A stretch of DNA of 64,000 nucleotides from Brachionus manjavacas (lineage: Eukaryota; Rotifera; Eurotatoria; Ploima; Brachionidae): the NCBI GenBank assembly GCA_019054805.1, contig JAHQIY010000008.1, forward strand, positions 295,501 to 359,500, read 5' to 3'. A model generated the notes under the pieces. It was not told where the DNA came from, did not search any database, and saw only the letters and a list, made by a program, of their open reading frames with translations. A program made the translations under genes and the position numbers. Below are positions 1 to 64,000 of the stretch, piece by piece; within the stretch, counting starts at the first letter, position 1, and the number at the start of each line of letters is the position of its first letter.

Positions 1-935
1 TCTTTGTATAAAATGGAGACAAATTAGCTCAACCCTTCCTAAACTTAATATTTTTTCTATCGAAAATTTTAGAAGTTTGATGATTTTTTTTCTTAATCTA
101 ACTTTAATTATTTTTTTCAATTTTGCTTATTAATTTGAAATAAATGTTTAAAATAAAAGAATTAATGTAAATTTTTCTAGCTTACAAGTTATTTTACAGA
201 TATTTTGTCTTTCAGTTATTTTTTTATTTTCCCGTTAATTAATAAAATGATAAATTTACTCTGAAAAGCTAAACATTTGATTTTAATTTGGAAAAGTGCA
301 AAAAAAAGCATTTGCCAAAATACTAGCACATTGTTTTTGATTAAACGATATCGAATGAGTTTTACCTAAAAATTGGTATTTTTTCTTATTTGATAATGTT
401 TTCATAATAATTAACCAATTTTACATGATTTTAGAATGGGTATTGGCCCTTTGACAATGTTTGGCAAATCAAGAGCTAAATCAGCCATTTTTGGAATTAC
501 TTCTAGCAAGTAATAATCATTTTTTTCATTTTTATAAAAAAAATCATGCAAATTGTTCAAATTGTCAGAATTCAAAATAACCTTTAGATTTTAATAATCA
601 AAAAATTAAGGTGATATTTTTATTTAGTTACTTTTAAAAAATTGAAAACAGTATTTTTGTCTTCCCTTTTGTATGTTGATTTTTTATTTTGCTCAATTAA
701 AGCATTTAGTTGTTGTTCTTTTTCAAATGGTAGTGTTACAAACGATTTTGCATCAGTCGATCCACATGTTGAAGTAAAATCCTTTAGAAAGTATTGGAAT
801 TTTTCCTAGAATTATTCTCATTAAATTTACATCATCAATGAACATAACATCGTGATTACTGGAATTTGTTAAATCAATAAATGTATCACTATTGGTCTCG
901 CTTAAAGTTACATGGTTACAATTTACAGACGACAT
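1..935 (-). CDS. PARG: Poly(ADP-ribose) glycohydrolase, 5' exons, partial at the window edge, possibly damaged
   Basis: PARG removes poly(ADP-ribose) chains from proteins. No long ORF is present, but short exons join in frame on the minus strand: 935-831 (ATG start, 35 codons), 781-632 (50 codons), 581-425 (52 codons plus 1 base) and 365 to about 286. The introns are 49, 50 and 59 bases long, all GT...AG, and every phase matches. The joined protein contains LLEVIPKMADLALDLP, NIVKGPIPILK and then QCASILANAFFCTFP. These match the conserved PARG segment that precedes the catalytic macrodomain-like core. After CTFPN the frame meets a stop at 285-283 with no obvious donor. A further PARG-like stretch (RVELICLHFIQR) lies at the edge, about positions 1-40. 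The catalytic loop would be outside the window. The gene may be intact with an exon I could not place, or it may be a pseudogene. Family assignment comes from recognised motifs. Confidence 0.62.
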
Positions 936-1782
936 TTTATGCAGTTGATTATTAAAATTTGAGTATGTTTATTGTCTAAAAAAATTTTTGATAAAAATAA
1001 AATTTTAAACTGGTGATTTTAACCACTTAAGTAATAAATTATTTTGATGATTAAGTTTTCATTAAATTATAATTTTTTTTATATTTTGATTATTTCTAGT
1101 ATTAGCCACCGGGAATAACTTATCTTATTTTATATAAAATCGCAAACATTTGAAAAAAGTTAAGTTTGACTTTTCTCCTCAACTTTTACAGTGGTGATTC
1201 GCAACATGGATTTTACCAAATTTTACGTAAAATTACGTAAATTTTGATAAATAAAAATTTTGGTAAAATCTGCAAAATCCAAATTTTCGCTAAGTGTTGA
1301 AAGACACTTTCATAGTGTTTTTAATATGTAGCGTAATATTTTACTGGTACTAATGACACTTTTTCTTAAAAAAATGAAAACTAATTTAAAACAATTTAAC
1401 TCAAATTTTTTTATTGTTGATAACTTTAATTGATGTAAAATTTATAAAACGAAATAGAATTTCTTTTTTAAATTTATGTATCTTAAATTAAAAATTTAGC
1501 TTAATTTTTTAATTTGCTCGTGACAGATAGTTAAAAATTAGATAAAAAAATAAATAGTAATAATAATGATTTTAAAAGTTATTTTCGTAAGTATGTTACC
1601 CACACTTTAAGCACTTTTAAAAAATGATGTGTTTTTTGTTCTCATTTTATTTGATTAAAAAATGAGCACATAATTTAATATATTTTTATCCTTAATTATA
1701 AAATTTGGCTTCTTTGTCTTCTGTCAAATTAGTTTCATTTTTTAAGAAAAAGTTTCAACAAGTCAAAAAAATTGGATTTCTA

Positions 1783-1971
1783 TTAAATTAAGGCATCTTG
1801 AAGTTCACGATCATGTTTTTGAAAAAAAAAATTCAAAACAAACTTTACAAAAAATGAGTTAATACATTTAAACTTCTATCAATTTTCACAAAAAATCAAT
1901 TTTCAATGAGCTGAGAAAATATTTTTTAATTTATTTTTTAAATCTTATCTTCAAGATGCCTTAATTTAGTG
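1783..1971. repeat. Short TIR element (MITE-like), copy 1
   Basis: A 20-base terminal inverted repeat, TAAATTAAGGCATCTTGAAG, at 1783 is mirrored by CTTCAAGATGCCTTAATTTA ending at 1971. The interior is non-coding and AT-rich. A related interior (ATGAGNTAATACATTTAAA followed by GAGAAAATA) recurs at about 55980-56180, so this is a dispersed family rather than a chance hairpin. Confidence 0.6.
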
Positions 1972-2188
1972 TATATTAATTTTTATATATATAATCTTAA
2001 TAATTTGGAAAAAAAAATGAAAAATTTGGGATATTTTATTCAAATTCTATGGTATTCGAACTTAATTTCTCTTTAACATGATTATTGACTTGTGTGATTC
2101 AGAAAAAATAAATTAAGATTTAATTCTTGGTTAAAAAAGGTGCAACAAAGGACGTCAGCTTATGTTGCAATTTATTTAAAAAAAAACA

Positions 2189-2906
2189 TTTGAATTACAA
2201 AATGTATCCAAAGTTGAAATAACATTGAAAAAGTGAGATGTTTCAAATATTTTTTTCAGTTTCAAATAAAAAAATAATTTTAAGTTAAGATTGCTAGCAT
2301 TTAAATTTTTGAAATTAAACTCTATTTTTAATTAGGATGAATTTAATTTTTATTTGGAAATTTGAAAAAAATATTGGAAATTCTTTTTTTAACATTTAAA
2401 TAATTTATTAGTTTATCTGTACCGAGCTAATGCTTCTTAAGAATAAAAAAATTTGAAAAAAAAAATTAAGTCAAAGAAAAAAAAAAAAAGTAAACAGTTT
2501 ATTTAGATAAATAATTATATTCAATCGTTAAAAACTTGGTCTAGTTGGTTAGGTGAATTATAGTTGATCTCAGAGTTTTTTTAAGAGTCACAAGTTTCAA
2601 GTCAAGTCCAAGTCCGGACCTTTTTTTCAAAATTCCGAGCCAAAGACTTTTTTTTTAATAACTTAACTTTTTTTGGGTGAACCAGAAAGTTTCACCCATT
2701 ACGCCAAAAATTCTTGTTCTCAAGTTCAGTGAACTATTAATTCACCCAATTATTTTGATCAAGAAAGGGTTTAAAAAAAAAAAAAAAGTTTTTCATGCTT
2801 AATATATTAACTTGAAATTATTTTTTTTCTAAAACAGAAAAAAGTATTTGAAACATCGCACTTTTTCAATGTTATTTCAACATTGGATACATTTTGTAAT
2901 TCAAAC
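2189..2906. repeat. Foldback element with 60-base arms, itself hit by other repeats
   Basis: Arms at about 2189-2249 and 2846-2906 are reverse complements with about two mismatches in 60 bases (the core reads AATGTATCCAAAGTTGAAAT on the left). The interior carries a LINE 3' end remnant (2411-2447) and one end of a CAGAGTTTTTTTAAGAG-type MITE from 2571. A diverged single arm is also present at about 18183-18265. Confidence 0.65.
2411..2447 (-). mobile_element. 3' terminal remnant of a Jockey-like LINE
   Basis: The string TATCTGTACCGAGCTAATGC with the following CTTCTTAAGAATAAAA matches the 3' terminus shared by the larger LINE copies in this window (for example 46797 and 51155, whose 3' ends read GGAGCTCTAGCTCGGTACAG in sense). 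Only the last few tens of bases are present, inverted. This is typical of extreme 5' truncation during target-primed reverse transcription. Confidence 0.6.
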
Positions 2907-4402
2907 ACAAAAAATTAAACCAATTTTTTTTACAATTTAGTTTTACTAATTTTTTCATGATAAACTAACAAAGTACAAATGAAAAAAATTGAGACTTGAT
3001 GACATAAAATCATTAACTTTTTTAAAAAATTTCAAAAATAAACCTTTAAACTTTAATAACTTTTTCCTGGTATTCCTGGTTTTTTACTTGTATAAGTATT
3101 CAAATATATGACCAAGTCAAATCGACTATTGAGTTATATTCTCTAGCTCTTTATCTAACCAAAGAGAAGACTGCGAAATCATAAAGTTATTCTGATTCTG
3201 AGATATTGGGGTCCAAGTACAACATACTTTAAAAAGTATCTTACTTTGCTAGTTATTTTCCAGAGGAACGGAATTTTCAAAAATTATGAAACTTGCTGAT
3301 CTTATGTATTTTTAGGCCTATTTTAATTCTATGATAACTGTTTTGCTATTATTCTTTAAAAAAAAATCAATTTTGGGGTGGTTCAGGTCCTTGGAAAAAT
3401 TAAGTTTGAACTTCAAGCCTTGACGGCATAAAAACATGCAGAACCGAATTTGTGAATCCACAAAATACTCCCTAGAGAACATTAAAGATAGAATCACTGA
3501 ACTTTGATTAATTGTAAAAGTTTACTTTCCATGATAGTGTGTCCCGGAGTAGTAAAGATATTACCTAAAATTCAGTTAGTCGGGATGTACATCGTTCAGA
3601 AATTAAAATTTTATTAAACAAATTAGATTTTTTAATTTTGATCAATCCATTAAAGTCCTAAAAATCTTTTTTTCCAGGATTCTTTATGAAAATTGCTGTA
3701 ATGCTTAAAAAATCATAATTAATTTTATTTATTCTTCTATCAGACTCCTCTAATTAATAAAAAAATTTCAAAAAGCAAAAAAATTTTTATAATTTTTCAA
3801 ATTAGTATTTTTGCATGGGCAATCGTTTAAAATTTGCTTGATCTTTAACTCAAATTTTTTAATGAATATTTGCCAAAAACATATTTGAACAATCATCATG
3901 TTTAATAAATGCTTAATCAATTGAGCTTAGAATTCTTGCTAGTTCTAGTTTAGAGTAGATAAAGACGCTGCCAAATAGAAAATAATATTTAATTAATCAC
4001 TTTTACAAATATAAAATATTGTGAATAGTTTATCTTTTTAAAAGCGTTAATCTCGATATTTTGTTTTTTGCTAAAATGAATTTCAATCGGATTTACATTT
4101 TTTTAAAATTAAATTTACTCTCAAAGATTTTGGTGACAAACTTTTTGATGTATCTGTGTAACTCGAAACCAAAGTAAGCATTTTTTTTGGCTATAGATTT
4201 AAAACAAAAAAATTAATTTAAAATTTTTGGCTTTGCTATTCTCGTAAAATAGGCCAAAGTTAATGCTTAAACGCAATTAATTCGTTTTCAAGCAGAACTT
4301 TTTCGAATTTAATTTTCATAATTTCAGAGTCTGACTGGATCTTAGAAATTTAACAGTTCTACCTATGAAAAAATGAAAAATAATTAAAATTCTCTGAAAA
4401 AA

Positions 4403-4506
4403 ATGAAAAAAATTTCATTCAGCAAGCGATCTAACAGTGACAATTGCTTGGTAAACATGAATGCCATTCCGTTTCAAGATGAATTCGAAAAAAAACCAAT
4501 GAGCAC
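4403..4506 (+). CDS. CHSY: Chondroitin synthase exon 1 (cytoplasmic tail)
   Basis: This exon encodes 34 codons plus two bases, starting MKKISFSKRSNSDNC and ending at AGCAC^GTAAGT. The trailing AC needs one base from the next exon. Exon 2 begins with that base (G) in the correct phase, directly before the membrane-helix coding sequence. The exon is too short to appear as an ORF and was found by searching upstream of the membrane segment. Confidence 0.75.
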
Positions 4507-7500
4507 GTAAGTCAAGCCACATGTTACCAATTCTAATACCAATTCAGCATTGTTTAGGACTCAATTCTCTCTAACTAAAATTTTTTTTTGAAAAATAGTT
4601 TAATTAATAAGAAAATTTTGATCAATTTTATAATAATTAAACTAAATTAGAGAATTTATAAACAAAAATTTTGGACTTTAAAATTCTTGAAAAGAATATG
4701 AAATTTTTTTTAAAATTTTTCTAGTAAATTATGTAATTTCAAAAAAAATGTCAGGTAACAAAAAACTTGGATAAATTTTAATCTAACAAAATAAGTTTAT
4801 TAAAAAATGAGTTAGCCGATAATAGCTAGAATTTTTATTTATCAAAGTTTTCACTTTTTTAAAACAAATTATTTTTTAAAATTTTATTAAATTTCAATTT
4901 AGAGATTTAAAGAATTTTCCCAATTTTTCTATTCAGTTTTAACAAAACTTGTCTTAATTAGGAACATCGTTTTTAATTAAACACCAAATACACAATAAAA
5001 TTTTTTTTTATTTTTACTATTTTTTTTCTTTTTTAAATGAGTTATCACTGCCATTTAAAAATGTAAAAGGACTAATGAACAAAAATTACTATTAAAACAG
5101 ACAGACTTGTTTAAAAGTCATAAAGTCGAATTTAAAAAAAAAAATTGTATAATTTGAAACAAAAGAATATTTTTATCATAAGCCTTCAATCGTAAGCTTT
5201 ATTTTTTTAATAACTAAATCGTGCAATTTTTTGTTGATGCACAATAAGGAATCACAACTGATTAAATTAATGAAATTAATTTTAAAAATAATGAGTTCAG
5301 AAAATTAATTTAGATTTAAAAACAAGTATCACTTGTTTTGTTTATAAAAAATTCAAAAGTCGAAAATATAAAAATTTCAAAGTCTAATTATTTATTTATG
5401 CATTTACATTTAATTTCTATTCACATTGTATATTACATTAAAAAAAAACATCTTGACAAATTTTATTGCAATAAAATTAAAGTCTTTAATCAGAATTTTT
5501 TGTTAATTTTTAATTGCTTTTTTAGAAATTTGAATTTTTTTTCTTTCCCAAATCTTGCCTTGTGGAGAATAGAGTCAATAATTTCGGTTTCCCCTCAAGT
5601 CGATCCATTGCTTTTCCCATTTCGGTGATCTCTTCCGAGATTGTTGACTTCCAAGTCATCTTTAAAAATCTGTCAAGAAAGTTTTTAAATAGTATTTTTT
5701 AACTAAATATGTAATAGTTTATTCTTACAATCTAACTGTCTATCCATGCAATTTTGAGAGAAAACTTGGAGAGATAAATTTGAATTTTTTTTCGATAGAC
5801 ATAATCTGTCGTTTAGAATAATTTTCACAGTTAAAGGTTATTTATCTAAATTTTTGCTGTATAATTATAAATTTAAATTTGTAATTTACTAAATAAATTA
5901 CAAACAGTTTACATAATTCAAAATTCAAATTCATTCAAATTGATTCTAAAAATATTTTCAGTTTGATCAAAGTTTTAACTACACTCAATGAAGTAAAATA
6001 ATTATCCGCTGTAATGCTTTTTTTATCAGGTCCGATGAATTTATAAAATCTAAGTAAATTTTGCAGAAAAACTTAAATTTTTTTTTATTTTAATTTTTTT
6101 AAATATTTACCAAGTTAATTAATTTGCCTAAAAAAATAATTTACATAATAATTTTGAAAAATAATCCCAAAAATGTGACTGTGGTAATTTGAGAGTTAAA
6201 GCGGTTTTTGAGGAAATTAAAACTCAAAAAAAACTCAAAATTTTTATTAAGATTTTAATTAAGGATTGATCATTGAGTTATGGTGACAAAATATTAACCA
6301 TTTTATTAATAAAATACCAAGCCTTTGATAAACAGCTTTGATTTTTTGATAGTCCAAAATTCTATGCAGAATATCAAAGCACAAAAGCCATATTTTATAA
6401 ATATTGACACTTTTTAACAATTTTTACAAAAATTTTTCAAAATAAATTTTTTTTATGATTTTTATTTTTATCATGTAGGTCAAAAGTATACTACAAAAAA
6501 AATTCCCTCAGAGATCCACCATCGCTTTCAATACAAACTGTTCTGTTAATTCTAATCGGAGTTTTTTCCGGATTTTTCCTTGCAACCCTACTGCGCAAAA
6601 GTCTTTTGGATTGCACCACATCAGAATGCTGTCCAACCGATGGCACACAACGATCGTTTTATGAAAATCAAAACGAAAACATAAAAATCTATGACAAAAT
6701 TGAAATTGATAAAAATTTAGTCTTTATCGGAGTGATGACCGCTCAAAAGTACTTGGACACCAGAGCCAAATCGGTCTTTACCACATGGGGCCAGCAGATA
6801 CCAGGCAAAATGTCTTTTTTCTCAAGATCAGGCTCGTCGTCTATCTACGACATACCTTTAGTGAGTTTACCTGGTGTAGATGATTCCTATCCACCGCAAA
6901 AAAAGTCTTTTATGATGCTCAAGTTCATGCATGACAATTATTTGGATAAATTTGAATGGTTCATGAGAGTGGACGATGATGTATACATAAAGCCAGACAA
7001 ACTTGAAATGTTCCTTCGTTCACTGAACTCTTCCAAAGCGCAATTCATTGGCCAAGCTGGTCTAGGCAACAAAGACGAGTTCGGTCTGTTATCGCTGGAT
7101 TATGACGAAAACTTTTGCATGGGCGGTCCTGGCATAGTAATGTCAAGAGAAACACTCAGAAAAGTAGTTCCGCACATAAGCTATTGTCTAAAAAATTTGT
7201 ATTCAACTCATGAAGACGTCGAAATCGGTAGATGTATACGCAAATTTGCAAATGTATCATGCACTTGGTCCTATGAGGTATTTAAAATTTTTCATTCATT
7301 TTTCGTCACTAGTAATTTTCTGTCCAAGTTAATTTTTTAATCAGTTTAAAAATGGAAAAAAATTATTTCAATTTTGAACTTTTTTTATTCAATTTCATAA
7401 TTTAAAGAAGTTACTGTTCATGTTTTATTTTTAAAATACTTTATTTTCTTTAGATCAGTGTTTATCAAAAATTAATTCTAAAAAAAGAATAACGTTTTTT

Positions 7501-10500
7501 TTATTCAAATAATAATGATAATAATGATAATGGGTCTGGTCAAAAGTTTGACCACCTGATCACAAAATTTACTCTTAAAAAATCTTCAGCAAAAAATATG
7601 AACACATGGTCTTTAAATTGACTTTTAAAATTTACTAAGTCAATTTTATGACCAAAAAAAATTTATTGTCCAAAAGCAAAAAAAATTTTTTTTTTAATTT
7701 TTGAGACCACTTTTATTACATATTTCATTTGATACAAATTTTTTTTTTGAATTTTTTTTTATCCAAAAATAAATGGATTTAAATAATTCCTTCAGATCAA
7801 CCCTTAAATCAGCTAAAAACGTTGATGAGCATTTTAGTTTTGTACCCAGAAAGAGAATGCTTAAATTGTAAATGCAAATGTGAATTAAGGAAAATACGTG
7901 TCCCAGAAAAATGTATTTGGCATTTTCCTAAACGTAAAAAAAATTTTCGGTTAAATTTGGTTCATTTTTTGAGATGTTAAAATTATCAATTATAAATTTG
8001 AAAAAAGAAAATAAATAAACAAGGCGAAATTCTTTAAATAAGATAAAAAATTTAATGCATGTAAAAAACATTGACAAGTTAAAATCAAAATTGATTGAAG
8101 CTGGAAAAATGGATTAAGAATTTTTTAAAAAAGAACAATTAGAAATAAATCGAAATAAATTTAGAGCAGACGATTTTGTTTTACGTAAAAACAGAAATAG
8201 AAACATAGATGATTTATTGAATGATTTTGATAAAGTTTAAGTATATATGACATCGCGTTCAAATCAAACTGATGCTTCAATCTTTGATGAATGTACAGAT
8301 GAGAGCCCAAGATCTTTGATAAAGAACGTGATATTTCCGTAGCGTCACGTTCGTAAGACATAAACCGAATGGTCCGCCTATGCCGAAGTATTAATTGAAA
8401 ACAAAAAAACTCCAAAAAAATATAATTTGAGAAGAAGGAAAGAATAGGTAAATGTTTTATTAAATTTTTTATTAATTTTTATTCGGATTTGTAATAATAA
8501 TTTAAGTAAATTTTTGATCACTTTTTTTTTGCTTTAAGTAGTCTCAAAATTGACTCAAAAAAATTAGTAAAAAAAATCAATTTGACTTTGCAAATTTTAA
8601 AAGTCAATTTCAAGATCATGTGTTCATATTTTTTACTGAAAATTTTTTTTAACTAAATTTTGTGATCAGGTGGTTTTGTGATTTTTTATAGCAATTTAAA
8701 AAAAACTATTTTTTTAACCAATTTATGAAAAAAAAAACTTTTTTTAATTTTCGATTTTTCGAAAAAAAAGACATCTTTTCAAAAATTTTGAATTTTAAAT
8801 TGGCCGTTTTGAATTTTACCAAATTTAACCAAAATTATCTCAAAATCCTGAAAATTTACTCAATTTTTCGTAAAATACCTCTTTCTCACTTTTCGGATTT
8901 TACGTTAATTTACGTAAAATGTGGTAAAATTTTGTTAATTAACGATATTTTACGTAATTTTTCGTAAAATACTGTTATCAAATCACCACTGTAGGTGCAT
9001 TATCAAATTTCATAATTTTGAATGAAAAACGATGTTGAAAGGAAAATAAATTATATTTTTCTAAGAAATTGTTTACAGTATTTAAGTCCTTACCAAAAAA
9101 ATCAAATTTAAAAAGCTTGTGTAAACAAGTAATAAAAATTACAAATTTTTTGAAGAATATACTTGCATACTATAAGAATATAATTAATGATAAAATCAAT
9201 AGTCAAAATAAGGTAAGATAAAAGTTTTAAAAAATTGAATATTCACTGATGTATTTAAGTAAAATGACCTTTTTGTTGAATAGAGTTTTTTATTAGTGAA
9301 AAGAAATACATTGGAGGCATGTTTACTGAAGGTTAACTTATTGTCAATTGTAACTCTCAAAAATTTAATATCAGTAAATATCTAATAAACAGTTTTTCTA
9401 GCCACAACTTCATTGTATCTAATTTAATTTCTTGGAGAAAATTATAGAAAATTTCAGACGGATATTTATTTTTGAGACTAGGTTAATACTAAAAAAACTA
9501 TAATATATAATTAAACCTATGAGAGCAGTATAAACTCCTACTAAAGTTTTACCATCGAGTTTCCATGATTTATAAGACAGAATTTTGATATTATTTAGTC
9601 TATCCTAACACCTAGACCTTGACACCTGAAACCTTGAAACCTGAAAATAAACTGGACTTGAGAGTTAAAGCATAAACTTTCAGTTTCACTTTTTTGACGA
9701 ATTTTCAGTATTTCTCATTACTGATTATGTTTTTTAATTTATAAATATTGCATTTTTTGCATTTTTTTTAATAGTTTATTTAAAATTTTAAATATATGGC
9801 TTTGAATAATAAAACTCCTTTCGCCATTGGTATTTAGTGTAGAGTGCTTGCTTTCCAAAAATTTTTAGACTAAGCTTATTGTTTTTTGAAGAATTCTCAG
9901 AGTAAAAAATGTAGCTACATTTTTCTGGAGACATCTCTAACTTCCATTTTTTAAGATAGTTATTTTTAATGCTTGCAATGTTGCCATATTTTTTGAAGAT
10001 AAAAAAGGTTACCAGGTCATCGGCAAATAACAGGGAATTATGAGTGTTTTTTTTGGTCCTGCTTGGGGATATCATTAATAAAAATAATAAAGAGTAGAGG
10101 ACTAATGACTGCACCCTGGAGAACTCCAGTATCTATGGGACCTGAGTCCGAGACAAAGTTATTTATTTTCACAAAAAAAAATCGATTTAATTAGGAATCA
10201 TTTCTTTCCTTGAGTAAAGGTTTCCCCAATAATCTCTTTGAAGAGTGTACCTTTTTCGGAATCTGTTTTAAACTCCTTTGAGTTGAGAACAAGTTTGGGG
10301 ATAAAATTGCAGGATGATTTTTTTGCCAAAAAGGACGGGAAGAGTTTGGATTAGGCCCAAGAGACTTTTTGAATTTTTTTATTTAAAACTTATTACACTC
10401 CGCCCTGGTTGCACTTGTCATGTTTTTTACTTTTTTTAACACTTCGCGTTTGGAAATTATCTCGACTATAGGGGTCGGAAGAGACTTTTTAAATTTTTTT

Positions 10501-13248
10501 GATGGAAATTTAGCAGACTTGTTTTTAAGTCACAGTTTTAAGTCTAAGTCAGAAAAATTTAAGTCAAAGCCAATGTCTTAAAAAATTTTTTTCATTTTTT
10601 TAGTGAAGTTTAGTCGAGTCAACTAATTTTAAAACTAAACTTTTTTTGGATTAAAATAAAAAATCATATTTATTTTTTAGTTTAAAAATCAGAAAATTAG
10701 TTGACTTGACTAAACTTCACTTAAAAAAAAAAAAATTTAAGTCATTGACTTGACTTGACTTGACTTAAGACTTTTGACTTAAAAACAAGTCTGAAATTTA
10801 GGAATTGCAGAGCTAGCTGCTTTTAGTATTTGAGCGGAAATTTGACTGTTAATGTGATTTATATTACCTGACAGCAAGTTAAGACCGTATAGCCGAATGG
10901 TTTGCGTTGCATGCAAGCAGAGGATCGAGGGTTCAAGACCCGCTGAGGGTGTAAAAATCTTCAAAATATCTCTGCAACACGGGGCGAATGTTTAAACCTC
11001 TTACATCATAATAAAAATTGCGGACCAGATGATCAACTCAATGCAGTAGCCTCTGTGTCAGATCGTAGCCGTTGCTCAAAAAGGTATTTGAAAAGGAGAT
11101 GAGCGCCTTCCCATTATCCACTAGGATAGAATAGGGACAATTATTAAGTTAAAAACACATGAGTCCAGACTTGGCTTAAATTTTTCCATGCATTTTTTAC
11201 ACTTAAACGTATTGTTTTATATCGTATTTGATGACACAGTGACAAATTGACTTTAGTTAGCCCATAGTAATAATTGTATTCTTTATCCAAAGATGCAGCA
11301 CATATTTCACCACAATTCAAGCGGCAACAATGCTTACACAAACGAACTGTTGTCCAAAGAGGTTCTGAGAGCCATTTCTCTACATCCGGTAAAAAAATAC
11401 GAGTACCAATACAGACTGCACAATTTTCTAAATTACCGCAAAATTGTCGACCTAAGACAAAGATATTTGGAATTAAAACGAGAGGTATTCAAGCTCAGAA
11501 ACGATATGGCCAATGGTTCAGCTAGCACAGCCAAGACAACAACTACATCTAAGCAGGAAGACAACTTTGAAGTCGAAAGCGAATTCGAAAATTTGGCCTT
11601 TGACAAAAACGAAAATTTGTCTTCTCATTTGGTCAAAAACCGCTTCTATTTGCCACCATCGTTAAGAACAGTGGAAAACTTGAGCAAACGCGAGCACAGA
11701 CATGACTTTGACTTTTTCACCAGAAGCCTTTTTGCCAGCTCGTACATCTCGCCAAAACGAGGACTCGAAGGCTACTGGAAAAAAATCCTCAACGACAACA
11801 TAAGACAAATCATGGACGAAATAAACCAGAACAGCATCGAAAGAGGCAGACTCATCGACTTCAAAGACATTTTGTATGGCTACATGCGACACCATCCATT
11901 GTACGGCATTGACTTTGTGCTCGACATCCTCCTGGTCTACCGCAAATACGAGGGCCGCAAGATGACTGTGCCAGTGCGCAGACATGCCTACGTCCGAAAC
12001 ACATACTCTAGCCTAATGTTCCGAGAAGACAATCTTGACAGCTCTATCTATTTTCAGCTGCCAGAAAAGTACCGCAGTCGAACAAGCACTCTCGATGAAG
12101 CAGACAAGTCACAATTTTTAAGTGAGAACAAAAATTTGGTCAAACGCCTGGCTGACTTTGTCATTCCAGACATGGTCAAAAATTTGTTCGCAAGTCCGAT
12201 CAAGACTAGCTCGGACAGTGAGCAAACACATGCGAACAAATCGCTGAGCATCGATGCCAATTTGGTCAGCATAAATTTCACACAAACAAACAGTTTCTAC
12301 GTGAACAAGCTTGTTCAAGCCAAAAGGATAAACTTTGTGCTTCCGTTGACGGGTCGGTGGCAAATATTCACCAGATTTATGAAAAATTATGAAGATGTGT
12401 GTCTGAAGAGCAGAGAAAATGCCAAATTGGTGGTAGTGTTGTTTCAGAGTGAAGAAACAAAGCTCATTTTGGACGAAAAAAGCGGCGTCCTCATGAAACA
12501 AAGTGACAAAATTGAACAACTATTCCAACAGTTGAACCAAAAGTATTCTCTAGTCGATCAACTGAAGCTGGTGGTCAAGGCGGACAAGTTTTCGCGCTCA
12601 ATCGGATGCGAGATTGGCGCAGCGTTGTTCGCGCCTAGACAGTTGATTTTTTTTGTTGATGTTGACATCCATTTTACGAGTGATTTTTTGCTCAGGGCCC
12701 GACTGAACACCATCGAGTTTAAGCAGGTCTATTATCCCATTGTGTTCAGCGAGTACGACCCGGACGAGCCCGTCGAAGCCATCAAAATATTGGACTCGGC
12801 GGCCGATAGCTCAGCGCAATCGTCCAGGGTCAGAGAAAATCATCTGGACTTGAATATGGACACGGGCTATTGGAGACAGTTCGGCTTTGGCATTGTGGCT
12901 GTGTACAACAGTGATCTGAGGAGGGTCGGCGGATTCGACACTTCGATTGTCGGATGGGGCAAAGAAGATGTGGATTTGTATGAAAAATTTGTCAAATCGA
13001 ACATTACAATATTCAGGAGTGTTGATCCGGGTTTGATTCATGTGTTTCACAAGATAGAGTGCGATCCAAGTCTGGCTGAGGAGCAAATGATAATGTGCCT
13101 GGGGTCCAAGTCGACTTCGATCGCTTCGCAGAGAAAGCTGGCACAGTTGGTAATTGAGAAAAGGGCCTATATGAAAGTTTCTCGAGTTGAGAATTTTTTT
13201 AATTTGTCTGTGTTGAAGAAAATAAATCAGGAGGCCAAAATCAAATAG
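4403..13248 (+). CDS. CHSY: Chondroitin sulfate synthase (dual glycosyltransferase), three exons
   Basis: A Golgi type II membrane enzyme that builds chondroitin by alternately adding GlcA and GalNAc. Exons 4403-4506, 6479-7277 and 11293-13248 join in frame (phase 2 at the first junction, phase 0 at the second) into about 952 residues; human CHSY1 has 802. Order: a 50-residue cytoplasmic tail, one membrane helix at about residues 53-73 (TVLLILIGVFSGFFLATLL), an N-terminal beta-1,3-glucuronyltransferase-like half with RVDDDVYIKP (DDD at 200-202), the conserved linker SLHPVKKYEYQYRLHNF, then a GalNAc-transferase half with FFVDVDIHF (DVD at 757-759) and GWGKEDVDLYEKF. Both metal-binding acidic triplets are intact, which favours a catalytic CHSY over the polymerising factor CHPF. 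The ATG at 4403 is the first in an open frame leading to a perfect donor. Family function is established knowledge; the splice model is read from the sequence. Confidence 0.92.
4507..6478 (+). other. Chondroitin synthase intron 1
   Basis: A 1.97-kb AT-rich intron, GTAAGT...TCATGTAG. It is mostly low complexity. At 5098 there is one end of a MITE related to the one at 10514 (CAGACTTGTTTAAAAGTCA). At 5525-5673, minus strand, lies an unusually GC-rich 45-codon open segment (contains EEITEMGKAMDRLEGKP) that looks like a captured or fossil coding fragment. I cannot assign it. Confidence 0.55.
6479..7277 (+). CDS. CHSY: Chondroitin synthase exon 2 (membrane helix and DDD domain)
   Basis: The acceptor is TTTATCATGTAG^G and the donor is TATGAG^GTATTT. 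The open frame continues past 7277 to 7340, but that tail is intronic. It encodes residues 35-301: basic tail, membrane helix, a Cys/polar stem, and the N-terminal transferase domain with VDDDVYIKPDKLEMFLRSL and FCMGGPGIVMSRETL. It ends in CTWSYE, which joins directly to MQHIF of the next exon as in vertebrate CHSY proteins. Confidence 0.9.
7552..8673. mobile_element. DNA transposon remnant with about 100-base terminal inverted repeats
   Basis: The left arm begins CCACCTGATCACAAAATTTA (7552) and the right arm ends TAAATTTTGTGATCAGGTGG (8673). Similarity continues inward for about 100 bases, including AAAAAATATGAACACATG. Between the arms are two decayed coding segments on the plus strand: one Cys-rich (YPERECLNCKCKCELRK near 7850) and one near 8140-8440 (RADDFVLRKNRNRNIDDLLN, broken by stops). 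The superfamily is not identifiable from what remains. Confidence 0.65.
9788..10450 (-). mobile_element. Jockey-like LINE fragment (reverse transcriptase)
   Basis: Minus-strand translation of 9788-10114 contains SLLFADDLVTFFIFKKYGN, the reverse transcriptase catalytic FADD box, and downstream KWKLEMSPEKCSYIFYS. Both match the other LINE copies in this window. Upstream of it (10130-10450) the sequence is still LINE-like but frameshifted. Neither end is defined. Confidence 0.7.
10514..10793. repeat. MITE, 280 bp, TIR CAGACTTGTTTTTAAGTCA
   Basis: The left end CAGACTTGTTTTTAAGTCA (10514) mirrors TGACTTAAAAACAAGTCTG (ending 10793). Sub-terminal AAGTC/GACTT motifs repeat many times (GACTTGACTTGACTTGACTT near 10747). 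Related ends occur at 5098, 36911-37143 and, with a G/C change, 52334-52822. The element has no coding capacity. Confidence 0.75.
10880..11145 (+). mobile_element. tRNA-derived SINE
   Basis: A tRNA-like head carries an A box (TAGCCGAATGG, 10890-10900) and a B box (GGTTCAAGACC, 10930-10940) at tRNA-like spacing. A unique body follows, ending CACTAGGATAGAATAGGGACAATT. The 3' 120 bases (about 11021-11141) recur with few differences at 62428-62541, confirming a dispersed element. It is not a functional tRNA gene: I see no acceptor stem pairing or CCA-proximal symmetry. Confidence 0.72.
11293..13248 (+). CDS. CHSY: Chondroitin synthase exon 3 (linker and DVD domain)
   Basis: This exon has 651 codons to TAG, behind the acceptor TTTATCCAAAG. 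It encodes residues 302-952: the linker with SLHPVKKYEYQYRLHNFLNYR, a long charged insert rich in K/E/S, the chondroitin GalNAc-transferase domain (FVLPLTGRWQIFTRFMKNYE, then DVD at 757-759) and the C-terminal GWGKEDVDLYEKF and VFHKIECDPSL motifs. The insert explains why the protein is longer than vertebrate CHSY1. Confidence 0.93.
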   Translation: MQHIFHHNSSGNNAYTNELLSKEVLRAISLHPVKKYEYQYRLHNFLNYRKIVDLRQRYLELKREVFKLRNDMANGSASTAKTTTTSKQEDNFEVESEFENLAFDKNENLSSHLVKNRFYLPPSLRTVENLSKREHRHDFDFFTRSLFASSYISPKRGLEGYWKKILNDNIRQIMDEINQNSIERGRLIDFKDILYGYMRHHPLYGIDFVLDILLVYRKYEGRKMTVPVRRHAYVRNTYSSLMFREDNLDSSIYFQLPEKYRSRTSTLDEADKSQFLSENKNLVKRLADFVIPDMVKNLFASPIKTSSDSEQTHANKSLSIDANLVSINFTQTNSFYVNKLVQAKRINFVLPLTGRWQIFTRFMKNYEDVCLKSRENAKLVVVLFQSEETKLILDEKSGVLMKQSDKIEQLFQQLNQKYSLVDQLKLVVKADKFSRSIGCEIGAALFAPRQLIFFVDVDIHFTSDFLLRARLNTIEFKQVYYPIVFSEYDPDEPVEAIKILDSAADSSAQSSRVRENHLDLNMDTGYWRQFGFGIVAVYNSDLRRVGGFDTSIVGWGKEDVDLYEKFVKSNITIFRSVDPGLIHVFHKIECDPSLAEEQMIMCLGSKSTSIASQRKLAQLVIEKRAYMKVSRVENFFNLSVLKKINQEAKIK

Positions 13249-13324
13249 TTTCAAAAATTGAGCATATTTTTTGAACAAAATTTAATTTAATTTAATTTTT
13301 ACTTCGTTTTTCCAATAACAAAAA

Positions 13325-13330
13325 ATAAAC
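13325..13330 (+). promoter_or_regulatory. Probable polyadenylation signal of chondroitin synthase
   Basis: AATAAA lies 77 bases after the stop codon, the first canonical hexamer downstream. In such AT-rich DNA the hexamer is frequent by chance, so support is positional only. Confidence 0.4.
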
Positions 13331-13929
13331 ATTTTCAATCCAAAATTGTTTTTCAATTGAATTTAAGGTTTTTTTGTTTACCTATTTAATGAGACCAAAT
13401 TTAAAAAAGACAAAAGTCTATCTGGTAATTATTAGCCAATTCACTTTTTGAGTCAAATTTACCATGTCTTTTGTTCAAACTACTGAAACAAAAAAAACAT
13501 ACAAATTTAATACAAATAAAAAATAAAAAAAATTTTAAATTTCGAAATTTAATCTTTCATTTTTCGATATAAAAATTTAATAACATGTGATTTAAATTTT
13601 CAGATAAAATTTTTTTAAATGAATCAACACTGCATCTTATAAAAAAATTTAAAAAATAAAACTATTAATAAATTTTGAAAAAAAAATCTATAAACTCATG
13701 TTGAAGACTCTAAGAGTAAATTCCGAATCCAACATTTTTTCTATTTGAGTTAATTACAAAGTTTTTATGTTATAACAATTAAAATTAAAATTAGCTAGAA
13801 AATACCTTGAAAATGGAATATTTTCCAAAAATAAAACCCAAATTTTACTTTTACTCTAAAAAAAAAGCTTAAATTTTTCTTATTTTCTATTTGGAAATTA
13901 GCTTCGCAATTTTTTAGTTTTTAATTTAT
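13331..13929. other. AT-rich intergenic stretch
   Basis: I see no gene, repeat family member or structured element here. It is homopolymer-rich sequence between the chondroitin synthase 3' end and the hAT remnant. Confidence 0.5.
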
Positions 13930-13931
13930 TT

Positions 13932-15820
13932 TTGAGAGTAAAGACAGTTTTTTTTGTTCGAGTAAAAGTTAAATTTGGAAGAGCAGAGAAAAATTTAATT
14001 TACTTCCAGGCAAATTTGGTTAAGCAAAATGTTGTACATGAATTAAGCAACATTGAATTCTGCTCGCTAACGTGTGATATTTGGAGCTCGAATTCTAACA
14101 TGTCTTATTTGGGTGTTACAGCTCATTTCATCAATGGAAAATACATGTTAACAAGTAGATTGCTTTGTTTAAAGTATCTTGAATGTAGTCATACATCAGA
14201 TAATTTGTTTGTAATTTTAAATGAAATAATAGAAGAGTGGAATAAACTTGTGGATTTGTATGCACCTCGAGTATGCAATCCAAGCATGGAGACCACACCT
14301 CCTCGGCGAGATAAACACACTGGAAAAAGTTCAGCGTCGTGCCACTAAAGTCCCAAGTCAACTCCGCGACATGACATACGAAGACAGGTGCCTAAAACTG
14401 AACTTAACAACTCTGGAGGAGAGGAGAGCCAGGGGTGATTTGATAGAAATGTTCAAAATTCAGAAAGGACTTGACACTGTCGAATGGCACTCCTCTCTAC
14501 AAGTTGGACCGCCCAGAAGCGGGCATCGAGGCCACATCAGACCAGAGCTAGTGAAGGACTGTTTAATAAGACGTAACGCTTTCCGCAACAGGGTAGCACG
14601 AATGTGGAACAAGCTACCCGATTTAGTCATTGATGCACCAAGTGTCAACTCTTTCAAGAAGAGGATTGACGACCAAAGAACAGGCTGCTCATAGGACTTA
14701 GGTTCTCTTGCTGGAGTCACCCGGCAACTCGCAGTCATCCAACTACTACTACTACTACTAACTTGTGTGCAAATGATCTCTTAAAAATAAAAGTTATAAA
14801 AACAAAAATTGTTAAAAAATGTACATTAATAAGATGGAATAGTACATTTGATATGTTGGAATCAATTTTATTAAATAAGAACGCTTTATCTAGTATGGCT
14901 TTCGATTTTGAAAATCAAAGTATTAAAGAAAAAATTTTGAATCCACTTGAAATAATTTTAGTTGAGGATTACTGCGAGTTAATGGAGTGTTTGAAAGATA
15001 TAACTGAAATTTTAAGTGCTAGAAATTATGTCACAATGTCAATCGTGTTTCCAGCTCTTTACGCTTTAATGAATTAGGAAATAAATTCTATTAGACTTGA
15101 AACTAATGCAATTAAAAGTCTAAGAGACGAATTGTTAAGCTCTCCAAAAGGAAGATTTACTTATTTGCTAGAAAATGATTTATTTGTTGCTTCAACATTT
15201 TTAAATTATCGTTACAAAAATCTCTCATTCATTAAAAATTTAGAAGAGAATAAAAATTTAAAAAAAAGAGCTAAAAATTTTATTGTCAATATTTAAAATG
15301 ATAAACTCATGACAAATTCACCAAATCTGTTAACACCGAACTTGAACATTGCAAATACCCCAAGCTCAACATCTTCGAACAGCTCAACTCAAATTTTTGA
15401 AACAATTAATTCAACTCCAATATCGACTAATATTCAACAAAGAAGGAGAATTGTGAAAAAAGCTTCAAAGAAAGAGCGTATAGAATTTTTTTTAAAAAAG
15501 CTGTCAAAAGAAGATAAATCAACTAATCTAAAAAGCCAAACACAAAATGAACTCGAAGTTTATGAAACCCATCGTTTAATTATTGAGGATAAAGATATAA
15601 AAAACAATCATTTATGCTAGGTCCATTGTATTTTTTTAAAGTTTGTGAACAAACATTTCCTTGTTTAAGTAAAGTGGCTAAGCTTTTTTTGTCCATTCCC
15701 GCTACATCAGTACCCGCCGAGTCTCTTTTTAGCATTGCTGGCATTATTCAGGATGAACAGCGAAATAGATTTAATCTAAGCCGACTGGAGCAATTGAATT
15801 TTATAAAATTTAATATATAA
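13932..15820 (+). pseudogene. hAT transposase remnant, split by a LINE insertion
   Basis: Fragments in three frames spell a hAT transposase. The N-proximal RNase H-like part has FCSLTCDIWSSNSNMSYLGV (13932-14240). The middle is RWNSTFDMLESILLNK to FPALYALMN (14763-15077). A Ser/Thr-rich spacer follows (15309-15600). The C-terminal dimerisation domain is diagnostic: PCLSKVAKLFLSIPATSVPAESLFSIAG (15614-15820). Stops and frameshifts separate the parts and a CR1-like LINE sits at 14253-14759, so it is dead. No TIRs were located. Confidence 0.85.
14253..14759 (+). mobile_element. CR1/Rex-like LINE 3' fragment inserted in the hAT, with an 8-bp target duplication
   Basis: One open frame (14248-14694) encodes the C-terminal end of a CR1/Rex-type ORF2: HLEYAIQAWRPHL, LEKVQRRATK, TLEERRARGDLIEMFKI, and a RVARMWNKLPDLV tail with a final SVNSFKKRID. 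It ends in a (CTA)n microsatellite (14745-14759), typical of the group's 3' tail. AACTTGTG flanks it on both sides (14245-14252 and 14760-14767), a target-site duplication. The coding part is uninterrupted, suggesting a relatively recent insertion. This family is distinct from the Jockey-like copies elsewhere. Confidence 0.85.
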
Positions 15821-16334
15821 TAAATGCATTGGTTTTGTTATTATTTTAATTTTACAAAAGAATTTTAATTTTTTGCTGCTTAATTTGGTTTGATAAAAAA
15901 ATTTCATTTTGATTAATTTCCTTAAATCAAAATTATTTCAATTTTTATAAAATGAAATTCACAGTTCCGAAATAAATTTGATAAATCAATTGCAGAATTT
16001 TTATTCAAAACAATTACGTTGGCTTTTATTTTGAATATTTAGTTTTGAAAATTAGAAAAAAATTCCTAATCAAATTTATTCCGAATCTTAACAACCCTAC
16101 TGTAAATGCAAAAAGTGCAACTTTCAATTTTGCATTTAATATCAAAGCCTGCTAAATTTTCAGATTTATGAAGAAATTAAATTTCAATATAATCGAGTTG
16201 GCGCATTTTGCAGAGATTCTGCACACCATTAAACTAAGAAGAAGAGCCTTGAAATCAGTTCAAATAACAATTTAGGAAAAAATCTTTAAATATAAAAGAT
16301 GTTTTAAAAAAAAACCTAAAATGTTTTTTGAACC
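15821..16334. other. AT-rich intergenic stretch
   Basis: It holds low-complexity A/T sequence after the hAT stop codon. No gene or repeat is recognised. Confidence 0.45.
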
Positions 16335-17280
16335 ATTGATTACGAACTCTTATGCACTTTGTCGATGCAAATTTTCGTTGTAAGACGATGACTTTGGCAT
16401 GCAAACAGGTCAAAATAAAACACACAGCATCAAAAATAAAAATTGAACAATATAAAATTGTCAACATTTTTAAAAACTTAAAGAAATAAGGTAATTAAAA
16501 TCAAAACTGATTATGCTGCAAATATAGTTAAATTAAGAAGGCTTCATTATTTACTTGGAACAAATAAAAAGGAAAAACAAAAAAATCCAATAATGATCTG
16601 CATGACCACTGGGGGAATAAGTTCTCAAACTTTATTTTGTGGTTACCATTAAAAAAAAATTTTAATTAGACAATTGACAATGAGCGTGTTTTTAAAGCAT
16701 TGACACATTTTTATATTTTAAAGTAAATATTCTTTAGTGTTTTCAGTGTCCTTTTAAAGATTAATTAAAAAATTTTTGAAAACGATATCCAACAAATTAA
16801 GAAATCAGTAAAATTCAAGTAAAGCTTTCTTAAAAAACCGTTTCCACCAGCATTTGAAGGTGAAATAGCTGAATATTTATATGCGCTAAAATAGTTTTAA
16901 TTCTTTTTTTTGGCTTTTATGTATTAAATGCTCAAGACTCAGTATGTAAAGAACTTTATTTTGTACACTTTTTACGGGTATTTCTAATGAGATCTTCTCA
17001 AATATCAAATGTGAAAACATTATGCGTAAAAAGTGTTTTTTATTTCTTCTTTGGTTGCTGATCCGTCAACCTGCAAAAGAACAGCGATGTCAATTGTTTA
17101 AAAGTTTTGAATGAAATCTATAGAAATTCGAATATACCCCGAAAAATTTAAAATAAATACTTTAAAATAAATTTTTTAAAATAAATACTAACAGTTAATC
17201 AAATTTGTTTACCAAGTTAATTAACTCCATTATCTTTGCTTGAATTTAAGCTGGTACTGTTGAAGCGTTATTGACCGACT
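16335..17280 (+). mobile_element. hAT-derived repeat, copy 1
   Basis: This segment and 62935-63765 are diverged copies in the same orientation. The first part translates as HFVDANFRCKTMTLACKQVK and then KIKTDYAANIVKLRRLH. This resembles the hAT transposase core around the second catalytic Asp (a 'TDNAANM'-type motif). A second conserved block at 16850-17270 includes the open stretch FEGEIAEYLYALK followed by a stop. In that block TGGTTGCTGATCCGT and ACTCCATTATCTT are shared between the copies. A deletion-derived hAT element is the best reading. Confidence 0.65.
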
Positions 17281-19089
17281 TTGAATCCATACCATCAATT
17301 ATCAGCTTTTTTTAAAACAAGCAACCGTTTTTTTACTGATCGCCCACGCTTCAGCTTAGGGTAAAACTTATTTTTAAAAAATACTAAGTTAAATCGAAGC
17401 CAATTAGCAACGTTACTAAAAATTTACATGTCTTAAATAAAGTCTATTTTTAAACGATGAATATTTGACATTTTTATGTTTTAATAAATTTTAAAATTGT
17501 CTTATTAAGTTTTTATCTTAAACAACTTTCATTAATTTTAAATATTTATTTCAATAATTTAACCTTCCAAACATTTAATTAATTACATTTTATAAATTTT
17601 CCAGCATTTAATTTTTATAATACTTAATTTAAAAAACTCTCGATACAGATTTTTCAATAAACCAAAAAATTTAATTCTTTAAAATTTACAGCAAATATTT
17701 ATAAAATTTCCATAATAAAATAAAATTTAACTTAATAATAAAGCAACGCCAGATCCCTAAAGCAGCGTTTAGCCCCGAATTTTTTTTATATTAAATCCCA
17801 CGACGTTTTAAAAGAAAGTTGAAAAATAAAATTTGTTTTATTTAGTATGATGATATCGATTATTCTCTTTCGTTTCCCGAAATAATGGAAAATTTGGACA
17901 GGAATACCTTAAAGCCCCCAAAAATTAAAAAAAATGTGACAAAAAATTCTATGCGAGGAAATTTTAACTTTCAAAATAAACGATCTAAATCAATCCCTCT
18001 ACAAGAACTATAAAAAAGAACAATATATATGGCTGCTACTGGAATACAGATATGTGTTTTAGGTTCATTGACTAAAGAAAAATATTTATGAAAGTTTAAA
18101 AAGTGTTGAAAATTATAATAATTGTTTTTTGTGTAAATTTTAAAGGATTTAATTTAAAAAAGATTTGATTTAATTTTTTGTGTTTGAATTTCGAAATGTA
18201 TCCAATTTTCAAAAAACATTAAAAAATTACAATTTTTCAAATATTTTTTTTCAGTTTCAAATCATTTATTCTTTATAAATTTTGACTTGATTGACAATTG
18301 AACGTTTGTTTAATGCATTTTTACAAAAACTCAATTGATAAAAAATGGAAAACAGAGCGTAGATTTCTAAACTACAAATATTATCTTAAGGATCATTATA
18401 TCACAAACCAAAAGTGAAAATTTACAAAAAACACCATATAATTTTTTATGCTTGCAATTTAAACTTAAAATTATTTTTTTTTGGAACTGAGATTTATTAA
18501 AAATCTTGACAGTTTTTATTTGATTGTGTTAAAATTGACAGGACAGAGTTCCTTTCTAGCTAATAAGACTGAATAAGAGAAAAAAGAAGATCAATTAGAA
18601 TCGATCAAATTCTGTTCGGAAAACCTTCAGGGAAGTTTCACTGAATTAAAATAACCAGTTAGAATTCACTTTTAATGAATGCCCTGTAGGAATGAAAATA
18701 AAGTATATATTACCCTGGATCCAGTCAGTTTAGATCGGTATCCTCTCAGAGCAGACTTGACAATTGTTAATCACACTTAAGAGGTACTAGAATAGGAAAA
18801 GCGGACCTCTCTCCTTTAACGGCGACATCTTAATGACGACCTGAAATTCGATGTCTATAAAAAAAAAATATATAATAAGTTGAAAAAGTAATTATTTTTA
18901 ATTGTTAAAATAAAATTATGTAAATTTTTTTTTAGGAATATATTCTGGAATCCCCAAAAGAGACAAAAAATATAGTCTTTAATTTTATAAAATTTCCCTT
19001 TTAATCATTTCACTTTGATTTTTTTTAATTAATGCCAAATCTGGCGAAATTTTTGAAATATATAAATAAATAAAATAGATATGTTTTTC
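17281..19089. other. Intergenic DNA with a degraded direct-repeat unit
   Basis: Mostly AT-rich. It contains a diverged arm of the 2189-2906 foldback family (18183-18265) and a 190-base unit at about 18470-18660 that recurs at 20240-20431 (shared ACAGAGTTCCTTT, AGCTAATAAGA). A less AT-rich block at 18700-18860 (CTCTCCTTTAACGGCGACATC) is unidentified. I see no gene. Confidence 0.45.
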
Positions 19090-20165
19090 GTTAGTAGCTA
19101 ATTTATTTTTAAAGTAGCTAAATAAAAATATTTTTTAGTAGATAATTATTATAGTAGCTAAAATATTTTTTTAGTAGATAAATAAATTTACTAATAGATA
19201 ATTAAATTAATAGATAATTCGTAAAGTAGCTAAAAAAAAAATTAACACCTCATAACATATTGACATTTTTTTTTGAGTTCTTAATTATTCTTTGATGTAA
19301 TTGACATATGAATTTTTACAAATTGGCACCTCTTAAAGAAATCCAACTAATTAATGACCAGTTTTAGAATAAAAACTCAGTCTTTTTCAAACTTTTATAC
19401 AACATATCATAAAAAATTACATTATGTCGGAAGAAACATCTAGCTCAACTTCTATCTTAGCTTTACATCAAGCTCAGTCAAATATTGATGACACAGATAA
19501 CGATGCAAGTTTGATTGAAGAAGCAGTTATTCATAAAAAAAGAGGCAAAAATTTGAGTTATGAAGATTTTGCGGTATATTTTGCGGGAATTAAGTGAATG
19601 TTCATGTGAAGCCTGGTTAAAACATTTAGTCTGTAAACATGTAATCGGAGTGTCTTTTCATTTAGGCTTAAATAAATTACCGGGCGTTGATTTAAGCATT
19701 GAAGGGAACGCTAAAAGAGGTCGAAAAAAAAAAGCAAATCGAGCACTTCAAAGAAATTCAATTGGTCCTTTAAATACTGCTTTAGCCAATAATGAGAATA
19801 ATCACAATGATCAGCCAATTGTAGAACAACAAGACACTAATTTGGGTGAAATAGATTCATTAAATGTTTTACAAGCAAATGTTGCAAATCAACCAGTCAA
19901 ACGTAAAAGAGGTCGTCCTCCAAAAGCTAGTCAAAAAGAAGTCAATAATGGTGTTTCTAAAAGAAATAAATTGAGTAATGATTAAATAATTATTCTAATT
20001 ATATTTTATTGGTCATTTTTTGTATTTTTTTTTGTCTTATTTTTTTATTTTTTTCTTTATAATTAGCTACTTAAATAAAATAATTATCTACTTTTTATTT
20101 TTTTTTATCTATTTTTCTAAATAAAAATTAGCTACAAAAAAATAAAATTAGCTACTAACACAAAA
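19090..20165 (+). mobile_element. Internally deleted MULE-type DNA transposon
   Basis: The ends are inverted: GTTAGTAGCTAATTTATTTTT at about 19090 mirrors AAATTAGCTACTAAC ending near 20160. Each end carries several GTAGCTAA / GTAGATAA sub-terminal repeats (about five on each side). Between them lie the two ends of a transposase gene (see 19424-19985) without its catalytic middle, so it is a non-autonomous derivative. A target-site duplication was not evident. Confidence 0.7.
19424..19985 (+). pseudogene. MULE transposase remnant: N-terminus joined to SWIM finger and AT-hook
   Basis: The start MSEETSSSTSILALHQAQ (19424) runs 57 codons to a stop. A second frame then carries a SWIM zinc finger, CSCEAWLKHLVCKH (CxC...CxH, 19599-19640), an RGRKKKANR basic patch and a C-terminal AT-hook KRKRGRPPKAS. 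In MULE/FAR1-type transposases the DDE catalytic domain lies before the SWIM finger, and here it is missing. The junction near 19560-19600 is out of frame. The domains assign the superfamily; the loss of the centre is seen directly. Confidence 0.72.
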
Positions 20166-21237
20166 TATATCCTAAATAAAATAAAAATAATTTTAAAAAG
20201 ATTTAATTAACTGAAGATGATTCTTGCATTTTAAAAAGCTTGAGAGATTTGAAATTTATTAATAATTTTGATAGTTTATATTTGATAGAGTTAAAATTGA
20301 CAACACAGAGTTCCTTTATAGCTAATAAGAGTGAATCAGAGAAAAATGAAAATCAATTAGAGGATGATTTTGAATTTCCAGTTGAATTTCTTGACTTCTC
20401 GACCCAGAAAATTTTATTCAGAGTTGTTTAAAAGTCTCAAAAAAAAGTCTAAGTCCGGACTTTAAAAATCCGGATTGTAATTTTTTTTATAAAAAAACAT
20501 TTTAAAGTCTAAACTATTATAACTTCAATAAAAAAAAATTGAAATTTCAAAATTTAAATTTTTAAAAATTTTTTTCAAACCAAAGGAGATCGAAACCTTC
20601 TCCTTTAGATTATATAATCATCACTTTAACCATTGCTCTATTACATCTAACATTTAACATCTGTTTAATTATTAAATTTAAATGATTAAATTGATAGAAA
20701 AACAAAATTTAGACATAATTTAAATTTGAAAAATGATTTGAAAAAAAATTCAGCAAAATTGAAAATTAAAATGAAATTTTTACCATTTAAATTTAATAAT
20801 TAAATAAATAAAGGATAGTTCAATTAAAAAAATATTTATCTATCAAAAATAAAAATAGCTTTTCTCTACTTGAAAAGCTTATTTTCAATTTAGGAGGAGA
20901 CACCATGGTAAGGGTAGGGTAAACTAAAGATTTAGATTAGATTAACTCTTTTCTTTCTCTAATCGTACTGGTGTCTTTTAAAAGCGCCATTTATATAATG
21001 GCTAAACCAATCTGAACTGCTTTTGTCAGTCTTTAACAGGGGTTGGTTTGGATACCACTCGCCCGGGTTGAAGCGGTCTTTCCGATTAGACCCTCACAAG
21101 TTGAGTAAGCGAGGCTATTTTGTCATGGTGACAGATAGCTAATGATGCTGGCGATGACCTTTGCCTATCATAGTGTTGGTTTTGATACCATCATAAATGG
21201 CATAAGAGTTCTTTAAACGCCTAAAAAAATTGTATGC
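20166..21237. other. Intergenic DNA upstream of the gypsy remnant
   Basis: It holds the second copy of the 18470-18660 unit (20240-20431, with a 63-codon open frame starting MRDLKFINNFDSLYL that I do not regard as a gene) and, at 20419, one end of a CAGAGTTGTTTAAAAGTC-type MITE. A block at 20880-21230 is less AT-rich and could belong to the LTR or leader of the gypsy element, but I found no matching second LTR. Confidence 0.4.
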
Positions 21238-21450
21238 GCCATTTTTAATAAACTATTTACTCTATTTCATGCTATTTACTCCCTTTTTGTTCAAGAGGTT
21301 CCTGTGGGACGGAATTCCTTAATAAATATATTTAAGCTTCGGGGTGCCCATTTTTAACATAACTAGATCTCTTTATCATGCTAAAAACATTCTAATTATT
21401 ATTATGTATCGAATAGCATGAAATAGAGTAAATAGTTTATTAAAAATGGC
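21238..21450. repeat. Perfect 39-base inverted repeat, 135-base loop
   Basis: The arm 21238-21276 (GCCATTTTTAATAAACTATT...) is the exact reverse complement of 21412-21450. The loop (21277-21411) contains GGTTCCTGTGGGACGGAATTCC. It is unlike the AT-rich background. The two exact arms suggest the ends of a young mini-transposon or a strong hairpin. Confidence 0.7.
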
Positions 21451-22048
21451 ATCGTGATGAGCGCATTATGGAATGGACTTTTGGAAAATCAAACAATCTA
21501 TCATTTAACCATATTTCCTATTTTTTTCTAATTAAGTTAAGTTTTGTTTAGATTTTTAAGTTTAATTTATTTTAAAAAAAAAGCTTTTACATTAGTAAAC
21601 CGAACTTAATACGCGTAGTCCGATAAATGTTAAGAGAATCTTGCCGTATAATGGACTATACTATTCATTTTCTATAGTCACGCAAAGCTTTAACATCTTT
21701 TTAGTTTTTATTTAAGGCGTCGAAAATTACAAGCAATTTATTCTTAATCTTCACAAACAATGAATCAAACAACCGGTCTTTTTTTTAATTTATATTTGTA
21801 AATAAAATAAATATAATTGTAATTATTTTGATTTAATTGTATTTTTGTACAATTAAATTTGTTATTCAAATAAATCGGTGAAGATGAGTTCGACTTAACT
21901 GAAACTGAAGGCTAAATTACTAGATCTGACGACGAAATAGATCTAACAGAATGTTTCAGAGAGCGACATTTTTCATAATTCGGGATCGATACGATTTGGA
22001 AAATGATATTCAAAGGATATATAAGAGAGATTTGAGAAGAGCTAGTTT

Positions 22049-24640
22049 GTGTTTTTAGCTCAAGATTTGAGTTTAAAAAGGTTTCTAAAACTAAGTCTAT
22101 TCTCCTCAATGCCAAAGGCTAGGTCAAGTCCTAAGTTAACCGCTAACAAAAGTGGTGCCCTACGGGAGGATGAGGAACAAGCTCAACGTGCTGCTAAAAG
22201 AACAAGCAAGTGTGCCAAGTCCAGAGGTCGTCCACCCAAGATCGCTCGACTTGATAAGGAACCTGATAATAATTCATCTTCAACCTCTTCTAACTCTAAA
22301 GTCGATTCTAATTCAATAATAAAGCTTGACAGAGCTTATTTAACTTCTTCTTTATTTGACTCCTACCTTTTTCACTCACCATACTACTTGCTAGACCAAA
22401 AGGCTAAGGAAAATGAAACTATTCCTAATAATTCTGATGTTTTAAATGTTTCTCAAATTGTAACTGTGACCGTGAACCCAAACAACTTGTTCGAGGTACC
22501 CGCTTGTATCTTTGGCCAGTCAGTTAAAAATTGCCTTGATACGGGTTCCACCCGTACATTCATAAATACTTAATGACATAATTACTTTAGACGCACCCAT
22601 AAAAATACAATTAGGGAATCAAGACTCCATGATTTGCCAAGACATGGTATTTCTCCCACTAACTATTCATGGTGAAGTCTACTCTTTTGAATTTATTGTG
22701 GCAGAAAATTTGCGTTTTGATTCCATTTTAGGTATTGACTTTATGAACACTTATGACGTAGCTTTTTGACCAGCATCTAAAACCAGTAGTTTGGACCATG
22801 ATTTTGACCCGTTGGAATCGCCACAGCATCGGTTCCAAATGTACTTGACTTTAACGAAAGACCTTTCCCTACCATCACACAGTTACACATTAATGGACAC
22901 TAAACCATCACAAAAGTTTCGAAATAAGGCCCTGGTTGGGAATCACCCGGCACTGGTAAAGATTCGGTGTTTGTGTAGGAAAAGTGATAGTCGAATGGAG
23001 TGAAAGTGTCACTATCAGTTTAAGTAATCTAGCCGATCATTCTGTAGCCTTACCAAGACGAACAATCGTGGGTCAGTTAAAGCAAGTTAAGGATAAAGAT
23101 TATCATTTGATTACCTTAGAGGAGTGGACAACACCCGAGGTAAATACAGACAAAGAAAGTGCTGAATTACCGGAAGGAGTTGATCTCACCGATTGTGAGC
23201 TCGATGAAGAACAACTGGTTCTTCTTAAATATTTACTATGTGCCAATAGTGATTTGTTTAGTAAAACGTTAGCCGAGCCAGGTAAAGCTGTTAACGTATC
23301 ACATCATATTCCCACTGGAGATAACTTACCAGTGAATAGCCCGCCGTATAAGGCCGGAATAAAGAAAAAGAAAGTTATTGAATAACAAATAGAGTATATG
23401 CTAGAAAAAGGGGTTATTCAGCCAAGTCAGAGCCCTTTGACTTCGCCAGTGGTTCTTGTGGGAAAAAAAGACGGTACTGTACGCTTTTGCGTTGATTATG
23501 GAAAAGTTTATGCTATCACGAAAAGGGATGTTTACCCTCTACCAAGAATTGACGAAAGCCTTAATACTAGGACAAGCCTCGTTCTTTTCTGCACTGGATT
23601 TAACTTCCGTGTACTGGCAAATTCCTATGGCACAAGAAGACATAGAAAAGACTGCATTTATAAGCCATTACGGTCTGTTTGAGTTCAAAGCTATGCCTTT
23701 TGGCTTATCGAATGCACCCGCTACGTTCCAACGTTATATTGACGCTGCTTTTGCTGGATTAAAGTGGACGTGCTGCCTTGTATACTTAGATGACGTCATT
23801 ATATTTTCCAAGTCATTTGAGGAGCATATGGAATATTTAAAACTAGTATTAAATCGTATTAGGAAAGCTTACTTAAGGATCAAAGGATCAAAGGATCCAA
23901 ATGCTCATTTTGCAGACCGGAGCTTATTTATTTGGGTCTATAGTTTCCTCCCAGGGAGTACGCCCGGATCCAGCAAAAATACGCGCCACTAACAATTTAT
24001 TAGGGTTTAAGAATAAGAAAGAACTTAGAAGCTTTTTAGGATTATGTGGGTATTACCGTAAATTTTTTAAGGATTTTGCTAAGATAGCTCAAAAGTTGTA
24101 CGAATTGACCCACAACGACACTGAGTTAGTCTTCCTTCTGCTGAGCACCAGGAAGTATTTGAGCATCTAAAAACTTCGTTAACTACTGCTCCACTGTTAA
24201 GTCATCCACACTTTGATTACTTTTTTGTCATACAGTGTGACGATAGTGACAAAGGTTTGGGAGCAGCGCTAAGTCAGGAAATTAATGGGGAAATTCGGGT
24301 TATCCAATACATTAGTAGACTGTTATCATAATCGGAATCTAAATGGACGATTCGACAAAAAGAAGCTTTAGCTATCACATGGGCGTGTGAAACACTTAGA
24401 CCATTTATTGTGGGTACCAGATTTATTGTAGAGACAGACCACCAGTATCTTAAATGGCTAAAGGAAGCAAAGTCGGCCGCTCATTTAGTTAGATGGGCTC
24501 TAAGATAATCAGAATTTAATTTTGAACTCATTTTTGTACCTCAACATCTAGTAGCAACAGTTCTGGACTATTACCATTCTGTAAGTTTGAGTCATGTGGG
24601 TCGGGGTTATAATTAGGTATTTAGGTAATTAGGCAATTAT
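22049..24640 (+). pseudogene. Ty3/gypsy retrotransposon pol remnant
   Basis: The order is a basic, AT-hook-containing leader region (SRGRPPKIARL), an aspartic protease motif CLDTGSTRTF near 22538, then reverse transcriptase from about 23398. The RT shows SPVVLVGKKDGTVRFCVDY, FSALDLTSVYWQIPM, FEFKAMPFGLSNAPATFQR and the catalytic box LVYLDDVIIF near 23785. Next come RPDPAKIRA and LRSFLGLCGYYRKF. RNase H follows (24180-24530: QCDDSDKGLGAALSQ, RQKEALAITWACETLR, VETDHQYLKWLK). Frameshifts and stops break it at least six times. An in-place duplication (GGATCAAAGGATCAAAGGATC) sits near 23878. Integrase and both LTRs are not found; the 3' end is replaced by LINE sequence. Confidence 0.88.
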
Positions 24641-24696
24641 ATAATTAGGTATAAAAAAGAAGTACATTCTAATCCCGAACATTTTTATCCAGATAA

Positions 24697-25712
24697 AAGA
24701 ACACAAGAAAGTAAGAAGAAACTTTAAAAAAACTCGCTGTCAAAAGCTCAAGCAAAAATATAATCAACTTACATTTGAGTTAAAGGCCTCTTTAAAAAAA
24801 TTCTGGAATCAAAATTGGTTTGTTTTTACCAAGAAGATGGGAAAAAACCCACTTCAAGTAGACCTTTTTGGAAAAAATTAATAAATTTAAAACAAAAAAA
24901 GGATCAAATTTAATCCTAAATTTGTTTTCAAATGACAAGGATTTCAAAACTAATTAAGAAAAGGGAAAATGCTTTGGAGAACTCTTATCTTCAATATTTA
25001 GTCCTAATTCTGATTTAATAGATCTTGATAAAATTAAATTTTAATATACAAGTAGACGAAATTAAAGAACGCTGCAACAAAAGGCTAAATACTATTAAGA
25101 TACTGTCAAACAAAAAATCGGGTCTTACTCAAAACACACTAGGAAATTTATATAAATCTTTAGTCGGATCTATTTTAGACTATTCTTTTCCTTGCTTGAA
25201 TTCATTTTCGGAAAATAATATCAAACTACAAGCAATTCAGAATTCAGCAGTTAGATCAATCCTTAAATTAAAAAATGATTCTCCTTCCGAACATCGTGCA
25301 TCATGAAGCTTTTAATAAACTTAAATTACTAACAGTCTCAAATTGGCTTTTTGAGTTGAGTGAGAGATATGTTTGGACAGAACTGAGTCATTCTATTCCA
25401 TTAATTGTACGACGGTGGAGGTTTCGAAGAAGGTTTCGAATTGAGATATATTGAATATCCAATTCAATTGTCTAATTGTTACCTTACTATTTCTTCCGTT
25501 TTTCCTGAAACCTGAACTATGTAAACATTTGCATGTAACAATCTATGTCTTCTAAACTTTCATTTTTTTTTTAGCTTATTTACTTTATTTTGATTTTTTT
25601 ATCTCATTTTATTAACTTTAATTTTATTTTTTATTTTGATTTTGATTTTTTTAATTAATTCTGAAGGAGTTATAGCTCGGTACAGAAAGCAAATAAAAAA
25701 AAATTAAATAAT
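24697..25712 (+). mobile_element. Jockey-like LINE copy A, 5' truncated and lacking the RT core
   Basis: It aligns with the ORF2 of the 47290 copy from its linker (AAGTAAGAAGAAAC, CTCGCTGTCAAAAGCTCAAG) to about 25025. It then jumps about 1 kb to the post-RT region (ILSNKKSGLTQNTLGNLYKS, LVGSILDYSFPCLNSFSENN, 25035 on) and ends with GAAGGAGTTATAGCTCGGTA at about 25670 plus an A-rich tail. The catalytic FADD box is therefore deleted. Confidence 0.85.
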
Positions 25713-27808
25713 CTTGAATACAAATAAATCAATTTTAAGAACAAAACCTCTAAATAAAACAAGGTTAGTAATTACACATTGTAATTGTTCTCATCTCCCC
25801 AGCAAGATCAGCCTATTTGGAATTTTTTTGACTAAATTATATTGAATTGTATTATCCAGATATTGTATTACTTAATGAAATAAAAATTGATTCGAGTGAA
25901 TCAAACATTTTCTTAGATTTTAATAATTATAGATCAAAAAGTAAACCACGCAATAAGAATGATAGAGGAGTAGCAATTTTAGTAAAGGAAGAATTAGAGT
26001 TTGCCCAAGACTTTTCGTTTGATGAATTTTCTTCTGAACTACTTTGTACCAAAATAAATCCAGGAAAAGATCAATTATACATTTTCAGCTTATAATTAGA
26101 TCAATTATACATTTTCAGCTTATAATCCACCTAATAAAATTTTAGTATATTCGAAAAGATAAATAGGAATTGTAAAAATTATGTTCTCGGGTGTGACTTA
26201 AACGCCAAAACAAAACAATTAGGATGCAAATGAGAAAATGAAACTGGAATCATTTTAGAAGGCCTTATTAACGAGCTTAATTTCACAGTAATTATTAATA
26301 AGTGTGCAACCTTAAACATATTCAATAAAGAATATTTCGAAATTCTTGATTTATTCTTAGTCTCATCTTCATTGATTGTTAAATTGACTGATTTTAGGGT
26401 TTTTCAATAATCAAGATATGACCAGTGATCATTTCCCAATTGAGGCATGCATATATTTTGATTACTCAATTATCTCTAAAACACAACCAAAGAAGCTTAA
26501 CTATAAAAAAGCAAATTGTTTTTTTTTTCGTGAAATCCTAAATGGTCAAGACTCAGGATTATATTCAGAATCAATTGACAAACTAAATTAAGAAATTGCC
26601 AAAATATTAACTTCTACAGCTCATAAAAGCATTCCATTCCAAACAAATAGAATTTCCAAAACAAGTCTCCCACCGAACATTGTCAGTTTAATTAAGGAAC
26701 GCAGGAAAATAAGAAGAATATTTCAAATAACTCGTTGTCAAAATACTAAAAAAATATTCAACCAAATGACTTCAGAGTTAAAAATCGGTTTAAAAAATTT
26801 TTGGAATCAAAAATGGTCTGATTTTATTTAAAAAATTGGGAAAAATCCGCTTTAAAGTACACCATTCTGGAAAAAAATTAATAAGTTTCGATCTAAGAAA
26901 GGATCTGGATTAATACCTACTAAAATCTTTTATAATAATGAATTTAGAACCGATCAAGATATGGCTACCTTTTTTGGTTAATTTCTTCAAAAAACTTTAA
27001 GTCCGAATAATGATCTAATTAATCCCCAAAAAGATAGAGAAATAATTGATTTTAATTTTGAGTTTTTTAATAAGGAAAATCAGTTGAAATTTGACTAGCC
27101 TATAAGCACTAAAGAGATAATATCATCGATAAATAGGTTAAAAGACGAAGCAGCTTCTGGACCAGACCAAATTCATAACCTTATGTAAAAAAATTTACCG
27201 CAAAAAATTCTAAAAGACATAATGTATCTTTTTAGTTTAAGTTTAAGTTTAAGTTTAAGTTTTTTTAGTTTACTATGTTACCTAAAAATTTCATTTTCGG
27301 AGACAAACATTAAAAAAATTCAAGTCTTACAAAACCCAGCAGTTCGTTTTATACTTAAACTAAAATATGATACACCTTCCATTATTTTGCATCATAAGGC
27401 CTTTAATAAACTTAAATTCCTAACTGTCTCGAATCGACTTTTTGAATTGAGCGAAAGAAATGTAGCGGGAGGACTACGTCATTCTATTCCATTGGTTGTA
27501 AAGCTGGTTGATGAATTTAAAGGAGTTTTTGAATTAAGGTATGTTGAATACCCGTCTCCATTGTGTTATTGCTATCTTACTGTTTCTTCCTTTTTTTCTG
27601 AATTAACAAATATTTAAAAATATGTATTCTGTTACTCTTTATCAATATTTATCTACTTTCTAACTTATATCATTTAAACTTTATTTTTTTCTTATTTTTT
27701 ATTTTAATTTTATTTTATTTAACTTTATTTTAAATTTTAAATTTTCTTCTTTTTTTTAATTTATTCCGAAGGAGATTTAACTCGGTACAAATAAATAAAT
27801 AATAAAAA
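25713..27808 (+). mobile_element. Jockey-like LINE copy B, decayed, endonuclease half plus 3' end
   Basis: It begins at the start of ORF2 (CAATTTTAAGAACAAAACCTC, 25731). The apurinic endonuclease domain follows: IVLLNEIKIDSSESNIFLDF, GVAILVKEELEFAQDF, and SDHFPIE near 26420. The linker and the start of RT (DEAASGPDQIHNL, 27140-27185) are also present. The RT centre is replaced by a (TTTAAG)n run at 27232-27262, after which the C-terminal portion resumes (FILKLKYDTPS, FELSERNVAGGLRHS). The 3' end is CCGAAGGAGATTTAACTCGGTAC at 27764. Several stops show long decay. Confidence 0.85.
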
Positions 27809-27814
27809 TCTTTT

Positions 27815-28935
27815 GATAGTGTTTGAAGTCGAAGTCGCAGTCGAAATCTTTTGAAGTCGCAGAAAAAATCTGCACCTTGACTAATAATTCCATCATAGTC
27901 AAGGAGCAGTCAGGTTTCCGTAGAAACAGAGGAACAGCCGATAACTTGTTCTTTTTAGTTCAAAAAGTCAGTGAATGCTTAATGCTCAAAAAAGGTGTTT
28001 GTAGTATCTTCCTTGATATTTCCAAAGCTTTTGATCGTGTATGGCACAATGGGTTTTTTTACAAATTAATAAAGTTAAATATTCGTAAATATTTAATACA
28101 ATGGATCATCCCATTTCTTCATCTTAGGCAATTACAAGTTAATCTGAATGGCCTCTTAAGTAAATTGTTTTATATCAAGGCTGGTGTTCCCCAGGGTTCA
28201 GTAATTAGCCCCTTACTTTTCAGTATTTATATTAACGATATTCCGAATAGGGACAAATCTTACCACAGTTACTCTTTGCTCTTTGCAGACGATCTTGTAA
28301 CTTTCTTCATATACAAAAAACCTGGTAATATTCAAGCCTCAATAAATAATTATCTGAAGGAATTAGAACCATGGCTAACAAAATGGAAAATGAATGTTTC
28401 AGTGACCAAATCCTCGTACACAATTTTCTCTAAAAGCAAAAAAATACTTAGCCTAAAACTGAATTTATTTAACCATAATCTCCCGTGTACCAATACAATT
28501 AAATTCTTGAGTATAATTTTGGACAATCAACTTTCCTTTAAGAACTACATTGATGAAATAAAGAAGAAATGTAACTCTAGTTAAACTTAATTAAAATATT
28601 ATCAAACAAAAGTTGGGGACTTAGTCAGTACACTTTAAGTACACTTTATAAAACCCTAATCGGATCAATTATTGACTACTCATTTCCATGCTTAAATCTA
28701 CTTTCAAATGAGTCTAATAGGAAACTTCAAGTTATTCAAAATACAGCTATTCGTTTAATATTAAGACTGAAAATGGACACTCGCCTAGAACACCATCACC
28801 ATCTAGCCTTAGATAAACTAAATACTCATAGGAAAGACAATCGTCTTTTTGATCTGAGTGAGAACTATATCAGGTGTGGTCTTAAAAACTCAGTACGCTT
28901 TTGTTTTATTATTAAACATTGTTTTATTATAAATC
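27815..28935 (+). mobile_element. Jockey-like LINE copy C, RT domain open, 5' and 3' truncated
   Basis: A 253-codon frame (27823-28584) holds most of the RT palm: EQSGFRRNRGTADNLFFLVQ, LDISKAFDRVWHNGFF, AGVPQGSVISPLLFSIYIND and LLFADDLVTFF with the catalytic FADD intact. A frameshift follows at about 28580, and homology continues to about 28900 in another frame. It lies directly behind copy B, making three same-strand LINE copies in a row. Sequence divergence from the 47 kb copy is much higher, so it is an older or distinct subfamily. Confidence 0.87.
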
Positions 28936-31900
28936 GGTAACAAATGCTTTTCTTTATCTAATTAAACAATATTTGATGGAAGACTAATGCGAAGTTTGAT
29001 TTCAGATATTTTATTTAATCTTTGTTCATTTAAATCTTGTACAAACTCGTATAATTATTTTTTTTTACAATGGTTCAAATTCGGCCGTTAAGGAGTTCAG
29101 TTATTTTCAAGATAAGCGTCTACCTGAATGTTGGCTTAATTATAATTTAATTATAACAAAAAAAGAAGTACTGAAAGAAAAAAGTATTAAAGCATTTGTG
29201 TCAACCATCTCGATGCAAATCTTAAAAATTTCAATAGATTAGCTTTCCGATTATCTATTAACCTTTGTGGTGGATTTACTCACATTGAGAATTGTAATTT
29301 TCGAAATTGTGGCCAAATATTAAGAATTGATGGAAACCACAAGATAATTGAAATGTATTTTTCCAATGGTTAAAATGCGAAATTTAGAATTTGGTATATA
29401 ACAAAAAATATAAGATTAATTGTATTAAAATTTCTCAAATTTAAGGAAATAACAAAAATGGTTGTCAACATACTCTAATAAAAAAGGTTATTATTGCAAA
29501 GATCATCATCAAGTTGATCCACGAATTAAGTTCATATCAGGACAAGAAAAGTTTTAATGCAATAACAGTCAAGTTAAACCACAAAGGGGAAGGCTAGCAA
29601 ATGAAAATTTAATTATACATGATAGCTTTTTAGACAAAACGATCAGATCATGTTATGAGTGGATTATTCGGATCAGTTACCGTTTTGGGAAAATAAAAAC
29701 AAAATACCAGCCTCAAATTTGGCTTCATTTTTAAAACAATTGCCATGCAGACTAAACTTCAAGTAAAACTCAATAAAAATTTGCGCTGCCTTATGAAAAA
29801 ATCGAGGACAGGAGGTGAATTTTTGGCGGTCTATAATTGACTACAATTTCCTCAGTAAGTTTAAATTCAGCTGAGATGCTTGTTTAATAATACTCCGCGG
29901 ATTATGGTCTGTTTTTTTGCCAAATACTTTATTTTTTCAATGACAACCAAGCATTTTGTTTTAGCCTGATCAGGGACATGAATATGGCTTTATTTTACTA
30001 GCACAGGCTCAACCATTCTTGTAGTTCTTATACTCCCAAAACATTTATTTTTGGAACCATATTATCATCATTGTCACTTTAATACACTAAATTTGGATCG
30101 TATTCATCTAGAATTGTAGGATTAGAAACTGATTCTTTGATACTTAATGAAGAATCAGTAGCTGTATTTCGAATTGGTTCCTCAATCTTTGCTGTTGAAA
30201 TTTCTTGAAACTTATTTGATTGTTTCCGAGGCACCTATTTTGTTTCTAAATCCAAGAGGTGAATCCAGATTTAATTATAAATATTTCTTAGTCATCCATT
30301 TAATTTTATTTGAAGAATAATATTGAAATAAGTATATATGTTCCTAATCTGTCAAATTCCAAAATGTCAGCAATCATCGTTCATTTTATTTTATTTTAAT
30401 TTTTTTCAAATCAAACAAAACATCAATTTTTATATTCCGATCAAAAAAATTCAAAAGTTTTATTTAATAGCATGCTTTTTCAAATTGTTATATGCAAATA
30501 ATAATTTCAAAAAGTTGCAATGAAAAATTAGTTTTTGAAAAGCTGACTTTAAAAAGCCAACTATGAAAAGCTTGCTATGAAAAAAAAATTTCCAAGAAAA
30601 AAATTGCAATTAAAATATTTTGAAATGAAATAATATGCTACGGAAAATTTAAGTTAGAATTATTCTTTCATGGATTTGAGAAGTTGGGCGCTTCGGAATG
30701 CGGACAACTACATTTGTCACTCTGTTCACATCTGTGTTCTCGACTCGAGCTTAAAGGTTAAAATAAGGATTCTATTCTTAGCACTTCAAAACGTTCAATT
30801 ATTTGACAAAAAAAGCTTATAAACAAAATATATTGTATTAATATTTAACCAGTTACATTTCTCTTTTGATAAAATCTAATAGTTTGATAGTTTTTTTGAT
30901 TAAGTTCTTCAACTTGAGCCATTAGACCAAGCTGTTTCTTTTCAACTTTAGTTGAAAAATGGAATGAAATGAAAATTTAGCTGAGTTTGTGATGCAAATT
31001 TAAAAATAATAGAATAATCTTTAAAGTACGAAAAAAGTGATTAGATTCATTGATTTAAACTTTTTTTTTTATAAATCAAAAAACAAAATCGAACAAAATG
31101 TTTAAAATATATTGAACTCTACAAGATAAAAAATTTAAATCTTTTCGATAATTCGCTTGAAATTTGTTTTCAAAATTTCGAAAAAAAATGAAAACGCATT
31201 AAAGATATTTCAATTTTTAAAAACGACAAGTCATTTTGAAGTTTATAATCATTTTCGATGTACAAAATGATCAAATGCATTTTTAGTTGTTAAATAAATT
31301 GCTATTATTTAAAATGGTAAGTGCAGAGGAACATTTTTGGATTTAACATACTTTGTAATTTTCTTTAAATTATTACTTTTTGCAGTCAATTTAAAGGTTT
31401 TTAAAAATCAAAAGAAACATTTTAAAGCATCAATTTTTATTAAATTTATCAAATTATATTTTAAAAAAATTCAAAATAAAATTTTTTGGTTTGAAATAGA
31501 AAAATAAAGAGAAAAAAAACAATTCTTTTATATTTATTAAATCTAAAATTGTAGCTACAGTTAAAAATGCTACATTAGTCTCTTCTCGAATACATGGAAA
31601 GTATTTTCGATAATAATAAATATTCTGATGTATTCTCGAATACATATTTAATAAAATTAACTATTCTTTTTCGGAATGAATACCAAAATAAGTATTCTCA
31701 AGACTTTACGAGTTATTGACATCGGACCCTTATATAAACTCCCTTATAGAAAAGATATTATTTTTAGAATTTACTTTTGGCATATAATTATTCCCTGTGT
31801 TTATTTTATGCAAAAAAAAAACTATAATACTGAATTTAGAACAAATTTATTTATTTAATATTATTTTTTAGAAAAAAGTAACACAAATTAACTAATTAGA

Positions 31901-31953
31901 ACAAAAAAATAAAAATATAATCAAAATATATTTTTTAAATACAAAAAAAATAC
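28936..31953. other. Intergenic DNA with unassigned coding-like debris
   Basis: From 29080 to 29760 short open pieces look like fossil coding sequence (NLIITKKEVLKEKSIKAF, LSINLCGGFTHIENCNFRNC, YYCKDHHQVDPRIKFISGQ), each broken by stops. I cannot assign them. The remainder to 31953 is AT-rich with no gene that I can support. Confidence 0.45.
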
Positions 31954-32827
31954 TTAATTTATTTTTTTTTTGTTTTTTGATCCGGCTGGTCTTCCGCGCT
32001 TATTTTTCGGTAATTTTTCAATAACTTCAACACTACTTTTTTTTGCTAATGGCTCGGCTATCTCTTCTGTTTTAGAATCTTCGCAACTACTGATGCCTAT
32101 TTCATTGATTGCTTGAGTTTCATTTGGCTGTTTTGTCAATGCTTTTGCTGTAAGCTTCGGACGACCTGCACGTCTTTTTCTTTCAAGAGGAATGTTCATC
32201 GCAATATCTTTGAAGTTACAGAGTTCTTAAATAAAAAAAAATAGATATTAATATTAAAAAAAAATTTAAAATAATTTAAAAAATCAAATTTGATAAAAAG
32301 TTATTAAGTTGGTCAATTCTCGGACACTCGATTCTTTCTTCTTGTAACATGTCGATGATTGTAGCTGGCTTTATATCTTAAAAACAATCATTAATGAAAA
32401 TTTAAAAAAACTTGTTTTTACAAAAATACTTACTCATTTTCTCGTATTCTATAATCTTGCTTCTTGCTGGTTCTCTAATTACTGAGTATGTTTTACGTGA
32501 CTCCCAATCACTGTGCTCATGATTCTCTCTAGTCATTTCTATCATGACTGCGTCGTTGCTTTCCAAATAGGGGACAATTTTAAGTCGAATAGTACATTTT
32601 GTACATTGATACCATATTACATCTGCTTGCAATGTTTCGGTCGCTCTTTTTATAGTCCAGTTATTTCCTTCAAATTCTCGATCTAGGCATTCTTTAGCAT
32701 TCTCCAAAGAAGGAAAACTACAGAAAGGAAAATAAGTTTTACCTTTTCCTCTAGTTTTTCTCTTTGAATTAGGTTCAAAAACCTGATCTTGAGAAATGTT
32801 ATTGGGGATTTCTTCGATTAAGGACAT
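31954..32827 (-). pseudogene. MULE-type transposase remnant: zinc-finger N-terminus and AT-hook C-terminus
   Basis: The first exon (32827 to about 32430) begins MSLIEEIPNNISQDQVF and carries a WRKY/FLYWCH-like finger typical of MULE N-termini (WYQCTKC...HEHSDW). It ends at a good donor, AAATGA^GTAAGT. A second in-phase piece (NIKPATIIDMLQEERIECP) follows behind an AG near 32390. The DDE core is missing. A last segment (32199-31954) holds AT-hooks RKRRAGRPKLTA and KNKRGRPAGSKNKKK. LINE copy D lies immediately upstream of its start codon. The 19090-20165 element has the same gapped architecture in a different family. Confidence 0.62.
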
Positions 32828-32975
32828 TTTTTTTAATTTTGGATTTATTATTTATTTTTATTTATTTGTTTTCTGTACCGAGCTAGAGCTCCTTCAGAAT
32901 AAGTTAAAAATTAAAAAAATAAAATAAAAATGAAATAAAATAAAATAAAAATAAAATTAAAGTTAAAAAAATAAG

Positions 32976-33008
<33 letters not shown>

Positions 33009-33095
33009 AAAAAAAAGTAAATAAGCTAAATAAATGAAAATTAAGAATATATAAAATTGGAAAAGATTGTTACATGTGGCTCATGTTTAAATAGT

Positions 33096-35902
33096 TCAAG
33101 TTTCAGGAAAAAAAGAAGAAAAAGTAAGGCAGCAATTACACAATGGAGTTGGGTAGTCAATATATCTTGATTCGAAACCTTCTTTGTATTCCTTCACCAG
33201 TCTTACAACCAATGGAATAGAATGACTCAGTCCTGCCCCAACATATCTCTCACTCAATTCAAAAAGCCGATTCGAGACTGTTAGTAATTTTAGTTTATTA
33301 AAAGCCTCATGATGTACGATGTTGGAGGGAGTATCATATTTTAACTTAAGAATAGATCTGACTGCTGTATTCTGAATTGCTTGTAGTTTTTTGATATTAT
33401 TTTCTGAAAATGAATTCAAGCAAGGAAAAGAATAGTCTAAAATTGATCCGACTAAAGATTTATATAGATTTCCTAGTGTGTTCTGATTAAGACCCCATTT
33501 TTTGTTTGACAATATCTTAATAATATTTAGCCTTTTATTGCAGCGCTCTTTAATTTCATCTACCAGTATATTAAAGTTTAATTTAGAATCAAATTTAATA
33601 CCAAGAAACTTGATTTCTTTTTGTCTCTCTATTCTGTTTCCATAAATTTTTAAGTTAAGATTATCACTCTCTTTTTTGTACCTAGAAAAGACTAATGAAC
33701 ACGACTTTTCAACCGATATCTTCATTTTCCACTTAATAAGCCATTGTTCTAATTCGTTGAGGTATTTATTGATCTTATTTTCTAGGTTCCCTTTTTTGTT
33801 ATAAATGAAGAATGTAACTAGATCATCTGCGCAAAGCAGTGAGTATTCATTATTTGTTTTGTTTATTTTGGGGATGTCATTAATATATATACTAAATAAA
33901 AGAGGACTAATTACTGAGCCTTGAGGAACACCTGCAGTTATTTGATATTCGTCGCTCAAATGGTCATTCACATTTAAATGTCCTACTATCTAAAAAGGAT
34001 CTAATCCAGTTAGTCAAGTAATGAGGTGGATTTATTTTAATCAATTTAAAAAGTAAACCTTCATGCCAAACCCTATCAAAGGCTTTAGAAATATCAAAAA
34101 AAAGGCCGCAAACTCTTTTTTTTCTATTAAATGATTCCACAATTTTTGAATTAAGAAGAAAAGATTATCTGCTGTTCGCCGGTGTTTCCTAAATCCAGAT
34201 TGCTCCTGGATAAGGAGTGAATTTTGCTCTAAAAAATTGTATAATCTTGAATATACTATGCGTTCCAGTAGCTTTCCTAAACAACTCGTTATACTAATTG
34301 GTCTATAATTTAAAGGATCGTGTAAACTAGAGGCCTTTTTTGAATCATAGTAATGTAAGATGTTTTCCACGCTTTCGGGACTCTACCTTCTCGAAGAGTT
34401 AAATTAAAAAGTTCTATGATTTCTATTAATGAATTTCTAGGTAAGTTTTTTAACATTAAATTATGAATTTGGTCAGGTCCTGATGCCGCTTCATTTTTTA
34501 ATCTCTTTAAAGCCATAATTAATTCATTTAAGCAAATTGGATCATTAAAATTAGACTGGTTATAATTCCTAAAGAAAACGGAGTTAGAATTTAGAATTTC
34601 GATATCTTTCTCAGTATCGATTAAATCAGAATTAGGACTAAATATTGACGATAAGAGTTCTCCAAAGCATTTTCCCTTTTCTTCATTAGTTTTGAATTCC
34701 CTTTCATTTAAAATCAATTTAGGAATTAAATTTGATCCTTTTTTTGTTCTAAATTTATTTATTTTTTTCCAAAAAGGTCTACTTGTCAGTGGGTTTTCCC
34801 CATCTTCTCAATAAAATCAAACCAATTTTGATTCCAGAATTTTTTAAAGAGGCCTTTAACTCAGATGTAAGTTGATTAAATTTTTGCTTGAGCTTTTGAC
34901 AGCGAGTTTTCTGGTAATTTCTTCTTACTTTCCTACGTTCTTTTATCAAATTAACAATGTTTGGCGGAAGACTCGTTTTGTAGATTTTCTGAGAAAGATA
35001 TGGAATGCTTTTATGTGAAGCAGAAATAATTTTTTCTGTTATTTCATCATTTAGTTGATCTATTGTGAGGGAACTTTCAGTGACATTCACTATTTGAGAA
35101 TTTAAAATCTCGCGGAATAATTGCCAGTTTGCTTTCTTATAGTTAAGTCTTTTAGCTGCTGATTTATTTTCTAATTGATAGCCCATAGAAATCGATGCTT
35201 CGATTGGGAAATGGTCACTAGTCATGTCTTGACTATTTAAGACACTAAAGTCGGTAATTTTGTCAATCAATGAAGATGAAACTAAAAAAGGTCAAGAATT
35301 TCAAAGTAATTCTTATTAAAAATATTGAAAGTAGGATGCTTATCATTGATTACTGAAAAGTCTAGCTCGTTGATTATTCTTTCTAATATTATCCCGTTTT
35401 CATTTTCCCCTACGCAGCCTATTTGCTTTGTTCTAGCGTTTAGATCACCACCTAAAATGTAGTTTCTACATGTTTTATTTACTGTTTTAAAAAACTCAAA
35501 GTTCAGAAGCACATTAGGTGGATTATAAAGACTAAATACAAACAGTTCATTATTCTTTCCTAAGTTCATTTTTATACAAAGGAGTTCGGAATTGAATTCC
35601 TCGTAAGAAAAATCTTGTATAAATTCGATTCCTTCTTTAATTAAAATAGCTACTCCTCCTCCGTACTTGTTGCGTGGTTTTGTTAAGAACTGATAATTTT
35701 GAAAATCAAGATAAATATTTGCCTCACTCAAATCTATCTTTAATTCATTGAGCAAAACAATGTCGGGACATTTTTGAGCTAAAAAATTGTCTAAGAGATG
35801 AACCCTACTAGGTAAATGAAGACAATTCCAGTGTGTAATTACTAACCTTGTTTTATTAAGAGGTTTTGTTCTTAAAGTTGATTTATTTAGCTTCTTGTTC
35901 AT
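33096..35902 (-). pseudogene. LINE ORF2: endonuclease and reverse transcriptase (copy D), frameshifted
   Basis: The order is an AP-endonuclease (THWNCLHLPSRVHLLDNFLA, LGGDLNARTKQIG, SDHFPIEAS), a basic linker, RT (ASGPDQIHNLMLK, NYRPISITSCLGKLLERIV, AGVPQGSVISPLLF) and a C-terminal domain (LDYSFPCLNSFSENN). The catalytic box reads LLCADDLVTFF, with Cys replacing the Phe of FADD. Frames break near 35281 (a T run one base short), near 34790, at 34310-34370 and near 34000, so it cannot make an active protein. Confidence 0.9.
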
Positions 35903-36471
35903 TCTAAATTTTCTTGACTGGCAGTTTGCTGACCAATTTTGTTAGATGATTGATCTACTTGAATTGAACATTCAGTTGTTGAACTGTTTGATTCAGACTC
36001 GAAGGTACTGTCGTTTTGATTTTCTAATACAACTAATGGTTTCTTTGATTCATTTTCGGTGAGCTCTTTTTCATTTGGATCAGATTCGGGAAATCTCTTG
36101 ATTTGATTTTTTGTTTGGAAAAAAGCTTCAGTCTCATTCTGATCATTTGAGAGGACATTGACAGGTCTCTGACTTATTGGTAGAAGATCGTTTAAATGGC
36201 TTACCAAACTGTCTTCTAACACTGAAGTTTTGAGGTCTTGAGGACTAATTTCTGACATTACGTCATTGAGATTTGATGGCTGATATCCAGGCGTTTTTGG
36301 CATCAGATTTTCATCATTGTCTTTTAGGTCAGCTTCAATTATTGATTGGGTTTCTTCTTGGTCAATGTAAAGATCATTGTAGTCAATCTTTTTCCTCTCA
36401 AGCGACTTTAGCTTTTCAGCAATGGAGCATTTTTGTGTTAAGTGTCCTTTCTGATGACACTTTTCGCATAG
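35899..36471 (-). pseudogene. LINE ORF1, C-terminal part (copy D)
   Basis: The open frame contains the second CCHC knuckle region, then an acidic/polar tail (MPKTPGYQPSNLNDVMSEIS and onward) ending NLE. The tail is identical to that of the 47290 copy. ORF1 proteins of this kind bind the element's RNA. The first knuckle and the N-terminus are lost by 5' truncation. Its stop overlaps the ORF2 start (AATGA). Confidence 0.85.
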
Positions 36472-37380
36472 GGATAAGGTTACATTTGTATATAAATGGT
36501 GAAGAGTTAATTTGATAAAAGAAGCAAGAAAGATAAAAAGCGGAAATTTTTATTGAACATTATCAGATTAATTAATATTTAATTTTTGTTTTTTTTGTTG
36601 TATAAAAGTTTCATTTCAATCAATTATGTATTAACAAATTAGAAAAGTGATAAATTTAAACGTAATTGACATTAATTACAAAAATAAAATAAAATGTTTT
36701 TATTTAGTTCCAAATTCAGTATTTTAGTTATTTGATTACATATTTTAGTTATTAAAATATATTATACGCGTTTACTTTTAGCTTTAGTCTACAATAGACG
36801 TACTTTTTATAATTTTTTCTCTTTATTAGAAAAGACATTATTTCTCAACTTTTTGTCATTCTATAGTCTAAAAGAATGTTGTTTTTGTACTTTTAAAAAA
36901 TTATTTATGATCCAGACCTGTTTTTAATTTTTTTTTTTAATTCAAGTCAATGGTTTAATAAATCCATATTTGATACCAATAAAGAAGTTGCTTCCAAATT
37001 CCTGGCCGTTAATCTTGACCTGTGTGCTCTGTAAATGTAACCAGATTTAGAAAATAATTTTTTCAACTGGTCCAGATGAAGCAGGTATTGATAAAAAATT
37101 TTGTGACTTAGACTTAAAACTGTGACTTATAAACAAGTCTGTTTAGATCTCATACTTTTTATGTCTTTCTTAGGTTGATTTTTAAAAGGATATTAAGTTG
37201 TTCTCAATAATTTCAATTAACCCTATTTCCTAAAACTTCGTTCTCGCTTTGATCTGCTAAAACAAAAAGAAGGCCAAAAACGATGTCTTTTTTTAAATAA
37301 GAATTGAATAAATCTCTAATCTAAATTTTCACTTTTTAATTATTCAGTAAATTTTTAATTTTTAATTTTCAAAAAATTTT
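36472..37380. other. Intergenic or 3' UTR sequence downstream of the giant gene
   Basis: AT-rich. It contains the MITE at 36911-37143. The stop codon of the minus-strand giant gene is at 37381, so its 3' UTR should occupy part of 37200-37380. No convincing polyadenylation hexamer was chosen. Confidence 0.4.
36911..37143. repeat. MITE, 233 bp, CAGAC(C/T)TGTTTTTAA family
   Basis: The left end CAGACCTGTTTTTAATTTTT and the right end ACTTATAAACAAGTCTG are inverted and match the family at 10514-10793. The interior (CTTCCAAATTCCTGGCCGTT) is different, so the two copies share ends only. Confidence 0.6.
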
Positions 37381-40300
37381 CTAAAATAATTTAAAAGACG
37401 GTCCTGGTTTAATGACTGTGACCGAAAGTGATTTCTCTTCAAACCAATTCACAACATCGCTTGCAATTGAATTGATTGTATGAACACATAAGTTGCCTCC
37501 AAGACCGGCAGCCGAGACTCTCAGTGCTGCCTTATGACCGAATATTGTTTCAAGCTGATCGGCCCATTCGTCAAAAATAGGCAACGATCTTTCAAAGCCG
37601 CCTGATTTATCGCAAAGCAATTGATTTTCATCCACAATCCATTCTTCCAACAACTCATCTGTTATGTGGTTGTTCATGTTTGATTGCCAAGCAGTTGGTC
37701 CAAAGTCATTCCTAAAGTCAACACATGCTCTGTCGCCATTGTGGGAATATTTTATCAAATCGAACAAATAGCTCATATTTTTGGCATCAAAGTTTGTCAT
37801 TAGCTGAACATATTCATGACATCGTTCAACTTCACTTAAACCAAAAAGCGTCGCTTTTCTCGGATAAATAACTTCTTCATTTGTTCCAATAACAACATTG
37901 ACCTTTTGCGGCAACAACTTCAATACTCTAAAAATTAAATTGTATCTTTTAGACTTGTTTTCATAAATAGTTTCAAGACGTCCACCAGCACACAAATCTC
38001 TTAGCAAAAAATCTTCTCTATCAACCAAGCTTTTCACACTCAAATCATCAATTCCAACTGATCTAATCTTTTCCAAATTGTGAAAACTTTTTTTGATTAA
38101 ATTTAAAGAATAGACAAATACAAAAGAGCCAAATTTTCTCATTATGCCTCTAGCCCAGTTGTTAACAGCGGCTATTTTGTCTTCAGAAAAAGATAATTTT
38201 TTCAAATAGTCCCTTGATTCCGGTGAGTTTAGGCGTGGTATTTTTGAATCTACCATCAAGACAACGATTTTCTCAGGCAAACAAAGTTTATTGATAATTG
38301 TTTCAGGCATGGATGAAACAAAAATTATCTTTTTGTCAACTGAATTCAAAATACTTGTCTTGTCCGCACAGCCAGCTGTTTTACCAAGAAAAAACTCTGC
38401 ATAGTCGGTCTGGCACAGCTGAATGGTTGAAAGATTCAAGTCAAATAGCTGGTTTAATGACAAGACTAGAGCTGAAGTCAGAGCTGACGAAGATGAGCTT
38501 CCGATGCCCGAATTCAGCTTCAGCAATCCGCATGAACTAAAATGAATTCGAAAGCCGGCAATTTTATCCTTTACTCCTTGGAAATTAATGATCATGTAGG
38601 CTAGACTTGCTTTCAAAAAACTAATCCATTCACTTGGATCCCAAATTTTGTCTCCCATTTTTACACTTTTAAAATCGATTTCATTTAATTCAAAAATTGA
38701 TCTTTTGTAAACTAAATCTGAATTGGTTAGGTAAACAAAATGGTCTCTTGTGGCTTGGCAAATGGACAAAATTTCATTTTGACTGTTTGCATTGATTGTC
38801 GGGCCCCCTAGTCCAACAAAATCTGTGTGACTGCCAAAATACCGGTCCCTTCCGTTCACTAGCAAAAAGTTGACTTCTCGATCCAGATCAAAATTATTAA
38901 TTAAAGCATCATCAATAGTTTTTTGTATAAAATTTAGTCTTTCTTCAAAAAATTCACAAGAATAACGTTGATCTAAAAAATTTAGAATAAATCTATTTTT
39001 TTCACTCACAAATATTTTCCAGTCCAAAAGTGTTTGTGGAAAACTTTTGCCACTTTTTGTCCTATTAGCCAAGTGAGTGCAAAAATTTTCATCTATCGAA
39101 GGACACATTACAGACGTGATTTTGTTGTCCTCGAAAATTAGCTGCTCGCCAAAGATCAAAGTGCCTGGTCTGGCATTTACTTCAAGAACATAAGCTGTTA
39201 GCATGCCATCATTTGATTCAATGATCATGTCAATACCAATAATGGCTAAATTTACTTTTTTACCAATTGAGTGCGCAATGCCAAGCAAATAGTTCCATTG
39301 TGCTGAATTAATTGAAATTTTTTTTCCACTTTTTTCATACAAATTGTTGACTACTAGTTCCAATCGTTCACAATAGCCGTCCAAAACCAAGCCGGTTGTT
39401 CCTCTAAGACCAATAATCTTTGAATCCGATTTTGATGTGTAAGAAGCAACAGTTATGTGGTCACAAACTACATTGAATCGGAAAACACAATGATGTTTTT
39501 GTTTGTACAGGACATTTCCTTTGAACTCACTTAAAATTGGATTTTTGATCTGTTCAGACTGTTGCAGAATTTCTTTTATTTGAAAGTGGTCAAAATAATG
39601 GACTTGAGTGGATTCGGTAGAGTTTGAGCTCGGTTGCAGGACAACTCCGTTTTGACAATCAGCTACAAAATTGTCTACTTTATCCTGAGTGGATTCGTTC
39701 AATAAAATAAATTTTGGAATGTGGAAATTTTTTTCTTTCACTTTTCTTATCCAGAGTTTGTCATCTGCTCTAGTTTGACTTTGCTCAAAGGGGTTTATGA
39801 CATCAATACCAACTGATTGATACAAAAGGCTCAGTTTTCTGTGATTTTCCATCTCATTTGTTTGATTTAGTTCCACCAGGAAACAGTGGTTGATGACTAG
39901 GAAAGAGCTAAGGTCCGACTCGACAAATAAATTTGAGTAAAAATCAAAAAGAATTGCTCTTTTGACCAAGTTTGTGCCTGGCAAAAACCATGATGGATGC
40001 AGACCAACAACATTGATTGAATGATCGCCTTTGCCAGCAATAAATGGATAAATTTGGTGAGTAATTAGATTTAGTTTGTCAGAAATGACTGCGAATGTTC
40101 TAGGGGCAAGATTAAAACTTTGTTTACAAGGAGCTATTTGAAGCTGCGGCGCCAATGGTTGAGATAAAATAGAATCGGTCACCAAATCAATTAGGCGATT
40201 TTTGTACACACTATCAGATAACCACTTAGTCACATTGGCTACATCAATTTTTATCACTGGAATAATTTTATTTTTTTCTAATAGAGATTTTTTTTTACAA

Positions 40301-40980
40301 AAATCTACATCGTTTGGGCTAACACAATCCAATAAATTGCTCAATTGATTTTGGTTAAAGGCTAAATTTTTGAAAGCTAACTTTAAAGCTTCTTTGATCC
40401 ACAGTGATGTTTGATTGTGTTCTATTGTAATGATACCATAGTTTTGCCATACAGTGGACAAAGAATCGTACAGATACAGTGCTAGTTCTGATGGAGGATC
40501 AATAATATTTTCCTGTTTTTTGATAATAAATGATTCATTTGAGTAAATTTTTGTTTTTTTGCTCAAAAAATTTTCTCCTGCTTTTAGAAAATTTCCCAAA
40601 ACTATTCGATCAGAAATGCCAATGTTAATGGAATCAGTATTTCCGTGTTGGATGCAGCGAATTTCTTCACGTTTCCAATAGTTTGGCCACAGACCAATGC
40701 CTACATTTGGTTCCAGGAGCCAAAATTTAAATTTTGAAATTTTAGCTTGTTGTTTGTGGCCGGTTGAGTCCATAACAATAAATTCACAATCTTCATCATT
40801 AATTAAATTTACTTGGATATCAATTATCTGACAGTTTGCTATCTCTCTGCCTTCATTGTCAACAAAAATTGCTTCAGGTATCAAGTCTAACATTAAATAT
40901 CGAGGCCACCATGTAGGGCACCCACACGCATCTTTCTCTGGCACGTCAGATCTACGATTTTTGAAGGCCTTTATTTTGTC
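37381..40980 (-). CDS. Giant gene exon 3: ATP-grasp-like domain fused to GHMP (galactokinase-like) kinase
   Basis: It encodes 1199 residues ending KPGPSFKLF. Residue numbers below count from the Val of VPEKDACGC. ATP-grasp-like: NGVVLQPSSNSTE at about 432-444, AIIGIDMIIES (567-577) and the metal/ATP-binding strand VLEVNARPGTLIFGE (586-600, E588 and N590). GHMP kinase: substrate-side motif NGRDRYFGSHTDFVGLGG (697-714), the Gly/Ser-rich ATP loop NSGIGSSSSSALTSAL (811-826), the catalytic-Asp motif KTAGCADKTS (855-864), a galactokinase-like KYSHNGDR (1065-1072) and the C-terminal glycine motif SAAGLGGNLCV (1144-1154). All three kinase motifs are present, so activity is plausible. The substrate cannot be told; galactokinase, arabinokinase and heptose kinase relatives are all possible. 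Confidence 0.82.
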   Translation of the reverse strand, partial: DKIKAFKNRRSDVPEKDACGCPTWWPRYLMLDLIPEAIFVDNEGREIANCQIIDIQVNLINDEDCEFIVMDSTGHKQQAKISKFKFWLLEPNVGIGLWPNYWKREEIRCIQHGNTDSINIGISDRIVLGNFLKAGENFLSKKTKIYSNESFIIKKQENIIDPPSELALYLYDSLSTVWQNYGIITIEHNQTSLWIKEALKLAFKNLAFNQNQLSNLLDCVSPNDVDFCKKKSLLEKNKIIPVIKIDVANVTKWLSDSVYKNRLIDLVTDSILSQPLAPQLQIAPCKQSFNLAPRTFAVISDKLNLITHQIYPFIAGKGDHSINVVGLHPSWFLPGTNLVKRAILFDFYSNLFVESDLSSFLVINHCFLVELNQTNEMENHRKLSLLYQSVGIDVINPFEQSQTRADDKLWIRKVKEKNFHIPKFILLNESTQDKVDNFVADCQNGVVLQPSSNSTESTQVHYFDHFQIKEILQQSEQIKNPILSEFKGNVLYKQKHHCVFRFNVVCDHITVASYTSKSDSKIIGLRGTTGLVLDGYCERLELVVNNLYEKSGKKISINSAQWNYLLGIAHSIGKKVNLAIIGIDMIIESNDGMLTAYVLEVNARPGTLIFGEQLIFEDNKITSVMCPSIDENFCTHLANRTKSGKSFPQTLLDWKIFVSEKNRFILNFLDQRYSCEFFEERLNFIQKTIDDALINNFDLDREVNFLLVNGRDRYFGSHTDFVGLGGPTINANSQNEILSICQATRDHFVYLTNSDLVYKRSIFELNEIDFKSVKMGDKIWDPSEWISFLKASLAYMIINFQGVKDKIAGFRIHFSSCGLLKLNSGIGSSSSSALTSALVLSLNQLFDLNLSTIQLCQTDYAEFFLGKTAGCADKTSILNSVDKKIIFVSSMPETIINKLCLPEKIVVLMVDSKIPRLNSPESRDYLKKLSFSEDKIAAVNNWARGIMRKFGSFVFVYSLNLIKKSFHNLEKIRSVGIDDLSVKSLVDREDFLLRDLCAGGRLETIYENKSKRYNLIFRVLKLLPQKVNVVIGTNEEVIYPRKATLFGLSEVERCHEYVQLMTNFDAKNMSYLFDLIKYSHNGDRACVDFRNDFGPTAWQSNMNNHITDELLEEWIVDENQLLCDKSGGFERSLPIFDEWADQLETIFGHKAALRVSAAGLGGNLCVHTINSIASDVVNWFEEKSLSVTVIKPGPSFKLF

Positions 40981-43900
40981 CTAAAAATAAGCTTTTATGA
41001 ATATTTTTTATTAAGGTTTGCTTGAAAAAATCAATTTAAACGTTTTTTGTTAAATTTAGCCCACGAAATTAATATTATTAATTTCAATATTTTTATGTCT
41101 CTGAATTTAAAGGACGTTAAAGGTGTATCACCGCTAATTTAATCATAATTCCTCTAAATTAAAGAAAAAAGACTAATTCTAATTATTATAATCTATTTAT
41201 TGATATAATAAGATAAACACAAACACATCTAATATAATTTAAAAAAAAACTATTCTTATAAAAAAAAATCTAATTATTTAAAAAAAATTATTATTCAATT
41301 TTAAAATTTTTTCTGATTTTCAAACCCATTGAATGAACTCGAAAAATTATGGGTTTTACCTTTTCCTCTCTAATCTAGTGTCGTCAATTAAATTATCTAT
41401 TAAATGTCCTGATGATTGAGTTTCAGTTCAGTCATATTTTTTTATTTTTTTTTATTAGTTTGCGAATTTTCTAGAAACATGATTATTAACTAAATTTTTT
41501 TAATTTTAATAAAAAGCTTCACTTCTAAATTAATAATTAATTCAAAATTTACTAATAGTTAGTTAAAAGAAGGTGATAATTGAATGCTTTGATAGGTTTT
41601 AAATAATAAATTTTAAAATATGATTAACTTTAAAAAAATTAATTGACTGTGCCAAAGAGCAGAATCAATTTTTTCTAACCTTACTAAACGACCTTACTAA
41701 ACGGCCGACCTAAGCGACCTTTGATTTAAACCAAAATCTGATGATCAGGAGAATAATTGATGAGTTAGTTAAAAAAATATTGCTCAGTAAATAAATTAGA
41801 TAGTGAGTATTTGATGATTATTTTATTTATCTCTTAGGATCAGCCGGCAAGGCCGCTTAGGTCGGCCGGTTCGGAGCCGCAAACAGGCCGGGACGGACGG
41901 CCGCGCTGGCCGTTGTTTGGTCGCGGCTTTTTTGCGTTGCGTTTTTATTAGAACCGCTGTACTTCAGAATTGTTAGAAACAATGCAACAATTTGGTCACA
42001 AGATTCACAGGACTTTAATTATAATTCTATCATTATTTATTATTTATTATCTCATAGGCAAAATTAAATAAAAAAGTTACTAAAAAAATAGAAGAAAGAA
42101 TATATATATATAAAAAAGCATATAAAAGCATTAAGTTAACAGACAAAAGTCAAATTTTTGATTAACTTTTATTTTTAAAAATTAATAGAATTTTTAGACT
42201 TGTATCAAAATTCACAGAACCGATTAAAAGAATATTTTGAAAAAATTCAACCTTTTTGGCAACTTTAATTATATTTTATGATGGGGATATCATTTTATTT
42301 GTAAACCGGGTGACAATTTTTGATAAATGTTTTTTTCCTCATTTAAATTAGATGCCTTAAATTTTTTTAAAAATAATTAAACAAAAGAGGGTACGTAGAA
42401 AAAAAGCTTTTTTTTGATTGTTTGAAAAAAATATGGTAATCTAAAAAAGGGTATTTTTCGTAAAATAACGATAATTATCGTAAAATTCAGTGAAAAAAAA
42501 AATTTCCAAAATTTCTCGAAAAAACCGATTTTCATGAAAAAAATTTTTTTTTGAATTTTTGAAAAAGGAAAACAAAAAAAATTTTTTTGACAAAAATTCA
42601 CGTAAATTTCGGTAATTTCTTGTAAAAAAAGGTAAAAAATGGTAAAAATTCAACAGAAAAGGAAAAATGGATTTTTTATTATTTCATTCAATTTTTTTCC
42701 TAAACAAATTAAAATATATACAAATTATTTACAAAATAAATTTTATTTTCTAGCTTTTTTTGCTTTTAAGCTGTTAGCTGTCTTGTCCCAAGCTTCTTTG
42801 AATGTTGATCCCTTTGGAATAAATTTTACAAGCCCAGCTTTTTAAAAAAATTATGTCTAACTTTTGATTTCATTTAAAGCATATTATTTTACTTTTGATA
42901 TTAAGCATTTCAAAAAACTTTGACAGTTGAAAAATGTAAGAAATATATAAATCATCTTAAATATGTAAAAAATATTAAAAAATTTTATTATTTTAATTTT
43001 TTAATAAAACATTTCTAGGTTGTTGAGATTGAAAGTGAAAGAAATGGTGACTGGTCAGATCATTAAATTCTGATTGTATATCTTTTTTTTATAGAGCTTT
43101 TTATAAATGATTTTTGATAATTTTTGTATATAAGAAAATAATTTAACGTTTTCGTACTTAATATTTTCAAATACTGATTTGGGAAAACAAATAATTGACA
43201 AATAAATATTAATTTTCATAATTTGTTTAGAAAAAAAATTGAATGAAATAATAAAAAATCCATTTTTCCTTTTCTGTTGAATTTTTACAATTTTTTACAA
43301 GAAATTACCGAAATTTACGTCAATTTTTGTCAAAAAAATTTTTTTTGTTTTCCTTTTTTCAAAAATTCAAAAAAAAAATTTTTTTCATGAAAATCGGTTT
43401 TTTTCGAGAAATTTTGGAATTTTTTTTTTCACAGAATTTTACAGTAATTATCGGTATTTTACGAAAAATACTCTTTTTTAGATTACCATATTTTACGGTA
43501 AATATGGTAAAATATCGTGAATTTACCATAATTAAAATCAATTTTAAGGAAAACCAATTTCAAGCTAATATTAACAAATTCGTCGTTTTCCAGTAGCTTA
43601 TTTAGGGCTTACTGGTTACTACAATAGCTCAATTTAATAAAATATATGCATCCGTATGTCCGTTACTTAACATATAGTTTGTAATAATCATTGAACTCAA
43701 AAATGGTTTTTGCTACTTTGCTGAAATTGGTCCAAGAGGCCATTGATTTGGCAGTTTTTTGAACTCTTGTATTTAAAATTTTTGCTTAGAAATTTTTTTT
43801 ATTTGTGGGTGGCAGTTTTTTGTTGGTGAGGGGTAGGTGGACCCAAAAAAATTCAATTTTAGAGTGATTCATGTCATTTAACATAATATTGAGAAAAATG

Positions 43901-46900
43901 ATGAAACAACTTGTAAAATGAACTTACTGCTAGTAAACTTATGTCTTCGTTCCAGTATGTAGGTCCGAATTTAGCCGTAATTGACATTACTTCTTGACTT
44001 GTTTGTATTAGATCACTCAAAAAAGTATTTCTAAATTTGGAATGAATCATTTCAGGAGAGAGTAATTCGAGTGTTCCTTGTCGACCAACATTAGTCGCTG
44101 TTTGCAGTGATGACAGAGATAATAAATGCGAAGTTTGCCAATTATTCCAATTGTACAAATCGTCAAGATCTGGCACACTCGATGATAAAATTACGCGCAA
44201 AGTTCCGTAAATAAAATCCTTAGGATATTTGTCCACATTAACACACACACCGAACTCATTTATTTGTCTATCAATGAATTTTCTAATGGCATACTTAGAC
44301 ATCCATGTCAGTGGAGTGGATAAAATTGCCTTTTGAATGGTCACATTTTGGCTCTTGGACACCTCGTATACAAACCTGGCTGCTTGGTTAAGAGCTGTAC
44401 CATTGAACACATCAAACCTGCACAAATTCCTAGCCCCGGACTCTGCCGAGCCTTTGCATATTATGATGGGATATGCGGCAACAAATGGTCTAAGCCTAGC
44501 GCTTATCTTTTCAATAACTCGATTTTCATGTTCATTCAGAGTCTCCGAATGAAACCAGTCTATCTGAGGCGGTAACAAATCATGCTCAGAATAGATCAGA
44601 GGATACAGCGATTTGTTATAGGTCAAGTCAAATAAGAATGGTGACTTGTCCGTAGTTGGATAGCCTGCTTTTGAAAGTTGAATTTCAAGAGGATGATGGT
44701 GGTGCGCAATGCAAGATCCGACCAAAACTGGTTGCTTAAAAATGGCCGCACATCGGATCCCCTTGATGGAAAAGCGTCCAAAACTTTCATCTCTCTTTAA
44801 GCACTCCTCAATGTCATTATCACTAAAACCGTGATGGCTTAAGCATTGAACATACTGATGCTTGGTCATGTAAAAATAGCCATCTGATATAAACAAAAAA
44901 GAGTCGGACACAAAACCAGTTCTTGTGATGAAAATGTTATCATTTAATTGGGCTGATTCCATGATGGCGCGAGAGTAGTGGGTTCGGCCGATTGGCGACA
45001 AAATGGCAAAATTAATTTTCTCATTCACATTCAAAAATTGCTGGTCAAATTCACCAAAAATGACAGGAAACTCAAAGCCATCATTGCGCATGAAACTAAT
45101 GTCGCGCAATTGGTTGTAGGCGCGCCACAATGACTCATAGTGACCAATTGTACCATTATTACCAATGGCTTGGATCACAACAGAGTTGTCTTTGACCAAA
45201 CCAAGCAAAACATTTCTGTCACTTTCGCCAGGCACTTTGACTCTTAAATCCGAATGATTTACAATTAAGTTTAGTAGATACTGGTATAAAATTTTGTGAG
45301 TGTTCCATGAAATTTCATACAGCTGTTCAGAGCATTCTTGTTTCAAGACGCCTAAATAGTCATAGTATTGAACGAATGAGGAGCCGCGCTTTTGATCCAA
45401 AAACCAAGGGTTGTACTCGTAAAAATGATCATCAATTGTTTTTGAAAAAAATTGTGCCAAATTGCGCCAGATGTCGCTTTTGAATTGGCACATTTTTAAG
45501 CTCAAATACTCATTTGTTTTTTCCAAAGCAATTAGATAGTAAAGTAATTCACAGCAATTGAAAACGCTTTGTTTATTATCTGTTAGTTCAAATAGTTTGG
45601 AAATGTGACCATGACTTTCATAGGTGCCACAAAATCTGTCAAATACACTCAAGTTTAACTGGCCATTGGTGAACAGCTCGTTCAGATCGTCGAGCATGTT
45701 TTCACTTATCAGACTTTGATGAAATAGGTTTTTAATAACAATCTTTATGTATTCAATTGTAAGGCGAGATATTTGACCAAATGATTTGTTAACAAAATCC
45801 TGGTCATATGCACCATTTGCCGGTGTATTGGACAAATTTAGCATTAGATTGCGAGCTTTATTGAACATTTGCTCGGCATTCAAATTCTCACACATTTGAT
45901 TGAATCCATCGAGGCGCTGTTTTAAGGCGTTTTGTTGTCTATTTTCCAAAGACAGCTGAGCTCGTCTGGCTATTGCTCTCACTTGGCATTCTTCACTTGC
46001 TTTCACTGAGAACATCTCGCGCTTTTTCTCTGATAAACTTATTCTGTCAGCTTCCAATTGTGGAACAATTAAATCTGAAACTTTTTTCTCCTCCTGTAAA
46101 TTCTCCTCCAGCTGAGGATTAATTATTTGAAAGCATTTCCTAATGATGTCCAAAGCCTCAGATTGATTTTGTCTAGTTGAACCATTAATTAAAAAAATTC
46201 CTCCGATCGAAAGCCAATGGTGTCTTGTGAAAATTTTTTCCACTTGACTTGTAGTGACCAATTCTTCTACTGACTGTAAAATTATTTTGTCTCTTTGCTT
46301 AAATCTTTTGGCCATCAAAAGCCTCTGTGCCAATTGCTGTAAATTCAAAATTTCACATGATAAATTAGTTAAGTGTTTTTTTAAAATTGATTTATAGCTA
46401 GCGATTGCCAATTTCTGGTCTTGACTCGATTTCACAACTTTTAAAGCCGCACTTAAATGAAATTTAAAATTTCAATACGAATGATTGTAGAATAAAAATA
46501 AAATTTCTCTGCAAAAAGGTATGCAATGGGATACGAGTAAAAAAGATTAAGCTTTATTTCCTAGTTTTTATTTATATTCACTATTAATCTAGCACTAAGA
46601 ACTGCACTATAAATTATACTGACTTATTCTTTATTTTTAGATAATATATTCACTCTTATTTACTTCAATATAATATTTTAAAACGAATTAGTTATTTATC
46701 CTTGTCTGCGATAACTCATAGAAGTACAATTAATAGATTTAATTAATTTACAGTCGAGTCTTGTTATAACGATGCTGATTATTATTTATTTATTTGTATA
46801 TCTGTACCGAGCTAGAGCTCCTTCAGATTAAAAAAAAAAAAAAAAAAAAGAATAAATAAAAATTAAAATAAAGTTAAATAAAATAAAATAAAAATAAAAA

Positions 46901-49900
46901 GTAAGAAAAAAATAGAGTTAAAATAATATAACTTAAAAAGTAGATAAATATTAAAATTAAAATTAGATAAATTTTGATAGAGAGTAACAGAATACATATT
47001 TTAATTATTTGACGATGCTGATTAATACGATATTCGCTTTATAACGATATTTTTTTTCATAATTTACATTCCCCAATATAATTACATGTTAAATTTCTTT
47101 GTTAATACGATGTTTCTTTAATACGCTATCTAATTAATACGATAGGTTTATTCAGAAAAAAACGTACAAATCAGTGCTAATTGATCGTTTTTAATACGAT
47201 ATTGATCTTTTAAACAAAAAAATAGAAGACCAATGAAATCCAGTTATAATTAAATATAATTAAATATTAATGTTAATTTAATTGCTTGTGTGTATATAAA
47301 GGTAATTTTATATACATATGGAATTGATGGACTCAATATTGAACACATTACCGAAGAAAAATATAAAGATAGACCCGAGAGGAAAAATGGTGTCAGAAGA
47401 GTAAGAATATCATTTCCAAAAGAAGTTGAGAACATTATTGGAAGCTTGTCAGGCCCTACAATAATGTATGGTTTAAAGTGTCTTGTGTCAATTGTTGGAC
47501 AAAAGCAGAAATGCTATTTTTGTGATGAAGAAGGGCACAACATAGCGAAATGCCCTGTCAAAGAAAAACTATGCGAAAAGTGTCATCAGAAAGGACACTT
47601 AACACAAAAATGCTCCATTGCTGAAAAGCTAAAGTCGCTTGAGAGGAAAAAGATTGACTACAATGATCTTTACATTGACCAAGAAGAAACCCAATCAATA
47701 ATTGAAGCTGACCTAAAAGACAATGATGAAAATCTGATGCCAAAAACGCCTGGATATCAGCCATCAAATCTCAATGACGTAATGTCAGAAATTAGTCCTC
47801 AAGACCTCAAAACTTCAGTGTTAGAAGACAGTTTGGTAAGCCATTTAAACGATCTTCTACCAATAAGTCAGAGACCTGTCAATGTCCTCTCAAATGATCA
47901 GAATGAGACTGAAGCTTTTTTCCAAACAAAAAATCAAATCAAGAGATTTCCCGAATCTGATCCAAATGAAAAAGAGCTCACCGAAAATGAATCAAAGAAA
48001 CCATTAGTTGTATTAGAAAATCAAAACGACAGTACCTTCGAGTCTGAATCAAACAGTTCAACAACTGAATGTTCAATTCAAGTAGATCAATCATCTAACA
48101 AAATTGGTCAGCAAACTGCCAGTCAAGAAAATTTAGAATGAACAAGAAGCTAAATAAATCAACTTTAAGAACAAAACCTCTTAATAAAACAAGGTTAGTA
48201 ATTACACACTGGAATTGTCTTCATTTACCTAGTAGGGTTCATCTCTTAGACAATTTTTTAGCTCAAAAATGTCCCGACATTGTTTTGCTCAATGAATTAA
48301 AGATAGATTTGAGTGAGGCAAATATTTATCTTGATTTTCAAAATTATCAGTTCTTAACAAAACCACGCAACAAGTACGGAGGAGGAGTAGCTATTTTAAT
48401 TAAAGAAGGAATCGAATTTATACAAGATTTTTCTTACGAGGAATTCAATTCCGAACTCCTTTGTATAAAAATGAACTTAGGAAAGAATAATGAACTGTTT
48501 GTATTTAGTCTTTATAATCCACCTAATGTGCTTCTGAACTTTGAGTTTTTTAAAACAGTAAATAAAACATGTAGAAACTACATTTTAGGTGGTGATCTAA
48601 ACGCTAGAACAAAGCAAATAGGCTGCGTAGGGGAAAATGAAAACGGGATAATATTAGAAAGAATAATCAACGAGCTAGACTTTTCAGTAATCAATGATAA
48701 GCATCCTACTTTCAATATTTTTAATAAGAATTACTTTGAAATTCTTGACCTTTTTTTAGTTTCATCTTCATTGATTGACAAAATTACCGACTTTAGTGTC
48801 TTAAATAGTCAAGACATGCTAGTGACCATTTCCCAATCGAAGCATCGATTTCTATGGGCTATCAATTAGAAAATAAATCAGCAGCTAAAAGGCTTAACTA
48901 TAAGAAAGCAAACTGGCAATTATTCCGCGAGATTTTAAATTCTCAAATAGTGAATGTCACTGAAAGTTCCCTCACAATAGATCAACTAAATGATGAAATA
49001 ACAGAAAAAATTATTTCTGCTTCACATAAAAGCATTCCATATCTTTCTCAGAAAATCTACAAAAAGAGTCTTCCGCCAAACATTGTTAATTTGATAAAAG
49101 AACGTAGGAAAGTAAGAAGAAATTACCAGAAAACTCGCTGTCAAAAGCTCAAGCAAAAATTTAATCAACTTACATCTGAGTTAAAGGCCTCTTTAAAAAA
49201 ATTCTGGAATCAAAATTGGTTTGATTTTATTGAGAAGATGGGAAAAAACCCACTGACAAGTAGACCTTTTTGGAAAAAAATAAATAAATTTAGAACAAAA
49301 AAGGATCAAATTTAATTCCTAAATTGATTTTAAATGAAAGGGAATTCAAAACTAATGAAGAAAAGGGAAAATGCTTTGGAGAACTCTTATCGTCAATATT
49401 TAGTCCTAATTCTGATTTAATCGATACTGAGAAAGATATCGAAATTCTAAATTCTAACTCTGTTTTCTTTAGGAATTATAACCAGTCTAATTTTAATGAT
49501 CCAATATGCTTAAATGAATTAATTATGGCTTTAAAGAGATTAAAAAATGAAGCGGCATCAGGACCTGACCAAATTCATAATTTAATGTTAAAAAACTTAC
49601 CTAGAAATTCATTAATAGAAATCATAGAACTTTTTAATTTAACTCTTCGAGAAGGTAGAGTCCCGAAAGCGTGGAAAACATCTTACATTACTATGATTCA
49701 AAAAAAGGCCTCTAGTTTACACGATCCTTTAAATTATAGACCAATTAGTATAACGAGTTGTTTAGGAAAGCTACTGGAACGCATAGTATATTCAAGATTA
49801 TACAATTTTTTAGAGCAAAATTCACTCCTTATCCAGGAGCAATCTGGATTTAGGAAACACCGGCGAACAGCAGATAATCTTTTCTTCTTAATTCAAAAAA

Positions 49901-51040
49901 TTGTGGAATCATTTAATAGAAAAAAGAGTTTGCGGCCTTTTTTTTGATATTTCTAAAGCCTTTGATAGGGTTTGGCATGAAGGTTTACTTTTTAAATTGA
50001 TTAAAATAAATCCACCTCATTACTTGACTAACTGGATAAAATCCTTTTTAGACTCTAAGACATTTAAGGTAAATGTGAATGACCATTTGAGCGAAGAATA
50101 TCAAATAACTGCAGGTGTTCCTCAAGGCTCAGTAATTAGTCCTCTTTTATTTAGTATATACATTAATGACATCCCTAAAAGAAACAAAACAAATAATGAA
50201 TACTCTCTGCTTTTTGCAGATGATCTAGTTACATTCTTCATTTATAAAAAAATAGGGAACCTAGAAAATAAGATCAATAAATACCTCAACGAATTAGAAC
50301 AATGGCTTATTAAGTGGAAAATGAAGATATCGGTTGAAAAGTCGTGTTCATTAGTCTTTTCTAGGTACAAAAAAGAGAGTGATAATCTTAACTTAAAAAT
50401 TTATGGAAACAGAATAGAGAGACAAAAAGAAATCAAGTTTCTTGGTATTAAATTTGATTCTAAATTAAACTTTAATATACTAGTAGATGAAATTAAAGAG
50501 CGCTGCAATAAAAGGCTAAATATTATTAAGATATTGTCAAACAAAAAATGGGGTCTTAATCAGAACACACTAGGAAATCTATATAAATCTTTAGTCGGAT
50601 CAATTTTAGACTATTCTTTTCCTTGCTTGAATTCATTTTCAGAAAATAATATCAAAAAACTACAAGCAATTCAGAATACAGCAGTCAGATCTATTCTTAA
50701 GTTAAAATATGAATCTCCCTCCAACATCGTACATCATGAGGCTTTTAATAAACTAAAATTACTAACAGTCTCGAATCGGCTTTTTGAATTGAGTGAGAGA
50801 TATGTTGGGACAGGACTGAGTCATTCTATTCCATTGGTTGTAAGACTGGTGAAGGAATACAAAGAAGGTTTCGAATCAAGATATATTGACTACCCAACTC
50901 CATTGTGTAATTGCTACCTTACTATTTCTTCTTTTTTTCCTGAAACTTGAACCAATTAAACATGAGCCACATGTAACAATCTTTTCCAATTTTATATATT
51001 CTTAATTTTCATTTATTTAGCTTATTTACTTTTTTTTTAA

Positions 51041-51071
<31 letters not shown>

Positions 51072-54000
51072 TCTTATTTTATTAACTTTAATTTTATTTT
51101 TATTTTATTTTATTTCATTTTTATTTTATTTTTTTAATTTTTAACTTATTCTGAAGGAGCTCTAGCTCGGTACAGAAAACAAATAAATAAATAAAAATAA
51201 TAACATATGTAAACAAAAAATGTCCACTCAAATTAAAAGAAAACCTTTGTCATTAGAAGAAAAACTTGAAATTTTGAATGATTTAAAAAAAAATAATCTC
51301 ACTGTCACAGAACTTGTGAAAAAATATAATAGACCTCAGAGTACTGTTTCTTCTATTCTTAACATAGATAAACTACGATTGTATTTTGCCCAAAAGAACG
51401 AAGACTGTTCTTTATTCATTGTCTAAAATGGATCAATTTTGTAGCGTCGATCAGTCTTTTCAAAGTAAAATTGATAAATATTTTTCCTTTTAATATATTT
51501 ATTATTTTTAAATAAACAATAATTCCTTTAAAAAAATTTATTTTCAATATTTTTCTTCCCATCCTTTAACATGCAAATTTGATTAATACGATATTCGTTT
51601 ATACGATGTCCTTTTTTTCCGCCCAAACACATCGTATTATCCAGACTCGACTGTAGGAAAAGTATAATTAAGGGTTGTGCCTAAAACGTGGAAAGCGGAA
51701 TGCGGAAATTTTTAAAAATTTCCATTATTCTCAAACATTGTGAGAGATATGACGCTATTATTAAAAAAATTTTCCTAAAAAAGACTACGTTTTACTAAAA
51801 AAGAAGAAAAATGAATTGAAACTTTTTTTTAATATTATTCATTTTGCCTTTTTTTGATATACTTTTTTATTTTGTTGTGAGTGTTTTACCGAAATAAATA
51901 AATCAAATCTACTAAAAATGGTTTTTAAATTAAAATTTGCTCTCATCGTCCTTGAGGTTTTTAAAATTTATTTTAAGATTATGATTTTTCAAATAAAAAA
52001 AAAGAAAAAAACCGTTAATTTTTTTTATTTAATTTTTTTTTTTGGTTTTGTTTTTCTTTTACTGAACTAAAGTACAGATTTTTACTGAATTTGTAGATAA
52101 AAATTATTTAGGCTCCTAAAATAAAAGAATGCAAGAAAAAAAAAATATTTAAAAGATCTATAAAAGATCAGGCTCAATATATTCATACTAGGTGCTCGCG
52201 ACTCTACGAAATTTCTAAGAATTCGGACTTTTCTCTTATTCTCATAACACCATAGGGATCAATTGTTCATTTTCATTCATGAACAATGATTTATTTTATT
52301 CAATTTATATTATAATTTCATTTTAATTTCTTACAGAGTTATTTAAAAGACACAACTCTCAAGTCAAGTCCAAGTCCAGACTTTAAAATATTTTTTTTTT
52401 CAAAAGTTTGAGTAAAAACTTTCATATTTTATTTTTTATCAAGATGAATATAATAACTAGCAATAATTATTTAAGTATTTTAAAATAATAAATTTTCTTA
52501 ATCTTGATGACTCGACGTTCCGAGATCCCAAAGTCAATTTTTTCTCCGGTTTTAAAAATTATTCAAATAATTGTTCCTTTTTTTCCATGAAGAGTAATTG
52601 TTCAGGAATTTTTCACGTTCAATAAATGTGAAGGGACAAATGAAATTTCTTCCGTGCCAGGAAATGATAATTTTGCGGTCCAAGGTGGCTATTATGGAAG
52701 CCAAGCGAGTGTTGGACTTTTAAAAAAAAATATATAAAAGTCGTTGCCTTGGACTCTTGAAAATTAAAAATTAAAAAAGTGTTCGGACCTGGACTTTAAT
52801 TTGGGACTTTTAAACAACTCTGATTTCTTTACTTTATACCCCTCTCAGTTCCTTTTTATTTTTTTTTCTTATTATTTGTACAATGAATTTTATAACACAG
52901 TTAACAATAATGTTACTATTTGACTCTTTAATCTTATCAGTCCTCTTATTTCTGTAATTTTCGTTTTTTAGCGCAATGTTACCATAGGCGATCTCCATGT
53001 AGACCGCCTCCGCAAGCTTGCTTATTATTATTATTGAGACTTCATTTTATATAAAATTTTTTAACAATTTTTTTATTTTTGAAATTTACCTGTATTAGTT
53101 ATAGAAAAAAAAATCAATTAAATAATTAATTATTTTAAAACAAGGATTAATCTATCAAAAAAATTTGCTAATTTTTCTTTATTGTAAACACTAAACAAAG
53201 ACATAATTTCATTATCTTTTTTAATTTCTGATTTTTCACGTGGATAAACTATGCCTCTATTAATTTTATCCATTGTATCAATTGTAAAATGTTTTACCTT
53301 AAGTCTATTTTTTCCTAAACATTTTAAATTTTATTACAAGAATAAAATATTTTAATAATAAATATTTAAATCTAAAGATTCTTACTTCCAAATGTCAATC
53401 GCTCGGTTTTCTTGTCTAATTACTTCGGTTCTCAGATCAGTTCCTAGTAGAGGTAAATATTGATTATAACCAGTTCCAAAAGCTTTGTAAACAGCTTGAC
53501 GATTATTTCGTTTTGACCAATCTAGTTGTAATTTTCCATTTAGTTGCAGACCACGAGCAGCAGCATACCATAGCATAACATCACGTTCATACCAGCACCT
53601 GTGTCTTCCTTGAGACACAAAATCAAGAGCACAAAGTGCTGAATTAGGCCGACCAACCAACATTAGGTCACGAAGATGAGCTGGATTGAGGTTCAAAATT
53701 TCGGGATGTGTAATTGAGAATACAACGGCGTCCTGTCCTTGTAAATCATTTAAAAAATCAGTTCCTGGTCCGCGTAAACGCAACACCAGCGGATGAATAG
53801 ACCCTCCTATTAAATCTTTAATTTTTTGTATTTCTTTCACTGCCAATTTGTTCAAAGGTGTCCATTCCTCAGGAAATTTTCGCCTTAGAATACAATTAGC
53901 TTTAATTTGATCTAAAGACATTTGGCCTAAATTTTCAAGGACATGTCTAGCTCTGTTTGCCTCATCACCCAGTAAAGTCATTGTTTCGGCACTGAATCCC

Positions 54001-57000
54001 AACAAATCTTCACTATCAACGCCTGGAACAACCGTTATCGTTATATCTCCGACAGTGCTATGACACGGAAAAGCTTTTTTAAAGCGTTCAACCAGATCAT
54101 CACTCAAATGATTATACTCAAATTTTTTCATTAAATAATTAACTGCTTCTACATCTCTGGGATCTGATGAATCTGGTCTGAATCCGACCCAGGACAAACG
54201 AGCAATTATTTGACCATCAATGTCTAATGAATCAGCTACTTTATCATAGTGACCGGACATGATTTGAAAAGCTCGCATGGTCCATGAATAGCGAACGTCC
54301 GGCGGTGGTGGTTCATCATCGTCACCTTTATACACGCCAAACATTTGAATTCTTAGAAATTAAAACATTATTTTTTTTAGCTTTACATTTGGGTGAATAT
54401 TTTTTACAAATATTAGTAGTAGAAGAAGCCTTGCAATGAGATGTGTGAATAGCTTGAATTAAATGTAAAAAAAAATAAAATAAATAATTCAAACAATCAT
54501 TTTTTTACTTCAAATTTAGATATTTAGTTTTGTATTTTAGTAGGTAAGAGAAATTGATTAATTTAAATTAAAATTATTTTCATTTTCAATAAATAGAACA
54601 ATTTTTCATTTCAAATGATTTAATTTTCTTTTCAAAATTCTTGTCCTTTTTTTTCTTGTCGAATTTCAAAATTCAACATATTTTAAATCAGACTTAATTA
54701 CTTAAAAAATCAAATTTATTTACAGTGCTGCTACATGGTTCTGAGGTAAATTAACGTACTTTTTTTAATAGAATTTTCAAAAAAAGATTTGAAAAAAAAA
54801 TATTTTCACTTTTCAAATCATCAAAAATAAATTTATCAAAATATACGTAAAATTACGTAAAAAATTATTTTTTGAGGTAAAAAAAAAAGTAAAAAAAAGA
54901 AAAAAACTGTAAATTTTTTTTATTCAATTAATTTCATTTCAATTTTTAAATTTTGTTGTTTTTTGTTTCTTTATTCTAGGTCCAGACCAGTCTCTATCTT
55001 ATTTGATTACTATTTCGATTACTTTTGGTTTTTAGAATTTATTTAGAGATATTCTTGATAAAAACAATGGCTGGGTTAAAATCCTTAGCAAATCACCTAA
55101 AAGCGAGAATGAAGTAGAAAAGGCGATTTTTGAATTCAAGAAATTTCTCACTCGATCGAGAAGAAAATAAAAAAGGAATTAAAGAATGAAGGATTTAAAT
55201 TTTAAATACCAGGTAATCGAAATAGTAATCAAACAAGATGGAGACTGGTCTGGACATTAAAAAATTACCAAAATAAACGTAAAATTACGTAAATCTACCT
55301 CAAAACCATGTATCGTAGCAACACTGCATATTATATTCTGTTTTAATTTATTAAAATTAAAAGCTTAAAATCTTTTTTTCATTACCATTTTTCTTTTTTG
55401 TCCTCCAATGCGTTATCAAAGTGAAAACATATCAAGGGAGAAAAATAAGATCATAAAACCGAATAGACTAAAAAAGACGAATCTAAATTTCATAAAACTC
55501 CATACTCTTTCTCTCTCTCTTTCTTTATATGTAAATGTTAATTTTAGTTTCCGTTTAAAGTTTGAGATTAAAGATTTAAAAGAGAAAATCTTCTTTCAAT
55601 TTTATTTAATAGTGTCAGGCTATTAAAGTATTCTTATTTTAATTTATTAAAAATAGAAAAATGGTAAAATAATTTTAATTTGAGAAAGGGGAATTTTGAA
55701 CTTTTCAATTGATCAATTCAAAGGGTTTATGTTTAGATAATAAAAGATTTCTTTGTAAAATGCTTTACATGTTATGTAGATAGAATAATTCAAAAAAAAT
55801 ATTTTCTCAATCTATTGATTAAAAAGATTTTTAAATTTAAATGAATTATCTAATTTGTTGTAAAGTTTATTTTGAAATTTTTTATTTAAAAAGTATTTTT
55901 ATCTAGCTTTTAAAATTAAGTTTAAAAATAAAAATTAAATATTAATGTCCAAATCAGTTATATATTGAAAAGATCCTTCTTTCCTCCCAATTTTTTTAAA
56001 TAAAAAAAAATTCAAAATAAAATTCACAACAAATGAGATAATACATTTAAATTTAAAAATCAATTTTATCAATTGATTGAGAAAATAATTTTTTTTAAAT
56101 ATTTTATTTTTTAATTCTACATGACATGTAAAGTATGATACATTAAAATTTTTTAAAACAAATTTAAAGATTAATTTAAAGATGCCGAGAATGACAAAAT
56201 GAATATTGGAAAAAAAACTTTTTTTTTTAAAAGCACGATTTTTTTTAATTCTTTATTATTCAAGGTTAATCAGCATGCTAGTGCCCTTTTTTTCCAAGAC
56301 TGATTAACACTTCATTTATCTAATTATTTAAATATTAAAATCCAAATTTTACACAAAGAAAAAAAAATTAAATTAAATTTTAACTGAATATTTTCATTTG
56401 AATTAAAAAATTTTGTACATCAAATCAAATTAAATAATTTACACGCTCTATTGTAAGTTAAATTTAAATTATTAAATACAGATATCTTGAGGTGATTAAA
56501 AGTTAAATTTTTTTTTTCAATAAGAAAATTATTAATTAATTTTGAAAAAACAAGATCATTCGTTTTCAAATTAAGATAAATATTAGAAAATTGTCAAATT
56601 TAAATTGCAGATTTGTTGCTTTATTTAAAAACATTGAAAATAATTATATTAAAAAAAAAATTAAAATTCTAGCAAAGAAAAGTTTATGATAAAATTCCAT
56701 ATTTTTTAAATGTAAAAAAGAGGATAGCCGCCTGTACTCTTGCAAATGATGAAATTACGCATTTAAAATATTTTGAGCGTTTTTTAAATTATGAAATTAG
56801 ATCGTAAATTTTTCTTTGCTTAAAATCTACATAAAATTTAATCAATATTTAAAAAAGTTATTAAACTAAATTTTAATAAATCAAATTAATGTTGTTGAAA
56901 ATTGAAAGCCTGAATAAAGAAATCTCCAACATTGATCTCTTGATTACAAAGCAATATATTAAAATTCAAGCATATTTTGCTGAATTACTAGACCTAAACA

Positions 57001-60000
57001 AAAAAAACTTTTTCAACTTGAAATTTTGCTTATTCTCTGTTCCAAATGTCACAATTACTGTGAGAAAGCTATTTTAAATTAAATTATTCTATTTCAAATA
57101 ATGAGTAGAATGGGTTTAGTTTAATTTTTAAGGATCAGAACTATAAAATATGGTCTACAATGGAGGTCTTTGAGACGAGCATTTGACCAAATTTCATGAA
57201 TTGGCAATTCCTTTTTTTTTAGTAAAATTTGTCAAATACGGCTGTAATTTAAAATTATCTTGATAAAATTTAAAAAAAAAAATTCTAATAAATAATGTGT
57301 TAATTTTCTTTGAAAGCCAAAATTTACTACATTACCTTAACGATTCTTCAGGTGCCACAGCAACATTTGCATTTAGTTCTCTGGACTTTCTGGCCGATTG
57401 CAAAATATCTCTAGTCATTGTGAACACAGTCGATCTGTTAACTTGCTCTCCACCGAGAGTTATTTTATGATCCGACCAGTTCGACCACAAAACACTGTGC
57501 AAATCACGCTCACTATTTAACATTGGATTAGGTATGCCTGTGTCTCCAATTATTTGAATTAATTTACTCAAATTAAACACTATTTTGGTTTGGGAACATT
57601 TCAAAAAATTACAAAAATAATCTTTAATTATAAAAGAATGCTCATCAAACATTTGACTCAAATAATCCTCATTTAAAAAATATTGTAAAGCCCACAATTC
57701 CCACTCTTGAATAGAATCAAAGCCAGACTTGGCATCATAAATTTTCACCATCAATTGAATTAAATTTTGATGCAAAACTTTAGGTATGCCCAGCTGGCCC
57801 AGTTTTCTTGTGTCCTGAAGAGCACCTACAAAAAGTTTAAAGAGTAAATCCTTGGGAATGCAATAGCCGGCCGTCGGTCCACTATTGTAGCCCTCGGCCT
57901 CTTTTAACGAGCCGAAAAAAAGTCCACCCCTTTGATTGAACTGATAGGACAAGTCCTCGATGTCACCGATGCCCAGTCTTTCGACAAAAAAAGCCTGCAC
58001 ATTGCGGCACGATCTAATCAATGCGGTCCATTGGTTTTCCGAGACCTTAAGGTTTTCTGCCTCTCGTATATTCCTCACTACAGGACAGTAATTAATCAGC
58101 TCGTAACAGTCCAATGCGTGCTTGGCCGCCAACGGATCTGTTACTCCCAAAAATTGCGACCAAATTTCCACACTTTTTCTCTCATCTTTTCCCAGATTGA
58201 CTCTGGACGGCGCATAGATCGAATGATATCGCTTTTTCAAACCTTTGGATTGCAAGCCATCACTAAGACCATTCGTATAATTAAACAATGGACTGTTAAG
58301 CTCACTGCTGAGGCCATTGCTTGAAATGGCCACTCGTCTACATGTCGTTTTTAGTAAGGCTGTGTGCTCGCGGACAAAATTTGTGCGCCTTTCTCTCAAG
58401 CATAAACTTGGATACTTTTCGACCACAAACTTGAAACATTTTGCTCTGACCAACCACTTGATTTCTGCATTCAACTCTTTAGAGTATACTGGGTCATTTG
58501 GTAAATTTTGAACGCCACAAAAATCGGGCTCGTTCCTATTACGCTCAAAAACCAAGTCCATAGCTTCACTTTTCACCAAGTCCAAATCTAAGCACATTTC
58601 TCTAAGCCAATAGTCCTCAATCGCATCAATTAGATAATTGCCCAAATCCATAAAGACAAAACTGGTCTGAAGTGAATTTTGCAGATTGTAAATTTCGGCC
58701 AGTATTGCCAAGACAGACACTTGGTCTTGAACAGGCAAATTTTCGGCCAGCACCTTCAAAACTGAGCTTTGATACGAATTGCCCAAAGTTACATGGTGAT
58801 TTACTTTGGGCTCGTAATCAAACTCTTTAATTACTCTATTAGATAAAATGAAAAGATTTTTTTTTATTTGTAAATCTATTTGATCACATTTGTGCTGGAG
58901 CTTGTGATGTTTAATCATATTTCTCATTGCCATTTCTTCTTCTAGGACAATGGTTATGAAGCCTTCTATTAAGCCCGGAGCTTCGGTGGTTAGCAAATGA
59001 AATGCGGGCAAGTCTCGCTGTTTTTCAAAGCACACATGTCTAAATCTGTCTTCGATCTCTAAATTTTCGGATTCCTCAATCAATTTGGAATTGATTAAAC
59101 CATGTTGTAGCAAATAAATTCCAAGAGATTCTTTACGAAGAATAAATTTATGTTTGGACCAAAAATCTTCGACTATTTGTTCACATTGTTGGATATTTTT
59201 GTTATAAATCATTTCTAATAATGAAGCCAATTTGGCTATTTTGTTTTCAATTGATTCTTTGGACTCTATTTTGTTTAAAAGCAGATAGTCTAAAGTGACA
59301 AGTTCAGCTATTTGTTCATCATTGACTTCCTTTTGAATTTCATCAAATATTTTGGCAAATTTCGGTTCTAGTTTGACTAGAATGGACCTTGCCAAACTCA
59401 CATGCTCTGAATCCATAGTTTTTTCAATATTCTCGGCCCAGTAGTCAGCAATCTGTCTAACAGTGAGCTCGAGGCCTTCTTGGTCAACTTCAAAAACAGT
59501 CTCTGGTTTATTGTCAACTAGAACTATTCTCTCATAGATAAACAATGGTACTGCTTCGATTAGATCAGTAGCTTCTGATATCCAATCGTAACAAGGACTC
59601 ATGTACAGATGGTCGCCTCCTAAAAGAACAAGCTTTTGCAGAGATTCCTCCTGTTCTGGCTTGGTTTCTAGTTCGTTTAGTTTAAATCGATCTGAGCCGG
59701 TGTAAGATGGTCTTTGCAGTAGAACACTAAACGCTGCGCGTTTTGAACTTGTAGAAGATGAATTTAGCTCATGAGCTAATTTTTCTAGCTTGTTTATTTC
59801 ATGGGTTATTTTGGCACTAAAGCTATCCAATTCAATAAAATCAAAACTTTTCTCATCTTCTTCATCTAAATTTAAATTTTTCAACTCTATAGAACAACTT
59901 GTCGCTTTTTCAACCAAATATTTGTATTTACAATGCATTTTGTCTTTGACTCGTCTTTCAAATATGTCCAAGCATTCCCGTAAATTTGTTATACCACTAG

Positions 60001-61063
60001 CAATTTGGGTAAACGGAAAGTGTTTAGCCGAAATCAAGGACTTCAATCTGCTCACTGATGGTTTAAATTCAAGCACATAATTTTCTAAATTTAACCCTGC
60101 TAGTTCCTTAATGTTTAATAAACTTTCAATTAAATCTATTTTTTCTTTTAACTTTTCACTAGAATAGATAAGCTTTGAGTTGGCAAAAAGATATGCCTGG
60201 TTACCAAAAGCTCTCGACTCTCTGCCAACAACCAATCTTAATTTATGCTCAGAATATCTACTCTCTGCTTTTAATTTATTTAAAACTGATTCTATGTTAT
60301 TAAATTCGATCGATTTTTTATAGCTGCTGATTATTTTTAAGCATTCTTCTCGTCTTACTTTTATATCCATTAAAGACGAAGCTTTTCTGAACATGTCTCT
60401 GGAATATGGCAAGCTAACATTCATTTGTTTAGCTAGCAAAACAATTTGTTTGTGGTTGATTAAATTGTCCAAGTCAAAATTGTCAGTCATTGACAAACAG
60501 TGGAACAAAGAGTTGTCATGGTCTAATCTTTGGCAAGAGTTAAGGAAGCTTTTTAGTCCATGGCTTGAATTTGTGTCCAAAACTGACAGAGTAATGGCCA
60601 AAGATTCTTTAATTGATAAATCGATGAAGCGGCAAATGCCGTAAACAAAACCAAGTTTATAAATCAAAGAAATGTGCTGAAAATCAGCTTGGTCAAAATA
60701 TTTAAACTCACTGATATCGATTAATAAAGTAGCTAGTTGATTTGGAAAATATTTTTTGAATTTTGAAGGAACATTGCTTTTTGCTAGTTCGATTAGAGTG
60801 TAATGGTTGCTTAGATAGATAATATTCAGCATTGGGCCATTTATGCTTAAATATGTCCCAAAAATTCGTTCTATCAATGGATTGATATTTCCAATTTCGA
60901 ACAATTGGGACAAAACTCGTTGAATAAATTCGTTTTCTATCTTCAAAATATTCGATGATTTTAGGTGAAATTCGTCCTTGGAAATTATGGTTCCTGGCAG
61001 TCGCACTTTTTCACCATTACAAGTTTTGCTTATAAAAGCATTAAATTCAAAAGAAAAGTCCAT
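37381..61063 (-). CDS. Giant multidomain enzyme: unknown N-terminus, ATP-grasp-like modules and galactokinase-type GHMP kinase
   Basis: Three huge ORFs join as exons: 61063-57336, 46451-43928 and 40980-37381. Donors are TTAAG^GTAAT and TAGCA^GTAAGT; acceptors are TTTCATTTAAG^T and CTTATTTTTAG^GAC. Phases agree at both junctions (2 and 0), giving 3283 residues with an ATG at 61063 in AACAAAAATGG context. By family knowledge, ATP-grasp enzymes form acyl-phosphate intermediates and ligate carboxylates, while GHMP kinases of the galactokinase branch phosphorylate sugars. I infer a bifunctional sugar-metabolising or ligating megaenzyme, probably cytosolic because no signal peptide or membrane segment is visible. 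I do not recognise the whole protein. Exons of 2.5-3.7 kb are exceptional beside the 50-base introns of PARG and hint at gene fusion, retroposition or horizontal acquisition. The alternative, three separate intronless genes, would need GTG starts for two of them and stop codons that coincide with donors. Confidence 0.75.
41841..41945. other. GC-rich island of unknown origin
   Basis: About 105 bases beginning GGATCAGCCGGCAAGGCCGC and continuing through GGCCGGGACGGACGGCCGCG to GGTCGCGGC are far richer in G+C than anything nearby. The core GGCCGACCTAAGCG occurs inverted at 41703-41716 and 41853-41866, so the island is one side of a roughly 170-base inverted pair with an AT-rich loop. It has no ORF of note. 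It could be the end of an unknown transposon or a structured RNA. Confidence 0.55.
42427..43494. repeat. Long inverted repeat (arms about 284 and 275 bases, 509-base spacer)
   Basis: Arm 42427-42710 (ATGGTAATCTAAAAAAGGGT ... CCTAAACAAATT) is matched in reverse complement by 43220-43494 (AATTTGTTTAG ... AGATTACCATATTTT), with few differences over the whole length. Both arms contain the TTTCGTAAAATA / TTTACGTAAATT words seen at 1200, 8900 and 54840. It is probably a foldback transposon with no coding capacity. Confidence 0.85.
43928..46451 (-). CDS. Giant gene exon 2: helical region and ATP-grasp-like segment
   Basis: It encodes composite residues 1243-2084. The first half is helical and charged. 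A His-rich IAHHHHPLEIQL lies near composite residue 1830. The last third resembles an ATP-grasp fold: YPIIICKGSAESGARN (candidate ATP-binding Lys, about 1907), FVYEVSKSQNVTIQKAIL, and a basic WMSKYAIRKFIDRQINEFG. It ends KFGPTYWNEDISLLA followed by GTAAGT. As a stand-alone ORF it lacks an ATG (a GTG is the only start), which supports its being an internal exon. The ATP-grasp assignment is by motif resemblance only. Confidence 0.72.
46782..47011 (-). mobile_element. LINE 3' end insertion with a 13-bp target duplication
   Basis: ACGATGCTGATTA occurs at 46769-46781 and again at 47012-47024, flanking a 230-base insert. In antisense the insert reads tail first (TTATTTATTTATTTG, then TATCTGTACCGAGCTAGAGC), so it is an inverted, severely 5'-truncated Jockey-like LINE. 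Near its 5' end, TAACAGAATACATATTT resembles the 3' region of copy B (27610), pointing to that subfamily. Confidence 0.85.
47290..48141 (+). pseudogene. LINE ORF1 with two CCHC zinc knuckles (5' truncated)
   Basis: The open frame of 283 codons carries two canonical CX2CX4HX4C knuckles, CYFCDEEGHNIAKC and CEKCHQKGHLTQKC (47515-47613). A coil of K/E residues follows, then a long Ser/Glu/Asn-rich tail. ORF1 proteins of Jockey/I-type elements bind their RNA through such knuckles. The frame opens without an ATG (GTG near 47290; first in-frame ATG near 47465), consistent with 5' truncation. Confidence 0.87.
48138..50950 (+). pseudogene. LINE ORF2: AP-endonuclease and reverse transcriptase (copy E), frameshifted
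   Basis: It starts MNKKLNKSTLRTKPLNK at 48138, overlapping the ORF1 stop as ATGA. The endonuclease (48200-48840) has THWNCLHLPS, NELKIDLSEAN, GGGVAILIKEG and GGDLNAR. The linker and RT run 48854-50300, with ASGPDQIHNL, PISITSCLGKLLERIV, DISKAFDRVWHEG, AGVPQGSVISPLLF and an intact catalytic LLFADDLVTFF. The C-terminal region runs to FFPET. Frameshifts occur near 48820 (one base lost in GACATGCTAG), about 49310 (shared with copy D) and about 49925. It is therefore inactive, but recent. Confidence 0.92.
51220..51426 (+). pseudogene. N-terminal helix-turn-helix of a pogo-like transposase
   Basis: 68 codons beginning MSTQIKRKPLSLEEKLEILN; then LTVTELVKKYNRPQSTVSSI is a psq/CENP-B-type helix-turn-helix that binds transposon ends. 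A full transposase would continue about 400 residues with a second HTH and a DDD catalytic domain. Here the frame ends and the right TIR follows 200 bases later, so the catalytic part is deleted. It could still be expressed as a small DNA-binding protein, but nothing shows that. Confidence 0.75.
51654..53385. other. Intronic AT-rich DNA with one MITE
   Basis: Apart from the MITE at 52334-52822 I recognise nothing: homopolymer-rich sequence and scattered short ORFs with no coding character. Confidence 0.5.
52334..52822. repeat. MITE, 489 bp, TIR CAGAGTTNTTTAAAAG
   Basis: The left CAGAGTTATTTAAAAGACAC with AAGTCCAAGTCCAGACTTTA mirrors the right TCGGACCTGGACTTTAATTT and CTTTTAAACAACTCTG. Single ends of the same family occur at 2571 and 20419. 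The interior has no ORF of significance. Confidence 0.75.
53386..54351 (-). CDS. Unrecognised 322-codon ORF: possible cassette exon of the giant gene or a separate captured gene
   Basis: The frame from ATG 54344 (MFGVYKGDDDEPPPPDVRYS) runs 320 codons to a TAA at 53382 that lies inside the donor-like TGGAA^GTAAGA. Upstream, AATTTCTAAG^A could be an acceptor. Taken as an exon it is 966 bases long, starts and ends in phase 2, and would fit between giant-gene exons 1 and 2 without breaking the frame. Composition is coding-like and more GC-rich than its flanks, with no stops, so it is under or recently under selection. Motifs include GPGTDFLNDLQGQDAVVF and RHRCWYERDVMLWYAAARG. No family is recognised. 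The alternative is an independent intronless gene with its own ATG, such as a captured element- or virus-derived protein; I have no positive evidence for that origin. Confidence 0.6.
54723..55326. repeat. Foldback element with nested 40-base palindrome and a small ORF
   Basis: The ends CAGTGCTGCTACATGGTT (54723) and AACCATGTATCGTAGCAACACTG (ending 55326) are inverted. Further in, CCAGACCAGTCTC...TTTGATTACTATTTCGATTA (from about 54983) is mirrored by TAATCGAAATAGTAATCAAA...GAGACTGGTCTGG (to about 55255). Between them an open stretch encodes NGWVKILSKSPKSENEVEKA, probably a fossil of the parental transposon gene. The words TACGTAAAATTACGTA tie it to the repeats near 1220 and 8930. Confidence 0.72.
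55327..57335. other. Intronic AT-rich DNA
   Basis: It contains a diverged copy of the 1783-1971 element interior (about 55980-56180) and a short CT-rich run (55503-55525). A 62-codon plus-strand ORF at 56889-57077 (MLLKIESLNKEISNIDLLIT) has fair codon composition but no recognised relatives, and I leave it unassigned. Confidence 0.45.
57336..61063 (-). CDS. Giant gene exon 1: unrecognised 1242-residue N-terminal region
   Basis: It opens MDFSFEFNAFISKTCNGEK and is largely helical and rich in Leu, Glu and Lys, with Glu/Lys-rich stretches around residues 380-460 and 560-680. A Pro/Gly-containing block near the C-terminal end (about 1040-1100) looks like a compact domain: FNQRGGLFFGSLKEAEGYN followed by SGPTAGYCIPKDLLFKLF. 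The end reads ...EESL then AG^GTAATG; the apparent stop TAA belongs to the donor. I know no family for it. No signal peptide is apparent. Confidence 0.8.
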
Positions 61064-62424
61064 TTTTGTTATAGAGAAATAATTTTTTATGAACTTTTTG
61101 ACATGATTGAAATTTTATCTATGCTAGTTATAAAAAGTTTATATTTAAAAATTAAAGGTTTGCGCTTATTGAAAATCAGAGTTTTGATAAGTAGAACAAA
61201 TTAAATTATTATGAAGGCAAAAATTTTAGATTATTTCTCATCAAAATTTTTGATAACTATTAAATTATGCAAAAAATTAAAATTAAGATTTTACATAAAT
61301 TAAAAGAATTGAACACAAAATAATTTAAAAGTTTTTAAAAAACCTGAAAATGGAGCTCACGTTCTATCCTTTTATAATTATGGCAATTTTTGAATGGGAA
61401 AAAAAATTTTTTTTGGTATTTTAAACTGGTGCTACGATAAATTAGCGATATTTTACCATATTTTAATTTTGGTCAAAAAGAATAATCAAATTTTTTTTAA
61501 TTTTAAGTAGTAGCAGTAGTAACTGCGGTATCATAATTATCCTAATTTACGATTAATACCATTTATAGATCATAATATTTTACGTAACTTTAGAAGAAAG
61601 AAGAATTCGTGGAGATTTGATCCAAAAATATAAGATAAACAACAAAAATGATCAGATTAAATGGTATCTTAAATGGTAAAAATGGTAAACTAGTTTTTTC
61701 GTGCCAAATGAAAATTTTACAACACGAGAAATCATGCATATTCATTGTCCAGGCAATTAATTGGCAAATTTTTTAAATTAAAAGGCTGTGTAAATAGATA
61801 TTATAACGCAGATGACTGCGTTCCATTCTTGGGTTAAACTAAGGATTATGGCTTTAACTTTATCATTTTCATTTTTTAGGAAAATGGAAAAATAAAATTT
61901 TCCTATTTTTATTACATAGGATACTCAGCGTTCCACACCAGAATCATTTTCGATGAAACGACAGAAGCAAGTATGGCTAACAAGAACATAAGTGAGTGAG
62001 TGTCTAAGCCTTAGTTGATATGTAAAATTTTCATTTTGGTTTTTTGCTCTGGATGCTTTACCACATTATTTCCAAGACGTGGAGTGAGTCACTGAAGGGA
62101 AACTTGCGCCTGAACTCGCTTAGAAGCCATATTCACACGACCAGAAAGAAAGTATTTCTTATTTATACCTATAGGCTCATATTAAGATCACGAGCTAATA
62201 ATTAAGTCAAATACTTCTTAATAAATGTTCATTTATTAATAGACTTCTCAAGAAAAATATGATTTCAAGATTTTAAAGCAATTGTATTATAATTTTCCTA
62301 TTTTTATAACATTGGAAATTCAGCGTTCCAAACCAGAATCTTTTCGGTGACATTTTACAACACTGTAGAGGATATTTGATAACTAGGATTTTTTTTGATA
62401 ACTTGACAACTAGGATTTGATAAT
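61064..62424. other. Region upstream of the giant gene
   Basis: The 5' UTR and promoter of the minus-strand giant gene should lie just above 61063; no core motif is convincing. It holds a CR1-like LINE fossil at 61588-61850. A 60-base block (TTTTCCTATTTTTATNACAT ... CAGCGTTCCANACCAGAATC) occurs twice in direct orientation, at about 61896-61951 and 62291-62340. Confidence 0.5.
61588..61850 (+). mobile_element. CR1/Rex-like LINE fossil
   Basis: Translation gives LEERRIRGDLIQKYKINNKN, the same conserved block as the 14253 insertion (LEERRARGDLIEMFKI). After a frameshift comes TRNHAYSLSRQLIGKF, matching the C-terminal end of such ORF2 proteins. Both ends have eroded. Confidence 0.65.
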
Positions 62425-62545
62425 TTAGATCATCAACTCGATACAGTAGCCTCTTTGTCAAATCGGAACCGTTGCTCAAAAAGGTATTTGAAAAGGAGAT
62501 GAGCTCCTTCCCCTTATCCACTAGGATAGAATAGGGACAATTATA
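62425..62545 (+). mobile_element. SINE 3' fragment, second copy
   Basis: ATCATCAACTCGATACAGTAGCC through ACCGTTGCTCAAAAAGGTATTTG to CACTAGGATAGAATAGGGACAATT matches 11021-11141 with a few substitutions. The tRNA-like head is missing, so it is 5' truncated. Confidence 0.72.
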
Positions 62546-62934
62546 ATAACAAGGTGACAGATGCAGAAAATATAGAATATTTAGGCGTTCCGATTAGTTA
62601 TTGTGCTTATGTTAGTAATTTTGTTCAGTAAAATTGGAAAAATGTTGATAAAAGCTTCTACTCTCTTTGTGGATTGGGATGCAAGTAAAAGATGGATAAG
62701 GTGGAATCAGGAACACAAATTTATATGATACACAAAATTTTTTTTAAATAACAAATAAGTCAGAGCAAGTTGTGCTCAGATTTGTTAGTGCACTTTAAAA
62801 GTATGTATCAAAATCAAAAAATTGAAAAAAAAAGAAACAAAAAACTTTCGAACTTTATTATTTTATTTTTCAATAAAAACGACTGACTCGTGGTCCAGCC
62901 ACCGGGGGTTTAGAGTTAAGCTTTATGGGTGTCA

Positions 62935-63765
62935 CGTGTCACTTTGTCGATGCAAATTTTCTTTTTAAAACTTAATTAACTTTGGCATGCAAACAGGTCA
63001 AAATAAAACGCATAGCATCAAATCTAAAAATTGAACAAGATTATATTGTAAACTTTTTTGTAATTTAAAGAAATAAGATTATCAAAATCAAAACTGATTA
63101 TGTTGCAAATATGGTAAAGTTAAGAAGGCTTCTTAATTTAGGTAAATATTTAGCTATTTTATTCAATTTAAGACTATTTCTTATTCTGATTGCGTTTAAA
63201 AAAAAAATCATTTGAATATAATTTTGAATAATTAAATTAATTTTTGAATTTGAGTTTATTTTAAACAAATTATTTTTAATAGTTTTTAAAAATGTGAGTA
63301 TTAAAAAAACTAAAATTCTTATTTAATCAAAAAAAACACCAAAATACCATTTGAAGGTGAAATAGCTGAATATTTATACGCCCTAAAGTAACTTAAATCC
63401 TTTTCCTTAGCTTTTATTTAAAATATTTTATTAAGTGCTCAACACTCAGTATGTAAAAAATTTTTATTTTGTCCACTTTATACGAGAATTTTTTATCTAA
63501 TGCGATTTTCTCAAATATCACCTGTGAAAATTTTATGCGTTAAAAGTGTTGTTTATTCTTCTTTGGTTGCTGATCCGTTCAACGTAAAGAGTACAGCGAT
63601 GTTTAAAAGTTCTTGAATGAAATCGAAGAAAATTCAAAAATACCCCGAAAAAAATCAAATTTGATTAACGATTAGTATTTATTTTAAAATTTTTTTTAAG
63701 TTAATTTACTCCATTATCTTGCTTGAATTTTAGCTGGTACAATTGAAGCGTTATAGACCAATAAA
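62935..63765 (+). mobile_element. hAT-derived repeat, copy 2
   Basis: It is homologous to 16335-17280 in the same order. Translation gives HFVDANFLFKT, a stop, LTLACKQVKIK, and KIKTDYVANMVKLRRLL. The second block again contains FEGEIAEYLYALK followed by a stop and the shared GGTTGCTGATCCGTTCAAC. The copies differ by many substitutions and indels, so they are old. Transposase homology is inferred from the DNAANM-like motif. Confidence 0.65.
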
Positions 63766-64000
63766 ATTCAGGACAATAAAGTTCTGTTATTTCTATATTT
63801 AGCACTCAAATAATTGTTCAAATTAATATCTCAACAAATTTAAATATTTTGACAGACGTGAGCTAATTTATTGATAGGCTCTAAGTTTGAGTAATAAAAA
63901 TGCCCGGTTTTAGCCAGTTAAATATGGATTAGAGTAAAGTGTGAAATAACAGTGATTGGGAAAATTTTAAACTCATAAAGAGGATAAGCGTTTGGAATTA
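63766..64000. other. AT-rich end of window
   Basis: I see no feature here. Confidence 0.4.

What the first reader, a model, noticed from the sequence alone, without database searches (positions are those of the whole stretch)
37381..46451. Unusual fusion of ATP-grasp-like modules with a galactokinase-type GHMP kinase
The last exon carries all three GHMP kinase motifs (GRDRYFGSHTDFVG, GIGSSSSSA, SAAGLGGN) after an ATP-grasp-like VLEVNARPG strand. The previous exon has a second ATP-grasp-like patch (IIICKGSAESGARN). I know of no described animal enzyme with this order, so it may be a new sugar-activating or ligating megaenzyme, perhaps of horizontal origin.
Basis: partly seen in the sequence, partly recalled or inferred. 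Interest (0 to 1): 0.85.

Follow-up and report, generated by a model that had tools for sequence, protein, structure and literature searches.

The report
Giant bacterial enzyme in animal genome
An animal genome carries a four-exon gene for a giant, probably sugar-handling protein of about 3,600 amino acids whose near-full-length relatives, as far as could be searched, are giant proteins of Omnitrophota, a group of uncultured bacteria, so the animal most likely took the whole multi-part machine from such a bacterium.

Summary
But the gene is larger. Two more exons upstream carry a nucleotide-sugar-dehydrogenase-like module; four exons join in phase at GT-AG introns into 3,605 aa. Family libraries name only fragments. 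A genome scan found colinear relatives (36-40% identity over about residues 130-2550, 24-29% beyond) in giant ORFs of Candidatus Omnitrophota MAGs; 12 genomes of that phylum carry relatives. An exon-B profile gave only two weak partial hits in 1,158 genomes of three other phyla. In trees the animal gene groups with five copies from one Omnitrophota order at 100%, apart from other copies. Best explanation: horizontal transfer from Omnitrophota into the animal, with introns gained. Active-site residues are kept. Amino-sugar enzymes (GlmS, GlmM, GlmU-like) in or beside two of the bacterial ORFs suggest amino-sugar nucleotide chemistry; the reaction itself is inferred. Not testable here: other animals (no eukaryote collection), expression, activity.

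The parts
57336..61063 (-). Exon A (1,242 codons, ATG at 61063): N-terminal region without known relatives outside the bacterial family, then the central part of a nucleotide-sugar-dehydrogenase-like module with AENLKVSEN and GYCIPKD
   Evidence: bacterial relatives
53386..54351 (-). Exon B (322 codons, phase 2 at both ends): C-terminal part of the dehydrogenase-like module (YK..D..DVR.S); 46-60% identical to four close Omnitrophota copies
43928..46451 (-). Exon C (841 codons): helical stretch, then the first ATP-grasp module (Ddl/DcsG-like), with KGSAESGARN
37381..40980 (-). Exon D (1,199 codons and TAG stop): end of the first ATP-grasp module, second ATP-grasp module, GHMP kinase
39061..40143 (-). 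Second ATP-grasp module (exon D residues about 280-640; RimK / cyanophycin-synthetase-like)
37384..38913 (-). Galactokinase-type GHMP kinase module (exon D residues about 690-1199)
54352..57335 (-). Intron A-B, GT...AG, 2,984 bases, 21% GC
46452..53385 (-). Intron B-C, GT...AG, 6,934 bases, holds a LINE-like element (47260-50950, +; named by eye from its frames)
40981..43927 (-). Intron C-D, GT...AG, 2,947 bases, 24% GC

Best explanation
The animal nuclear genome holds one copy of a four-exon gene for a 3,605-aa protein acquired by horizontal transfer from a bacterium of the phylum Candidatus Omnitrophota, where the same module order lies inside giant ORFs. Shown by computation: open, in-phase gene model; colinearity with the bacterial ORFs; grouping with copies of one Omnitrophota order; conserved active-site residues. 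Strongly suggested: direction bacterium to animal, with introns gained and no bacterial-type hydrophobic leader. Inferred: it works as an assembly line on amino-sugar nucleotides. The dehydrogenase-like module (Cys, Lys, Asn and UDP-binding Lys and Arg kept) acts on C6 of an NDP-hexosamine. The two ATP-grasp modules activate a carboxylate as acyl phosphate and join it to an amine or amino acid. The GHMP module phosphorylates a sugar with ATP, most likely at C1 as galactokinases do. Likely product: an amide-linked (amino-acylated) hexosaminuronic acid nucleotide or a precursor of one. Confidence about 0.9 in the origin, 0.35 in the reaction.
For: Colinear BLAST over residues 123-3598 of 3605 with bacterial giant ORFs. 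Exon B was revealed by a 325-aa gap against a bacterial ORF and then proved 46-60% identical to four copies. Splice phases and GT-AG ends fit at all three junctions. Relatives in 10 of 384 genomes of the phylum by protein, 11 of 384 of the class by profile, 5 of 11 of the nearest order; 12 different genomes. Animal plus five copies of that order at 100%. Host is an animal: 7 Wnt matches on 3 contigs, 0 of 14 prokaryote controls (that Wnt is animal-specific is recalled). Dehydrogenase profile E 4.9e-9 to 4r16. GHMP and ATP-grasp hits. Structures. Residues. GlmU-like module inside the G002 ORF, GlmM-like ORF beside it, GlmS-like ORF beside that of G431.
Against: No NAD-binding GxGxxG in the animal's dehydrogenase region, and none at a shared place in the bacterial rows, so it may not be a canonical NAD enzyme. 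In the 4r16 match only the first segment is significant on its own (i-E 1.9e-5; the other two 44 and 270). The galactokinase model matches 7 of 11 members of the family only. One partial copy, G332, comes from a genome listed in the same order yet falls outside the animal's group. The AU test does not reject the animal as sister of the five (p 0.30), and an unrooted tree alone does not prove direction. The exon D model is only fair (mean pLDDT 61.9; 450 of 1,199 residues under 50). No sequence profile hit below E 0.3 in the PDB for the exon C region. No expression or activity data.
Confidence: 0.78

Rival explanations
1. The transfer went the other way, or both sides got the gene from a third lineage not sampled here.
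For: Direction rests on rooting by the more distant Omnitrophota copies; the AU test keeps a tree with the animal outside the five close copies (p 0.30). No eukaryote collection could be searched.
Against: Diversity is far larger among the bacteria (identity to the animal about 18% to 60% over segments A-D). The animal groups with five copies of one order against the other copies at 100%. Two bacterial copies sit beside GlmM-like or GlmS-like giant ORFs.
Confidence: 0.1
2. Assembly contamination: a bacterial stretch mis-joined to animal DNA.
For: Only that the relatives are bacterial.
Against: Three GT-AG introns, one holding a LINE-like element whose second copy in the window is 98.8% identical over 3,386 bases. 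Exon GC 35-40% against 53-65% for loci of the five close bacterial copies. Protein only about 36-40% identical to the closest bacterial copies.
Confidence: 0.02
3. A relic or scaffold: the frame is kept but the protein is no longer an enzyme.
For: No recognisable NAD motif; activity of the fused modules in the animal is untested.
Against: 3,605 codons with no internal stop. K, N and C of the dehydrogenase-like site kept in 12 of 12 sequences; ATP-grasp K408, R501, N503, D584 and N602 in 11 of 11.
Confidence: 0.2

Closest known systems
Giant ORFs of Candidatus Omnitrophota (PMC10066038; four passages seen)
   Same: Phylum and size class; the relatives found here are such ORFs
   Different: The passages report few annotated domains and suggest adhesion, predation or parasitism; this module order is not mentioned in them
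Galactokinase / GHMP kinases (1pie, 2a2d, 9ulx)
   Same: Fold and motifs
   Different: Far below the galactokinase family cut-off (27.8 against 443 bits); GSHTD in place of the GEHTD recalled for galactokinases; fused behind ATP-grasp
UDP-ManNAcA / UDP-glucose-type dehydrogenases (4r16, 3g79, 3vtf; TIGR03026)
   Same: Active-site Cys/Lys/Asn, UDP-binding Lys/Arg (roles recalled), segments in the same order
   Different: No recognisable NAD-binding GxGxxG half; part of a giant protein
ATP-grasp ligases: Ddl, DcsG (exon C) and RimK/MptN/cyanophycin synthetase (exon D)
   Same: Fold (exon C), Mg ligands D/E/N (exon D; role recalled)
   Different: 8-13% identity to the ATP-grasp structures listed; two modules in tandem with a GHMP kinase
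Horizontally acquired genes of animals (compendium PMC13342648; passages seen)
   Same: Bacterial gene in an animal genome
   Different: 'Omnitroph-' does not occur in its main text (its tables were not seen); I recall no transfer into an animal of a 3,600-aa multi-module protein

Membership tests
Omnitrophota giant-ORF family found here | Colinear similarity over the whole module order | tested here: met
Omnitrophota giant-ORF family found here | N-terminal hydrophobic leader | tested here: not met
   crude hydropathy peak in the first 110 residues: 1.32-2.41 in 12 of 12 bacterial frames, 1.13 in the animal; start codons not verified
Omnitrophota giant-ORF family found here | GLEE tetrapeptides (only in 5 of 12 bacterial ORFs, so not defining) | tested here: not met
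   0 in the animal (0.08 expected by chance); 7, 9, 3, 2 and 1 in five ORFs, 0 in seven
NDP-sugar dehydrogenase | Catalytic Cys, Lys, Asn (and Asp) | tested here: met
   12 of 12 each; Asp 10 of 12 (Glu in 2)
NDP-sugar dehydrogenase | C-terminal UDP-binding Lys and Arg (YK...D.R.S) | tested here: met
   12 of 12
NDP-sugar dehydrogenase | NAD-binding GxGxxG | tested here: not met
   none in the animal's exons A and B; scattered pattern hits in some bacterial rows, at no shared NAD-site position
ATP-grasp superfamily, exon C | ATP-grasp fold | tested here: met
   Foldseek on the G001 equivalent, best E 6.1e-5, 4 hits at E <= 0.001
ATP-grasp superfamily, exon D | Mg-binding acidic residues and Asn | tested here: met
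   D584 11/11, E600 10/11 (one Asp), N602 11/11
ATP-grasp superfamily, exon D | ATP-grasp fold by structure search | tested here: inconclusive
   model residues 280-640 mostly well predicted, but all 50 rows listed (of 584) are galactokinase-type
GHMP kinase | Motifs 1-3 and fold | tested here: met
Galactokinase (equivalog) | Score above the NCBIfam cut-off | tested here: not met
   27.8 bits against 443
Horizontal transfer into an animal nucleus | Spliceosomal introns in an animal contig | tested here: met
   splicing itself not observed
Horizontal transfer into an animal nucleus | Absence from other eukaryotes outside the recipient's clade | not testable with these tools
   no eukaryote collection

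The most novel reading that the evidence does not exclude
In Omnitrophota these ORFs are exported polyproteins: an amino-sugar nucleotide pathway (GlmS, GlmM, GlmU, dehydrogenase, ATP-grasp ligases, kinase, PIG-L) is made as giant chains, cut at GLEE linkers by a neighbouring subtilase, and acts outside the cell or in a eukaryotic partner. An animal captured one chain whole, dropped the leader and the linkers, and now runs it as a single cytosolic megaenzyme that makes an amino-acylated uronic-acid nucleotide unknown in animals.
Probability: 0.18. Interest if true: 0.95.

Novelty: new variant of a known kind. Interest (0 to 1): 0.86.

Why it matters
Bacterial genes in animals are known, mostly as single enzymes (recalled). 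Here a protein of about 3,600 aa with four recognisable enzyme-like modules appears to have moved whole from an uncultured bacterial phylum for which host-dependent life has been proposed (PMC10066038). That points to close contact between Omnitrophota and animals, and it would make the function of an otherwise opaque class of giant bacterial proteins testable in an animal.

Tried and rejected
Single-protein scans of viral contigs and genome contigs with exon D confirmed no relative. Plasmids by tblastn: none for exons D, C, B. PHROGs best E 0.056 and PADLOC 0 families for four window frames. Viral contigs with designed or real alignments: none confirmed. I first took exon B for a separate ORF or viral insert because it begins near an ATG; rejected when the bacterial ORFs showed it inside the module. 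Paralogues in the host: none for exons C and D; exons A and B were not searched in the host.

Beyond Omnitrophota (exon B profile A3 only; phyla named from the titles of the loci used as centres): Planctomycetota 1 of 392 (165 of 323 positions, E 3e-5), Verrucomicrobiota 1 of 387 (84 positions, E 1.3e-4, one stop inside), Patescibacteria 0 of 379, 20 mixed genomes 0 of 20. I take the two weak hits for ordinary dehydrogenases (inference). None of these four sets held a known positive, so absence is not proved.

Literature, listings only except where said: 13 of 13 rows seen; 15 of 15; 20 of 48; 15 of 251; 1 of 1; 0 papers; 10 of 100. No row reports this gene or an Omnitrophota-to-animal transfer; subscription papers and preprints are not held.

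Rows G332 and G189 (partial) were dropped for the second tree; the first held all 13. G431 was not in the segment identities. The species of the host was not identified.

Odds changed after checking: best explanation 0.80 to 0.78 and novel case 0.20 to 0.18, because G332 falls outside the group, GLEE is absent in seven bacterial ORFs, and two of the three dehydrogenase segments are not significant alone.
Full report
Observation. Family libraries recognise little. Pfam gives only GHMP_kinases_N in exon D (24.9 bits, cut-off 22.3). NCBIfam gives weak galactokinase and RimK matches. Nothing convincing was found for exon C (best E 0.011). Upstream, an ORF of 1,260 codons gave a weak nucleotide-sugar dehydrogenase match, E 3e-4, that takes in GYCIPKD.

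Gene model. In-phase splice sites join exon A (61063-57336), exon B (54351-53386), exon C (46451-43928) and exon D (40980-37381) into 3,605 codons without an internal stop; all three introns are GT...AG. The start ATG is my choice; an earlier exon is not excluded. Exons C and D are single-copy in the 114-Mb genome. The host is an animal: seven Wnt matches on three contigs, none in 14 prokaryote controls. Its species was not determined.

Relatives. A scan of genome contigs (84,980 species) with a designed pattern alignment gave 271 candidate stretches and 32 confirmed loci. Two, L012 and L013, both titled Candidatus Omnitrophota and from groundwater, match the dehydrogenase-like segment at 66% identity; the other 30 match the second ATP-grasp segment at 25-43%. 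L012 and L013 encode colinear relatives of the protein, and a 325-aa stretch of the L013 frame between exons A and C turned out to be exon B. The whole frames are 5,634 and 6,168 codons. Further searches found relatives in 10 of 384 genomes of the phylum by protein and in 11 of 384 of the class by profile A3: 12 different genomes. In the order of G061 it is 5 of 11; a sixth genome of that list, G332, has a partial copy on a contig that ends before exon B. Ten of the twelve frames span 2,850-6,168 codons (G242's is followed by a second frame, with a masked stretch at the join); G189 and G332 are short pieces, 1,960 and 1,118 codons. Identity by segment to G001, G002, G061 and G242: exon A from residue 200 35-41%, exon B 46-60%, exon C 39-42%, exon D 27-32%; to the distant copies about 18-29%. 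In 1,158 genomes of three other phyla only two weak partial matches to the exon B profile were seen.

Phylogeny. With 13 sequences and 2,212 columns the animal gene groups with G001, G002, G061, G431 and G242, against G332 and six others, at 100%. Without G332 and G189 the split against the five remaining distant copies has 100/100 support. Inside the group the animal falls between G242 and the other four with weak support (58.7/71), and a tree with the animal as sister of all five is not rejected (AU p 0.30). So membership in this bacterial family and nearness to five copies of one order are shown; the exact branching is open. That G332, listed in the same order, falls outside could mean nesting within the order or a paralogue. 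Direction rests on the bacterial outgroups, the larger bacterial diversity and the gene context.

Modules. A profile of exon A's end plus exon B finds UDP-ManNAcA dehydrogenase 4r16 at E 4.9e-9, then 3g79 (1.9e-7) and 3vtf (5.6e-5); in 4r16 three segments lie in order, but only the first is significant alone. Lys, Asn and Cys of the site are kept in 12 of 12, Asp in 10 of 12, the UDP-binding Lys and Arg in 12 of 12 (roles recalled). No GxGxxG was recognised in the animal's exons A-B, nor at a shared place in the bacterial rows. Exon C with the start of exon D, modelled on the bacterial copy G001 with 12 rows, has mean pLDDT 80.3 and pTM 0.68; its first 36 of 50 listed Foldseek rows are ATP-grasp enzymes (DcsG, VanA, Ddl, peptide ligase, glutathione synthetase and others), 4 with E <= 0.001. 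A sequence profile of that region found nothing below E 0.3 in the PDB. Exon D's profile finds 9ulx, named AbGHMP (1.5e-12), galactokinase 1pie (2.3e-9), cyanophycin synthase 7wac (5.8e-5) and DcsG (0.015). Its model has mean pLDDT 61.9, with most of residues 280-640 at about 60-93 and long poor stretches elsewhere; the 50 Foldseek rows listed are all galactokinase-type, so the fold of the second ATP-grasp module rests on sequence. The galactokinase model matches 7 of 11 family members. Among the distant members G027 and G461 carry other GHMP-like loops (GLGTSG, GFSSSSS), while G279 and G093 show none by this pattern. The region before the dehydrogenase part matches only coiled or helical chains weakly (best E 0.0041).

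Context in the bacteria. Only pieces of G001, G002 and G431 were scanned. In G002 the same ORF carries a GlmU-like uridyltransferase between the second ATP-grasp and the GHMP modules (E 1.6e-21) and further on a PIG-L-like stretch (E 1.9e-4, below cut-off). The ORF before it has GlmM-like domains (E 1.2e-15) and the one after it a subtilase (E 6e-41). In G431 the ORF before is GlmS-like (E 3.8e-38). The first 1,500 residues of the G001 ORF hold WD40 repeats and no sugar enzyme was named there. By a crude hydropathy measure all 12 bacterial frames have a stronger peak near the start than the animal protein. GLEE tetrapeptides exceed expectation in five of 12 (7 against 0.29, 9 against 0.44, 3 against 0.13, 2 against 0.16, 1 against 0.04) and are absent in the other seven and in the animal, where 0.08 would be expected. 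PMC10066038 (passages seen) calls the giant ORFs of this phylum poorly understood and suggests symbiotic, adhesive or predatory roles.

Reading. Shown by computation: one animal gene model of four in-phase exons, homologous along most of its length to Omnitrophota giant ORFs, with active-site residues kept. Strongly suggested: horizontal transfer into the animal. Inferred: amino-sugar nucleotide chemistry with carboxylate activation; order of reactions, substrate and product are guesses from module families and neighbours. The paper searches showed no earlier report in the rows seen, within an open-access library only.

Noticed in passing
window about 33096-36471 (-) and 47569-50950 (+): Two LINE-like elements (named by eye from their frames) in opposite orientation, 98.8% identical over 3,386 bases, flank exons C and D; one sits inside intron B-C, so it arrived recently.
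   Followed up: partly
window about 42428-42711 and 43219-43494: Intron C-D holds an inverted repeat, 92% identical over 287 bases, perhaps a small non-autonomous element.
   Followed up: partly
Omnitrophota loci L058-L061, L062, L068, L085: Five of 12 giant frames carry GLEE tetrapeptides above expectation, and a subtilase lies next to one of them: possible polyprotein cleavage sites.
   Followed up: partly
L060:4833-9332: The first 1,500 residues of the G001 giant ORF hold WD40 repeats, ahead of the shared module order.
   Followed up: no
L085:3-9932 and L059:3545-9874: GlmS-like and GlmM-like enzymes are themselves embedded in giant frames of 3,310 and 2,110 codons beside the family.
   Followed up: partly
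window 22046-23989: Frames that look by eye like a retroelement fragment with a reverse-transcriptase stretch (frames listed; not searched).
   Followed up: no
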